Positions 1 through 64,000 of a DNA stretch of 64,000 nt are shown here, piece after piece. The DNA is from Lichenostomus cassidix (taxonomy: Eukaryota; Chordata; Aves; Passeriformes; Meliphagidae), in the NCBI GenBank assembly GCA_008360975.2, contig CM039195.1:15367010-15431009 (forward strand). The letters are read 5' to 3'. A program made the position numbers and the translations under genes. Every line of letters begins with the position of its first letter. Within the stretch, counting starts at the first letter, position 1. A model generated the notes under the pieces. That model did no database searches and was not told where the DNA came from. It saw only the letters and a list, made by a program, of their open reading frames with translations.

Positions 1-714
1 CGTCAACGAGCGCTGAGGGCTCTGCTTGCGCAGCCAGGACGTGCACAGGGCCTTCTCCTGGAAGCGAGTGTTCATTACAGAGTGACATCAGGCTCATTTG
101 ACAAGAGCTCTTCCACCAAGACACACCGACTGACTTTAATTAGAACTTACATCCTTTAATTATTTCTTAATTTAATTCCAGATGAGCCCTGCCTTCTGGG
201 TCCTATATCAGGCTGACCATTTGGTTGTTAACTAGGTCATCCTTACGGCTGGGTGGGAATGTCGGGGGGAAGGAGACATTTCCATCTGGATGTGGCAGCC
301 TGAACTTTGCTCAAAACAAGCAGCAGAGCCCCAAAACCTCTCCCCAACTTTAGGTATATGTTGGCTGTGCTGGCTGGTTGGTGCTATTTAGCCTCATTCA
401 ATGTTAGCATGGATGCTAATGACTTAGGAGAGCTTCATCTCTCCTAGGAATTACTTTACTCATGTTTTTTTCCCAAACACGGAAAAAATATGGACTATGT
501 TTTCCTTTTCTGCATCATTTGAGCAGCCCTACAGGCTGCTTTAACTTAGCCCCAGTGCTCCTTAAAACCAGACCTATTGCTAGACTTTGGCTCCCAATTG
601 CAGATCTTCCACATCCAGCCATGCATTTTCCCCTTCTTTAGTTTCCCTAATCATTTTCCTATATATTGTAATTTTTCATTTGTACTGACCACTCTATTCT
701 GCACTCCATGGCAG

Positions 715-762
715 GAGGTTGGAGCTAGATGGAACCCAAACTCTTCCATGATTCCATGATTT
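715..762 (+). mobile_element. Possible CR1 extreme 3' end
   Basis: GGAACCCAAACTCTTCCATG followed by ATTCCATGAT resembles the CR1 end, which finishes in repeated ATTCTATGAT units. It is short and diverged. Confidence 0.35.
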
Positions 763-1338
763 TACTGCTGGCTTTGTGAGTCTCCCAGTGTGCGACTCAC
801 AAACCCAATTCCCTGCTAACAAATTATTTCTGATCCATTGGGAACATGCATTTAAGACTGAGCTCCTGCAGTCCCGTGCTGGCTCAAGGTATGATGTGCT
901 GTGCCTTGTCCCAGTCCCTGGTGAGAAGGTAAATAGTGTTTATTCAAGCACTGACTGCTAAAATATCTGTAATTCCAAAGAAAAAGTTATAATGGGGTGT
1001 ATTATAAGTGTGCAGTGCCCTCCTCTTCACTCCCTGCCGCCCTCCCACGCAGGAACTGCTGATCACATACAGCAGCGCAGCAGTTCTAGGAGTGTTGAGT
1101 GCATTCAGTTTCTGCTTGTGAGGGAAAATTTCCCGCTCTTCATTCTCCTTTCTCCACCTTGACACTGCCTCACATCATCTCAAGAGCTTTGCCCCTCAGC
1201 ATAGCACGAGCAGGTCTCTGATACAGTTTCCTGGAACAGCCACAGATTAATCTGGGTTTTTATTCAAATACCACTGTGGTATTTTCTATCCATGCTCCCA
1301 CCTGCAGTGCAAGATTGACAGCTGAGCCATGGAGCTGG

Positions 1339-1518
1339 AGAATCACACACGGGTTTGGGTTGGAAGGGACCTTGAAGATCATCTAGTTCTAACCCCCTGC
1401 CATGGCAGGGACACCTTCCACTACCCCACATTGCTCCAAGCCCCATCCAACTGGCCTTGGGCACTTCCAGGGATGCGCCAGCCACAGCGTCTCTGAGCAA
1501 CCTGTGCCAGGGCCTGGA
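1339..1518 (-). mobile_element. CR1 LINE 3' fragment
   Basis: The + strand reads GGGTTTGGGTTGGAAGGGAC, then CCCCCTGCCATGG, then CCAGCCACAGCGTCTCTGAG: the reverse complement of the CR1 3' end. It overlaps several spurious open frames. Confidence 0.9.
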
Positions 1519-2522
1519 ACAATGAATAATGGTATTTACACCTAATTAAAGACTTGACTGAACCCAGCTGTGAACAGCCCAGGCAGGCTGACTTCAGGCA
1601 GACTTTGGGGCATTTTACTGAGGGATTGTGGGAGATTGGCTCGACCCCCAGCTGCAGGAAAACATCACCTTGTCCCACAGTACATGGAAATGTGTGCGGT
1701 GATTTGATGAAATGGGCTGGAGAAGGAGAGGAAAGGAACCCTAGGAACTGCAAATTCCCATGTCTACATTTGAAATAGAAAAGCCTTCCCAACAAATGCT
1801 TCAAGAAAACCTCTGGAGCTGACAGTTCTCAAGCAAGGGCTTTTGGAGGTTTTCCTTTGCATTTTGAGATAGGAAGGAAAAAGCACCCAGGGAGAGAAAG
1901 CTCAGCTGAACTCATTCTCCCTTCGAATGTCAGATGTGCTTTGTTTTCCAGAAGTGCTTATTATTCATGCAGTGTCTCACCAGGCAGCTGGAATACAGCA
2001 CCAGTGTGGGGCTGGTCCCGGTGTGGGCTCTGCCACTAAGCTGTGCCATGGTTTTTCCCTCTTCATGGGATATCCTACCAGAGCCAGCAGTGGTGCCTGC
2101 CTTTGGCACCACTGCTGGGGGTGGTTGGGTCATCTTTTCCCCACTGCATTTCTCTTTTGTCCCTCTTTGGATCCAAGGTTTTGTCCTGGATTCTAGGCCA
2201 CCATCTGGCAGATATGGTGGCTTAGTTTTGCTTGTCCTGAGGGTGCTCCCAGCAGTGATGCTCCTGAAGGAGGCACAGCACAAAGGCTGCTGTGTCCAGG
2301 TGTGTCCAGGCAGCCCCTCAACCTGCAGGCAGAATCTTCACTGCCTGCCTTGGGTCTCAGTGGTGCCAGATCCCTACTGAGCAATTTGTCCACTTGGCTT
2401 TGCCATTTCCATCCCAATTGAATGGTTCTGAGAAGGAGGACTCTGCTTCTGGGCTTTTATCAGGCTTCTGTGTTCCCTTACCTGCCCTCCACTGGAGAGT
2501 GTTGCTGAAAACTCTGGTGTGA

Positions 2523-2606
2523 ACCAGAAACCAGTCTCAGACTCCCAACCAGTTTCTAGTCACCTCAGACTGTTTTCTAGCCATCCCAGACTGGTTTCTC
2601 ACCATC
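2523..2606. repeat. Degenerate tandem repeat
   Basis: Units of about 20-28 bases sharing AGACTGGTTTCT or close variants occur four times (CCAGTCTCAGACTCCCAACC, AGTTTCTAGTCACCTCAGAC, TGTTTTCTAGCCATCCCAGA and CTGGTTTCTCACCATC). Confidence 0.6.
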
Positions 2607-3959
2607 TTGGCTTTGCTGCTGTAAATCAATGGCTTCATGAGCCATGAAGCTGATCTTTGGCTGGGAGGAGGAGTTTGGCTGCTGCTGAAGACATTGGTCC
2701 TGCTTCATTGGGAGTGTCCTGTGAAGTCAATCCCACCTTTCTTTGGGATTTTGTTGGCTGGCTGGAGCCCCCATTGCTGTCCCCAGGAGGGAGCACATGC
2801 ATCCCAGCATGCTTTGCTGTGCCCAGCGTGATGATCGCACCTTCTCCCAGCAGAGCAGAGTGTGACCCTGGGGGATCTCCTGTCCCAAGGGGACACTGGA
2901 GGGGGTGTCAGCCACAGCGAATGAGAAACTGTCAATATTTGTACACAAAGGCCACGCTGAAATCCCTGTCCCAGTCCAGACATCAGAGGTGTCAGTTTTG
3001 ATTTCCCAGACACAGAGAGAGCCCTTTCAGCCTCAGCCTGCTCAGACACTGCAGCTTTAATGTCCAAGCACCCAGCGTGTTTCCACTCCCCTGAAATGCA
3101 TCAATCAGGTCTCGGTGAGGCTCTGAAAGAGCCAGTTTGTTAAACAAACACACTTAGTGTAAAAAGTTTATTCCAGTTAATTGGGACTTCATTGCAATGG
3201 AAACAAATTACCCAGCTGTCATCTGCCAAGGCAAACAGCAGCAGGGGAGCGGGGGTCCTGGCCAGGCGGGAGACAAACAGCCATCTCAGGCAACCTTATT
3301 TATGGCCTTTTTATATATTTATGTATTTATTTGGACATTCCTGAGCTGGAGAGCTGGGCTAGTGCCGAGTTGTGTGCCCCAGCACTTGCACAGTGCAGGT
3401 TATCTGCCTGTGGGGCTCCTGGGCAGAGAGCTGGCACTGGCCCGGGTGGGTACTACTGTGGGGACCCCCGGGCTGGGGTCTGTGTCCCTGGGTGGATGCC
3501 GAGGGCTCTAGCTTCACAAGAGGAGGAGAGGGGATGCTGGATGGGAATGTCAGGGTGAGCTGCTGGTCCCTCGAGGTTGGGGATATGAGGGGTGTGGGGG
3601 TCCCTGCAGGGAGCAGTGGGGCAGGGAGGCATACGAGAGGGCAGGGGCTGGTGGCCACTGGGAACCTTGCCCCCGTGCTTCCATAGTTCCTTGCCCTCGC
3701 AGGGGTGGCCTGTGTCGGCATTGACCCCCCCATGCGAGTCCCCGTCCCCACTTCTAGTCCTGTTCTCCCCTCCCAGCCCAGGGAATTAATTACCTTTTTG
3801 TCGGCAGAGTCGGGAGCACTGGGAGGCTCCCACTCATTCCCAGCTCATTTCATTTAACAAACGCCCTGTCAACACCCTTTTTTGCCTCCTAGAGTTTTCA
3901 TCGCAAACGAGGAAGCAAGGAGCTGGGATGGGGGTCCAGGCAGCCGGGAGGCAGACAGG

Positions 3960-4110
3960 GAGCAGAGCTCGGAGGAGCCGCGGGCCGTGCAGCTCCCATC
4001 GGAGCACCCCGGGAGCCGGGCAGGATGGAGTTGGATCCCACAGCCGGCGCGGAAGTAACAGATAAAGCCGCGGGATTAGCAGCGTGTATCGTGTCAGGGC
4101 AGCAGCATCC
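3960..4110. promoter_or_regulatory. CpG-rich patch with GATA and OTX-type motifs
   Basis: About 14 CpGs in 150 bases. It contains AACAGATAAAG (GATA-factor type) followed 10 bases on by GGGATTAG (OTX/CRX type). Whether it is a promoter or an enhancer cannot be told. Confidence 0.3.
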
Positions 4111-7100
4111 CCTTCCTGCAGCATTTGTCACACAAGCTGAGCCGGGCTGGGGGAGGCAAGGGCAAGTCATCGAATTACCTCCTCCCCTGCTCCTGTCCCT
4201 GCTCCCGGGTGGCCTGTCCTTGCCCCGTGTCCCTCCATCTCTGCCCTTTGGATCCAGGAGGGCTATGCCATGGCTGGGGTGGGCACAGACAGAGAATGTT
4301 GTCCCAGACCATGGACAGGTGCAACCCTCCATGGCACATCTCTGCTTGGCTGTGGACGTGGCACCCCGTTGTAGACTGCAGCATGGGGGGTTGGGATGGC
4401 ATGAGCATGGGGGGCTCTCCCAATCCCCCTTGGGATGTATTCTTCCCTGCTGGCCCTGAGGATGTGGAGGACAGGAGCAGGTCTCTGCCCATGTGCTGGG
4501 ACCTTCCAGCAGTCTGGGAATTCTCTTGTGTGCCTGATGAACAATCCCAGGGCTCTTCCACCCTTCTCACTTAGCACAGCCACATCCAGGCCAGATTCTT
4601 CTGGTCCTGTGAAGTCATAAAATTCCTATTTGAATTTTACATTGCGATTGAGCCTTTTAATCCACTTTCCAACAGTGTTTCTGTCACCTTACAGTTATTG
4701 AGATCATCGTGGTCTGCACTCTGAGGTTTGTGATGGCACATGTTCAGGGGTGGAAGGCCTGATTGGCATATGCATCCTTCGAGGGGTCTGGGAGGGGGCA
4801 AATAGCAGAGTGAAGCACTGATAGATACAGAGATGAGTCCTGAGATCAGACTGATCTTGCCCTGAGGGATGTGGAAAAGATGGTGACCAGAACTGGAAAG
4901 GACACCAGATTTTGCTCCACTTCTGGAGCTTGGAATGGAGTGGAGGAGGGATTGGAGAGTTTGGCTCAGGCACCTTGGCTCCTTGGAGTCAGTTGGCCCA
5001 TCTTGAGAGGCAATCTGAAAACACAAAGATAAGAAACAACAGGGAAGCAGTGCCACGTTTCCCTGCAGAAGAGCTGGTGTCTGTTGGAGGCAGTCAGAGG
5101 CAGTGATGAATGCCCCCTCAGTCCCACATTCCTGTGCCCCCACTCTCTGCAGGATTCTGGGTGGGCAGAGTTGGGGCGCAGGGTGCCAGGCATCTCCCTC
5201 CTCCACCTGGCAACCCTCTATTATGAGGGATTTTAGCCTTCTGTTTCTAGATTGATTTGTTGTCGGTGGTTATTTTTAGCTCCTCCAGTGCCTTGCAGAT
5301 TCTTCGAGGGATTCTTTCTTTGCCTCTCCCTCCCACAGGTTTGTTTGCAATGGAGCTGCATTGATTTGAGCCACAAGCAAGAGGTTCCAGTGCTGGCAGG
5401 GGCTGTGTTGCCGTGCTCAGGGAGCAGATTTCTCTCTGTGATTTAACTCAGCTTGATGTGTCCATGGGGTACTTCCCAGTGCTGAGGAAGGAGCATCGCT
5501 CCCCACTGCAGCTGCTAGTGTGGATGCTGTGTGGTCCCCATCCCAAATCACTGCCAGGGCACACTGGGTGCCTCTTGTCCCCTTGCTCCTTGCAGCACTG
5601 CCCTCCCCAAGAGTTATCTCTTTTCACTACCTGGGAAAGAAATTCAGCATCACCGTATGTTGAAACAAACCCCAGGGTCCTCCCGCAGCTCTGCAGCCAG
5701 GCTGGATGGAAATTTTTCAGTGTTTTTTAAAGCCCAGCACAAAGTAATTCAAAACAAATTGTGAGTATATTTTGGACTTTGGCAGAGCTGTCGTTGTCGC
5801 CTTGCTTCGCCCGCTGGCTGTCCCAGACAAGGGCTCACTTTGAGTGTAGCCTGCTGCTGAGCAGGGGGGCAATGTTTGCATTCCTAATTTAGAGCATCCA
5901 TCCCACCCGGGTCCAGCCCCATCTCCCGCTGAGCCCAGCGCAGCGGGCAGCCCAGGGCTTACCTATCACCACCAGCTCCTGGGCTGCGCTCATGTTCCCT
6001 AGAAAATGTGACTCTCTTTGGACTCAGCTGCTTCCGCTCACCCTGGGTTAGCGCTTGGTGGGGGATGTGTGAAGGTACAGTTTGTGCTCTGTTTTTTCCA
6101 GGATTTTTGTTATTTTGTGGAGGAGAGTGAGCTGTGCTTGTTTTTAAACACCTTAAGTATAGGTTTGCTGTTTTTCCTGGGGAGAGGCAGCAGTGGGAGG
6201 TCCCATTCAGGTATGGCTTTGGTGGTGGCAGGTCCGTCACATCCAGGGAAGTGTTTTTCTGGAGCACTGATCTCCACAGGCTGCTCTTAGCTGGGAGATG
6301 AGCACATGCTGAAGTGTTTGGTTGGACTTGCTCCTGCAAAAGCAGTCCCTGCAGTGGCTGAGATGAAGTCTGAAAACCACTCAAGTGTTCAGGCAAACCA
6401 TTCAAGTAAGCCTGAAAGCCACTTGCAAGGCCACAAACATCATGGTGTGGCAGCTCCTCTTCCTCTCTATGGATTAACCAGCTCCAAGGAGGTGTGAGGA
6501 GAGAGGTCACCAGGGCCATTCATCCCCAAGGAATGTGCTGAAGGAAAAGACAGGGATCTGTGCCTTCAGTTGTGCTCTTAATGGCTTGCAAAGCCCTGGT
6601 TCAGCTATCACCCAACTGCTTTCCAGCAGGATCGGATGGTGACAGGCTGAAATCATACCCAGAATTAGCAGAGGGCCTTGGGATACCTCTGTGATGAGCC
6701 TAATGTCAGACTCTGCTTTAATGGAGCAACCTGGTGCTGGAGATAAAAGGTTTGGAATGTGGACCCAGAATCCACAGTGACCGTTCTCCTCTCTTGGCTG
6801 TGTTCCTTGGGGTTGAACTGCAGCTTTTCTAGGATTGAAGTTGTCATTCAGGTTTTCCTGATCTTTAATTTTATAATGTTCATTAGCACAGTTCCTATCA
6901 AAGAACAGCATGTTCCCTCCCTGTGCTCACTGTCTCCCCGGTAATAACCCTTTGCTGCTTTGGTTCTTTTGGAAAATAGACAGAAGCTTTGGGAACAACT
7001 CCTGGTATAATGGACAGACGTCAGCATTGTCAGTCAGATCTGAAAAGCGACATTAATTCAAAGGGAAATGACTGCAGAAGGCCCAGGGTATGTATTGGGG

Positions 7101-9634
7101 AGCATTGAGCCAACCTGTCTCAAACCATGGCACTGCCTATGTGTTCCTCCAGCTTCTGAGAGGTGATCTGAACCCAGATGGCTGCTTTCCCTTTCAGGAA
7201 TGGCGTGTAACAGCAGCCTCCTGCTCCTCCCTTCTCTCCTTGGGTTCTGCTTGGACGATGTCCACTGATGAAGTTCATGGTGCAATGAAAAGGCTGTATC
7301 AGTGTTGGACAGTGCAGGAGACGACCTGAGGAGCAAGAGGCAGGTGTTGGAGGCACATGCTGTGCTTTGGCTGGGCTTGGCTGGGAGGCAGTCCTGGTTT
7401 CTGAGCATCTGCTCTGCTTCTGAAGCCCCCAGTACCTTCCTCTGTTGGGTTTTATCAGAGCTGAGGAATGCATTAAGGGCTCCAAACTGGGCTTTGAAGT
7501 GAGCAGGCACAATCATTGCAAGAGCACAGGGCACACAACCTGCCTTGGGAGAGATGGAGCAGGTGCTGGCATTGCACCCTGGATACTCAGCCCAGTCCCA
7601 GGGTCTGTGGGTATTTACTGGAGGTTGTGACCCCCAGAACAGGGAAATGGCTGCACCCACTGGGTGGTTTCGGTCAATCTGGATTTAGTTCCAGGGGAGG
7701 TCAGAATTGCTCTGTGAGTTTGGCAGTCAAGGGAAAGGAAGCAAGAGGCACCAGCATGATGTCCTAAATCTTGGTAAGTCTCCAGCTTATGTATTGTGGC
7801 CTTGACCATTTCAGGGTGCCCTTTCTACTGCCTGTGAAGGCACAGCTGGCCCAGAAACATTCCAGCCACTCTTTTCCTCCAGAGCAGAGGGCTCAGCTCT
7901 GCAAAACTGATGTGTCTTTCTGCAGAACCTCAGAAACTCAGCTCTGGGCTGCAACACCCTGTGGACCTGCTGCCTCGTCACACCTGACTGGTGCTGAGGA
8001 GTTGAGCTCTAGGGGATGGGGGATATTAAAAGTTAATGGGGAAACTGAGGCATAGAGGTTTTAGCTCACAGGCAAGGCCATGCTGCCCACACTGGTGTCC
8101 TTGGATTTTCACAGTGCCAGACAAAAGCCACTGCGATGTGCCCTCCCACAGCCTGACCTGGAGGAGGACCCATGCCCATGCTCGGAACCCGACAGGGACC
8201 ACATATCTGACAGATCCCAGACAGGTTTCCAGGCCCAGAAAGGGCTTTGACCTGTCCCTCTTTACTCCTGCTGCAATGCATCCCTGTCCCCAGTCATCAA
8301 CACTTGGTATTTGCGTTGCCCTTCCCTGGATGCCTCTTGCTCTCCCTCACTGTGGTGCTGGAGTCCCTCATGCCCCAGGCGCCGAGGAGCTCTCCTCTCA
8401 CTTGGCTGCAGAAATGAGCTCAGCATCCCAGAAATTCAGGCTTTCGTGTGGAAGCCAATAGTCACACAACCTCCATCCAGAAACCATCATTATCGGCTGC
8501 TTGCTTTTTCTTGGTTTCTTTGAACTACAGCTCCCAGGATGCCTGAAGATATGCAGACAACCCGAAGACAGTGGTTTCCCATAAACTTTTGGGGTTTCAT
8601 GCTTTGCAAGCAGGAATGTTTTTATTGCGTCGCAAATCCCTTCAAGTCCCTCAAACCTCCGTGGCAGCCGCGGGGGCTGGAGCCGGCCGCGGGGAAGGCA
8701 CGCCAAGGGCTTTTCTCTCCTGCATGTTTCCCCTTCTTGCAAGAGGGACCTTTGTAACTCCCCGTCATGCCTTTTCAAGGGAAATTTTGGACTGGGAGGA
8801 AGTTTGAAGAAGCCATGGTTTGCCTCTAGGAATGTGTTTCCCATTTTCCTGGTCCCCATTATTTCAAGGGCTGCTAAGCAGCGTCCTGCATCCCCATGTG
8901 TATTGAATTGCCTTGGGCCAGGTGGGGAGAGGTTTCCACTGTAAAGGGAAGAACTGGGACACAGGGAAGAAAAAAGATGCAGATTCCTGCACCAGTGCAG
9001 TGAGTCCAACAGATTGGGGTTTAATTACTGACGTGCTCACAAGTCCTAAGGGAAAACCATAGAGGGACGTTTTTGTTTAGCAAGGACAGATGTGGTTGGA
9101 ACTGCAGCCTGGAGGTTCTCTACCTCCCAGCCCCCAGCCAGATCCACCCAGGGGACAGGGCACAAGTCTCACAGGTGGCCCCAGAGCTCTGCATCTTCCT
9201 GCTGCCCATCCAGGGACCAGGAGGTACTGGCAGTGTTGTAGGGTCTGTGGTGTGGGCCCACAGCTGTCCCTAATAACCACTTGCTCTCTGTAGGAGAGAG
9301 ACCACAGAGGACAGAATAGTGCTCTGGTAACACAGTGGCATTTTATGATGGTGTTCTCCTGACCATAAAAATACTTCAATGAGGTTTTCCTGTTTGGTGC
9401 TGGTGAACACCAGTGTTATATCTCATAATGAGGCATAGGCTATCTTCCCATTCTCCTTTTTCCCTTTGGTTGCCCAGGATTCTGCATAGGTTGGGATTTA
9501 ATCAGTCTTAATTTCTTTGATAGGTCTTTACCAGTTTGAGGAACTTTGTGAGTGAAACACAGAGGTACTGGGTTTCCTTGTGGGTCATCAAAATCCCCAG
9601 CTACCCAGATCTTGCAGAGCCATGGGTGTGTATG

Positions 9635-9830
9635 TCATGGGATCACAGAGTGGTTGGGGTTGGAAGACACCTCTGGAGATCATCTCATCCAACCCCTGCT
9701 AAAGCACAGTGTCACCCACAGTGGGTTGCACAGGATTGTGTCAATGTGTGTTTTTAATATATGTGGAGAAGTGGACTCTACCAACCCTCTGGGCAGCCTG
9801 TTCCAGTGCTCCATCACCCGAAGGGACGCA
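9635..9830 (-). mobile_element. CR1 LINE fragment, diverged subfamily
   Basis: The + strand has GATCACAGAGTGGTTGGGGT, GGAGATCATCTCATCCAACC and GGGCAGCCTGTTCCAGTGCT in order, a CR1 subfamily pattern different from the copy at 1339. Confidence 0.85.
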
Positions 9831-10099
9831 TCCTTGCCCTGCTTTGTGCCGTTCCTGAGCACTGAGGCCCATGGGTTGCGGAGGCATCCATTTCTAGGCA
9901 GTTGTCCTGGTGCCTCTGGGCTCATTCTCTGTCGCCCTTCTCCCATCCTTCCCCCTCCCTCCAGGCCCTTGCAAGCACACCTGGACACATCAGTGTGCCC
10001 AGGCACAGCTAGCTCCTGTCACCTGCCTGTCCCGACTGCGGGATGATGGCAGACAGCATGGTCTGCTGGAGGTGGGTGCCAGCCAGGAGCTGAAACCAT

Positions 10100-10290
10100 G
10101 GAGGCTCTGCGGTCGGCTCGCCTTAACCACATCACTCCTCTCCACTCTTGGAAAGGCCCGGCCGCCTGGCAGCCCAGAATAACAAGCTTTTCCATTCCTG
10201 CGCGCAGCGTGGGACGCGGGGCCATGGAAAACAAGAGGCTGCTCCAGCGCCAGGGCTGCACACAGACTAAACAACGGCACATCCCCCGGG
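10100..10290. promoter_or_regulatory. CpG-rich patch with a strong-context ATG
   Basis: CpGs cluster around GCGCGCAGCGTGGGACGCGG, followed by GCCATGG (10223-10229), an ideal Kozak context. The frame stays open to a GTGAGT donor-like site at 10410. It is a possible upstream exon or promoter, but no protein similarity was recognised. Confidence 0.25.
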
Positions 10291-10987
10291 GCGTTTGTCC
10301 CCTCACAGGGAGAGCAGGCTGCAGTCATAGAGCTGGGGTGGCTGGGGACGGCACGGTGGGAATGCCAGCATGGCGTGCTGCTGCCTCACCATGTGTGGGC
10401 TCAGCTGGGGTGAGTGGAGCAAGATGAAGGTCCCAGGAGGATTGAGCCCCTCCAGGAACCTCCTCACCCATCCCTGCTGATTGCACATGAACAAAGAGAT
10501 CAGTTGGATTTTGTGCTTTCCTTTCTTTTCCCTGGTATCTTTTTAATTAGGATAAAAGCTGTAATTGGTAATGGGGGAATTCTGAAAACCTGGCCCCTGG
10601 CAAGACAGGAGCAATTCTGCACGTTCCTCTGCCTTGGCACACAGACAATCCATCACGCTCAAACAGCTCGCTTGGAAGAGCCCAAGATCTCAGTCCTGCT
10701 GCTCAGGAAGGAGTGATAGATATCTTCATTAAAAACAATCACAGAGGGAAATGATAGAATTCTTAAAAACAAGCAAAGTGATGGGGATTTTGCCCAAGGA
10801 AAGGAATTTTTGACTATTTTATTTTGTAGATTTTATTTATTTATTGTCTATATATGGATTGGGTTTGGGAGTTAAAGTAGATTGTGGTAATTTTGAGGGT
10901 GAAGCATGCTGGTATGTGCCAGTTATGAAATGGTGCTTGTCAGTGATCTGGTTCATGGTTGGGAGTCAGAAAAAGATCTTTACTTAT

Positions 10988-11640
10988 ATAGAATCACAGG
11001 ATCATGGAATAGTTTGCATTGAAAAGAACCTTAAATTTCATCTTGTTCCCATGGGCAGGGACACCTTCCGCTATTCCAGGTTGCTCCAAGCCCTGTCCAA
11101 CCTGGCCTTCGACACTTCCAGGGATCCAGGGGCAGCCACAGCTTCTCTGGGCACCCTATGCCTGTGCCTCCCCACCCTCCCGGGGAACAATTCCTTCCCA
11201 ATATCCCATCTATCCCTGCCCTCTCGCAGTGGGAAGCCATTCCCCCTTGTCCTGTCCGTCCATCCCTTGTCCCAAGTCCCTCTCTAGCTCTTCTGGAGCC
11301 CCTTTAGGCACTGGCAGGGGTCTAAGGTCTCCCTGGAGCTTCTCTTTTTTAGGTGAACACCCCCAGCTCTTCCAGCCTGGCTACAGAACAGAGAGGTTCC
11401 AGTCCTCGGATCATCTCCATGGATTCTCTCTAGCAGCTCCACATCCTCCTGCTGTTGTTCCCCGGGGCTGGAGGCAGCTCTGCAGGTGGGGTCTCACCTG
11501 AGGGGCAGAGGGGCAGAATTCACCCCTCCCCTGCTGCCCACGCTGGGGGCTCAGCCCCGCACAGGGAGTTCTGGGTGCTCACAGCCAGGGCATGGCCAGC
11601 TCTCGCCCAGCAGCACCGCCAAGTCCTCTTTTCCACTGTT
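10988..11640 (-). mobile_element. CR1 LINE fragment, long
   Basis: It runs from TAGAATCACAGGATCATGGA through CCATGGGCAGGGACACCTTC and the GGCACTGGCAGGGGTCTAAG block to AGCAGCACCGCCAAGTCCTC, about 650 bases of the element's 3' region in reverse orientation. Confidence 0.9.
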
Positions 11641-12059
11641 TTACAGCACCAAATGGTGACAACAGGATTTTAATGTGACAAGGTTGCAGGTATGCAGATG
11701 CCAGCATAAATATTGCTTAGAATCTGGAGAGAGAGGAAACTTTCTGATCATCTTACATGGTCTTCAGGATCCCACCTCTTTCAAGGTCCTGCCCCTCCTT
11801 TTCAGGCCACATTCATACCCATGGGCTCTCAGCAGAACATCCCGCTGCCTCCTTGCTGTGTCCACCCTTGGGATGCTTCCTGGCTCGTGCTCATGTGGGG
11901 ATGGGTTTCCAGCTGGAAGGTGTCTGCTCAGGGGAGGAGATGATACTGGTGCAGGTCCAGTCCCCCCAGTGACATGGGCATGCTGGGGTGCAGCTTGACT
12001 CACCAGGCTGTGGCACACGTGCCCAGCATCTCTGTCTCAGCACAGATGTTGGTCAGAGA

Positions 12060-12250
12060 GGGGACAGTTTTTATTGTCAAAATGCAAATGAATAGAATTA
12101 TTGTTTTGAGAGAGAATTTTTAGGGGAAGGACATGCAAATATACCTTCCATTCAGATTGTGCATTAGTATGAAAATGCAATATTTGAAACCAAAACAAAG
12201 GAACATTTTAATTTGGGACTCATCAGATGGTTCCTTCTGCTTGGATTAGC
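12060..12250. promoter_or_regulatory. AT-rich block with repeated octamer and SOX/TCF-like motifs
   Basis: It contains AAATGCAAATGA and ACATGCAAATAT (two ATGCAAAT octamers, POU-type), TTATTGTTTT (SOX-type) and AACAAAGG (SOX/TCF-type) in under 200 bases of unique sequence. Candidate conserved enhancer, inferred from motif density only. Confidence 0.3.
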
Positions 12251-12489
12251 ATCATATTCTTTGCATCAAATGCTCTAAGTTTAACAAAACTCTGGTTTTC
12301 AAAGAAAACAAAAAGATGTTCTAAAAATGCCAGCCATTTCCAGGGACTCTGGCTGCCTTCATCTGCCCTTAAGTGACTGGCCTGGTGCTAAACACTGGAC
12401 AGGCTGCTTTGTGGAATTCAAGTTGGATGTGTGGTTGGGTTCCCTCCTGGCTGCTGCTTTAATCTGGCTCCTAAATAGCTCAGAAAATA

Positions 12490-12694
12490 TTGGATATTAA
12501 GGGAAGTTTCTTCACTGGAAGGGTGCTCAGGCATTGGAAAAGGCTGCCCAGGGCAGTGGTGGAGTCACCATCCCTGGTAGGATTTAAAAATTGTGTGGAT
12601 GTTTCACTTGGGACCATGTGTTAGTGGTGGCCTTGGCAGTGCTGGGGGAATGGTGGTCTTAGAGGGCTTTTCCAACCTTCACAATTCCATGAAA
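12490..12694 (+). mobile_element. CR1 LINE 3' fragment, sense orientation
   Basis: AAGGCTGCCCAGGGCAGTGG, then TGGTGGCCTTGGCAGTGCTG and the ending TTTTCCAACCTTCACAATTC match a CR1 3' end on the + strand. Confidence 0.85.
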
Positions 12695-14420
12695 GGCCAG
12701 GCTGGGGTTCTGCTCTGAGGCACAGGACCCCACAGGTCTGGTGGGACCCAGAGCTCACCTGACAGGTACGGACAACCCTCACCATCGGGGGGAACGAGTG
12801 AGTGCAGGGTCAGGAGCTGCCCTCAGATGACTGACAGGGGCTGTGCTGAAGGGATGGGTTGTGTTTCTCTCCTTGACTTTCCATATAAACACCCTCCAAA
12901 TAAAACTTGCCTTTCCACAGCACTCGGAAGCAGCTGTTAAACACACCGTGAGGTATCTCCGTCCTGCTCCCCCTGCTTCCCTTCTCCTTCTTCCTTGGAA
13001 TACTGACCCTCCTCATGTTGCAGACCAGAAATAGAGACTGGCCACTGACTTGCTAATTGTAATGCAGCCTGATAATGCCAGCTATAATTAGATCAAGGTA
13101 TCCAAGTGCTTTTGCTGGCGGACATTTCTGTGACCCTGTTATCATACTTTAAATAGAGGATCCTGCCTGCTCTGCCTGGCTCCTGGCTGCAGAGCCAGGT
13201 CCTGCAGAGTCCAGCTTGGTCCTTCCAGGGAAGCCAGCCCAGCATCAGTCCTGGTGCCTGCATCTGCTCAGCTTGTGAAGAGCCAGGCTTGGCACAGCAG
13301 CGCTCACTGACAATCTTAAAACACTGATTATTTCCCCCAATATCTGGCAAATTTCAGTGACTACTGAGACTTTTGCTGCTATAAAAAAATCTTCCCATGT
13401 CCCCAATGACCACAGCTGTGTTGGGCCAATGAAAGGGGCTGCCCGGGGCTGTGGTTTTTGGGGAGTTACTCTCTGGCCCATATTTCCTTTACTGTTTTAG
13501 GGTAATCAAAGCAATGGCTTATGTTGACATGAGCTGTGGCAGGGGGAGGAATGGTTTGGGGTTTCAGGATCAACTTGTCTAGATCTGCAGTCTCATGTTC
13601 TAGGGCTGTCAGACACCTCTCCTTGTTCCCCTTTGATGCGCCCTCTACATTCTGTCTTTACCCTCTCATGCAAGTCCTATCACTCTTTTGCCATCTGCAG
13701 CATCCCCAGGGTCCCTCTCCCTGGCCCTGGGGAGCCTCAGTCTGTGCCCAGCTGTCCTGCCCTTGAGCACCCTCCTTGCTGGCTCAGAACAGGCATCCCC
13801 AGCTCCACTGGGTGTCACCAGACAGAGTGGTTTGGGTGTGAAGCTGTGTCCTCAGCAGCTGGATGAGCCAGGGCCCTCACAGAGCTCATCCCATCAGCAC
13901 TGCTTGAGTCTTTGGCTCCTTCTCTGCAGCACTGCCCTACCTCAACACATCACACAGATCCCCAACCCACTGGGATAACTCATGGAAAAGTTTGGTTGGG
14001 TGAAATATGCTCAAATTCATCACTTGCTCTTAGAGGGGCTGCCTATAGCTGCTCTGCCACACTGTCTGATCTGTCTGGAGCTCGTCAAGGAGGGAACTGA
14101 GATCCCCTTGAACACCAGAGTGCTGGGGGAAGAGGTTTCCTAATGTCATATCCTGCGGGCATGCTCGGGGCTGTCACAGCAGCAGAGCTCACCATCTAAT
14201 CACGGCTGAGTCAGTCTGAGAAGTGGGACATTGGAATCCCAAAGGAAAACCAGGGACTTGGAGAAGCTCTTCGTAAGCCAATGCCCTATCCTTTGGGTAC
14301 GAGCCAAACCTCCTGAGAAGCTCTGCTGCCTTGCAAGCCCAGCTGAACTCCTGTGCTGTTCTGTGGGGAAGGCACCTCACTGCTGTGTGCTGGCAGAACG
14401 TCATCCCAGATTTCCATTCC

Positions 14421-14712
14421 ATAGAATCATAAAAATCATGGAATCATTTGGGTTGGAAGGGACCTTCAAGATAATCTTGTTCCACCCCCTGCCATGGGCA
14501 GGAACACCTTCCACTAGCCCAGGTTGCTCCAAGCCCCATCCAACCTGGCCTTGGACACTTTCAGGGATCCAGGGGCAGCCACAGCTTCTCTGGGCAACCT
14601 GTGCCAGGGCCTAACCACACTATAAACAAAGAATTTCTTCCTAACATCTAATCTAAATCTCTCCTCTTTTACTTTAAAACTGTTTCTCCTTGTCCTGTCA
14701 CTATAAAAAGTA
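14421..14712 (-). mobile_element. CR1 LINE 3' fragment
   Basis: ATAGAATCATAAAAATCATG, GGGTTGGAAGGGACCTTCAA and CACAGCTTCTCTGGGCAACC occur in CR1 order; it ends near the GTCCTGTCACTATAAAAAG block. Confidence 0.9.
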
Positions 14713-17700
14713 CCCAGGTAAAAGGGCATTATGCCTCTTTTTTAGTCCTGGGCAGTACCTGGGGACTGGCGGGGTGAGTGGGGCTTGAGCCTCCAGAGGT
14801 GCAGCAGAAGGGCAGTGCCCCATACAGACACCGGAGATCATCAGCAGAAGGCCTGGGTGGGTGACCCTGGCAGGCAGCACTGGCTTCGTGCAGTCAGTGT
14901 CTGTCCCTGAGCTAAGGGAACACATGGGGATCCTCAGGCAGGGTCCTCAACGCCTCCCAGCTGATCTGGAGCTAACGTTTGGGCTTGGGAAGTCCCTGTG
15001 GGCAGTCCCTAAGATAGTGGTGAAAGAGCTCAGTTGGTGGTTTGTGTGCCCCAGCCATGGACACTGCTCATGGATTTGGGAGCTTGAGTAGGAAGAATGT
15101 CAGGAGAGTGGAGTATGTGGCTGTCTGAAGCTCACCAGATTGCCTGCATGGTCACCCATGAGTCCATGAAGGCTGGAGACCAGTGGCCCAAACCACTTTT
15201 CTGAGTGGTGAGGGCAGGGGCAGGGCAGTCTGGCGGTGTGGGGGGTCTTCTGGCTTCCTCCTCCAAAGCTTACCTGAGGACCCCAGAGGTTTTGGTGGGA
15301 CTCAGAGTAGTTTTCAGCATCCCTACCTCTGCTTTCTCCCCTTCTCAATGGGAACAGGCAGGGCTATGCAGGATGACAGGAGCTCCTGGGGATGCCAGCA
15401 GGGTTTGGTGACATGTCATCGCATCAGGAGTGCCACAGCAAACCCAAAGCCAGCAGAGGTGAGGCATTGCTGCCTTCTGCCTGGTGGTCCCTCCACAGCT
15501 GAGCCTGTCCTCCTCACCTGAGCCTGATTCCAGTCTCCTGAACCTCGTTCTCCTTGGCTGAGCCCCGTGTCCCTCGGCTGAGCCCAGTCCCCCCATCTGT
15601 GCCTGGTCCCCCCATCCGTGCTTGCACAGGCTCCTGGTTATGTAAAGCCACAGCAAGCGCAACCAGGAGATCCTTCAGTGTCGGAATCTGAGTCACATGG
15701 GGCTGTTTTATTTCCCCCTCTGCTAATCTCGTTTCTATAGAAACAAGATTGGGAGGAAAAAAAAAAATAAAAAAGAGCCAAGCACAGAGCAAATGAGAAA
15801 CCTGAGGTGATGGGTGAGGGAAGCGGAGGTGGCGGCTGAGGAGGTCGGGCGATGCGGATGGGAGCAGGAGACACCGTTCAGGATGGGAGAGTGCATAGAG
15901 AAGACAGGGACTCTCCAGGAAAGCCACTCTGGGATGAGCTGCTGCTCTGGCAGTGGGTGAGCAGAGCGCCAGGAGCGAAGGGAGCAGAGGCTGTGCAGGT
16001 GAGTGAGCATTGCTTGCATGGCTTGTGGGCATCTATCTCTGTCCCCGTTCCTGCAGGGCCCACAGTTGGGCATGGCTCAGCAGGGTCCTGGCCCTGGCTG
16101 GTGCTTTGGAGATACTCTCACGACTGGGACCGTGGTCAGCGGGAAGCATGCCACCAGTGAGCAGGGCTTGCTGGAGCACACTGCATGTTCGCCAGTGCTT
16201 GCCTGGAGGCTGACTGCATGTTCATGGCCATTAGTCTGTCCTTTGCAAACCCTCTCTCTCCCAAAAGACTGCTCCTTTACAGCTTAGGTTATTTTCCCTC
16301 TATTTTATTCTAACTGTACCTGTGCAAATAAGACATTGACAGGAGCCAATCCCCACGGCTTCAGGAAGTGCAGGGCTGTGTGCTCCCAGCACTGCCCACC
16401 CCAGGCACAGCCACCTTCCCCAGACTGGCTACAGCCGGGATGCCCGTGGGGATAAGCCCAGCTCAAAGCTGTTTGTGCAGTGGCTGCTCCCAAAGGAGGG
16501 AGGACCAGCAGAGATGCTGCTTGTTTGCTTGGGCTGCCCACAGCCCATGGCTCATCCCGGGACTGTTGCCTGTGCTGATGGAACAGGCTGGGAGCTGCCT
16601 GCCCGCATCTGGGTTAGTTTAGAGCCACATACAGGCACGGGCTGGCTCCTGAGTCTCAGGCTAAGGAGTGTGCAACAAGTGGGAGCTATTCCTGCCTGGA
16701 TGTGATATCTTATGGGATGGATGGCTGGTGCCCATGTGGTGGTGAGGGCTTTGGCTGAGTGAGTTGGTGGAGCAGACATAGTGGTGGTGCTGGTGATCTT
16801 GTGCCTGTGCTTTGGCTGGCACTCTCGTGACCTCAGTCAGCCCTCAGCCGTGGCTCGGTGCAGCTGTGCCTGCGTGGCTCTCGCTGTCCCTGTAGCTCTG
16901 GCCACGGCAGAGTCGTGCTGTGCCAGCAGGGGCTGAGGCATCCGGGCTCCCGCGGGCACACGCTCACCCCGGTGTCTGCAAGCTACCAAAAGGCTTATAG
17001 CGGATCAGCACAGGGGAGGGAGGGATGCAGAGCTGAGGGGAGCGGGATTTTGCTTGTCATCACTTCCCAGTTGTGGTGTGGGGGATGCAGCGGTGATTGC
17101 GAACCCCCGGACAGATTCACGCCTGTGCGCGGCGGGTGAAGCCGGAGCGATGAATCCAGTCCCTCTGTATTTCTGTACTGAGCTTTGGGAAATGCCACTG
17201 CTCATCCGTCTGCCTGGCCAGCAAGGGTGGAGGGCGGCGCTTCAGCCTCTTGTCCTCATCCCAAAGGACAGCTGAGGGATTTGTGTGCTGGGGTGCCGTG
17301 TCCGGTGCCGGCTCAGTGAGCCGCCGGAGGCACAGGCAGAATGGGGATGGGCTGCGACCCCACCATGTCCATGCTCTGCCTGCGTTCCCACTGCCTTGGC
17401 AGGCTGGGGGCTTCAGCAGTCACCCTGTGGGGTTGGACTCCCAGAAAACGTGTGGGGTGAAGGGATTGGTACAGACTCATGTCACACAGCACATCGGGGC
17501 AGTGGGAGCTGTGCCCTGTGCTGAGCCAGACTCTTCCCCCTTTAGCCAGGCTGTGTCCAAGTGCTGCTCTGGCCACTCTGCTCGTTCTGGTTGGACACTC
17601 CAGGGTTCTCAGCACACACGAGGCTGGGGACAGCACTGTCCCTGTCTCCCTTTAGCAGCAGCCTCTGCCTCTGCCTGCCGCTGCCTGCTCAGTTCAGGGT

Positions 17701-20552
17701 GCTGGGTGCCATGGCTGATGCCGGGGGGAGTTTGCCGTGCCAGACCCTGCCCCTTCCTGTGCCTGAAGCAGTGGATTTAAGGGGCACATGTCACATGGAG
17801 TCTGTGCATACCTGTGCCACAGTGGTCGTCCTGCGTTCTGGGAATGCCAGCTCTGTTCTGCCCAGAGCTTTGGAGGGAAGGGCTGAGGATGGCTCTTGCT
17901 GCAAAAGCCTTCAGTACTGATAATTATTTCTGGGAAAAGATGCCGTGTTCTGACTTAAATGCTGACATGGGATTCTGAACATGTGTAATCTGGCTGACAG
18001 ATGGCAAGTCATAGAGGTGTGATTTATGATACAGCACAGTAGCTGAACAACCTTCTCTGGTTGTCAGGAGACAATTCTTCCCAGCGCTGCAGTTGACGTT
18101 CCAATTGATGGCTTTTCCCACGTGTCCTCTTGGTGTGTGGGGACTGCCTTGGCAGGTGCCAGCTGGGTCTGCAGAGCCCTGACCGTGCTGGTGCTGAGCT
18201 GCTGCAGAGATGCTGCTTCTGATGGAGGGCTGGGCAGGTGAGCCTGGATCCTGCCTGGCTTGATCTGGAACAGTGCAGGGCTGGGGGACCAGTGCTGGCC
18301 TTGTCCCCGTCCCGTGGCTGGGATGAAGCTGTCTCAAATTGGCAGTGGCACCTGGGGCTGGCTGTTCCCCAGGCTGGCACCTGTGGGGCTGTGTGGTCCT
18401 GATGGGAGAAGGCATTGAAATCTTGCCCATCAGATAAGCACAAGGGGAAGGATGCTGACAAACACAGGGAGTTTGTCTTACCTGCACGCCTTCTCCATGC
18501 CTCAGTGTCCCTGCTTCTACTTTGAAATCTCTAACACTGATCCTTCTCAAGGGAGAGGGACAGCTATTATTGTTTGGAAAGCACTTGGGAAGTAATAGTG
18601 TGGTCTCGGCAGCATCCCCCTCCCTGTGCTAGAGGCTCACCTCCACTGCCACCCGCCGAGCCCAGACCCTGCACAATGCCCAGCGCTGTGGGAGCATCCC
18701 AGCCCTGGGCATCCCATGACCCTGGCAGCATCCCGACCCCGGGAACACTCTGACCCCAGGAGCAGAGTAACCCAGCATGGGAGCTCAGGGGACCTGAGCC
18801 ACAAGCAGGGCCCTTCTGGGGTGAGGGGCAGCAGGTCAGCTGCGCTCACCAGCTCAGTCACGGCAGAGCAGGTATGATTCATTCCCCCTTCTGCAGCACG
18901 GTTTATGTAAAGCAGCTCTGTATAAATAGCCAGATGATCTGTAATGTGCTCCTGGTTTCTAATTACTGATGCTTCTGCTGAAGCTTTGGGGTCTGGCAGA
19001 GGTGAGGGAGGCTGGTTCATGGCTGGATGAGTTGCTGACAGCTCTCAGGGGGGAGGTGTCAGGCTGTCAGAGCCATCACAGCCGTTCCTTTACTCAGGCT
19101 GTAGCAGCTGGAGGTGGTAGCCATCAGGTCCAGGGGGTGAAAGCAGCAGCCCAAGATTCTCGGTCAACTTCTGACTCGTATGTGGACTGGCTTGTCTGTC
19201 CTGCATCAGGCAGATCTGGGCAGCATCTGCCCTGGGCTGGAGAGCAGCCATCTCCTTTCTCCCTGTGCCTTCCCCTTGATGCTGTGACTAGGGACACACA
19301 GCAGGGCCACATGTTCCTGAGAGCACAGGTGGCTTCTCCAGCCCCATAATCCCGTCCTGTCCCCAGGACTAGCTCTCCTTCATCCCCAATCCTGATGACA
19401 TGTGGCACATTGCCCTGGTTTTCCCCCACCAGCTCTTCTCAGCAGATGCTGTTTGCTTTATCAAATTTGATAAAGCTGCTCCTGCCCTGCTTGGACAGGT
19501 GGCTACATCCAGGTAAATCTCTCAGGTGTGTAATTGTCACACTGGTGGTTTTTGCAAAGATTGTGTACCACAGAGGCCGCAGAGGCATTTGTCACAGGGG
19601 CTGCTGCCTTCCTTCATCCATGCAGATGCTGGGATTTACCAGCCCTTCATCCCTGCTGGGGACCAGGATTGGAGGGGTGGCTGTAATGGGCCAGGGAGTG
19701 TGGTGGAGGTGGGGTCAGCACAGAAGACAGGGGAGCATTCTCCAGGCAGTCCCCAAATCTCAGGAGAGAAACACCCCCAGCATCCTTTCAGCTGGGGCTG
19801 GAGCCCTCATCCCTGCAGGGTGGCAGGAGCTCCTCCTGGGCAGGTGGGAAGGGGCAGGAACAACCAAATGCCACTGAGGAGGTGCTATGGGGAGCCGGCA
19901 GCACCTGTTCTCACCATCCAGCCCCATTCCTGAGTCAGCCCTGCCCATCCTGGTGTCCATACCATGCCTGGGGCTACTGCAGAGCTGGAGCAGGGCTGTC
20001 AGTGCCCACTCCTCAGCCCTCCCTCAATGGGATCTTCCCCATTCCAGCTGAGCTTTGACACAAGATCAAAGGAGAATGAGGTGGTGGGGATGGTGTTGGT
20101 GCCAGGCTCTGCTCTATGGGTGCCAGGATCATTCCTCTTCATTGCCTCTTCCTCCGGCTGAGAGCAGGGGAAAGCTGGGGTTTGGGTTTCTTGTTGGGCT
20201 TCTTTTAAGGCAAACCTCATCCTTTACATCAAAGTAGGATTTTTTTCTGAAGAATGTAAAGAATGACCCTGGAAGGTCTGAGCAGCTCTTTGCCGGCAGT
20301 GACTGGAGAGACAAGAGCCCTCTCCAGAAAGCTGTCTCCACCCCATCCCCAGCAACAGCAATTCATAAGCTGAAAAATAAACCAATACCCAGAGTTAATG
20401 AATTGAAGATGTCTGTGTTTAAAATGTATTGGGGAAAAAACTATTAGCTGGTCAGGGCTGGCTTAATTATTGCAAGAAAAGGCAGGGATTCTCAGTTCTG
20501 AGAAATACCTTCTCTTTTTCTTTCTTTGGAGGTATTTTGTTTGTTTGAAGTA

Positions 20553-20621
20553 GGAGAGGAGAGGAGAGGAGAGGAGAGGAGAGGAGAGGAGAGGAGAGGA
20601 GAGGAGAGGAGAGGAGAGGAT
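20553..20621. repeat. Purine pentanucleotide microsatellite (GGAGA)n
   Basis: About 13-14 near-perfect five-base units, all purine on the + strand, 1.2 kb upstream of exon a. It produces the artefactual Leu/Ser open frames on the opposite strand. Confidence 0.97.
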
Positions 20622-21807
20622 TGGCTCTAGCAATGTGTGTGGGTTCAACGTCACCCCCAACTCTGTCCCTCATCCCCTGGGATCCCCGTCAAATCACTCC
20701 TCTCCCCTTCCCTGCCCAACTTGGGGCTGGCTGAGCGGTCGGAGCAGGTTGTGCTGGCTCATTGAAGGAGAAGAGGAGGCAGTGGCTGTGACAGTGTGTG
20801 TGGCAGGGCTGGCAGATAACCCCAATACCACCAGAGTGGTTGTGTGCCCAAGTTCGTGTGTCCCAGCTCCCAGGCTGCTCATCCCTTGCTCCCATGTTGG
20901 CAGCAGGGATGGGCTGTGGTGCTGTGTTCAGCCCCAGGCTGGGAGTGCCAGCCCTTGGCACTGGGGGCTCTGAGGGCTCCGTGTGCCGGAGGGAAGCAGA
21001 AGACTGAGTGTCTTTGTGGGGCAGGTGCCTCCTCAGCAAATCTCAGCATGTGTCTGTGCGCCATTGGGCTTGGAGACAGTGCAGATGTGCCCTGTGCTAG
21101 CAGCTCTGCTCTGGAGAGGGTTGGGATGGAGCAGGGTATGCAGCATGTTACCAGAGCCTGAGTGTGCTCTTTTCCCAGGTCTCAGGGGCTGAGAACAACA
21201 CTGGAGCACCCCACCTGGTGGGATGGGGCTTTGTCAGCACAGACGGGTCCTGCAGTTGAATCCATTTGCTCCCACACATTTCTGTTTCCTCCTCCAAAAC
21301 CTTTCTGATGTGGGCTGATTTCCATGTCGGTCCTCCTCAGGGAAGCTGTCCCAGTGTTTGGGATCTCCAGCTGGGAGGCCACGGGGGTCCCAGATTTTCT
21401 CTGAAGGAGTGTGTGGCCTTTGATTCAGTCTGCTTTGGTTCTCTCCACTGATGTGCCCCTGGCTGTTTCTCCAGTGCTGGCTGTCACCAGCTGGAGTTTG
21501 GGGAGGAATGCACAGCCTGGGGAGGTGATTTCGCTGCACAGGGAGCAGGACCTGGTGCTCTCAGTCTGCCAGGCTGCAGCTTCAGTTTGGCTAACATGGA
21601 CCTGTACTGGTCCTGGCCTGCTGAGCAAACCAAACCTGCTGCTCCTTCACTTCCCACTTCCAGGACTGGTGCCACCCTGTCCCGGTGGCACTGACCTGCT
21701 GGGAGCCCCTCCTTTCAGTGCCGAGCATGTCCTGGCATTGTGCTGTGGGTGTGCTGCTGAGAGCTGGGGCTACAGTGCCATTAATGCCTTTCCTCTCCCC
21801 TCCTCAG

Positions 21808-21936
21808 GTCGGAGAGCAGCCTCGCTAGGTTTGCCCACCGCTTGTCGGTGAAGCAGAAGCAGGAGAAGAGAAGGAAAGCTGAGTATGGCTCGGCCGAGCT
21901 GTCTGCCTTCCGGCCCAGGTCTCTGAGCATTGAATG
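21808..21936 (+). CDS. ANKFN1-like: ANKFN1-like coding exon a (first visible): basic N-terminal segment
   Basis: The acceptor CTCCTCAG lies at 21800-21807 and the donor GTAAGA at 21937. The exon enters with one base completing a codon and leaves with two bases of the Trp-43 codon, which exon b completes with G. It encodes residues 1-43, including SSLARFAHRLS and a basic run, KQKQEKRRK (15-23), that could be a nuclear-localisation or acidic-partner site. It lies 23.6 kb before the next exon, and the evidence for it is phase match, splice signals and family-like composition. The preceding exon was not found. Confidence 0.8.
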
Positions 21937-24900
21937 GTAAGAGCTGCAGGACAAGAGCTCCTTGGGGAGCTGAAAGTCTGTCAGGGCTCATGTGGATAAT
22001 GGGAGTGTCTGCTGGACTGGACACACGAGCACACAGCCTCTAGCAACTCCCCTTCCCTTCCCTTCCCTTCCCTTCCCTTCCCTTCCCTTCCCTTCCCTTC
22101 CCTTCCCTTCCCTTCCCTTCCCTTCCCTTCCCTTCCCTTCCCTACAAAAAGCAGGAATAAGGAGCTATAGGGAATGGGAGCTACTGGAGGGTCTCTCACT
22201 GCCTGATGCACCTCTGTTGGGTCAGCCAGAGGCAGGAGCCACAGTGGGATGCCTCAGCCAGTGTGGGAGGACTGCAGGGACACTTTCAGGGACTGTCACC
22301 ATGCTTGGAGTGAGCAGTGTGAGGGTCCAGGGCTGCCCCAGCCCGAGGCACCCTCCAGAGCAGCCCCATCTTCCCATCCCAGAGGGACCCAGGGCTCCCT
22401 CCTTCCCCGCTGCAGCAGTGCCTGGGGCGCCTGGTGCGAGCACAGGTCTCAAAGAGCTGTCCCCACTCGAGCAGGGTGTCATTCCTCCTGGGTTTCTGAG
22501 CTCTGATGCAACAGTCTTGGAAGCAGATCACAGCCAGCCATCCCAGCATTAGAGGTGACCTGCTAAGGATATTTAAAGGAGCTGGAAATTGCATTGCTTT
22601 ATGCTTCCTTAGATGGATAAAAGAGGGTAAAACTTAAAAAGAAAAAAAAACAAAACATAAAAAACCCCTTAGAAATTGCAAGAATGTTGAGTTTGGTTTT
22701 CAGTTTCCCTGCTTTTTTTGGAGATCTTTCTGGCATTTATTGTGTGTTCTAACACTTCAGTGTGAGGCTGTGGAACCCTTCTCAAAGGCTTCCTCTATCT
22801 GTGAGGTTTGTTGAGCATCAAAGCTCACCAGGTATTAATGAACCAGACAAAGAATTCAGGATATTTGGGGACAGACTGCTTTCTTCTCCACTTACACAAC
22901 TTTCTTCCCTTTGCTAAGACGATGTCATGAGGAAACCTGGTCTGCTATTACTCTCAATCTCCCAAAGAGACAAATATGTGAATTTGTAATGTAGCAAATA
23001 GGGAAACAAGCAAAGAGCTCATTAAAAACAATCAGAGGTTTTCTTTGTTCATAACAAAGAAGCATGAGAAGCGAGCAAATCTCTTTCCCCTCTAAATGTC
23101 TCTTTGAAGCCCCCGGGTCCCAGTTTAGCCCTGTCGGGAGATGTTTGTGGTACATTTTCCCTCACTCATAGCATTTTCTTGGGGCAAACCATCTGTCTTG
23201 CATTTGGCAAACCACCTTGTGCAGCAGTGACTCGCAGCAGTGGCAGACGATGCTCTTTTAGAGGGATTTTGTAAACCAGCCTGGAAATGAGCTCTGGGTG
23301 AGGAGGGACTGCCTTTCCCTGTGGTTTGCCATGTGCCATCGTGCCAGAGCTCGGGGCTGTGAGGTCTGAGAGAGACAGACCTGATGTCCCCATCCTGCAG
23401 GGACAGAGGTACAGCCAGGCAGGACATCCACCCTGTGGCTGGGGGTTTTATCCATGGCTGGAGACATCTCGAGCTAGATTAGACATTGCCCTGGCAGCCA
23501 GGATTGGGTGGGCCGGGGTGCTGGAGCTCAGGTGCTGGCAGGGCACAGAGGATGGGTCACCTGAGAGGGTCACAATGATGAGGGGTATCCATTACACGTC
23601 CTGGAGAGGCATTTGGAGGCTTTTCCCAGCCATCCTCTGCAGCCATGACCTGCTAAAGGATCTTCTGGCTTTTCCTTTAGTGTGAAACAGCTTTTCTCTG
23701 TGTTCCCTGTGTATCATCAGGGATCCATGCTCGTCATAGTGGGATCAGCACCCTCATTAGTTGCTCCAAACTGTCCTGGGCTGCAGCTGACGCTGCTCCT
23801 GGGTGCTCTGGCTGATGGGAAACTTGGGTCATACCCTGGTGAATCTACAGCTGCCAAATTTGTCTTCCAGAGCAAGTCCCTACTTGCATCAAATCTGTCT
23901 GTATTTACAACTCAGGGTTACCGCTGCATCCTTTCACCTGCCTCTGTGCAGAAGTGAACACCCACACTGTGTGTGATGGGTTCAGCTCATCCCAAATGGG
24001 TTGGAGGGGCATGGAAGAGCAATGTTTTCTCAAATCAGCAACTTCTGAGAATCCTGCCCATCTTAACCTCAAGGCTTGAAGGCAAGGGACATCTTCTCGG
24101 CCTGCTGTTACCTGTTGCCAAGTAGGAGGTAGAAAAGTACATCAACTGTGCCCTGTGCTTTGAAAAGCTGGATGTCAGTCTGGGTCAGGGATTAGTGTTT
24201 CCTGCTTGAAATTCATACCAAAGCATTCTCAGTACAACCCATCTCCACACAGGGCAAGCTGAGCCAGTTTTCCAGTGTTCCAAATTATTCAGGTGCTAAG
24301 GTAGGGCTGGAAGGGGCAGAGGTAGAAGAGAAGGAGCTGTACAGGGTCACAGCGCCTGCCTGACACTTTGTTCCTGCACTGAGCACAGCCAGGCAGGACA
24401 GGACAGGACACAGATGCCTTCACCTCCCCTTGGCCCTTCTCCAGTGCCAGGAGCCCTGGGCCAGGATGTGCAGTTATTTGCTGCCACAATGAATGAGGTG
24501 CTGGATGTCCTGTGCTGCCTCCTGCAAAGCCCAGGGATGCTCCCAGGGCAGCTCTCACAGTGCGTGTGTCCATCAGAGCACATCTCCCTGGCTCAGTGGC
24601 TGGGACATGCTGATGGGGTGTGTTCCCCCAGGCACAAGACAGCTCTATTCCTATGGCACGTGTTCCTGTGCTGCTCGGCCAGTGGAGCACAGCCCTGCTC
24701 CCAGCTCGGCCAGCAGCAAGCGAAGCCCTGTTAGTTCCACTTATTAAAAACAAAATTGCTGGGGGGAAGGGAGAGAAGGCAGAGAAAAAGTGAAGTATTG
24801 AGAAAACACTTCTTTCATTCATATGTTGTTTACTGAAATAAATACTTCATTATTAGGGGTTTTTTAGGGTATTTTTTTTAAAGCCAGCACCACAAAGTCC

Positions 24901-27900
24901 CCAGTGTTCAGGCCTGTGAATGTGCCGGATCACCTCAGCCCATGGCTCCCTGTGCTGGTGTCCTGCTGCCGGGAGGTGCCTGAGAGAGCTTTCCTAGTCT
25001 TAGGGAGAAATCTGGGGGCTGCAAATGTCTGGTTTTGTCCAGGTTTACTGATTCCCTTCTCCTTTTTGCTGGGTGGTATGTGCTGGGTCACCAAGGCAGC
25101 TGGTGCTCCAAATGAGGCCAAACCTGGTAACTGAGTCAAGGAGGAATTTGGGGTTTCATTTATTAAAACTCTGCTATCTGTGGTCTTAATCTAGCTCCCA
25201 AGCCTAAATTGCCCAAGGCTTCCAAAGCATTCTTGATTTGAAGCCCACCATCTTTTGCTGTTGGGGTGAAGAAGTTGAAAGCTGGTGATTCCCATGGAGA
25301 CCTCACACTGTCCTACAGCTACAGCAAAACTCCAACAATCCCTGTTCTCCTCACCTAGGAGGAGCTGAGGCCTCCTCTCCTCCAGTGCCTTTTACCTGAG
25401 AGATGCTCCACATTTATCTTCCCTCTGAAGGGAGGCTTAATCCAATAGAAGGGCTGCGATCACTGGTTTGCTCTTGTGTGTGCAGAGCTGGGAGCCTCTG
25501 TTCCCTCTCGCATCCTTCCAGCTTCACTGCTCTTTGGGAGTTTCAGCCCTGGCAGGTTTGTCCTTCTGGAATCCTTTTGTCTCTTCCTTTTGCTTTCTAG
25601 CTCTAGCTCTGGTTTTCCTTCTTCTATTTGTTCCTGTGTTTGCCTTCCCCCCACGCTACTTTTCCCATACTGACCACTTGTTCACCCTGATTTCCCTCTG
25701 TTTTCTTCTTCATTGCTTACTCACTGCTTTTCCTCTTTGGGCTCCCCAAATTTTCCCTGTCAGACAGCCTCCCTGTGATGCATGGTCAGAATAGCCTATT
25801 CCCATGGTGGTTCAGGAAAAATGCAGTGCATTCCTCTCTCCCTCCCTGCCGTTATCTCGGTTCTGCTCCTTGGCTGCCCACCACGAGGCTGAAGCCGTGC
25901 TGGCAGCAGCGTGTCTGTGCTGGCGACAGGCGGCTGCCTCGGGCTCAGCCCTGCCTGCAGTTTGTTTCCCTGTCTGACCCTTGGCACGGTGCTGCATCCC
26001 AGCGCCTCGCTGCCGAAAGCTGGGATGCGCAGGGAGCTGCCTGCCCAGCAGCCCCCATGCAGACCCCACGCGCCCAGGAGGAAGGTGCAGGAGCCACTGG
26101 ACACTGCGCTGGCACTATCTGGTTGGTGGAGGTGGCACACGCAACTACTGCTGCTGCACTTTGCCCTGTGCTTTGGGTTTGGTTATAAAGCAAAGGTTTT
26201 TTAAGGGAACTGTTTGCGTTAAGGTTATTTAAAATGCCGTAGTGCAATAGATCCCCTTTGGGTGGTCTCACGTGGTGTGAGGTTCTCCCTGTCTGGCTGG
26301 GCATGGAATCCCTGCTGTGTCACTGCTGTGGACAAGCAGCACACATGACTTGTCCCCATCCATGGGGTCCTCATCTGCTGGCACCAAGTGCCCCAGTCCC
26401 AGTGGGACTGCAGGGCACAGGGGAGGTGCTGAGTTGCTGCCTGATCCATCCCACTGTTCCTGATCCAGTGCACAGGTGTGCTGCTATTGCACAGCTCACT
26501 GAGAGCCCGGTGCTGCTCCAACAGCTGTACATGGTCATGTGGGACTTTCCCCAGGACTCGCTGTGTGACATTTGTCCCTTTGCCAGAGTCACCCAACACA
26601 AAGTGAGTTGTCAGCAACTTTTTTGGGAGGCAAAGAGTAGCAGCACTATAAAGATAACTGGCTCAGAGCTTCTCTGGGTTTCACAGCCCTACTCGAGCTG
26701 TCTCACTCCAGAGAGGTCTTGGAGCTCTTTCTCTTCCCAAACCAGGAAGCTCTTAGCCTGAGTGAGGGAAAATATGGAAAATGAGGCCCTGAGCCTTCCA
26801 GTGGAAGGGGAGGAATGCAAGAGCCTGGGAGCCGTGGGAGCATGTGGGAGCAAGGAGATGCTCTGGGCAGGCACCACACTGGCAGCGGTTTCTGTGGGTG
26901 AGCCAACCTCACCGAGAGCGTCACCTCCCCCATCCCACCGGTGCCAGCCACAGATCTGGGGTGAAACGCAGCCCCACCAGCTCGGCTGTACTGAGCACAG
27001 GTCCCGGCCAGGCCGGCGCGGTGTTGAAACGAAACGCGAGGCGCTTTGTCTCAACTGGGAGCACTTTAAGCCCTTGCTCGGGAACAATGGCCAAGCTATG
27101 GGGTCATTTGTTCTGGTATTTCAGCAGCTCCTCATGATTTATGAGATGTTTTGTTCTGCTGCTTGTCTTAGCTTCCCCCTCTCCACCCTCCCCGTCTCCA
27201 TCCCTTCTCCATTTCAGCTCCTCCTCCCCCTGCTCCCAATTCCCCTAATAGCTGTGGAGCCTCTGTGCCTTATGAAGTCATGGTATCTGTGACTTATTGA
27301 ATTAGCCGGATGGGAGCTGGACTTCCACACTGCGCTGGGCTCTGCCAGCGTGTCTGGGCTCCCAGGGAGCCAGCCTGCAGCAGGCCCCCTGGCCCCAGGC
27401 TCTGGGCAGCCAGAGCTTCCCCCCGTGTGGCACATGGACATTGCCATCAGCAGGACCCTGCAAAGTTGGTTTAGAGGCAAAAAATGTGGTCAAGAGGAGC
27501 TGCAGCCCCGGTGAACAAGGAGGGCTCTTCAGAGCCCTCCTTGTACCAGGGCCTCGGCTGCTTGTCCTGGTGCTGCCATCCCCCCCACCTCCCAGCACAC
27601 CTCTCCATGGGTGAGGTGGACACCAGTTAGGGAGCCCCAGAGTTCCTGGTGTTGAACTTCACGTGGGGCAATGTGGTTCAAGAGTATGGCTGTGTCCCCA
27701 GCAACCTGGGAATGGCCATGGCCAGTGCCTCTGGGTGTACTGGGGGAGCAGGAGTTCACATCCCCCTCTCCAGGGCTGGAAGGACTATGATTTAACAGTG
27801 ACTGTGAGGGGTGCACTGATGGGGATGGGGAGGAACAAGCCCTCCAACATCTCTTGGAAGGTCGATTTAACTTCAGTAAAGCATTGCAAGGGAAAAATTT

Positions 27901-30900
27901 ACTTGTGAATGATCACTTTTTATTGTCATTTGCTGAGTTGCCTGCAGGCAGGCAGAGGCTAGAGGGAAAATGCTGGTCCCTGTGGGATTGATGTGGTGCT
28001 GCAGCCAGTCCTTAACCTTGAGGGGGCTTTGGCAGAGCAGTCTTGGTCCCTGCAGCTCCACTTCTGCTGCCTTGTGCTGCCAGCAGGGAGCCGGCAGCAT
28101 CGTGACCTATGGGTGCAGATGGGAAAGGAGAGATCTTGTGCCCCCCATTCAGATGCCACAAGCCTCTGTGAGCCCAGTTTTCCTTCTCTTCTCAGGAGAG
28201 GCAGCTCAGATTCTGATTGCAATGAGGCTGGAGAGGCTGGAAGCAGAGAGAGGTCTGGACCCTCTCTGCTGCCGCAGGCACTGGCTCCAGCAGGTCCAGC
28301 ACTCTCTCCATTTGTTTCTCATGTCATTGCAGTGGGACAAATTCAGCCCTCTGGGAAAGTGGTGGAAGGAAAATTTTCAGAGAAGACTGATGTCCAGGTT
28401 CTTCCTCTCTGGGACCAGAGCCCTCAGTCACATCCCTTCCTCTCTGAGAGCACAGGCAACAAATAACATTTAAAAGACAAATATAAAATATTGTGCTGAT
28501 TTGGTGCTCTGGCCTCTTCCTTCTGCTGGTAGCTGATACTTCTAATAAGATTATTTCTCAGTCCACTACCCTCATCACACTTTAATTTCTCTCAAATAGC
28601 CCAATTGCCTGATTTGCTTTGTTTTATTGTCATCATGCCTCTGCCATTTCCCATGGCCAGGATCTGCAAAGCAGGGTGAGTGCCTTGGTCCCTGCTGAAG
28701 AGTGTGGAGGAATCTCTTCATCCTGCAGGATCTCTACGGGTTCTTCTCCATGGATGTGCCCCTGCCTGGAAGGTACCAGTGGATTTCCACAGCAGATAGC
28801 CCAAGCCCCATGGATATATTGGGAGAATTGCAGAGATGTCACAATCCTTGGTACAAAACTTCATGGGCATCTCAATCTCAGTGCAAGTCAAGCCCTTCCA
28901 CAAGACCTGGTATTGCCATGGAATCATAGCAAGGTTTGGGTTGGAAGAGACCTTAAAGTTCATCCAGTTCAACCCCCTGCCATGGGCAAGGACACTTTCC
29001 ACGAGCCCAGGCTGCTCCAAGCCCTGTCCAATCTGGCCTTGAACACTTACAGTGATCCAGGGGCAGCCACAGCTTCTTTGGGCAACCTGTGCCAGGGCCT
29101 CAACTCCTCAAAGGGAAGAATTTCTTTCCAATATCTAGCCTAAACCTTTTGATGTGAAGCCATTCCCCCTTATTCATCACTACATAGTGCCAGTGTGATT
29201 TGAAGTGTCTTTGCTCTCCCTTATCCAGCACACAGAAGTATCTCAATATATTTTTTTTCATGGGAATTTCCATAATAGTCCTGGTTTTCTGCTGCTGGTC
29301 AGGTCTTCATATCTCTAGCCATGAACCTTCTTCTGTATGAGCCAGATTGGACTTGGGGAAGGGCAGTGTGGAGGAGTTGCATGTCTGGAGTAGCTCCAGC
29401 AAGGCCAGCAGCCCACTCCAGTTCTGGAATACCAGGGTACACTTCCGTCCATCCCTGGGAGAAGAAGGGGTCGCTGGTCCTGCTGCTGATGCTGCTGGAG
29501 ACACTGGGTCAGGAGACACAGAAACATGGACATGTCCGGATAATCCTGACAGCCAGTAGTTCCAGGGTATTCCAGTACTTTTAATCCTTCCTTGTCCTTT
29601 GAGCAGTGGCAGTTGCTGTTGGGCAGGTTTCCTCTGCTCTTAAATTCCTCTGGCAGAGACAATTCTGCCTGCCAGGGCTTCAGGAACCTCCTGTTTATCT
29701 TCCTGGAGAGTGTCTCATGGTGCCAGGTCAATATTGGATCTACTGGCTTGGATGCTGGCAGCGTTCTGTGGGGAGGCCAAACAGGAGGAAGGAGTCGGCC
29801 CAGGACATTCGGGACAAGGAGGACCATGTCCTTGGATATGCTGGGACCTCTTTCCATCTTTGATGGAGTCTTCCTGCACATTGACTCTCCCCCTTCCTTC
29901 ATACTCACCCTTCCTTTGTGGGCTGGATGTTTTTCAGGGAAATTGTAAGCCCAAGTGGCCTCCACGTCTGCTGGGCCTCATGTCTGGTGGAGGTCAGAGA
30001 GAAAAGAAGTTATGTTCCCTTCCTCTTCTGACTTCCACATGTCCTCCCTTTCTCCTCAGAATTGAGCTATTCATCCATCTCTCCCAGCAGCTCCCTGCCC
30101 AGGGACATTGCTCTCCCTGTCTCACTTTGCCTTTGTTGCCTTTATTTTCCTGGTAACAGGGAAAGTTGGACAGGGATGAAGATCGTCTGCCACAAGAAAC
30201 TGTTGGGCAATGTGGAGGAGAATTTTCCATGTAAGCAGTGCCAGATAGCACAGTTCTGATAGATTTCAGGCCAGGAAAAGGCAAGGTTCATACCTTGCTT
30301 TGTCCAAAGTGAAACTGGACACTTGGCAGCAGCTGCCAGTGTCACCCTGAGAACCTGCATGTGGTCTTCACTCTGCCCACAGTGCAGAGGTTCACCTGAG
30401 GCCCCTCCAGGTCTGTTCAGAGTCTGGTTACCATCCAAGAAGTGTCCCAGCAGGGCCTGCCAGGGCTCATCAGGCAGTAACTGGGAGACAAATCTGCCTG
30501 TAGTCAGGGCAGGCTCCTTACTAATGGAATGGTTTGTGTTGGAGGGGGCTTTCAAGATCACCTCCCTCCACCCCCTGCCATGGGCAGGGACACCTTCCAC
30601 TTTCCCAGGTTGCTCCAAGCCCTGTCCAACCTGGCCTTGGACACTTGCAGGGATCCAGGGGCAGCCACAGCTTCTCTGAGCACCCTGTGCCAGGGCCTCC
30701 CCACCCTCACAGGGAAGAATTTCTTCCTAATACCTGATATAAATTTGCCCTCCTTCAGCCTAAAGCCATTCTCCCTTGTCCTATCACTGCCCACCCTTGC
30801 AAAAAAGTCCTTCTGCAGCCTTTCTGCATGCTCCCTTTAGGCACTGGAAAGGGCTTTAGGGTCTCCCTGGAGCTTCTCCACGCTGAACATCCCCAGCTCT

Positions 30901-33900
30901 CTCAGTCTGTCTCCAAAAGGAGCTTCAGCACTTGAAGCATCTTCATGACCTCCTCTGGAAACTCTCTAGTAAGTCTACATCTTTCTTGTGTTGCCCTCCT
31001 TATTTGCTGTAAAAAGCTGTTGTTTCTGAGCTTTGAAAAATTAACATATGCCGTTACATAGTATTTGTTAAGCATGGCCACAAAGCAGGTGCTGAGATGA
31101 GCAGAGCTCCAAGGAACATCTCTTCTTGATGTTATCAGGATGGGATCTTGCCCACTGTCCCAAAAGGAGCCACCATCACCTTGGGTGGGACTCTGGCTTG
31201 CTGACTTGCAGTATGCATACAAACATGCAGGTTTCCAAATGCGGTGGTGTTGCAGCACCTAAGAGGGCAGGGACTGCAGGATAACCTGGCACCGTGGTTA
31301 CTCACCTCTTCCACTGGTCTTGCTTCTCCTCTCCACCCCCAGGCTCCATGTTTAAGGTCAGAACCCAAACTGACTTATCAGAGCTTCATCTACTGCAGAG
31401 AACTGGGGTACCTGTGGTACCTGTGGTACCTGGCTTCTCCTGGCCCACTGAGCAACGGAGGACAAGAGTTGTCCCTCCTTGTCCCTCAGTTTCACACTCT
31501 TTAAAAGGAGCATGGCAGTGCTGATCTCCTTTTCCAGGCACTTTGAGGAGCAGGGCTGAAACAAGATGATCTTTCAAGTCCTTTCCAACCCAAACCATTC
31601 CAGGATTCTCTGATTCTATGAGATCTGCTGATGAAGGAGCTGCTGTTGCTCCAGGACACCTGGCAGCTGGGGTCTTGTGCTGGCCATCCCCCAGACTCAC
31701 ATATGACTTGTGGGTTTCCTCTGAGCTCCAGGCTGGCAGGTCAAGTTTTCCTGTTAGGCTTTGTACATCTGGGATCACAGTCTGGAGCGAGCAGCTTGTG
31801 CTGGCACTGTAGCTAAGAGCACCAAGCTCAAGGTTTCTGTACTGGAAGTGGTTTCCAGTGAGGCTGGAACTTCTGCCAAGGGAACAGGTATTAAAAAAGT
31901 ATCTTTTATTTCATCCACAAACAGTGTTCTCATTTCTCAGCATCTTCACTGGGGAGGAGGAGGCAGTTAGTGTGGTCAGAGGTGGTGACAGGAGCAGAGG
32001 TAGTCTGGGAAGATCTGGGCTGGTATAATCTAAACCCAAATTCTTTTGGGTTTAAATGTCACTGTGCACCAGGCCCTGGAGTTGTAGGGTGCTCACGCCT
32101 GCTGTGCGCTGGAGCCATCAGCCTCTGCAAGCCTGGTCTGTATCAGAGGACACAAGTCTTGAAGGAGAGGCTCATCAGAGACTCCTCAGGGGGTCAGTCC
32201 CTGTGTCCCATGCCAGGGACCAGCCCCAAGGGCAGAGGCACCTGGTGAGGCTGGGTGGGGTTGTGGTGCCGGGAGGGGCTGCTCTGCCTCCAGATCTCAT
32301 TGGAAGTGGGACTGGGTGAAGGCAAGGGTTTGCTGGTGCAGGTTCTTTGAGGTCTAACATGTGCCTTGTCCCTGCCTGTGCCCCCACGGGCAGCCAGACG
32401 CCTCCTGCGCCATCTGCCCTGCCCAAGCCAGGCTCTGGAGCCAAGTTCTGTCATGCCCGCAGGTCTGTACGGGCAGGAGAGTTGGGTTGGGTTTCTGACA
32501 TCCCCCAAAGCACCAGGCCAAATCTTGGGAAGCAAGAAGGCTACTTCTGGGCACAGATAAGTCACTGTGACATTTAGTCAGTGCTCCTGCTTCCCCTGTC
32601 TGTGCCTGGTGTCTTGCTGCTGTTCAAGTGGGGTCTGAGGGAACCTCAGCTGTGAGCACGCTCCTGGAGATCTGTGAGTGAGGACGTGGAATTCCCGGCA
32701 GAGTGCCTGCCTGATCTCTTTGCAAGTGGAAGATGGAATCTGCCAAGAGATCCTGTCCTCCCAGCGCAGTCCTGGCCCTGCTCTGCCCCAGTCATAAGCT
32801 CTGGAATGCTCGTGGCAGGCAGGAAAGTTTTGCTTGTGGAGCAGAGCTCAACTCGGATGAACTTCACATGAACTCAGGAAGTTTCTTTGGCCGTGTTCTT
32901 TCCTGATGATACAGGCAGGTCAGGATCCGGATGCTGCACTGCACAGGGACCCAAGGCTGCCTTCCTTGTGTATCAGCACAATCACCCCATCCTTTTGAAG
33001 CATGGGGGCAGCTATGATATCTGCTCTCCATGAGCAGAGACAGGACCCAAGGGAATGGCTGGAGCTGTGCCAGGTCAGGGTTAGGATGGATATCCGGAAA
33101 AGGTTCTCCACACACAGGGTGCTGGGGCACTGACCAGGCTCCCCAGGGAATGGTCAGAGCCTCAAGGCTGCCAGAGCTCCAGGAGCATTTGGACAATGCT
33201 CTCAGGCACAGAGTGGGAGTGTAGGGGTGTACTGGGCAGGGTTCAGAGCTGGACTTGTGATCTTTGTGCTTCCCTTCCAGCTCTGGATACTCCAGGATTC
33301 TATAATTCTTGGTGTCCAGGAAGAAACACCAGCAGACAGATGGAGCTGCTCCTGTGTTACACTGGGAATGTGCTGCTGTCACTTTTCCTCTCCCTGGCCC
33401 CAGGGGATGGTGGATTGCAGCACCAGGGCTTAGTGGACTGCTCTGGGTCACCGTGGTGGTCTCTGAGAGAGTTAAATCCCCCTCTTCATGCTGCTCCCAC
33501 ACTTTACCTGGAGATCGCTCTTACTACCTCCCCCACCCATGTTCAGACCACACTGTTTGGTCTGTCACCAGAAAAATTGGGGTAATGGAGCAAGGGAGCC
33601 CCTCAAGGCTGAGGCTTGTTGGATCAGTGATGGGCAGGTGTGATTGCAGCCTGAGCCACCTGTGTTAACATGGGGACAGGCTGTGGCATCCTAGGCTAGC
33701 ACATGGCAGGGCACAGGGGGCACACAGAGGGGTTTTCCCTCTGTGAGCATCCTGGTCCTGAGGAAGCTCTTGCAGCACGAGGGAAAAGCAGGGTGAGGAG
33801 CATGGTGGGAAGAGCTGGGTGTCTAAGGAGCATGAGAGTATGCTCACCCTTCATCTCACTGCTCAGGGGATGAGGAGCAGGAGGAGGGAGGCAGCAGCAC

Positions 33901-36900
33901 TCACCACCTCTGTGAGATGTGTCCCAGCCTCTTGATGGTGGACGGGCCCAAGCTGGTTGTGTCTAGCTTGAAGATCCTGCTCGGTGTAACCGTCAGAACA
34001 GGGATGTCCCAAGGACTTGGGAGATGTCTGAGTGCTGAGGTCTCGACCCCCTTGCCACCCTTGCTCTTTTGAGGTGCAGAGAATTCATCTCTGTGAGCTG
34101 AGGGGCAAGGAGCCAGCAGACACCCTTGGTAAGGCTGTACAGCACTTCCAGTGGGAGTTTGTTTGCTTTTACCTTTGCTAGGCTTTAACTGTTTGGGCTG
34201 GATTATTCCATGCTCTTCTGCCTCAGGCTGAACTTTCTCCTTTTTTTTTTCTCTATTTTTCCCAAGTTTCAGCAGAAGGTTGGGGAAAAATGGTAGCGTT
34301 GCCAATTTCTTTTTTTTTCCTCCTGTCTCTTTGTTTGAGGGCTTCTGGTGTCTCCACTCTCTGAAAAAGAGACTTGAAATTTGGCAGGGATGATGCATTC
34401 CTGCTGAAAATCAACATGGATTTGGTCAAATGGTTAGCCACTGGAAAGCGTGGCTGGGCATGCCTGGAGGAGCTTTTCAAGGGCCAGCTGCTGGTGTCCC
34501 CATTTGCAAAGGGACTCTGGCCACTCTGTGTCCTCCTGTCCCTTTCTCTAGGGACACCTCCTTGCCCACACGAGGCCAGGTCAGGAATGGTGGCTGAAGG
34601 AGCTGTTTCCCAATAACAAGCCTCAAAAGCAGTTTACCCAAGACAACATTGTCTCTGTCCCCATTTCGCATGTGTGGCACTGGCTGTGGGCATCACCTGC
34701 CTCTCACGCTCAGCAGAGAGACGAAGCAAAGCTCAGGCCAGCTTGGGCAGTGCCCTGTGAGGGGAGGAGAAGCTGAGGAAACATTCCTGTCATGTGAGAC
34801 CTGGGAAAGAGCATTTGTGGACCTGCCTATCCCATGGGTGAACTCAGCAGCATCACATACATGCATGGAGGGACAGAATCACATAATCATTACGGCTGGG
34901 AAAGACCTTCAAGGCCATCAGGTCTAGGTTGAGCAGGTCCTGGTAGTTGGATGTTTGACCTGGTGATCCCTATGGTTTTCAAAGTTGCTCTTTTATATAG
35001 AGTGGAAACTTTTTCTATTTGCTGTCCTGGGGGCTTTGGAAATTCCTCCACCAGCTCCATTATCCTCACCTGGAGCTTCTTCAGCTGATGGTATCTCAAA
35101 GCTTTCCGCAGAGGGAGAAATGACACGTGAGCTGGGAAAGCTCTGGTCTGATAAAGGAGCTGGCAAACCCCAGCTGGAAGGAGGCCTGGCTGGTGGTGAC
35201 TGTCCCCAGTTAGTGCAGTTACAGGAGTGCTCAGCACTTGTGGGGTGCTTTCTAGCAAAATGGTGGAAAAAATTGACTTCTCCACTTGGACTGCAGGCTT
35301 TGGACCCTGACTCCGTGGAGATGCTGTTGTAGTTCGGTGGCAGTGACGCAGCCCCTCTGGTGTTGCTCATGAGTTGGATGGTGCTGGCATGAGACCAGCT
35401 CCAGGACAATGTGGTGGGGTGGTCAGAGAAGACCCCAGTGCTGGACAGGGAGCTGGTCTGGAGCAAGCCAGGAGCAAATTCCAGCATGAAGCTGTGCCAG
35501 GCAAGGGGTTTGCCAGGCTGGGATATGCTGGTCCAGGGACATCCCAGTGGGGTTGCTGTTCTTGGTAGCCGTGCCAGGGACAGTCTGTGGGCAGTGGCCA
35601 GTGTGTCCAGCACTGCTGGCTGGCTCCTGCTGGGTGCCTTCCAGCGGGAAAGGGGTTTCTGACTCCAGTAACATTTACAGCTGGGCAGCAGCTCTGGAGC
35701 CGGGTGTGTGTGTTTGTCTGCTCTTCCATTGTGTCTTGGCTGTTGTCTCCTCCTCCCCGCCGAGATCAATGGCTGTGGGCTCCCTTTTGTAACCCCTTTG
35801 GGTGCAGTTCTGGAAGTCTTCAGCCTGATTTCCATCAGAGCTCTGGTCCCATCTGGCTGGATGGCTTGGGTGGGACAGTGGACTGGAGGTGGGTTTCCAC
35901 CAGAAGAAACGTCCCAGTGATGAACTGGAGGACTGGGAAGCACAGGTGGGATGTAGGTGGCTGAAGATGGATCCCAGCCATAGGCATGGGGGAGTGAACT
36001 CATGGGACCTTCGGAAGCCCTTCTTGGGCCATTTTTCTACCATTTGGTGGTTTTGGAGAAGAGGTTTCCGCTGGGAGCCAGATGCCGGTGGCACCTTCTT
36101 CCCTGTGGCACCAGGTGGCGCAGGAGGTTAAAGGATTTGGTTGTTCTCTGCAGGTCTGGGCGCACATCGATTGCCTGCCACTGCTGTGATGAGTCTGCAG
36201 GCCTCAGCCCCCAGCACACGTAGCCGTGTCCCCATGCCCGGTGAGCTGAAGCCCCAGGGCAAGGCAGTGACCATGGGGCTCCCTGGACCCTGTTTCCAGC
36301 AGAATCAGGAGCTGAGCCACCCTTTGGACCATAATGGGGGCTTGGGTGCGAACCCCCACCATGCCAGGAAAGTGCACAGTGATGCAGAGGAGCCACACTT
36401 GGGGGGAGAGCCCCGGTGGGTGTCAGGAGAGTGCGGAGACAGTGGAATGTGAACCTGGGATGAGGCCATGACAAAACACACAACATCCCTCTGCCACAAT
36501 CTCAAGCCATCTTGGGCACAGACAGGTGAGTGCTTCTTCCTGGCTCCTGGAAGGTCCCAGGCATTTCACTGGGATGCAGGTACATGGCAGCAGCCCTCAG
36601 AGCAGCAGGGATGCTGCCATCCCAGCCCCCAGGGCCCCTTCTCCTATTGGAACAGCCTCTAGCCCAATGGGCTCTGCCAGCGCTTCCCAAAAGTGTGTGT
36701 CAGAACCCAAGGAAGGGGACAGGACCAGGTTTGGGTGAGTGTGACCCAGTGATCCCTTCTCACTCCTCCCAGCATGGCAGCTGTGCCCTGGGCATCTCTG
36801 TGCTGAGTATCTGGTTGGATTCTACTCTGGTTGGATCCAAAGTGGGCCCCTGTGAACCCAGAGTGATATTTTTCTTCCTCCTTTTGCCTTCGGTGGTTTT

Positions 36901-39900
36901 TGAGCCCGGGCGTCGTATGACTCAGCTCCTGCATTTGATCCCCTGGAGCAGGGTTTGCACTCATGCAGCTGTGGAAGGAGCACTGCTCATTCCTGGCAGG
37001 CCAGGCAGGGATAGGGTTTCCTCCTGACAGAGGGGCAGTGAGTCCCCATTGCTTATCTACTTCCCTATGTGGAAGCCTGATTTAGCCAGGGTGGTGTCAG
37101 TGGCTTGGAGGTGTCTCCCAGAGCTCTGCTGACCTGCTCCAGCATCCCAGCTTGTGAGAGCCTGGCAGGCTGAGAGTAGAGCAGAGCGGGTGCTCTCTGG
37201 TCCCTCTGTGTGTCTGTCCACCCATCCCTACCTGCAAAGGTCTGGCTGGTTGCTGGTGTGAAAAGCATCAGGCTTTTTGGGTGTGGGGCTGAGCACGGTT
37301 CTGGCAGTTGGTGTGGGACACAGTCAGCAAAAGGTGATACCAATGTAGTTCCCTTGAAGGGCAGTCTGTGCACTGACCTTTAGGTCCTGCCTGTTCTTGC
37401 TGCCTGTTCCCTCTGAGCAGCTCTAGTCTGGAGGCAGCTCCTGACTCAGCAAGGAGCAACCAGCAGTGGTGCTGAGCTCCCTCTGGGGTGCTGAGCTCCC
37501 TTTTCTGGGGGGCTAGGCAAGCACAAGGTCACAAACCCTGCAGTGTAGGCATTTGCAGGGAGACAGGGGTTTGCAGAGTACAGGGGTTTGCAGGGCACAA
37601 ATATTTGTAGAACATGTGTTGTCAGGGGACAGGGATTTGCAGGGGCCAGAGGTTTGCAGGAGACAGGCATTTAGAGGGGACAGAAATTTGCAGGGTGGCT
37701 GCAAGCCCCCACCAAGCCAGGCCCCAGGGTTATGCACTTGGTTCTTGGCACCAGAGTTCTGGCTCCGTCTGCCTCCTTCCTGACAATGCCAGGGTTTTTG
37801 GGTGGTCACAGTGCTGTGATCACAACCAACACTGCCTGTTGCTGTTGTGGGTACCTGGCACCAGGCTGACCACACTGGGCTTCCCCAGGAACTTTGGTCA
37901 TGGCTCGGGGCAGTCTGTCCTGCTCTGTCCTTTCTCCATCAGGTTCCAGTTAAAACCAAATGCATTCTCCAGCCTAAGCTGCACAGACGTTTGAGCCCTT
38001 CCAAAAATGAAACAAATACCCACGGACTGCAATTCGAATTGCAGCTCAATTAGGGCTTGTTCCCAATGCGATCATAAAACCTCCAGTACGAAAACAAACA
38101 ACCCGACCAAACCACATCCAAGCCTGACAGCATCCTCTGGAATGCATTTAAAATAACAAGGAGGGCAGAGGAAGATGAAAGCAGTGTGGCCAGGGGGAAG
38201 AAGGCTCTTTGGCACTGAAGGGCAGCCTGGAGGTGGGCTGAGCAGGTGTGGGGCAGGGCAGTTTCAGATCCGGAGAGCACAGAAGTGTTGGATGTGATGG
38301 ACACGGGTGGACGGGTACCATAGAAATGTGGGCCAGTGTGGAAGCGATGGGCACGATGGAAATGGGGCAGCCTGTGGCCCAGGGCTGGGCTGTTCCCAGC
38401 AGGATTTCACAGGGCAAGGAAGAGGAAGCTGCAGAGGTGGTTTGGAGCGCGGTGGTTGTGCTCGGAGAGGCTCCGATGTGTGAGCAGGGCGGAGGGAGCC
38501 GCGGCCGGACCCGGCGGCTGGAATGCGTGTCCCACGTAACCCTGGCTTGCACCGCGTCCAGCCAGTCTGGTGCCGCGGTTCGGGTTTCACGGCGGACTTT
38601 AAACCCGGCCATATTTAGCGTGAGCCTCGCTGGCCTGTCAGGGAGGGGAAGCCGCAGCACAACTAATAAAAAAAGCCAAACAAAAACAATGTAATTAAAG
38701 AGACTCAGCACTGTGTGTTCCCATAGCGAGAACATTTACCCAAGACTTCCCTGCTCAGATACTTAATGTCAAGCAGCAATTAAAGGCTGGCTTTGTGGCG
38801 AGGCAGCGAGGAAGGTTTACCCTGGCTGCGAGGTAGGAGCCCAGGGCTGAGCCATCCCCGGTGCCTGTGCTGGTGGGGAGGGACTGGGGGCTTTTGGCAC
38901 TGGGAGCTGCTCCAGGGACATGTGTGGGTCACACAGCGATGCTGCATCCCTAGCAGCAGCTCCCGAACCTCTCCAGTCAGAGGTGTCCTCAGTCTGTAGC
39001 GCACAGTCCCACTCAGCTCCATCTCCATAGAAATTGTGTAGCACAGAAGCAGAAAAGTGGATTTTCTGTGGATTTTCCAGGTGGGACCCGCCGGGCAGGA
39101 CACCCAGGAGCTCTTGTGGGGTGAATTATTGTGAAAACAGTAAAGTCAGCCGAGCTCGGCTGGCTGTAGAACCTTCCAGCACATCCTTCCCGACCCAGCC
39201 AGATCTGTGGATGGAGCCTATGTGAACCTCTGAAATGTTGAATCCCCTTCCTCAAGGGATGGTTTAGGATGCCCAGAGTCAGGCTGGGATGCCAGGAGCC
39301 AGGCTGTGCCCGCTGGTGCCCCCTTCACTGCAGACCAACACTGGTGCTTGTGGGCTGGTGGTGTTGGTAGCATCACCTGCCTTGGCTGGTGAGCCAGTCA
39401 TTGTGTCTTGTCTCAGCACGGTCCCCAAGGAGAGGTGGCCCCATGCTCTGGCAGTGCTGTGTGAGGTGTGTATGCAGGAGGGGAGCCCTTACACGGCATG
39501 GCCAGTACAGTGGCACTTTGTGATGGCAGCGTGTGCCTGACAGCAATCCTGACCATGATGGCAGACGTCACAAGGACACAGCAACTGAAAGTCTGATTTG
39601 GGGTATATTTTGATGGAGGTTGAACCACATGGTCCATCTGGGCTCACTTTTAAGCAGTGATCAGGAGGATTAATTTAAAAAAATAAAGAAAAGCAAGAAG
39701 CAGCAGCATTATTGTTTCACAGCAGAGTTTGCTCAAGCGTCTCTGTTCCCTTCCTCCCCAAAGGCACTGCTGGGCCTGCAGCAGTGGGGTGTTTTATGGG
39801 ACACTGTCAGCGAGTGATCTACTTGGTTGGCTCTAAACCTCTCTTGAAGTCCTGAAGTCTCCGTCTTTCCCAAATTCCGCCTGTGATTTAAGAGGGAGAT

Positions 39901-42900
39901 GCAGTGGGGATGAGCTGTTTGGGCAGGCTCTTTCCTGCTTTGCCAGAGCAGGGTACATGTCTGTGCCTCAGGAGGACACTGCCGACCTCCATCCAGCTCT
40001 GTGGTGTGGAATGTCGTGTGTGCAGCCTATGTGAGTCCTCTCTGCCATGGCTGAGTGAGGACTTGACCCAGGGGATCCTTGCCAGGCACTCCCAGCACAA
40101 GTGTTCCTCAAGGGATGCAAAAGCCTCCTGATTTGGGGAGACACCTGGATGGTGCAGGGGGAATGCTCTGAGGGGGAATTCTCTGAGGTGGAATGTTCCT
40201 CTTCATCCCCTGCAGAGGTACTGGGCACTGCTGGATATTGCAGATCTGACCCAGGATGTGCTTTTCATTTTGGTACCCAGGTTGCTGGGAATCAGCTTTC
40301 CACTCCAGAGCCATGCCTTGGTGGGCTGTGTGTCCACAGGGTGTGTCCTCTGCTGCCGTCGGCCGTGAGCTCTTCAGGCAGCACAGAAACACTGTGGTGT
40401 GCTTTGCATGGAGACGATGTGCAGCCATTGATGCTCAGGAGGTTCTGCACCCAAGGGCCTGGGACCACACTGAGCTCCTCCGAGCATTGGGCTCTAACAG
40501 CACTGGATTTCTGGAGCTCCAACAAAAATGTCCTGGCAGGAGCAGCATCTATATAAGTTAGTTGTTATTGCTAAACAAAAGAGGCATGCTCGCTTCAGCT
40601 CTGCTCAAAACAAAACCCAGTGGGTTTGCCAAGTGAGGAAAAAAGAGAAAAGCTGGAGGAAACAAACAAACAAAGTCTACTTTGGTGCCTTTTCCTGGAC
40701 CCAGGTTTCAATAAGCAAGTGCATTTTCTAGGCACGCAGATGTTTCTGTGGAGAAGGAGTGTTTTGCTCCATGTCTATATGGCCAGGTCACTGCACAGCA
40801 CCTAAACGCCTTGGTGGTCTGCACAGCCCAGGGTGGAAAACTGCTGTGCCTGCTGCTCCATGAGCCCTGCTGCCCTGCAGGGATGCTGATCATGGCATTT
40901 GGTCCTAGTTTTGAGCGTGCTTTCTGGTGGATTACGAAATCCCACTCTTTGGAAGGGCTCCCCTACTCATGTCCCATTTTTAATTCAGCCTCTATTTTGC
41001 TAGTCATGAAAAATTGCTTATACTTGGGCAGAAAGAGTGGAAAATGCAAGTGCATCAGCTGCTCTCCGTGCTGGATGTGGTACTTCTGGTTCCTGTCCCC
41101 ATGGGTGTAGAGGAGCTTCTTTGAGTGTTGGTCTCTGCTGCAGAGTGTTGGTGTCCAAGTATCCATGGCCACAGCTGTGAATTCCTGCTGTACAGGGGTG
41201 AGTGTGGACCTGGACGTGGGTCAGGCTGAGTGTGCTCCGGTGTGAGAGACCTCTCACACTCAGATTTCTCTCTTAGGAAACACCTGCATATTGATCTTGC
41301 CACTTGATCTCATAGGATCATAAAATCATGGAACAGCTCACATTGGAAGGGACCTTAAGACCTTCCAGTTCCACCACCTGCCATAGGCAGGGACACCTTT
41401 CATCATCCCAAGTTGCTCCAAGCCCCATCCAGATAGGTATTGGACACTCCCAGGCATCCCGGGGCAGCCACAGCTTCTCTGGGCAACCTGTGCCAATGCC
41501 TCCCCACCCTCATTGTAAAAAATTCCTTCCTTATGTCTGGCCCGGTGACCTGTGGGCAGGGTGGTCATTCCCTGCCTGTCCAGGTACCCACTGGGTTTGG
41601 GCTGGACAGGGGTCTCCAAGCCAGCCTGGCCTCTGGGCTCTGTCATAGGGCAGAGCGGCCGTGTCTGTCAGGGACTTGCTCTCAGCTGGAGACTTGGAGG
41701 GCCTACACCCTTCAACAAAATGCACTTAAAATAAAGGAATTGCAACAATTATTAACACTTTTTAGTAGGCCAAGATCTGCAGTGTTGGAAACATTAACAT
41801 TGAGAATATCCATAAACCACATTATAAACTGCCCAGTGAATTTGCTTGTGCTTGATGCAGGAGGAGGGAAAAAATGAAGGTTCCTTGTGCTCATCCATCC
41901 TCATGTGTTTAAAAAAAAAAGAAAACTACCTCTACTGCGTTAGTTTCCTGAGACAGATCATAGAATCACTAAGGTTGGAAAAGATATTTAAGATCATCAA
42001 GTCCAACAATTAACCCAGCACTGCCAAGGCCACCACTAAACAATGTCCCCAAGCATCACAGCTTTTAAAACCCTCCAGGGATGGTGACTCCACCACTGCC
42101 CTGAGCCTGACAACCCTTTTGGGAAGAAATTTTCCCAGTATCCAATCTAAACCTCCCCTGGCACAACTTGAGGCAGTTTTCCCTTGTTCTGTCGCTTGTT
42201 CCCTGGGAACAGAGCCTGAACCCAGCTGGCTGCACCCTCCTGTCAGGGAGTTGTGCAGAGCCAGAAGGTCCCCCTGAGCCTCCTTTTCTCCAGGCTGAGC
42301 ACCCCCAGCTCCCTCAGCTGCTCCAGCCCCTTCCCCAGCTCTGTTCCCTTTTCTGGACACGCTCCAGCCCCTCAAGGTTTTTTCTTGTCATGAGAGGCCC
42401 AGAACTGTCCCCAGATGCATTTGACCAGCCCCAACACATCCTTCCACAGGACCTCAGCCTTTTCCATGGAGAGGGCAATGGAGTTTGCTGGTGTGTGGAA
42501 TTATGGCAGTGCAGACCTGATGTCCACATCACCTCCCTGATGGTCACAAACAGCTCCCATGGCCAGAGAGCTGAACTGCTGGGGCAGACAAAGCACCTGT
42601 CCCCTGCTTGCAGACAATAATCAGCAACAAGAACCGATTGTGATTGGAGTAAATTTAGTTTGGTTGCACTGAGACTGGGATCTCCTTCCACACCTCCCTG
42701 CAGGATGGGGCTTTGCTATGGGTGAGCTGGTGTTGGCTGGTCAGCCCCTGAGGGCAGGACATCTGTGGATGTTGTTTTCACCTATCACTTGCTTCAGGGC
42801 AAAGTTTAGCTCTACCTAAATCAAGATCACGGATTTCACTGAGTCCAGATGACTCATTACCAGAGGGCAGGAAATTCTTTTATCTCGAGGGCAGCTGGTT

Positions 42901-45900
42901 TAATGTACATAGATGTTCGCTCCTGAGCACTGAATAATTTCCATCTCTTCTCATTAAAAGCAAATCAGAGGAAGAAAAACAGTGAGAAATTTCTCTGTGT
43001 CTCTGTTTCTGCCATCTCTGAATGAGCTTCCTTCCAGTTGTGCAGTCTGCCTGCACTGGGTCATTTGCCAGTTATTTTAATTGGCAGAAAAAAGGGCTTT
43101 TGCTCCAAAGCACCATTCCATTTTAAACCCTGATTCTGCAGGCATGGATGGATCTGTCACAGCAGGGTCTCATCCAGCTTCCATAGAGGGAAGAGCATTC
43201 CATCTGGGAGAACATTGTTGCCTCCTTGGAAGAAGGGGAGCCACACTGGAATTTGGCATCTTGTTGATGAGTCTGCTCAAAGAGCCACCTTCACCTCTGA
43301 GCAGCAGCTGGTGGTGGAGAGAGGAGGACTTGGGCAGCAGTGAACTCTTAAACATGAGAGAAAGGGCAAGGTTTTGCTGGAAAACCTCTTCTCTTTCCTA
43401 AATATGCCAGGCAGCGCTTTGCATCTCAGGCTTTGCCCACGGGTCAGGACCTGCCTTCCTGGCTGTGTCTTCCTGCCAGAATAGTTCTGTCTGCTCAGGC
43501 ACAGCTGGCTTTTCTCTTATCTCTGTGCACCCGTGACAGCAGAGCTATGCCAGTGTTCCACCACTGTGCTCTCTGGGATCCTGTACCTGCCCTCTGTAGA
43601 AGGTTGTGTGTGCTGTGTGTGTGCCCTTGGCATGAGGAGCCCTCTGGAGAGTTTGTGCCAGGAGTTGCTCCCTGTCCATGATGACACACAGTGTGCACAA
43701 GCTGAGGGCTCTGTGTCCAGGGCCAGGCAGGTCCTGGAGAACCCAGGCTGGTTTTCCAGCTTTTCCTTGCATTGTGCGGGTCTCTCCTTTGGTTGGTGTG
43801 GTTGGTGTTCAGATCCATGAAGCCCTGTGTGCAGATAATATCCATTCCTGGAGAAACCCAGGGCAGCAACTTGACACTGTGGTTTGGGCCACACTGGAGA
43901 CCTCTTAAATTCACAGGCTGGAGTTGGTAAGGTGAATGATTACCAGGAGCCAACCTTTGCAGCATTTTCCACTCTAAATATCACAGCAATAAAAGGTAAA
44001 ATCATTAAAGTCCTTCTGCAGCCCACTGTGCCTCATCTGAAAAGAGGACGACGAAGAGCCCAGAGCGAGATGGTTATTAATATCCTGTCTTCTGGTGGTG
44101 GCTTTATAAACATCCTCACTGCAGGCACAGCCTCGCTGGAGTGTTTTGGCATGACCTTCAGCCAAATGTCGTGCTTTCATCACACTTGATATTTAACCAA
44201 TAAAGCAATGTGGGGAAGACTTTGCCCCTAAATATCTGACCTTATACACAGGGGATTGAAGTCAAAACTGAGTAAAACTGTGTTAAGTGTAGTTGTGCTA
44301 AAAGCTCTTTAGATCTGATGCTCCTCTCTGGGACCTGTGCCAGGGCTCTGGCAAGAAGGGATCAAATGTCTGACGCAGTGGAAACCCTCTGTTCTGTAGG
44401 GGATGACTCATGGACAAAAGCCCCACACAGCAACGAGGCCACACTCACACCAAAGCTGGGGACTTTGCCTGGTGGGATGAGGTCTTGATGGAGACAGGAG
44501 GGTCCTGGCTGCAGGGAGAGGGACAGGGACAGCTGCCACTCTGGGGAGCCCCTGAAAAGACACCAGCTTTCATTGCGGCTTGTAGATACTGAAAGTAAGA
44601 ATTAAGATCATGTCCCAATGACAGGGCATTGGAACCAGATGATCTTCAAGGTCCCTTCCAATCCAAACTAGCCTGTGATTCTATAATCAGAGAGGAGAAA
44701 AGTTTTTTAGGTTAATGGATGGAGAAGTGGGGAGAAGCTGTGAAGCCTGGATCTCTTGGTGCGCAGGAGACTGGGGGCACTGGTCCCCATCAGGACCTGG
44801 CATTGTCTGGATGCCATTAGAAATGGCCTTTTATCTGGTCGCTGCTTCCACTTCACTTCCAGAGGGGGCCCTTTGCTGGAACAACAACCCTGAGAAAAGT
44901 CATGAATGAGAAAAGGTCTGAGGCATGGTGATAAATGCAGGACACAGGTTCCTGTGGAAGGTTGGGTGTGGAGAGGGCACTCAAGGCCTTCCCAAGCCAA
45001 CACGATGGACAGCACTCACCCAGCACAGGGCTGGGGGCTGCCAGGCCCTGCAGCCTCCACTGCTGAGGGTGTCTGAGCATCCCTGGATGGGGCAGCCTGT
45101 CTCTGTAGGAGCTGGATGGTGGAGACTGGGATGTGGAGAGAGTACCCTGGTGAGATGGATCTAGACCAGTTGTAGAGCTGAGCAGCCTGAGGTTGCTTTT
45201 GACATCCCAGCTTGGGACCAGAAGGAAATGTCTTACCTGCAGGGATCATACAAGCCTCTTGGCACCCCTGCAGGACCAGCAGCAGTGGTGAGGAGGAAGA
45301 ACAGCTATGCCTCAGCTGATAACAGATGGATAAAGGCATTTCTGGCTCTGGCATCCACCTTGCTGCTCACATCGGTGCTGCCCAGGGGTGCTGTGGTTCT
45401 CCCAGTTCCTGTCTTGGTCCTGACACTACAGATGTGCCTCTTCCTTTCTGGCACATCATTCATGCCTCATTTCCCTCCTGGCTTTTTCCCAGGTCATCCT
45501 CCCCAAAAATGACGCAGCAGATGCGGGACCTGCAGCTGGCACAGGCCAGGAAGCCACCGGGCCCTTCCTCGCCAAACGCGGCCAAGAGGCTCTACCGAAA
45601 CCTGTCAGGGAAATTCCGTGTCAACTACACCTCCTTTGATGAGGGCAGCCTTGTGGGACGGGGCGAGAAGGAGAAGCTCCGCAAATCCTACCTGGTCAGT
45701 TCCTGCTTGCTCCATCCAGATGGGGACAGAGGGTCCCTGGAGGCTGAGGGTCTGTGTGTGGGCGATGCTGGAACCTGGGTGGGAGTACAAGAGTGTATTA
45801 AGTGAAGCCAGAGCACGTTCAGCTGGAGCTGGTCCAGCTGTTTGCTCAGCATCCTTCAGACGTGCCTGCAAAGAGATGATGTTCCCAAGTCCCTGGGACC

Positions 45901-48900
45901 AGGGAATCCTCTCCCTGATTGGGTTCACGGGGTGCTGGTGAGGGGCCAAGGTGTTTGGTGGGATGGAGGAGGGTGCCCTGTGCTCAGTCCACCTGCTTTT
46001 CTCCTTTCACCCAGTTCCAGAGCAATGCTGCCCTCTTTGAGGCCGTGGAGCTGCAGGACCTTGACAGAGTGCAGGAGCTGCTGAAGCAGTATAGCCCTGA
46101 GGAACTGGACCTCAACACCCCCAACAGCGAGGGGCTCCTGCCCCTGGACATCGCCATCATGACCAACAATGCTCCTATTGCCAGGGCCCTGCTGCAGGCA
46201 GGAGCAAAGGAGAGCCCACACTGTGAGTTGGGACAGGCACCTGTGCTGTTCCCATCTCCTGGGTCTCCAGCCTGGTGGAATGGGGCACCACAGGCATTGG
46301 ATGTGGGTGGAGGAGGTGATCACTGGGCTGTGGGAGACTGGTGCAGGCTGCAGCAGGGCTCCAGGGGAGTCGTGCACTCAAGTGGAGCCCAGGACCAGGA
46401 CAAGGAGGGGAGGATGGGGTCTCAGGGTGGGGATTTGTTGCCAGCAGAGCCAGAGCTTGCCCTAACCATCTTCTCCTCCCTGCCCTCCTGGGCCCCACGG
46501 CCATGCCCACCCACCCCACAGTCGTGAGCCTGGAGAGCCGTTCACTGCACCTTTCCACGCTGGTGCGGGAAGCGGAGCAGCGCGTCAATGAGCTGATGGC
46601 GCAGGTGGTGAACGAGGCACCCAACACTGACTGCTCCGAGAAGGAGAAACAGCTCAAGGCCTGGGAGTGGCGATTCCGGCTGTACAAGCGCATGAAGGCA
46701 GGGTTTGAGCATGCCCGTGAGTGACTGCAGGAGGGCTGGGTCCTGGGGGGCTGTCCCTGCACCAGGGGAAGCAGCGGGGCTGGCTGGGATGGGGCACCAG
46801 CACCCATCAGAAGGTCTCTGCACCCTGTAGCCAGGGCTTGCAGTATGGGTGCATGGAGGGGAGAACATGTTCCCCACAGGGAATATATCCCTGGGACCAG
46901 GGAGAGGCCCAAGAAGGACACATGGGGGTTCGGAGTGACCATCCTCGCTGTAGCAGTCCCTGTGCTCTCTGTCCCCAGGAGTGCCAGATGCCCCCAGCAG
47001 TGTCCACCTCTCCGTGGCCAGCAGCTCCTCATTGCAGGTTACCTTCTGGGAGCCCCTGAGTGTCAACTCGGCCGTTGTCACCAAGTACAAAGGTAAGGAT
47101 CAGGATCCCTGCAGCAGAGCAGGGTCACACAGCCACAGTAAGTGCCTTGCATCCCTTGCACCCCATGTCAACACAACAGAGCCATGGGCAGTGCTGCCAA
47201 GCCCCAGCTAGGCCACTCTTGTGTGCTGGAGCACAGAAGAAGTGAGGGCTGCTGGACAGCCTGGCCACCACCCAAAAGCTCTGAGCTAGACCAAACATCC
47301 TGCACCAAGGCGAAACTTTGGCTGCCACTCTTTTGCTGCCCTCTCATCCTGCATACTGGGAAGACTCTGCAATCCTGCACCCCTCACCCACTTAAACCAG
47401 ATATTTTTGGCTTCTGGAAGAATTTCTTCCATCCCCCACTTCTGAGCTACCAATTAAAGGTGCTGACCCCATCTGATGGGGCTTGGTGAGGCCAGCAGCT
47501 CCCCCTGATATTACCCCCACTAGGAATCTTCCTTTTCCCTGCCTTCACTCTGCTGCCTCCAGCTCCTGTGCTACCTGCAGTCCCCTGCTGCTGTCTGTGA
47601 CATGCTGCCCCAGCACCGGTGGTGTGTCCCCACTCCAGGGCCACATGGCACCTTGGGGTATCTCTCCTTGCAGTGGAGTGGAGCTGCTCCCCCACCTTCT
47701 TGCCACCGCTGGGAGAAGCTGTGATTGACAAGCTGAAGGACCTGCACTTCACCATCCATGGGCTGGTGTCGGTGAGTGACGTGGGTGCCCACAGCAGGCA
47801 GGGCTGGGTGTGGAGAGCCCACAGCTGGGAAAACCACAGGCCACAGTGCAGCCCACAGGGGGAGGATCAGGCACTGGCCCAGGCTGCCCAGGGCAGTGCT
47901 GGAGTCATCATGCCTGGAAATGTTCAAAAGACATGTGCATTTGGCAGCTGGGGACATGGTTTAGTGGTGGCCTTGGCAGTGGTTGGACCCAGTGATCTTA
48001 GACACCTTTTCCAACCTTAATGATTCTTTCTTTCTATGATCATTCCAAGCAGGAACAATAGGATTGTGCCATGCTGCGTGCCGTGGGCATAGCCTGGGCA
48101 GACCCAAGAGCATGGGGCTGGGAGAGGCATCTGTCTGTCCCCGCACAGCCGCAGCCGCTAACAGTGGGGACTGACAGGGTGCCTGCAGACCCACAGTGAC
48201 AAGCAGAATGGGGCCACTCACCCAATGCGTGATTTATCCTCTGTCCCCCACCCCACTCCCATCTCCACCCAGGCTCTTCCTGGGCAATAAATCAGTGGCT
48301 CGTTCCTCTGCCACCTGCTGAGTCCAGCCCCTCACACTTCGGGGGCTCCATCCCACGGCAGCCCCGATGTCACTGAGAGAGGGGACAGCCCCATCTCCAT
48401 CTCCGGGAGCTCAGCAAGGTCATGGCTGGTGGGATTGTGGCTTCCTGCTGTTTTATCTCCCTGAGAACCACAACAGCCATGCTGCTTGTCAGCTGTAACC
48501 TGGGCCAGCGCTGGGGACATGGGGGCTGCGGTGGGATGGAGCTCAGGATTGGAACATAGGGAGATGCTGGAATAAATGGGGTCACCCTTGCCAGGGATAG
48601 GCAGGCAGGAACCACGGACTCGAGGAGCAGGGAACGCCCTTGGTGAGGTGAGAGGGTCTTAGGCACAGCAGCAGTGTCAAGCTCGAGTGCTGTCAGGGTG
48701 GGAGCCGCCCCTCAGTGCGGCGGGAGGGGCTCGAGCAGAGCCCGGAGCAGCATTGCTGCAAGGAGCTGCTCCAAGGCCATCAATCACACTCTCAGAGGTG
48801 CCTCACGGGCTCCTGTCACCTTCATGAGCGCCTGGAGGCCTGGCAACATCTGGCAGCTTGACTGGGCTTTAATCAGATGCTTTAATCACTGTCACTGTGC

Positions 48901-51900
48901 TTTTATAAACCCTTGATGGTGCTGGGCCAGCTCCCTATCTCCAGGGCCTGGATCCTTCCACATCCCAGGGGATTGACAGCACCCCAGCCTACAGAAGCAC
49001 TGAATCTTTGGGGCTGGAGCTTCTCTGGTGAGGGGCATTTGCAATGTCCGATCCTTCCTCTGTGTCCCCCAAACCCACCCACAAGGCCACAGGGGTTCTC
49101 TAGTGTCTGTTAACAAGGAGTGGGAGGTAAGAGCCAGTGACCTGGACTGTGGGCTCCCAATTCAGTGCTCCTCATGGTATACTGGTGCAGTGGGCTGGGG
49201 GAATCCCTGCCTCGCCTGCCAAGCCAGGAGAGGTGTGAGTGTGCTGAGTGTGCTGCTCTCCTCGCAGGGCACCACGTACTACGTCCGGGTGTCTGCCTAC
49301 AACATGAAGGGCTGGGGCCCCCCGCAAGCCTCTGCACCCCCCTTCGCCATCCCTTCCAGTGAGTATGCCTGGGAGCAGTCCCATGGGAGCCAGCACAGGG
49401 CAGGTGGGGGATGGCAGCTCCCTGTGCCATCCAGGGGTCCCTCTCACTGCTGGGATGGGAGCGAGTGGACCCAAGGGCAGAAGCAGAATTTGGGGTCTCA
49501 GACCAGGCAGGAAGGCTGTGCCTGGGGGTCTGGGATGCTGCCTCAAACCAACAGGTGCTTTTTCCAAACAGTGATTTTTCAGCCTTGAATTCTCCCTGCC
49601 ACCTGGGAAAGACTGAGCCATTTCAGGCCACCTGAATCAACTCATCCCAAGGAGGAAGCTAGGAGGTGGCTAAGAGCCAGGACTCAGAGAGTCCCAGTCC
49701 TGGGTGGCAGTGGCCTCCCACTCTGTGCCACCCCATGGTCTGCCACCCAGCCCAGAGCCAATGACCGGCATTCCCTGGCATTGAGCTGGGATGGGGGTCA
49801 CAAGCCCCGACAGAGACCAGCTCTAGGCTGTCAGCACTCTCCTTCCCATGCTGACCCCAGGAAAAGTGTCAGGGAACAGCCATCCAATGTCACATAAGGC
49901 ACCCCGAGGTGCTGGGTGGAGAGGGGCCAGGAGGACTGAGCTGGAAGGTGCAGGCCAAAAGGCAAAGTTCAGGGCAGAGAGGGCTCCAGAATAGCCTCTG
50001 CCACTTGGCACCAGTCCCCAAACAGGTCCCTGTGTGGTGCCCCATGGGATTAGGGCTCTGAATGAGTAAGGAGCAGCCCCATGGGAGGCTGAGCTTGTCC
50101 CAAGGATCAGGCCATGGACACACATCCCATACCATGATGCTGCTGGCATCCAGGGAGCAGGGATACTGCTCCTGGCAGCAGTGAAGGCACTGGAGACAGG
50201 TGGAGATGAACAGTGATGGGTCAGAGATGTGCAGCACCATGCATAGCTCGGGCTGCAGACCCATAGAGCATTGAAATCACCAAAAATCCATTTGCATGTC
50301 TAGGAATGCACATTGCAAGGGCACAGCACTGCCCTGCCCTGGCTTTATCATGTCCCTGTCAAGTCTGCACCCAATTTAAAGCCTATTTGTCACCTCACAT
50401 GGGTCACATTCCCTGTGACTGAGACTCAGGTAGCACCAAGTGTGGCTGAAGTGAATCAGACAGGAGTGGGGTTTATTTATTTTCATTGCCACAAATATTT
50501 CTCCCTTCAGTAGAGATCCCTCCCTGGCCCAGCAGAATACAGTCAGGCACCTCCCTGGGTGTTTTTAAAGCTACTAAAAATAGTGGCAAGTTCCAGCCAA
50601 AGTTAACAGAGCTGAACTTTCCATGGAAAACAGCAGTGGGCAGGACACAGGAGGTGTTTAAAGCAATTAATACAAAGTTGAGGGAGAAGAGCCGGCAGGT
50701 CCCAGGCCCCACTCACGGTCCTGCTGCCATCCCACAGTGGGTGGAGCTGGTGGGAGTTTATTTATGTGTTTGCCGAGGTGAGCCCAGCTCCCAGCGCTCA
50801 TCTGGAGTAACTGGGGAAGACCTGGAGGAAGACACTGGAAAGAATTTTATATGGCCAGTGAAGTGTAGCAGCAACAGACAGAATGTTGTTCCTTCCCTCT
50901 GCTGAGTCCCTGCCATGCTGTGGAGAGGCCAGTGGCTACAGGGTGCTCTGCAGAGCTGGGTGCTCCTGGGAAGAGTGACACAAAACTGGGAATCTCCTGA
51001 AGCCCAGAAGACCCAGAGGTGCTCAGCACCCACAAATGCTGCCACGCTGTAGCATGGGGGGGACACCCAGATGATGAGGGAGGAGGAGATGGGAACCCCT
51101 TTTCTCCCAAGCCAAGCGGTGCTGGGGGTGATGCTGGTCTGTCCCCCACAGACTGGCGGGAGTATGATGGCCGGGCCCCACGGCGGAGGGGACAGGCTGA
51201 AGCTCTGGACCATTTGCTGGGCCAGGTGAAGACCATCCACCAGCACTGCGTTTGCCACGGTGAGCCCACAGCACGCTGCTCCAGGGAGGCTGGGGTGGGG
51301 GTCCAGCTGAGTTCCCCAGGGTTGTGGTGTGATTCACGGAGCTGGGGTGGTGCCGGGAATAAATCTGTGCCATGGATGAGCAATGCAGGGAGACAGCTCA
51401 GGCAGCGGAGACCTCAGCAGAGCCTTCCCATTGGCTTGGCATCAGCTCTTCATCTCCTGCTGCAGCATCCCCTGCTCTCTGCTCCACAGAGCCCTGCAAG
51501 AACCAGCCTCAGAGCAGAAAGCACTCGGTCTCCAAGAGCCTCAAGCACCTCTTCCACCCCGGCAGCAAGTTTCTCAAGACACTGAAGCGGTGAGAGGCTG
51601 GTGCATGGGGTTGGCAAAGCTGCCCATCCCGAGAGCTCTGCCTGCAGACTGGGGGCTGGGGGTGCTCATAGCAGGGTCTGCACCTGCACCAAGCCGGTGG
51701 TGTCAGTGGAGATGAGTCCCATGGCCCAAAGGTCAAAGGTTCTCTTAGTGTCTCCATTTGGACTTGGCCAAACTGTGCTGGTGCCCAAATCCCTGCACCA
51801 CCTCTGAGTGTCACCTGGCACCCCACCTCATCCAGACCCAGCGTGTCCCCTGCACAGTCTGGCCCCATCTCTGTCCTGTGTGTAGGGGGTCATTGGCCAT

Positions 51901-54900
51901 GATATTTGCTTGCCAGGTTGGGTTCCTGTTCCTGCTCCCACACCAGACGCAAGCCTCTTCTGCCACAGCTGTTGGAGAGAAGTGGAGACCTGGGGCAGGG
52001 CAGGGCATCTTCCCTTAAGAGAAAGACCCTTTGGGAGATGGAGCTGGCATCTGGAGGTGACACTGAAATCTGTCTTCCCTCCCACACAGGGGCCTCTACC
52101 TGACAGCCATCTTCTACAAGGACGACAACATCCTGGTGACCCATGAAGACCAGATCCCCGTGGTGGAGATTGATGACACCTACTCCTGCCTGCTCATGCA
52201 GGATTTCCTCTGGTTCACCAAGGTGGGTGGCCCAGGGACCCTGTGCTGGGGCAGAGAGCCAGGGTGCCAGAGTGGCCCAGGCATGACCGCTGCCCCTCCA
52301 GCCTGGACACTGGGGCTTGGCAGTGCAGGCAGCCCATGGACTTGCTGCTTGCTGGGGTTCAGTATGGACCAGGAAACTTCCAGGGAATGGCATTTCATCC
52401 CAGCTCCTGGAAGCCCAAAGATGGTGACATGCTGGTGCCAGGATGGGTAGGCACTGCCTCTCCATAGGCATGTCAGTAGCTGTTGAGCTGCTTCCCCTCA
52501 GCATCCTGCTGCAGCACCTCTGCCTCTGTTGTAAGATGCAAAGCAAGCTGCTGCCAGCTCCTCCACTGTTAGCAGACTTAGGGAGAGGGCATGTGGGCAG
52601 CTCAGGGCCAAAATAGTTTGCTGGGTAGTCTTTACCTACTGATGGAGAGTGCTTTCTTCTCCCTCCCCACCTTGGCTAACTTTTATTCAAACCTGAAGTT
52701 CCAGTCCAAGCTGAAGGTGGATGTCTGAGTGGGCATGGCACAGTGCTGCCCTCAGGTACAGGCCCTGGAGGCATCACAGGGTGCCTGTGGCACAGGGTTT
52801 ATTTGCACCCCTGCTGAGAGACGCTGAGAGAATGTGCCTAGGCACATTCCTAACCCAGCTCAAATGGAGATGCAAATGGATTTCCCCAAAAACCACCTGG
52901 TGTGACCCAGCTGCAGCAGTGGTGACACCCTTTGGTGTGCACAGGTGTCGTGCATGTGGGATGAGATCCTGTGGCTGCGGCAGTGTGTCACCGTGTCCCA
53001 GTCCTCCTGCTCCTGCATCCTGCAGACACGCTTCAAGATGCTGCTGGCCATCTCACAGATGCAGGTGAGGGTCAGCCTGAGTGGGGAACAGGCACTTTGG
53101 GTGGGACACTGGGGGCTGGGCTCCCTTGGGAGCAGCACATGGCTGTGCCACAGACAGGAAAAATCCAGGATCTGCCAGCCATGGTCCATGGCAGGTGTGT
53201 GTGTCCCTGCCTCATCCTCCCTGGCAGGACTCTGGCTGTGGGACAATGAGGTGCCAGGTGTCACGGCAGTCTCATGCAGAGGGGCTGGGAGCCATCAGGG
53301 TGCTTTGATGGGCAGACCAGTTTCCAGCAGGCAGCTGCAGGCACATCCCAGCTTCCCAGACCCACTGTCCCTCCAGGATGTCCCCCGATCCTCTGTTTTC
53401 TCCTTCTGTCCCACCCCATCACACAGGGGCTGTTGGGCATCCAGGACCTGGGGCAAGTCTTCTTCGAGCCTGTCAAAGACAAACAGGGCAACATCCTCAT
53501 CGTCACCTTGAAGGAGGTGAAGACCAACCAGACCTTCGAGAGCGTCCGCTGGGTTCCCATCTGCAAGCTACAGACCAGTCGCAAGTCCGTGTCCACCCCG
53601 GAGGAGCCCACTGCTCTGGACACGCTGCTCATCTCAGTCCAGGTGTGTGTTGATGCTGCTGGGGCAGGGATTGCAATGGGGTCCCCTGGGACCACCAGTG
53701 CTCCCTGCTCCCCCTCAGCCTGGAAAAGGTCACAGCAGAGCCTGGGCCACCAGGGGTTTGGTCCTGGCTGCAGGCAGAGGGGGAGCAGAGCCCAGCCAGT
53801 GTCCAAAAATACAGTTCTTTCAAGGGGAGGCATCAGGTTGGTGCCAGATTCACCCTGGCAGCATATGGTTGTCTTGCTGTGCCACTCCCCTTCTCCAGCT
53901 GGGCTGGCTGTGCCATGGCATTGGAATGAGCCGTGCTGTGAGGACTTGCTCAGCCCAGCAGTGCCTTTGTCCCCAGGACAAGATGGCTTACCACCAGCGG
54001 AGCAGCTATGCCCTCTCCCCAGGCCTCTACCTGGGCTACTTGAAGCTGTGCAGCGCCGTGGATCAGATCCGAGTGCTGGTGCCAGAGCGGCTCCCCAACA
54101 TCCTGTGCCACGTCAAGATTCGCTCCAATCCCAACATCTCCAGGTGGGATTTGCAGGGCTGCTCAGCCAGAGCAGCCAGGCTGCTCTGTCCCATCCAGCC
54201 TAACAGCACCCATTGCCTCCTGCTTCGGCAACAGGGTAATATTCCCTCATATACCTGCCATGCAACATGCTCAGGCACAGGGTGGGATTGTTGGGGTGTC
54301 CTGTGTGGGGTCAGGAGTTGAACTCAACAGTCCTTGCGGGTCCCATCCAGCTCAGGATATTCTGTGATACTGATTCAGCCTGGAGCAAACCAAGTTCTCT
54401 CTCTACCCGCACCTCTCCCACATCCCTGGGGGTGCTGCACTGTCTGGGAGAGGAACAGCCAAGCAAACACAGCTCTCATAGCAACTGTGTCGAGGTCCAC
54501 CTGAGCTGCTCTCTCCTTCACCTGTCTGTCTCTGGCCTTCTTCAGGGAGGAGTGGGCATGGCTACAGAAGATGGCCAGCGTGGAGGAGTCTGTTCCCACG
54601 GAGCCAGAGGCTGACACATCCCAGAACCCCTTGTTTCAGGAGCTCCAAGTGGCCATCAAGGAGCTGATGACCCTGGTGAACATCCCATTGCAAGAGGTAG
54701 AAGGCAGGAGCCAAGGTGTGGGGTGGAGGGAGGGGACAGAGCTGTGAGCATGGTGCTGGTGGCTGAAGCAGGCAGGGAACTGCAGCCCCAGGCCTTCCTC
54801 TTGGGGCTGGAGCACCCAGGAGATTTTGGTCCTGTGCAAACAGAAGGTGAGTGCTGGATCTGCCTGCCCAGGGACAGTGTCCACAGGAGCTGTTTGCCCT

Positions 54901-57900
54901 TCTCTCACTGTATCCCCAAAGCAAGGACAGTGAATCTGGGTTTGTTACTGCTGCCATGTGGTTTGGTGCTGGGCAGCATGAGACCAGTGCAACTCCGCCC
55001 CTCCAAAGCAGGCTGGTCCCTGGCCAGAGCTGGGCTGGAGCTGCAGTCTGTGGTCAAGTATTTACTGGGAAGGAGCCCACCAGTGCTAGGCATGTGCTTC
55101 TGGTCGGGCAGCTGGGAGTGCACCTCCCTGCACATCACTGCGCCATTCTCTGAGACCCTGCCGTGGTGACTTTGACCAGAAGTTTGGAGACTTTTAGGGG
55201 AGAAATTAGAGAAGTGACAAGACTATACAGATAAGCCAGAAGCAAGGAGCCTCTGGCTGTGTGCTGAAGCTGCAGTGTCCCTTGACTGCAGGTGGTCCCT
55301 GAGGATTACTCTGTGCATGAGGACTGGGCAGAGGGCCCACCAGGTGATGTTAGGAGCTGTTACCTGCACTGTCTTCTTGCAGGCCAAAGATTTCCGTCTG
55401 TACAGCCAAGAGGTGCTGGACTTTGGGGATCAGGTCTCCTTCCTGCTGCTGCTGCCTCCATCAGATGATGTCTGCACTGCTCCAGGCCAGAACAACCCCT
55501 ATACCCCTCGCTCCGGCTTCCTCATGCTGCCACTGCAGATCTTCGAGCTCGGTGAGGAGATGGAATGCCAACACACAGCCCTGCTGGTCCCCTTGTCCCC
55601 TGAGGCCTCCTGAGAGCTGGGCTGGGCAGTGGCGTGGGCTGGAGTTCCCTGGAGAAGAGGGATGGAGGGGTGTGCTGAGGGCTGTCCAGGTGGACTCATG
55701 GACAGTGTTGTCTCCTCTTTGTGCTGGGAGATAGGAAGGAGCCTGTAGGGCATCCACAGCAAGAGACCTGATGTTTTTCATCCCCCCTCTCATTTCCTCT
55801 TCCCAGTCCACTTCTTCACATATGACCGGGAGTTCATCACCCAGTACTGCCAGGTGTCTGCCTTGCTGGAGCTGGAGTCACTTCTCTCCCAGCAGAGCCT
55901 TAGGGAGGCTTTCTCCGATGTCGAGCTCTCCACTGCCAAGCAGAGGCACCAGCAGGTTCAGGACTACATCCAGGTATGGGGTGGGACCCAGGCTCGACAG
56001 TGCCCCTGACCTGCCAGGACAGTCAGGCAGCAGCATCTGCACCAGGGCTGTTCCGTCGTCTTTGTGGCCCCAGGGGCTTTCTCTGATGTGGCTGATGAGC
56101 AGCAGCAGGCTGGGCTTTCATAGATTCATGGAATGGTTTGGGTTGGAACAGACATTAAAACTCATCCAGTTCCACTTTCCACCAGACCAGGTTGCTCCAA
56201 GCCCTGTCCAGCCTGGCCTTGGACACTTCCAGGGATAGGGCAGCCACAGCTTCTCTGGAATACCTATGCCAGGGCCTCCCTACCCTCACAGGGAAGAACT
56301 TTTTCCCAATATCGCATCTAACCTTGCTCTCTGGCAGTGGAAAGCCATTTCCTTCTTGTCCTATCCCTCCAGGCCTTTGTCCCAAGTCTCTCTTCAACTC
56401 TCTTGGAGCCCCATTAGGCACTGGAAGGGGCTCTAAGGTCTCTCTGGAGCCTCCTCTTCTACGCGTTGCAGTTGCTTTATCTAGCAACATTTTACTGCAG
56501 TGATGAAATTAAAAATCCTGGAGAGAGAGACAAAGAGTTGTGCCCTGCACATCCCCTCCTTGCTAGAAAAGGGCCTGCAAGTGCCTTTTGGGGATGGCCT
56601 TACAAAAGAGCATCCCACACTATCCCTGTCCCCAGCACCACTGCCTGCAGCAGGCAGGTCTTGCTGAACCAGCAGCTGCACCCTCCTCCCACCTAAGAGC
56701 ATTTTCTTGTTATTTCCCGGCTCAGGGATTCCCCCCCCAGAGCTCTTGGAGAGATGTGTGTACAGAGCCCGTGTTTTGCCGTGGGGCTTTCTTGTTGCTG
56801 TCGTTTGCTGTCTGAAACGGCTCCTCTATTTTCCTCCGTTGGGCAGCAAATGGAGGAGATCTGGCGAGAGATGCGCTGGATCATGGATGCCCTGCAGCAC
56901 GCCCGCTACAAGCAGCCCTCCTGTGGGGTCTCACTCAGCGGCTTCCTCAGCGAAGCCGGGGGGCCAATGAAGGAGAAAACCCGATCCTCCTCGTCCCACC
57001 TTGACTACCTTCCGTCCCCGGTGCCCTCGCCAGAGACCAGCCGCAAGCTCAACTCCGGTAAGGACCCGGCTGTGTCAAGCTCCTACCCGGCGGGCTCAGG
57101 GGCTGCCCGTGCTCGGTCCGTCAAGGGTGGCCGCACCCGAGGTGCCGGCAGGGCTGGAGCCGGGAGTGCGGGCAGGGTTGGAGCAGGGAGTGCGGGCAGG
57201 TCTGTCGGGCTCAGCCAGGGCTCAGCCACTCTGCCTGTGCCGTGGCAAGCGCAGCACAGCTGCGTGACAAGAGGGTAAACCTCAGAGGCTTCCTTGGATT
57301 CCACCTCAGCCGGGGCTGTCCACATCCAGGCTGAGTCCCTCTTTGCTCCTCTCACCCTCGCAGACTCACACGGGCTGTCGGATGAGGAAGGCTCCTCCGA
57401 AGTGTTCCTGGCCACCGACAGCGACTACGACTCCAGCCGGGCGCAGAGCCCGAAGGAGCTCGACCTGGTGTACTCATCGGGGCCTGAGTGCTGCAGCCGC
57501 AGGGCCACCCGCACCCTGCTTGACAGTGCCCCGGATGTCCTGCAGAGCCACGAGCTCAAGACCCCACCCCCACTGCCGCCACCGCCGGAGGAGCCCCGGC
57601 CACCTCCCGAGCTCTACGACAGCGACTTTGTCCTGCCCAGCCGGCAGATTGAGCTGCTGCGCATCACGGAGAAGCGACAGGCCTACTGCGTCCGGACCAG
57701 CAGCCTGGACTTCCCCAAGCCCCACTGCCCCGCCCCAAGGAAGTCCTGCCCCGGCTCTGTGGACAGCTCCCCGACGGAGGGCAGGACCGCGAACCACTGC
57801 AGCCAGCTCAGGCTGGGGACTGGCTCGACGCCCAGCCCCGAGCGCCGCCGGGGCGGGCAAGGCTCTGAGCCCGTCTGCCGGACGCGATCCGATGAGTGGA

Positions 57901-60381
57901 CTCAGCACTTGCCAGAGCAGCAGCCAGAACAGCCCGAGGACTTGGCCGACCAAGGGAAGAAGCTGGTCTCTGTCACCTTGCGGGTCTGCCCTCAGTATGA
58001 AACGGGACTCTCCAAAGAGACCAGTGTCAAGGTACCGCAGCCTGCAGCGGGTGGCGGAGCGTCTCTGCTGTGCCCAGTGGGACAGGGCTTGGCAGGATGA
58101 GGACATAGGCAGCAGGGCTTGTGTGCCCCACTCTTGGCACTGCCCTTCCCGTCCTCCACTGTCCCGGGGATGAGGTTCTCTGGAGACCTGCAGTACTCCT
58201 GCCCTGAATCCCTCTGTCCCTGCTGTAGTGATGAGGCTCCTGGCAGTACAGGATGTCTCCACAGGAGTGATGGCCACTGCTGCAGAAGGAGCAAGTCAGG
58301 GCCACACATAGCAGGTTTTGGGGACAAGGCGGTGGGGCAGAAGTTCAGCTCTTGGTGTGTGCTTCAGCAGGTGACAGCAGCTTGGTGCCACCCAGTGTGG
58401 GCAGGCAGAGCAAAGGACACATTGGTGGGTTTCCCTTGTTATGTCCTGGTGTTCAAACACGTCATCCTCCCTGGCCAAAATTCAGCTGTCACCTCCTGCC
58501 CTGGCTATGTTCCTCCTACAGCCTCCCCTTCCCAGGTCTGTGCTCCCTGCTCCAGCCTTCCCCATTAGGGAAGGGAGAGCAGGAGCCTTTTGTCTCCAGC
58601 CAGTGGCAATTCCAGTGGCAGAACCCACTCCAGTTCCAGCTGGGGGAGCAGGCAGAGCACCTTCTGTGCTGCAGGCAATTGGGCTCTGCTGGAGCAGCTG
58701 TGTGACCTGACTCCTCTCCGTGAGGGCTTTGCTGCCAAGAGCTGACCCCCACAGCTCTGGTCACTCACACCTGCTGCACGTGGGATCCCCCACGGAGAAC
58801 ATCCCCCAGCACACACATCTTGGGCAGGTCCCCCTCTAGCTTTGTGGCCTCCTTTAGTCCCAGCCACGGAGATCCTTCCCCTGTAGAAATTTCCCTTTCA
58901 AGACGTTCCTCGTGCCCAAGACTGAGGATGATAGAGTAGAAAATCATTAAATCGTGAACTGATTGGGGTTGAAAGTGACCCTAAAGGAATGACAGAGTAA
59001 GAACAGAGTCAACAGGTTGATGGGTTTATTGCTGAGGAAGTTTGATGGCCGGTGTCTCTGCACCCAGCAGGGACATCCTAGCAGAGAAGACTCTGCCTTG
59101 CAGGGTTATTTTCCATTTGAGGAATGCCCATAGATTTCTGTGGAACTGAAGCGCAGCCCTCGGGTTCTTGGCAGGCTGCCTGTAGGGCTTTTGAAGTTGC
59201 AACGTTCTGGACATGCCTGCTTGAAAGTGTTTTATAATGTTCTCCTTAAAGAAAGGCAAGTTCAAAGGCACAGCTCCTCGGCTGGTGTAAATCAGCTGAG
59301 CCCTGCCATGGCTGTTCAGAGCTGGCAGCGCTCGCATGGGCCCAGGGCTGGGACCATCCTGCCAGGGCAGTGCTCCCGGCGCTCCGCAAGCCCTTACAGA
59401 TGTGCCAAAGGAAACGTCGCCTTGCCCTGGTGAGGATGGATGTCCTGCCTTCAGGCCTTTGAAGCCAAGCAGCAACTCCCAGTATTGGATCAGCAGCCAG
59501 GGCCCTGATGAGCTCATTTTCTCGACAGGATTTGGGATTCAGAGGGCTGTCCCCAGGCAAGCAGAGGGTGAAGGTAGCTGTAGGTGAGAAAACCCCAAGC
59601 TTGTGAATGGGATGAAATTTAGCGCTGTGTCCCAAAGAGGCTTCAGTTCTAGTTTGGCAGAGCTGTTGGGGTCCAGCTGGTTTGAGGGTCTGGACCCTGC
59701 TCACAAGAAGGACTACACACAGATTCCTCCATGGTACCAGGAAAAGGGCAGGGACTGTCCCTCTCTGGCTACAGGTGATGGGATGGTGGGGCAGCCTTAG
59801 CAGAGCTGTAGGTGACATGTGCAAGAGTTGAGTGGCAAGGGCATGGAGAGACTAGTGGAGGCAGGAGAGCCATCGGTGGGTTTGGGCCCTGGCACACTGG
59901 GGTACACTCCCTGGGCATTCCCTAGGCACAGTGTGCCCATGGCTCTGTGCCAGGCTGTTGCCACCTGCTCACAGGCGCCACTGGGGTGGCTGTTCCTCCA
60001 CCCTCACTGCTCCTCCACGCTGCATGCTGCCTGCGGCCCCTGTTCCTCCTCACTCCCCCTTAACATCCTTCTCTCCCACCTCTCTCTCTGCAGCTGCATA
60101 TCACCAGCCAGACGCCCGCCAGGGAGGTGGTGAAGTTGGTGGTGCTGGAGATGAACGACATCTCGCGGGATGTGCTGGGTGGCTCGGCCGCCATCTGCTA
60201 CAGTGAGGAGCAGCTGGAGCACTTCGGACTGGTGTTCGCCGCCAACGATAGCGAGCGGTGGCTCCCCGATGACTTCCTGCCTCTGTCCCTCCACACCAAC
60301 TGGCCTGAGGGGCAGTTCTACATCCGCATCAAGGAGACGTCCCCTCTGGTGCTCCAGTATGGGCCAGCGACCACCGTATGA
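21808..60381 (+). CDS. ANKFN1-like: ANKFN1-family scaffold protein, RA-domain-containing (ancestral-type) paralogue; 19 exons, 5' incomplete
   Basis: Seen: nineteen exons (each listed separately) chain without a frame break, with GT/AG introns and matching phases, giving 1,177 residues to a TGA at 60379-60381. Order: basic segment (1-43), ankyrin repeats (111-180), helical linker (181-245), FN3 domain (246-346), family-specific core (347 to about 830), Ser/Pro-rich region with a proline run (927-941), RA domain (about 1057-1172), and a C-terminal T-T-V. Known: ANKFN1 homologues are mouse Nmf9 (vestibular, fear-learning and circadian phenotypes) and fly wide awake (sleep and locomotion); they look like intracellular scaffolds with no catalytic site. 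Inferred: this is the RA-retaining ancestral paralogue, since mammalian ANKFN1 lacks that region. No signal peptide or membrane segment is visible. The first exon opens in mid-codon, so the 5' end is missing. Family membership is near certain; the paralogue assignment is likely. Confidence 0.95.
22049..22143. repeat. Pyrimidine pentanucleotide microsatellite (CCTTC)n
   Basis: About 18-19 near-perfect five-base units, all pyrimidine on the + strand, starting 113 bases after the end of exon a. It accounts for the artefactual FPSLPFPSLP-type open frame crossing it. Confidence 0.97.
28916..29192 (-). mobile_element. CR1 LINE 3' fragment
   Basis: GGTTTGGGTTGGAAGAGACC, then CAACCCCCTGCCATGGGCAA and ATTTCTTTCCAATATCTAGC, in CR1 order. 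Confidence 0.9.
30523..31000 (-). mobile_element. CR1 LINE fragment, long
   Basis: CCCCTGCCATGGGCAGGGAC, CAGCCACAGCTTCTCTGAGC, GGCACTGGAAAGGGCTTTAG and GACCTCCTCTGGAAACTCTC follow CR1 order for about 480 bases. Confidence 0.9.
31406..31431. repeat. Short tandem repeat of GGTACCTGT
   Basis: Three consecutive copies of GGTACCTGT/GGTACCTGG; each unit holds a KpnI-type GGTACC palindrome. Confidence 0.85.
31561..31622 (+). mobile_element. CR1 LINE extreme 3' end, sense orientation
   Basis: GATGATCTTTCAAGTCCTTT then CCAACCCAAACCATTCCAGG and a final TGATTCTATGA tail: the diagnostic CR1 terminus. Confidence 0.8.
33238..33309 (+). mobile_element. CR1 LINE extreme 3' end, diverged
   Basis: GTGATCTTTGTGCTTCCCTT followed by CCAGCTCTGGATACTCCAGG and ATTCTATAATTC resembles the CR1 terminus. 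Confidence 0.6.
34873..34930 (-). mobile_element. CR1 LINE extreme 3' end
   Basis: AGAATCACATAATCATTACG then GGGAAAGACCTTCAAGGCCA on the + strand: a short reverse-oriented CR1 terminus. Confidence 0.7.
37550..37697. repeat. Degenerate minisatellite, roughly 17-18 base unit
   Basis: The unit GGGGACAGGGGTTTGCA recurs imperfectly about eight times (for example AGACAGGGGTTTGCAG, AGTACAGGGGTTTGCAG, GGACAGGGATTTGCAG, GGAGACAGGCATTTAGAG). The opposite-strand open frame with repeated C-K-P-L and A-N-P-C is an artefact of it. Confidence 0.9.
38027..38044. repeat. Perfect 18-base palindrome
   Basis: CTGCAATTCGAATTGCAG equals its own reverse complement over all 18 bases, in otherwise unique sequence about 400 bases before the CpG-dense patch. 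Confidence 0.95.
38445..38635. promoter_or_regulatory. CpG-dense patch in intron 1, candidate internal promoter or enhancer
   Basis: I count roughly 20 CpG dinucleotides in about 190 bases (including GCCGCGGCCGGACCCGGCGG), far above the surrounding sequence. CCATATTTAG near 38609 is one base from a CArG box. A transcript starting here on the + strand could splice to exon b and initiate at Met-49. No transcription evidence is available. Confidence 0.4.
41311..41540 (-). mobile_element. CR1 LINE 3' fragment
   Basis: ATAGGATCATAAAATCATGG, ACATTGGAAGGGACCTTAAG and CAGCCACAGCTTCTCTGGGC occur in CR1 order. Confidence 0.9.
41958..42420 (-). mobile_element. CR1 LINE fragment, second subfamily
   Basis: ATCATAGAATCACTAAGGTT, AGATCATCAAGTCCAACAAT, CACTGCCAAGGCCACCACTA and later GCTGAGCACCCCCAGCTCCC: a CR1 subfamily differing from its neighbour at 41311. 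Confidence 0.9.
44622..44686 (+). mobile_element. CR1 LINE extreme 3' end
   Basis: CCAGATGATCTTCAAGGTCC then CTTCCAATCCAAACTAGCCT and GTGATTCTATAA, the sense CR1 terminus, about 800 bases before exon b. Confidence 0.85.
45493..45694 (+). CDS. ANKFN1-like: ANKFN1-like coding exon b: pre-ankyrin region
   Basis: The acceptor TTTTTCCCAG ends at 45492 and the donor GTCAGT starts at 45695. It encodes residues 44-110 and ends in phase 0. The conserved-looking stretch runs from MTQQMRDLQLAQ to FRVNYTSFDEGSLVGRGEKE. Met-49 (ATG at 45509-45511, A at -3) is the first methionine of the downstream exon cluster and would serve as the start if transcription began inside intron 1. The open frame upstream of the acceptor is chance. 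Confidence 0.93.
46015..46222 (+). CDS. ANKFN1-like: ANKFN1-like coding exon c: ankyrin repeats
   Basis: The acceptor CACCCAG ends at 46014 and the donor GTGAGT starts at 46223. It encodes residues 111-180. Two ankyrin-type helix pairs are readable: ALFEAVELQDLDRVQELL (116-133) and then EGLLPLDIAIMTNNAPIARA (149-168) with LLQAGAKE following. The second has the family signature G-x-x-P-L-D-I-A. Ankyrin repeats are protein-binding modules. The exon ends with one base of the Phe-180 codon. Confidence 0.96.
46522..46716 (+). CDS. ANKFN1-like: ANKFN1-like coding exon d: helical linker between ankyrin and FN3 domains
   Basis: The acceptor CCCCACAG ends at 46521 and the donor GTGAGT starts at 46717. 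It encodes residues 181-244 plus shared codons at each end. The stretch from LSTLVREAEQRVNELMAQVV to KAWEWRFRLYKRMKAGFEHA is strongly helical and charged, probably a coiled or packed helix after the ankyrin repeats. Confidence 0.95.
46979..47092 (+). CDS. ANKFN1-like: ANKFN1-like coding exon e: FN3 domain, first part
   Basis: The acceptor TGTCCCCAG ends at 46978 and the donor GTAAGG starts at 47093. It encodes residues 246-282. It opens with V-P-D-A-P (246-250), the classic FN3 start, and carries the core tryptophan W268 in LQVTFWEP. It ends in TKYK before V283, completed by the next exon. Confidence 0.96.
47674..47771 (+). CDS. ANKFN1-like: ANKFN1-like coding exon f: FN3 domain, middle part
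   Basis: The acceptor CTCCTTGCAG ends at 47673 and the donor GTGAGT starts at 47772. It encodes residues 284-315, joining to give Y-K-V-E-W-S, the usual FN3 strand C. HFTIHGLVS ends at the turn before strand F. Confidence 0.95.
47772..49267 (+). other. ANKFN1-like: Intron 6 of the ANKFN1-like gene
   Basis: 1,496 bases splitting the FN3 domain. It holds a CR1 3' end (47866-48041, + orientation), a small CpG-rich spot (about 48695-48760) and, next to it, a unique block at 48770-48915 with CCATCAATCAC and TTTAATCA repeats that looks more constrained than its surroundings. Confidence 0.7.
47866..48041 (+). mobile_element. CR1 LINE 3' fragment in intron 6
   Basis: GGCTGCCCAGGGCAGTGCTG, GTGGTGGCCTTGGCAGTGGT and CCTTTTCCAACCTTAATGAT occur in order, ending in TTTCTATGATC. 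Confidence 0.9.
49268..49358 (+). CDS. ANKFN1-like: ANKFN1-like coding exon g: FN3 domain, last part
   Basis: The acceptor CTCCTCGCAG ends at 49267 and the donor GTGAGT starts at 49359. It encodes residues 316-345. GTTYYVRVSAYNMKGWGPP (316-334) matches the FN3 signature G-T-x-Y-x-V-R-V-x-A-x-N-x-x-G. The domain closes with P-P-F-A-I-P-S. Confidence 0.96.
49359..51151 (+). other. ANKFN1-like: Intron 7 of the ANKFN1-like gene
   Basis: 1,793 bases between the FN3 domain and the family core. I see no repeat family, exon or motif cluster in it. Confidence 0.7.
51152..51259 (+). CDS. ANKFN1-like: ANKFN1-like coding exon h: start of family-specific core
   Basis: The acceptor GTCCCCCACAG ends at 51151 and the donor GTGAGC starts at 51260. 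It encodes residues 347-381, including W-R-E-Y-D-G-R and HLLGQVKTIHQHCVCH. It begins the long ANKFN1-specific region, for which I recognise no general domain family. Confidence 0.94.
51490..51589 (+). CDS. ANKFN1-like: ANKFN1-like coding exon i: basic Ser/Lys-rich segment
   Basis: The acceptor CTCCACAG ends at 51489 and the donor GTGAGA starts at 51590. It encodes residues 383-414, a strongly basic stretch (SRKHSVSKSLKHLFHPG, 390-406, then KFLKTLK). It could bind acidic membrane lipid or a 14-3-3-type partner at S394/S396; that is inference from composition only. Confidence 0.93.
52090..52222 (+). CDS. ANKFN1-like: ANKFN1-like coding exon j: conserved core
   Basis: The acceptor CCCACACAG ends at 52089 and the donor GTGGGT starts at 52223. 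It encodes residues 416-459. The stretch from GLYLTAIFYKDDNILVTHED to LMQDFLWFTK is part of the core block that characterises the family. Phase 2 in, phase 0 out. Confidence 0.95.
52945..53064 (+). CDS. ANKFN1-like: ANKFN1-like coding exon k: conserved core
   Basis: The acceptor GTGTGCACAG ends at 52944 and the donor GTGAGG starts at 53065. It encodes residues 460-499 (exactly 40 codons), from VSCMWDEILWLRQ to TRFKMLLAISQMQ. Three cysteines lie close together near its middle (residues 476-484 or so). No known fold is assigned. Confidence 0.94.
53427..53642 (+). CDS. ANKFN1-like: ANKFN1-like coding exon l: conserved core, beta-rich
   Basis: The acceptor CATCACACAG ends at 53426 and the donor GTGTGT starts at 53643. 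It encodes residues 500-571 (72 codons, both ends phase 0). DLGQVFFEPVKDKQGNILIV begins a beta-rich segment, followed by a Ser/Pro linker RKSVSTPEEP. Symmetric phases mean it could be skipped without a frameshift. Confidence 0.95.
53977..54143 (+). CDS. ANKFN1-like: ANKFN1-like coding exon m: conserved core
   Basis: The acceptor TGTCCCCAG ends at 53976 and the donor GTGGGA starts at 54144. It encodes residues 572-626. LSPGLYLGYLKLCSAVDQIR and the following VLVPERLPNILCHVKIRSN are the most family-diagnostic strings in the window. It ends with two bases of Arg-627. Confidence 0.96.
54268..54370 (+). mobile_element. CR1 LINE 3' end in intron 13
   Basis: GGAGTTGAACTCAACAGTCC then GGGTCCCATCCAGCTCAGGA and TATTCTGTGAT match the terminus of a CR1 subfamily. 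Confidence 0.75.
54546..54696 (+). CDS. ANKFN1-like: ANKFN1-like coding exon n: helical segment
   Basis: The acceptor GCCTTCTTCAG ends at 54545 and the donor GTAGAA starts at 54697. It encodes residues 628-677: EEWAWLQKMASVEES, an acidic linker, then the amphipathic helix LFQELQVAIKELMTLVNIPL, a possible coiled coil. Confidence 0.94.
55383..55551 (+). CDS. ANKFN1-like: ANKFN1-like coding exon o: conserved core
   Basis: The acceptor TCTTCTTGCAG ends at 55382 and the donor GTGAGG starts at 55552. It encodes residues 678-733, from AKDFRLYSQEVLDFGDQVSF to GFLMLPLQIFEL. The run of leucines (FLLLLPPS) is too short for a membrane segment and is more likely a buried strand. Confidence 0.94.
55807..55973 (+). 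CDS. ANKFN1-like: ANKFN1-like coding exon p: conserved core, helical end
   Basis: The acceptor CTCTTCCCAG ends at 55806 and the donor GTATGG starts at 55974. It encodes residues 735-789. HFFTYDREFITQYCQVSALL is followed by a long charged helix ending in KQRHQQVQDYIQ that continues into the next exon. Confidence 0.94.
56119..56461 (-). mobile_element. CR1 LINE 3' fragment in intron 16
   Basis: CATAGATTCATGGAATGGTT, TTGGGTTGGAACAGACATTA, GGGCAGCCACAGCTTCTCTG and GGCACTGGAAGGGGCTCTAA in CR1 order. Confidence 0.9.
56847..57057 (+). CDS. ANKFN1-like: ANKFN1-like coding exon q: end of core and start of Ser/Pro-rich tail
   Basis: The acceptor TTGGGCAG ends at 56846 and the donor GTAAGG starts at 57058. 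It encodes residues 790-859. The helix QMEEIWREMRWIMDALQHAR is followed by a Ser/Pro-rich stretch with SPVPSPETS, which offers proline-directed kinase sites (SP at three places). Confidence 0.94.
57148..57198. repeat. Duplicated 24-base unit in intron 17
   Basis: GGCAGGGCTGGAGCCGGGAG is followed directly by a near-identical GGCAGGGTTGGAGCAGGGAG (each ending TGCGG), and a third partial unit begins GGCAGGTCTG. It makes the intron look like coding in one frame; the splice sites around it show it is intron. Confidence 0.75.
57364..58031 (+). CDS. ANKFN1-like: ANKFN1-like coding exon r: large disordered exon with proline run and start of RA domain
   Basis: The acceptor ACCCTCGCAG ends at 57363 and the donor GTACCG starts at 58032. 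It encodes residues 861-1082 (222 codons). Seen in order: acidic Ser/Asp segment (864-884), proline run PPPLPPPPEEPRPPP (927-941), the conserved motif YDSDFVLPSRQIELLRITEK (944-963) followed by RQAYCVRTSSLDFPKP, a low-complexity Ser/Pro/Gly region, and from about 1057 the first two strands of the RA domain (KKLVSVTLRV, then SVK). Read-through past the donor would add 22 residues and stop at 58098-58100, removing most of the RA domain. Confidence 0.95.
58032..60093 (+). other. ANKFN1-like: Intron 18 of the ANKFN1-like gene, inside the RA domain
   Basis: 2,062 bases between RA strand 2 and the rest of the domain. It holds a possible degenerate CR1 scrap (58940-58990) and a 163-codon antisense open frame (59026-59517) judged non-coding. 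A pyrimidine-rich tract precedes the acceptor. Confidence 0.8.
58940..58990 (-). mobile_element. Possible degenerate CR1 terminus in intron 18
   Basis: AAATCATTAAATCGTGAACT then GATTGGGGTTGAAAGTGACC is faintly like the reverse CR1 terminus. Weak. Confidence 0.3.
60094..60381 (+). CDS. ANKFN1-like: ANKFN1-like last coding exon s: bulk of RA domain and C-terminal PDZ-type ligand
   Basis: The acceptor CTCTCTCTGCAG ends at 60093 and TGA is at 60379-60381. It encodes residues 1083-1177. LHITSQTPAREVVKLVVLEM is the RA strand 2 and helix 1; EHFGLVFAANDSERWLPDD and then QFYIRIKE match the RA pattern of a late strand, an acidic turn and a closing strand. The last residues, A-T-T-V, fit the class I PDZ-ligand form S/T-x-hydrophobic. 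RA identification is by pattern and by eye. Confidence 0.95.
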   Translation: MHITSQTPAREVVKLVVLEMNDISRDVLGGSAAICYSEEQLEHFGLVFAANDSERWLPDDFLPLSLHTNWPEGQFYIRIKETSPLVLQYGPATTV

Positions 60382-61285
60382 GAAGAGGAGAGCCAGCGGG
60401 ACGGTGCGGAGACCTCAGCTTCCAGAGAGCAGACAGCCCGTCTCTGACGCTTCCTTCTTCCACAGACACCCTCTCATCAGGCGTCCACGGGGTGGAATGG
60501 GATCATACTGGGCTGTGTGTTATTTGTTTGTGCTAATTTTTAAATTTTTTTTTTTTTAACCAAAGAGATGTCGAGACTCAGTTTTTCTGACTGGAGAAGA
60601 GGAGGGTGGAGTGTGGAGACCTCAGAGCTCAGGAGGAATCTCTACAGGAATGGAATTTTTGAAAGTAAACATTTTTAAGGAGAAAGAGGGGGGAGAGAGA
60701 GAGAGAGGAAAAATATTACAAGAGGCAGCAATACTTTTTTTCCCCTTTCTTTTTTCTCTGAAAAGCCTTGTTTGGTATTCACTTAAGGCAAAGCCACAGA
60801 GGATTGCTGGGGAGGGCTGTGGTGTCAGTCAGAAGGCACGAGCCACAAGGACAACCCTGGGAGGGGTGTTTTCCTATCTACCCTCCTTCCACTTCACCTG
60901 GAGAAATGATTCTTGCACATCGTCCTTGGAACAAAATACTATTATTATTTTTATTCTGAAAAAAAAGTCAATGATCACTGTGCCAGAGCCACTGGAGTTG
61001 GGTAAAGGTGAAGACCCATTGACTTGTGTTCAAGGCTAAAGGAACCCACACAGCCAGCCCCCTGCACTCGCAGACGTGTCAATACCACACTAGAGGTTTG
61101 CTATAGGGCATCTCCTGCAACCCCCTGGGCTTCCCCGTCCCCCTGGGTGCCGTTTTGTTCTGGTGATTGTTCTTCTCTTGTACGTTGTCCTACAGCATGA
61201 CATTTTGTTAGCCACTAGGTCTGTTAACAAGGTTACTTTTCCAATCTCCTGTGGTCCATAGTAAAGACGACTGCTGCTGACCGCA
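60382..61285 (+). other. ANKFN1-like: Probable 3' UTR of the ANKFN1-like gene
   Basis: This is the non-coding sequence following the TGA. It contains a T-run near 60545, a GA-rich run near 60690-60710 and AT-rich blocks near 60720-60970. The 3' boundary is inferred from the weak poly(A) signal at 61260. Confidence 0.5.
61260..61265 (+). terminator. Candidate poly(A) signal (AGTAAA variant)
   Basis: AGTAAA is a known minor variant hexamer. A GT/T-rich stretch (about 61290-61315, with TTGTGGCTTGGTGCG) follows at a suitable distance. I saw no AATAAA or ATTAAA on the + strand between the stop codon and 64000, scanning by eye. The true cleavage site is unproven. Confidence 0.35.
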
Positions 61286-61289
61286 TATC

Positions 61290-64000
61290 ACTTGTCCTTC
61301 TTGTGGCTTGGTGCGTAGCACTCTGTCATCCATCCCCCAAACCAGCCCTCATTCCAAGGGCTGGGCTTCTCTTTCCCAGCAGTGTTTAGTGGGATGCTTT
61401 CCACGCTGTGAAGTGTTACCTTAACAAATCACATGTGTGGGAGCAGAGTACAAGTCAAAATGCTTTTCTGGGCTTCACTGCTGTGTAAGGCAGCAAGATA
61501 AGCTTGGGCGTGCCAAGGCATCACCTCCACGGGGTGGTGGAGCCCTAGGGCTGTAGGGCCCAATGTCTTGGTCTGGTCCTGCAGCCTCCACTGAGGGAAG
61601 AACACCAGGAGAGGAGCAGGGATGGCAGTGAGAGCTCACAGCTGTTTCACAGCTGGCAAAAACACTACGGGCAAGGTGCCAGTCTGGCAGTCCTTGGCAA
61701 GGTGAGGCTCCCGATGCTGATGCCCCCGCAGCAGCCACCTCACTGCCCTTCTCTTGGTATCAGGGCTAGGCAGCAGCCTCTCATCGCTGGGTGCCAGGGT
61801 GCAGGAAGGGCTCTGTGGGCAGCCACATGGGTTGGCTGTGGCTCCGCAGAGGCTCCTCATTCCTCGCCTGGTGGCACACAGTATGTTACGGGCAGGAATA
61901 TATCCCAGCACGAGCCCTTCCCACCCCATGTCAGAGCCACAGTGGAGGGGAGAATCCTGTGCCAGCCCCTCAGCTGGTGCAAATCAACAGCACCACATTG
62001 ACGTCAGCACAGGCAACACCATGGGATGTGGAGGCGAGCGACAAAGGAACATTTTAAAAGGAATTTCTCCCATCTCCTCTCTCCTTTCTTTGTCTTCTGC
62101 CTCAACTTAAAACCAATCCCACTCTGCTGGGTCAAGGAAGAAGTGGGTTGGTGAGTATAGAGGTTCCCATGGAGTTTGTTGTTGGTCATTCACAGGCAGT
62201 GGCATCCCAAAGAGGCAGGAACTGCAGGATTGCCCTTCCCTTCACATGTGTCACTGAATGATGCTCAGAGCCTGGGGCAGGGCAGAGGGAAGGCGCAACT
62301 GGTGGAAAACTAAGTGGCTTTTTGGAAGTCACAGAGTGAATTCAGTGTTAGATCGGGGCTATGTATGGACAGCTACATCTGTGTCCCTGATGCTCCTCAG
62401 CGTGGAGCCGTGCAACTCCTGATGCCCTTTTATTTGACTCCAGAAGAGAAAAAGGCCTCCCTTTTCCTTAAGAATTTGTTCTCCCTTCTTAGAAGCCCTG
62501 CTCCATCAAGAGAGATGGAGCTGTGATCCAAAGTCAGGTGCTACTCTTTTGGGTGGACCTGGGGCAATCTCTGCTGCTGGACCCCGCTGGGAGCTGGGTG
62601 CCCACACCTCTATGCCGAGCTCTGCCCGTGGAAGGGTCTAGCTGGCCGTGCAAAGCTTTTCTGCAGGAACTGCTCTGGCCGCACAGCAGCTGGGATCACT
62701 TGGCTGCAGGGAACAGTATGGGACCTCCTCCCCTTGCCAGGAAGGGAAAAAGAGAAGGAGCAGGGGCCTGGGTAGGAGCAAAGTTAGTTGCAGAGTGGAA
62801 AGAGCTGTAGTTGCACAGCCCTTCTGTGGGAAGCCCCACAGCCAGGGACACTGGAATGTGTGACGTCCCAATACAACACATTCCTCACAGAATCTCAGAG
62901 TCACAGAGTAGTTGGAAGGGACCTTTGGAGATCATCCAGTCCACACCCCTGCCCAAGGCAGCGTCACCCAGAGCAGGTGACACAGGAACACATCCAAGGT
63001 GGGTTTTGAATGTCTCCAGAGAGGGAAATTCCATGCCTTCCCTGGGCAGCTGTTGCAGAGTTCTGCCACCCTCCATGGAAAGAAGTTCTTCCTCATGTTG
63101 AGGTGGAACTTCATGTGTTTAGCTTATGGTCATTACCCCTTCTCTTGCCACTAAGCACCACTGAAAAGAGCCTGGCACCGTCCTCTTTGCACCTACCTTG
63201 GAGATTTTTGTACGGACTGATGGGATCCCCTCTCAGTCTTCTCTTTTCCAGACTAACCAGGGCCAGCTCCCAGAGTCTCTCCTCTTAAGAGAGGTGCTCC
63301 AGATCCCTCATCAACTTTGTGGCCTCTATTGCACATTATTCCTTAAAGAATGGCACTTGCAAGGTGGTTGCCTCTTTTCATATTCTCCTTCTCTCCCTGT
63401 GTGGTTTCATGAGCACATCTCAATGTTTTCTTTCTGAACAGTCTGTGAAGCCTTCAGACACTCTCCTGCCCTTCCCCACAGCCAAGGAATGGGAATAGAA
63501 AGCAGCAGGCTCTATCTGTGGCAGTTTTAAAGGCCGCCATCTCAGTGCTGGGGCTGTGGGAGCCACGGTGGATGTTTGAGGTGATGTGACAAGGTGTCGA
63601 GTGAGGAGCAGCCAAGGCACTCACCCCCAGCAGTACCAGGATTCAGAGTTAGCCCTGGTAGGTCTATTTACACTGGTGCAGAAAGTTGGTGAAGGGGTTT
63701 TCTCCATGGGGACCTGGCACTTGCTTTGGCATGTGCACCGTGGCATAGGCAAGGGAAGAAAATCCTGACAGCACCTGAGCTCAGTCCTGCTCTCTCCCAT
63801 CATGGAAGATAGAAGAGGCATAATTTTGCTTATAGCACCCCTTTTCTCCAGTATTTTAATGAGCAAAGCAGGTGAGAATCCAGGAGGACTGGGACACTGT
63901 GGCTGCAGACCTATGTCACCCTGCACAGACACTGCTGTCCCTGCAGCATGCATGTCCCCAGCACTGCCAGCCACAGGCACAGCCAGCATCCAGGCACAGA
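61290..64000. other. Downstream flank without a recognised gene
   Basis: Unique sequence except for a long CR1 fragment at 62888-63328. Open frames on both strands are short and unlike any protein I know. No promoter, tRNA or other RNA gene is visible. Confidence 0.6.
62888..63328 (-). mobile_element. CR1 LINE fragment, long, in downstream flank
   Basis: AGAATCTCAGAGTCACAGAG, GGGACCTTTGGAGATCATCC, GGCAGCTGTTGCAGAGTTCT, AAAGAAGTTCTTCCTCATGT and GATCCCCTCTCAGTCTTCTC follow the order of an older CR1 subfamily for about 440 bases. Confidence 0.9.

Follow-up and report, generated by a model that had tools for sequence, protein, structure and literature searches.

Whether the ANKFN1-family gene in the analysed window, a 64,000-nucleotide stretch of Lichenostomus cassidix contig CM039195.1, is the ancestral paralogue that keeps a Ras-association (RA) domain is the question raised by its last two coding exons. 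The gene occupies positions 45493-60381 of the window on the forward strand, and an open model of 18 coding exons with AG/GT junctions throughout encodes 1134 residues. Exons 1-6 were placed at 45493-45694, 46015-46222, 46522-46716, 46979-47092, 47674-47771 and 49268-49358, exons 7-12 at 51152-51259, 51490-51589, 52090-52222, 52945-53064, 53427-53642 and 53977-54143, and exons 13-18 at 54546-54696, 55383-55551, 55807-55973, 56847-57057, 57364-58031 and 60094-60381, all on the forward strand. Exon 17 of this model holds the shared C-terminal region, a proline-rich linker and the RA start, and ends at 58031 with the donor GT at 58032; exon 18, with its acceptor AG before it, carries the remainder of the RA-like domain (also seen by Pfam), the C-terminal tail and a TGA stop at 60379-60381. 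After splicing, the frame gives KKLVSVTLRVCPQYETGLSKETSVK up to the junction and LHITSQTPAREVVKLVVLEM after it, followed by FGLVFAANDSERWLPDDF, QFYIRIKE and the terminal ATTV. The splice sites agree with the phase and the stop, and the last two coding exons indeed encode the C-terminal domain given in the preliminary description. A candidate upstream coding exon (36189-36415, forward strand) has a start codon and matching phase, being recognized by open frame and phase only, without homology support, and its addition would give 1210 residues. Because the N-terminus is uncertain, so is the residue numbering: KKLVS is residue 1015 in the 1134-residue model, and the range of about 1057-1172 previously assigned to RA matches neither the 1134- nor the 1210-residue model exactly.

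In the scan of the 1134-residue protein, Pfam Ank_2 matched residues 70-132 (E=6.8e-4, 20.6 bits, below the cut-off of 27.3) in the ankyrin-repeat region of exon 2 (46015-46222), and fn3 matched residues 205-294 (E=8e-11, 42.5 bits, above the cut-off of 25) in exons 4-6 (46979-49358). Both the ankyrin and the FN3 parts of the ANKFN1 orthology group are present, the former below its cut-off. The GLYLGYLK peptide of the conserved core, described for the family in PMC9210315, was matched exactly at 54022-54045, and SAPDVLQ, close to where homology with the derived copy ends on the C-terminal side, lies at 57525-57545 on the same strand; DVLQ is described as this limit in PMC9210315. The paralogue history given in the preliminary description was correct, as it is stated in PMC4488434 (Zhang 2015) and PMC9210315 (Ross 2021): the ancestral copy has RA, the derived copy lacks it, and therian mammals lost the ancestral copy, which monotremes keep. 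PMC9210315 reports both copies in all non-therian vertebrate lineages and aligns 49 species having both, although its main text does not mention birds by name. Since the two-copy arrangement is thus published for non-therian vertebrates, the reading as an RA-keeping ancestral paralogue is supported but already known, a correct and ordinary finding whose novelty had been rated too high.

The tail was termed RA-like by profile and RA by its position in the family, because the PF00788 score stayed under the curated cut-off. RA was the sole Pfam family listed for the 121-residue tail piece (E=0.0013, 19.7 bits, under the gathering cut-off of 21), and the best stretch aligned tail residues 68-105 with profile positions 47-90 of 93, i.e., the C-terminal half, so that the first part of the domain (strand 1, loop and start of strand 2; 57957-58031, forward strand) was weakly covered. 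RA was absent from the eight families listed at E<=1 in the scan of the whole 1134-residue protein. None of nine controls (eight shuffles and the reversed tail piece) matched RA, and the profile check suggested earlier thus gave a specific match of weak significance. One shuffled control matched MORN_2 at E=0.24. The first half of the tail could be aligned by MAFFT, as judged by eye only, with RA pieces of the same genome at an xLRV strand and an AREVV helix start, seven of the 17 RA matches found in this genome being taken in. A sequence search of solved structures matched no RA structure, the three weak matches at E<=1 all being designed repeat proteins, and AlphaFold2, given only exon 18 as a single sequence, produced an uninformative model (pLDDT 37). 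An RA-type domain beyond the DVLQ limit, as in the ancestral paralogue, was found only weakly by profile.

A chance open frame, in place of a protein domain, is a very improbable explanation of the two-exon tail, because the splice signals, phase and stop agree, the pattern is located at the place published for RA in this family and the controls were free of RA, even though the score under the cut-off and the missing RA in the full-protein scan would fit such a frame. Somewhat doubtful, but deserving more weight, is a tail that is RA-shaped and no longer binds a GTPase, acting as a protein-protein module or as a spacer ahead of a PDZ ligand. Not all RA domains bind a GTP-loaded Ras-family protein. 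The sub-threshold score points this way, as does a best stretch that omits the first half with strands 1-2; the basic residues of strand 2 and helix 1 also seem off their usual places in the alignments, with the RalGDS contacts taken as reference positions. The C-terminal ATTV (60367-60378, forward strand), which we take from the sequence to be class-I PDZ-ligand-like, would suit it too. Against it, RA is reported to be strongly conserved among the ancestral homologues of the 49 two-copy species (PMC9210315).

A second ANKFN1 copy was found on another contig, C20, at 4231334-4173051 on the reverse strand. Sixteen exon-level matches at E<=1e-4 span residues 5-882 of the RA-bearing copy, and with the exon-5 counterpart added by eye, 17 of the 18 exons were collinear. 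When a 398-residue core was searched against the genome, all 16 matches at E<=10 fell on C17 or C20. The likeness stops just past SAPDVLQ, and the exon-17 counterpart stays open to VFSSTL and a stop. No convincing RA exon was found in the 100 kb searched, which included the copy and 40 kb past its stop; the best RA-query match there (E 0.060) was on the opposite strand, and the same query recovered the window exons from which it was taken at E values of 1.3e-12 or lower. The second avian copy considered in the preliminary description is present, as a separate derived copy without a convincing RA exon in the genome that holds the ancestral paralogue. The C20 copy may have lost RA when the counterpart of exon 17 turned into its terminal exon. 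Both copies are followed downstream by a noggin gene in the same orientation, 25,157 bases from the C20 stop to the noggin open frame and 50,243 bases from the stop of the RA-bearing copy to the noggin match. PMC7483449 puts derived ANKFN1 on the noggin1 side, which the neighbour of the C20 copy fits, and reports noggin2 beside X. tropicalis ANKFN1L, noggin likewise being beside the window copy. Since the duplicated block seems to extend past the RA exon, the noggin linkage argues for whole-block duplication and then domain loss over partial duplication. That the second copy is the product of an incomplete duplication never containing RA, in the wording of PMC9210315, is unlikely: the failure to find a convincing trace of RA in the 100 kb around the derived copy would agree with it, but the paired noggins, seen in one genome where later rearrangement is possible, oppose it, and PMC4488434 speaks instead of loss during or soon after duplication.

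The window copy shares the Ank, FN3 and GLYLGYLK core and the C-terminal RA with Ankfn1-like (zebrafish chr 24; X. tropicalis ANKFN1L; PMC9210315), and comparison with the published description of this ancestral form found no distinguishing feature. The derived paralogue is ANKFN1/Nmf9/mWAKE in mouse and human and the C20 copy in this genome; the C20 copy matches the window gene exon for exon up to a point just beyond SAPDVLQ and differs by the lack of a convincing RA exon and by an unrelated C-terminal frame ending SSTL. Drosophila wide awake/Banderuola (CG45058), compared by description, is a single-copy homologue with RA (PMC4488434, PMC9210315), and its interaction with Discs large has been reported. 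With a probability of about 0.9, we regard the window gene as an intact ancestral (ANKFN1-like) paralogue, an ankyrin/FN3/GLYLGYLK scaffold with an RA-type domain of predicted ubiquitin fold in its last two exons and putatively GTPase-controlled. Its core would most likely do the same job as that of the derived copy, and an active Ras-family GTPase, via putative RA binding, would most likely recruit the scaffold to the membrane or free it there, by which the bird scaffold may be linked to Ras GTPases. When only the RA-bearing copy was mutated in zebrafish, no phenotype was detected (0/110 affected; PMC9210315), so RA is unneeded for the functions scored there. The ends of both proteins, -TTV in the RA-bearing copy and -STL in the C20 copy, are class-I PDZ-ligand-like, a weak lead in view of the fly interaction. 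A wider proposal, rather improbable as a whole, would make the two copies genome-duplication twins, each with its own noggin, the RA copy being a Ras/Rap-gated MAGUK-binding scaffold with a GTPase-responsive domain and a PDZ ligand, and the derived copy having kept the ligand and lost the gate. The ancestral-paralogue reading makes this locus a clean instance of a case already in the literature, where one of two duplicates of a conserved neuronal scaffold has lost its small-GTPase-binding domain. Therian mammals retained only the RA-less duplicate, and this genome kept both, so that the role of RA may be testable in such an animal.

In the window, the ANKFN1-family gene was modelled at 45493-60381 on the plus strand, with 18 exons encoding 1134 residues in a single open frame and AG/GT at the junctions. 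It is possible that translation begins in a candidate N-terminal exon at 36189-36415, which carries an open frame, a start codon and a donor whose phase matches the exon starting at 45493, and would give 1210 residues; this exon fits by phase only, and the N-terminus is uncertain. The Pfam analysis of the whole protein showed fn3 at E=8e-11 and Ank_2 at a sub-threshold E=6.8e-4, and a PDB sequence search with the whole protein returned 35 distinct sequences at E<=0.01, lying over the FN3 or ankyrin parts. The peptide GLYLGYLK, which is under strong constraint across the family according to PMC9210315, is encoded exactly at 54022-54045. Exon 17 (57364-58031, +) is in frame with exon 18 (60094-60381, +) through consensus splice sites, the TGA stop is at 60379-60381, and the end of exon 17 together with exon 18 encodes the 121-residue C-terminal tail. 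The Rfam search gave no match at the gathering score. Two perfect five-base tandem arrays are also present in the window, AGGAG x13.8 at 20552-20620 and CCCTT x18.8 at 22050-22143.

The preliminary description had assigned a Ras-association (RA) domain to this tail, and the Pfam check agreed with it weakly but specifically: the match to PF00788 was specific (E=0.0013) and was absent from all nine shuffled or reversed controls, but its score of 19.7 bits was under the cut-off of 21. The best stretch covered profile positions 47-90 of 93. RA was the sole family listed for the tail at E<=10, a listing in which the HMMER filters conceal most matches above 0.1, and one control matched MORN_2 at E=0.24. 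RA was not among the eight families from the full-length Pfam scan at E<=1, the PDB sequence search found no RA structure for the tail, and AlphaFold2 run on exon 18 alone as a single sequence gave a pLDDT of 37. When the tail was aligned by MAFFT with seven RA pieces from this genome (17 RA matches were found, eight were fetched and one, L003, was dropped), it agreed with them, as judged by eye, at the xLRV strand and at the start of the AREVV helix. The tail is taken as an RA domain because the profile match is specific and lies at the published RA position of the family; the profile on its own would not settle its identity.

A second ANKFN1 gene, the derived copy, lies on another contig of the same genome (C20:4231334 to 4173051, minus strand). 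Counterparts of 16 of the 18 exons were found there by tblastn at E<=1e-4 with 32.7-78.7% identity, covering residues 5-882, while three extra rows at E>0.5 were discarded as noise; the exon-5 counterpart is a pattern match judged by eye. The homology between the two copies ends just past SAPDVLQ, a peptide of exon 17, close to the DVLQ limit described in PMC9210315. The exon-17 counterpart on C20 remains open through VFSSTL*, which we assume to be the true end of the protein, without further splice. In the 100 kb of C20 holding the gene and 40 kb past its stop, the best match to the RA query had an E of 0.060; it spanned about 43 residues at 31% identity and lay on the plus strand, whereas the gene is on the minus strand. 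For the longer query, on the tail, the best E was 0.54. Both are read as chance matches, and the same queries recovered their own window exons at E 1.3e-12 or better. Such a collinear copy without a convincing RA match agrees with the RA-less second copy that the preliminary description had raised.

The size of the assembly (1.10 Gb) and its CR1-like repeats fit a bird genome. Searched in six frames with the whole protein, it yielded 31 matches at E<=1e-3 among the candidates scored (41/63), each on C20 or on C17, the contig of the window, and within the same scored candidates the exon 18 region was matched only on C17. The 398-residue core gave 16 matches at E<=10 (15/15 candidates scored), eight on each of the two contigs. 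A third ANKFN1 copy was rejected, as all matches among the candidates scored fell on these two contigs.

Three matches to noggin (PF05806) were found genome-wide. Between the stop of the derived copy and the start of the open frame of the C20 noggin (C20:4146695-4147894, minus strand; PF05806 match 4146695-4147333; 223 residues) there are 25,157 bases, and between the stop of the RA copy and the C17 noggin (PF05806 match at C17:15477633-15478238, +) there are 50,243; each noggin is downstream of its ANKFN1 copy and on the same strand. The C17 match is 54% identical to the C20 protein over residues 27-223 of the latter. The third, at C2:49198168-49198671, is more divergent with a lower score (106.5 bits), and C2 carried no ANKFN1 match with the core or, among the 41/63 candidates scored, with the whole protein. 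The C20 gene is labelled noggin1 here and its C17 counterpart noggin2-like; these labels and those of the ANKFN1 copies depend on each other. They were chosen because of similarity rank and the layout of X. tropicalis, in which ANKFN is beside noggin1 and ANKFN1L beside noggin2 (PMC7483449). According to PMC10869764, ankfn1 of birds lies near noggin4, and this proximity was not observed here, unless the C17 noggin is the noggin4 of that paper. The orthology assignments use published criteria together with architecture and neighbouring genes. Each copy retains a noggin beyond the expected position of the RA exon, so the RA region was probably part of the duplicated block. This layout speaks more for a block that was duplicated whole and lost RA afterwards than for the "incompletely duplicated" copy described in PMC9210315.

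The history outlined in the preliminary description, with an ancestral paralogue carrying RA and a derived one lacking it, is as stated in PMC4488434, for jawed vertebrates basal to mammals, and in PMC9210315. The latter maps the loss of the ancestral copy to the therian lineage, with retention in monotremes, and aligns 49 species having both copies; its main text refers to all non-therian vertebrate lineages, birds being unnamed there. The RA copy is therefore an expected instance of the published pattern, and its novelty is low.

The RA copy ends in ATTV (window 60367-60378) and the derived copy in SSTL (C20 frame ending 4173051), both resembling class-I PDZ ligands. Such tails would fit the reported interaction between Banderuola and Discs large, and two short tails may match by chance. 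The primary paper for this interaction is Mauri et al. 2014. PMC4488434 and PMC9210315 cite the interaction for the fly protein; "PDZ" does not occur in their main texts or in those of PMC9076693 and PMC10567910, and the literature search returned no paper combining wide awake, PDZ, Drosophila and ankyrin. No function of the avian RA copy appeared in the titles and abstract openings of the 15 papers listed, of 21, that mention both ankfn1 and chicken. In zebrafish the two copies are redundant (PMC9210315): 54/56 double mutants were affected, and 0/110 of the animals that carried two mutant ancestral alleles but kept one or more wild-type alleles of the derived gene. For the functions scored in these crosses, a derived copy lacking RA sufficed. 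The RA domain would add recruitment or regulation through a Ras-family GTPase.
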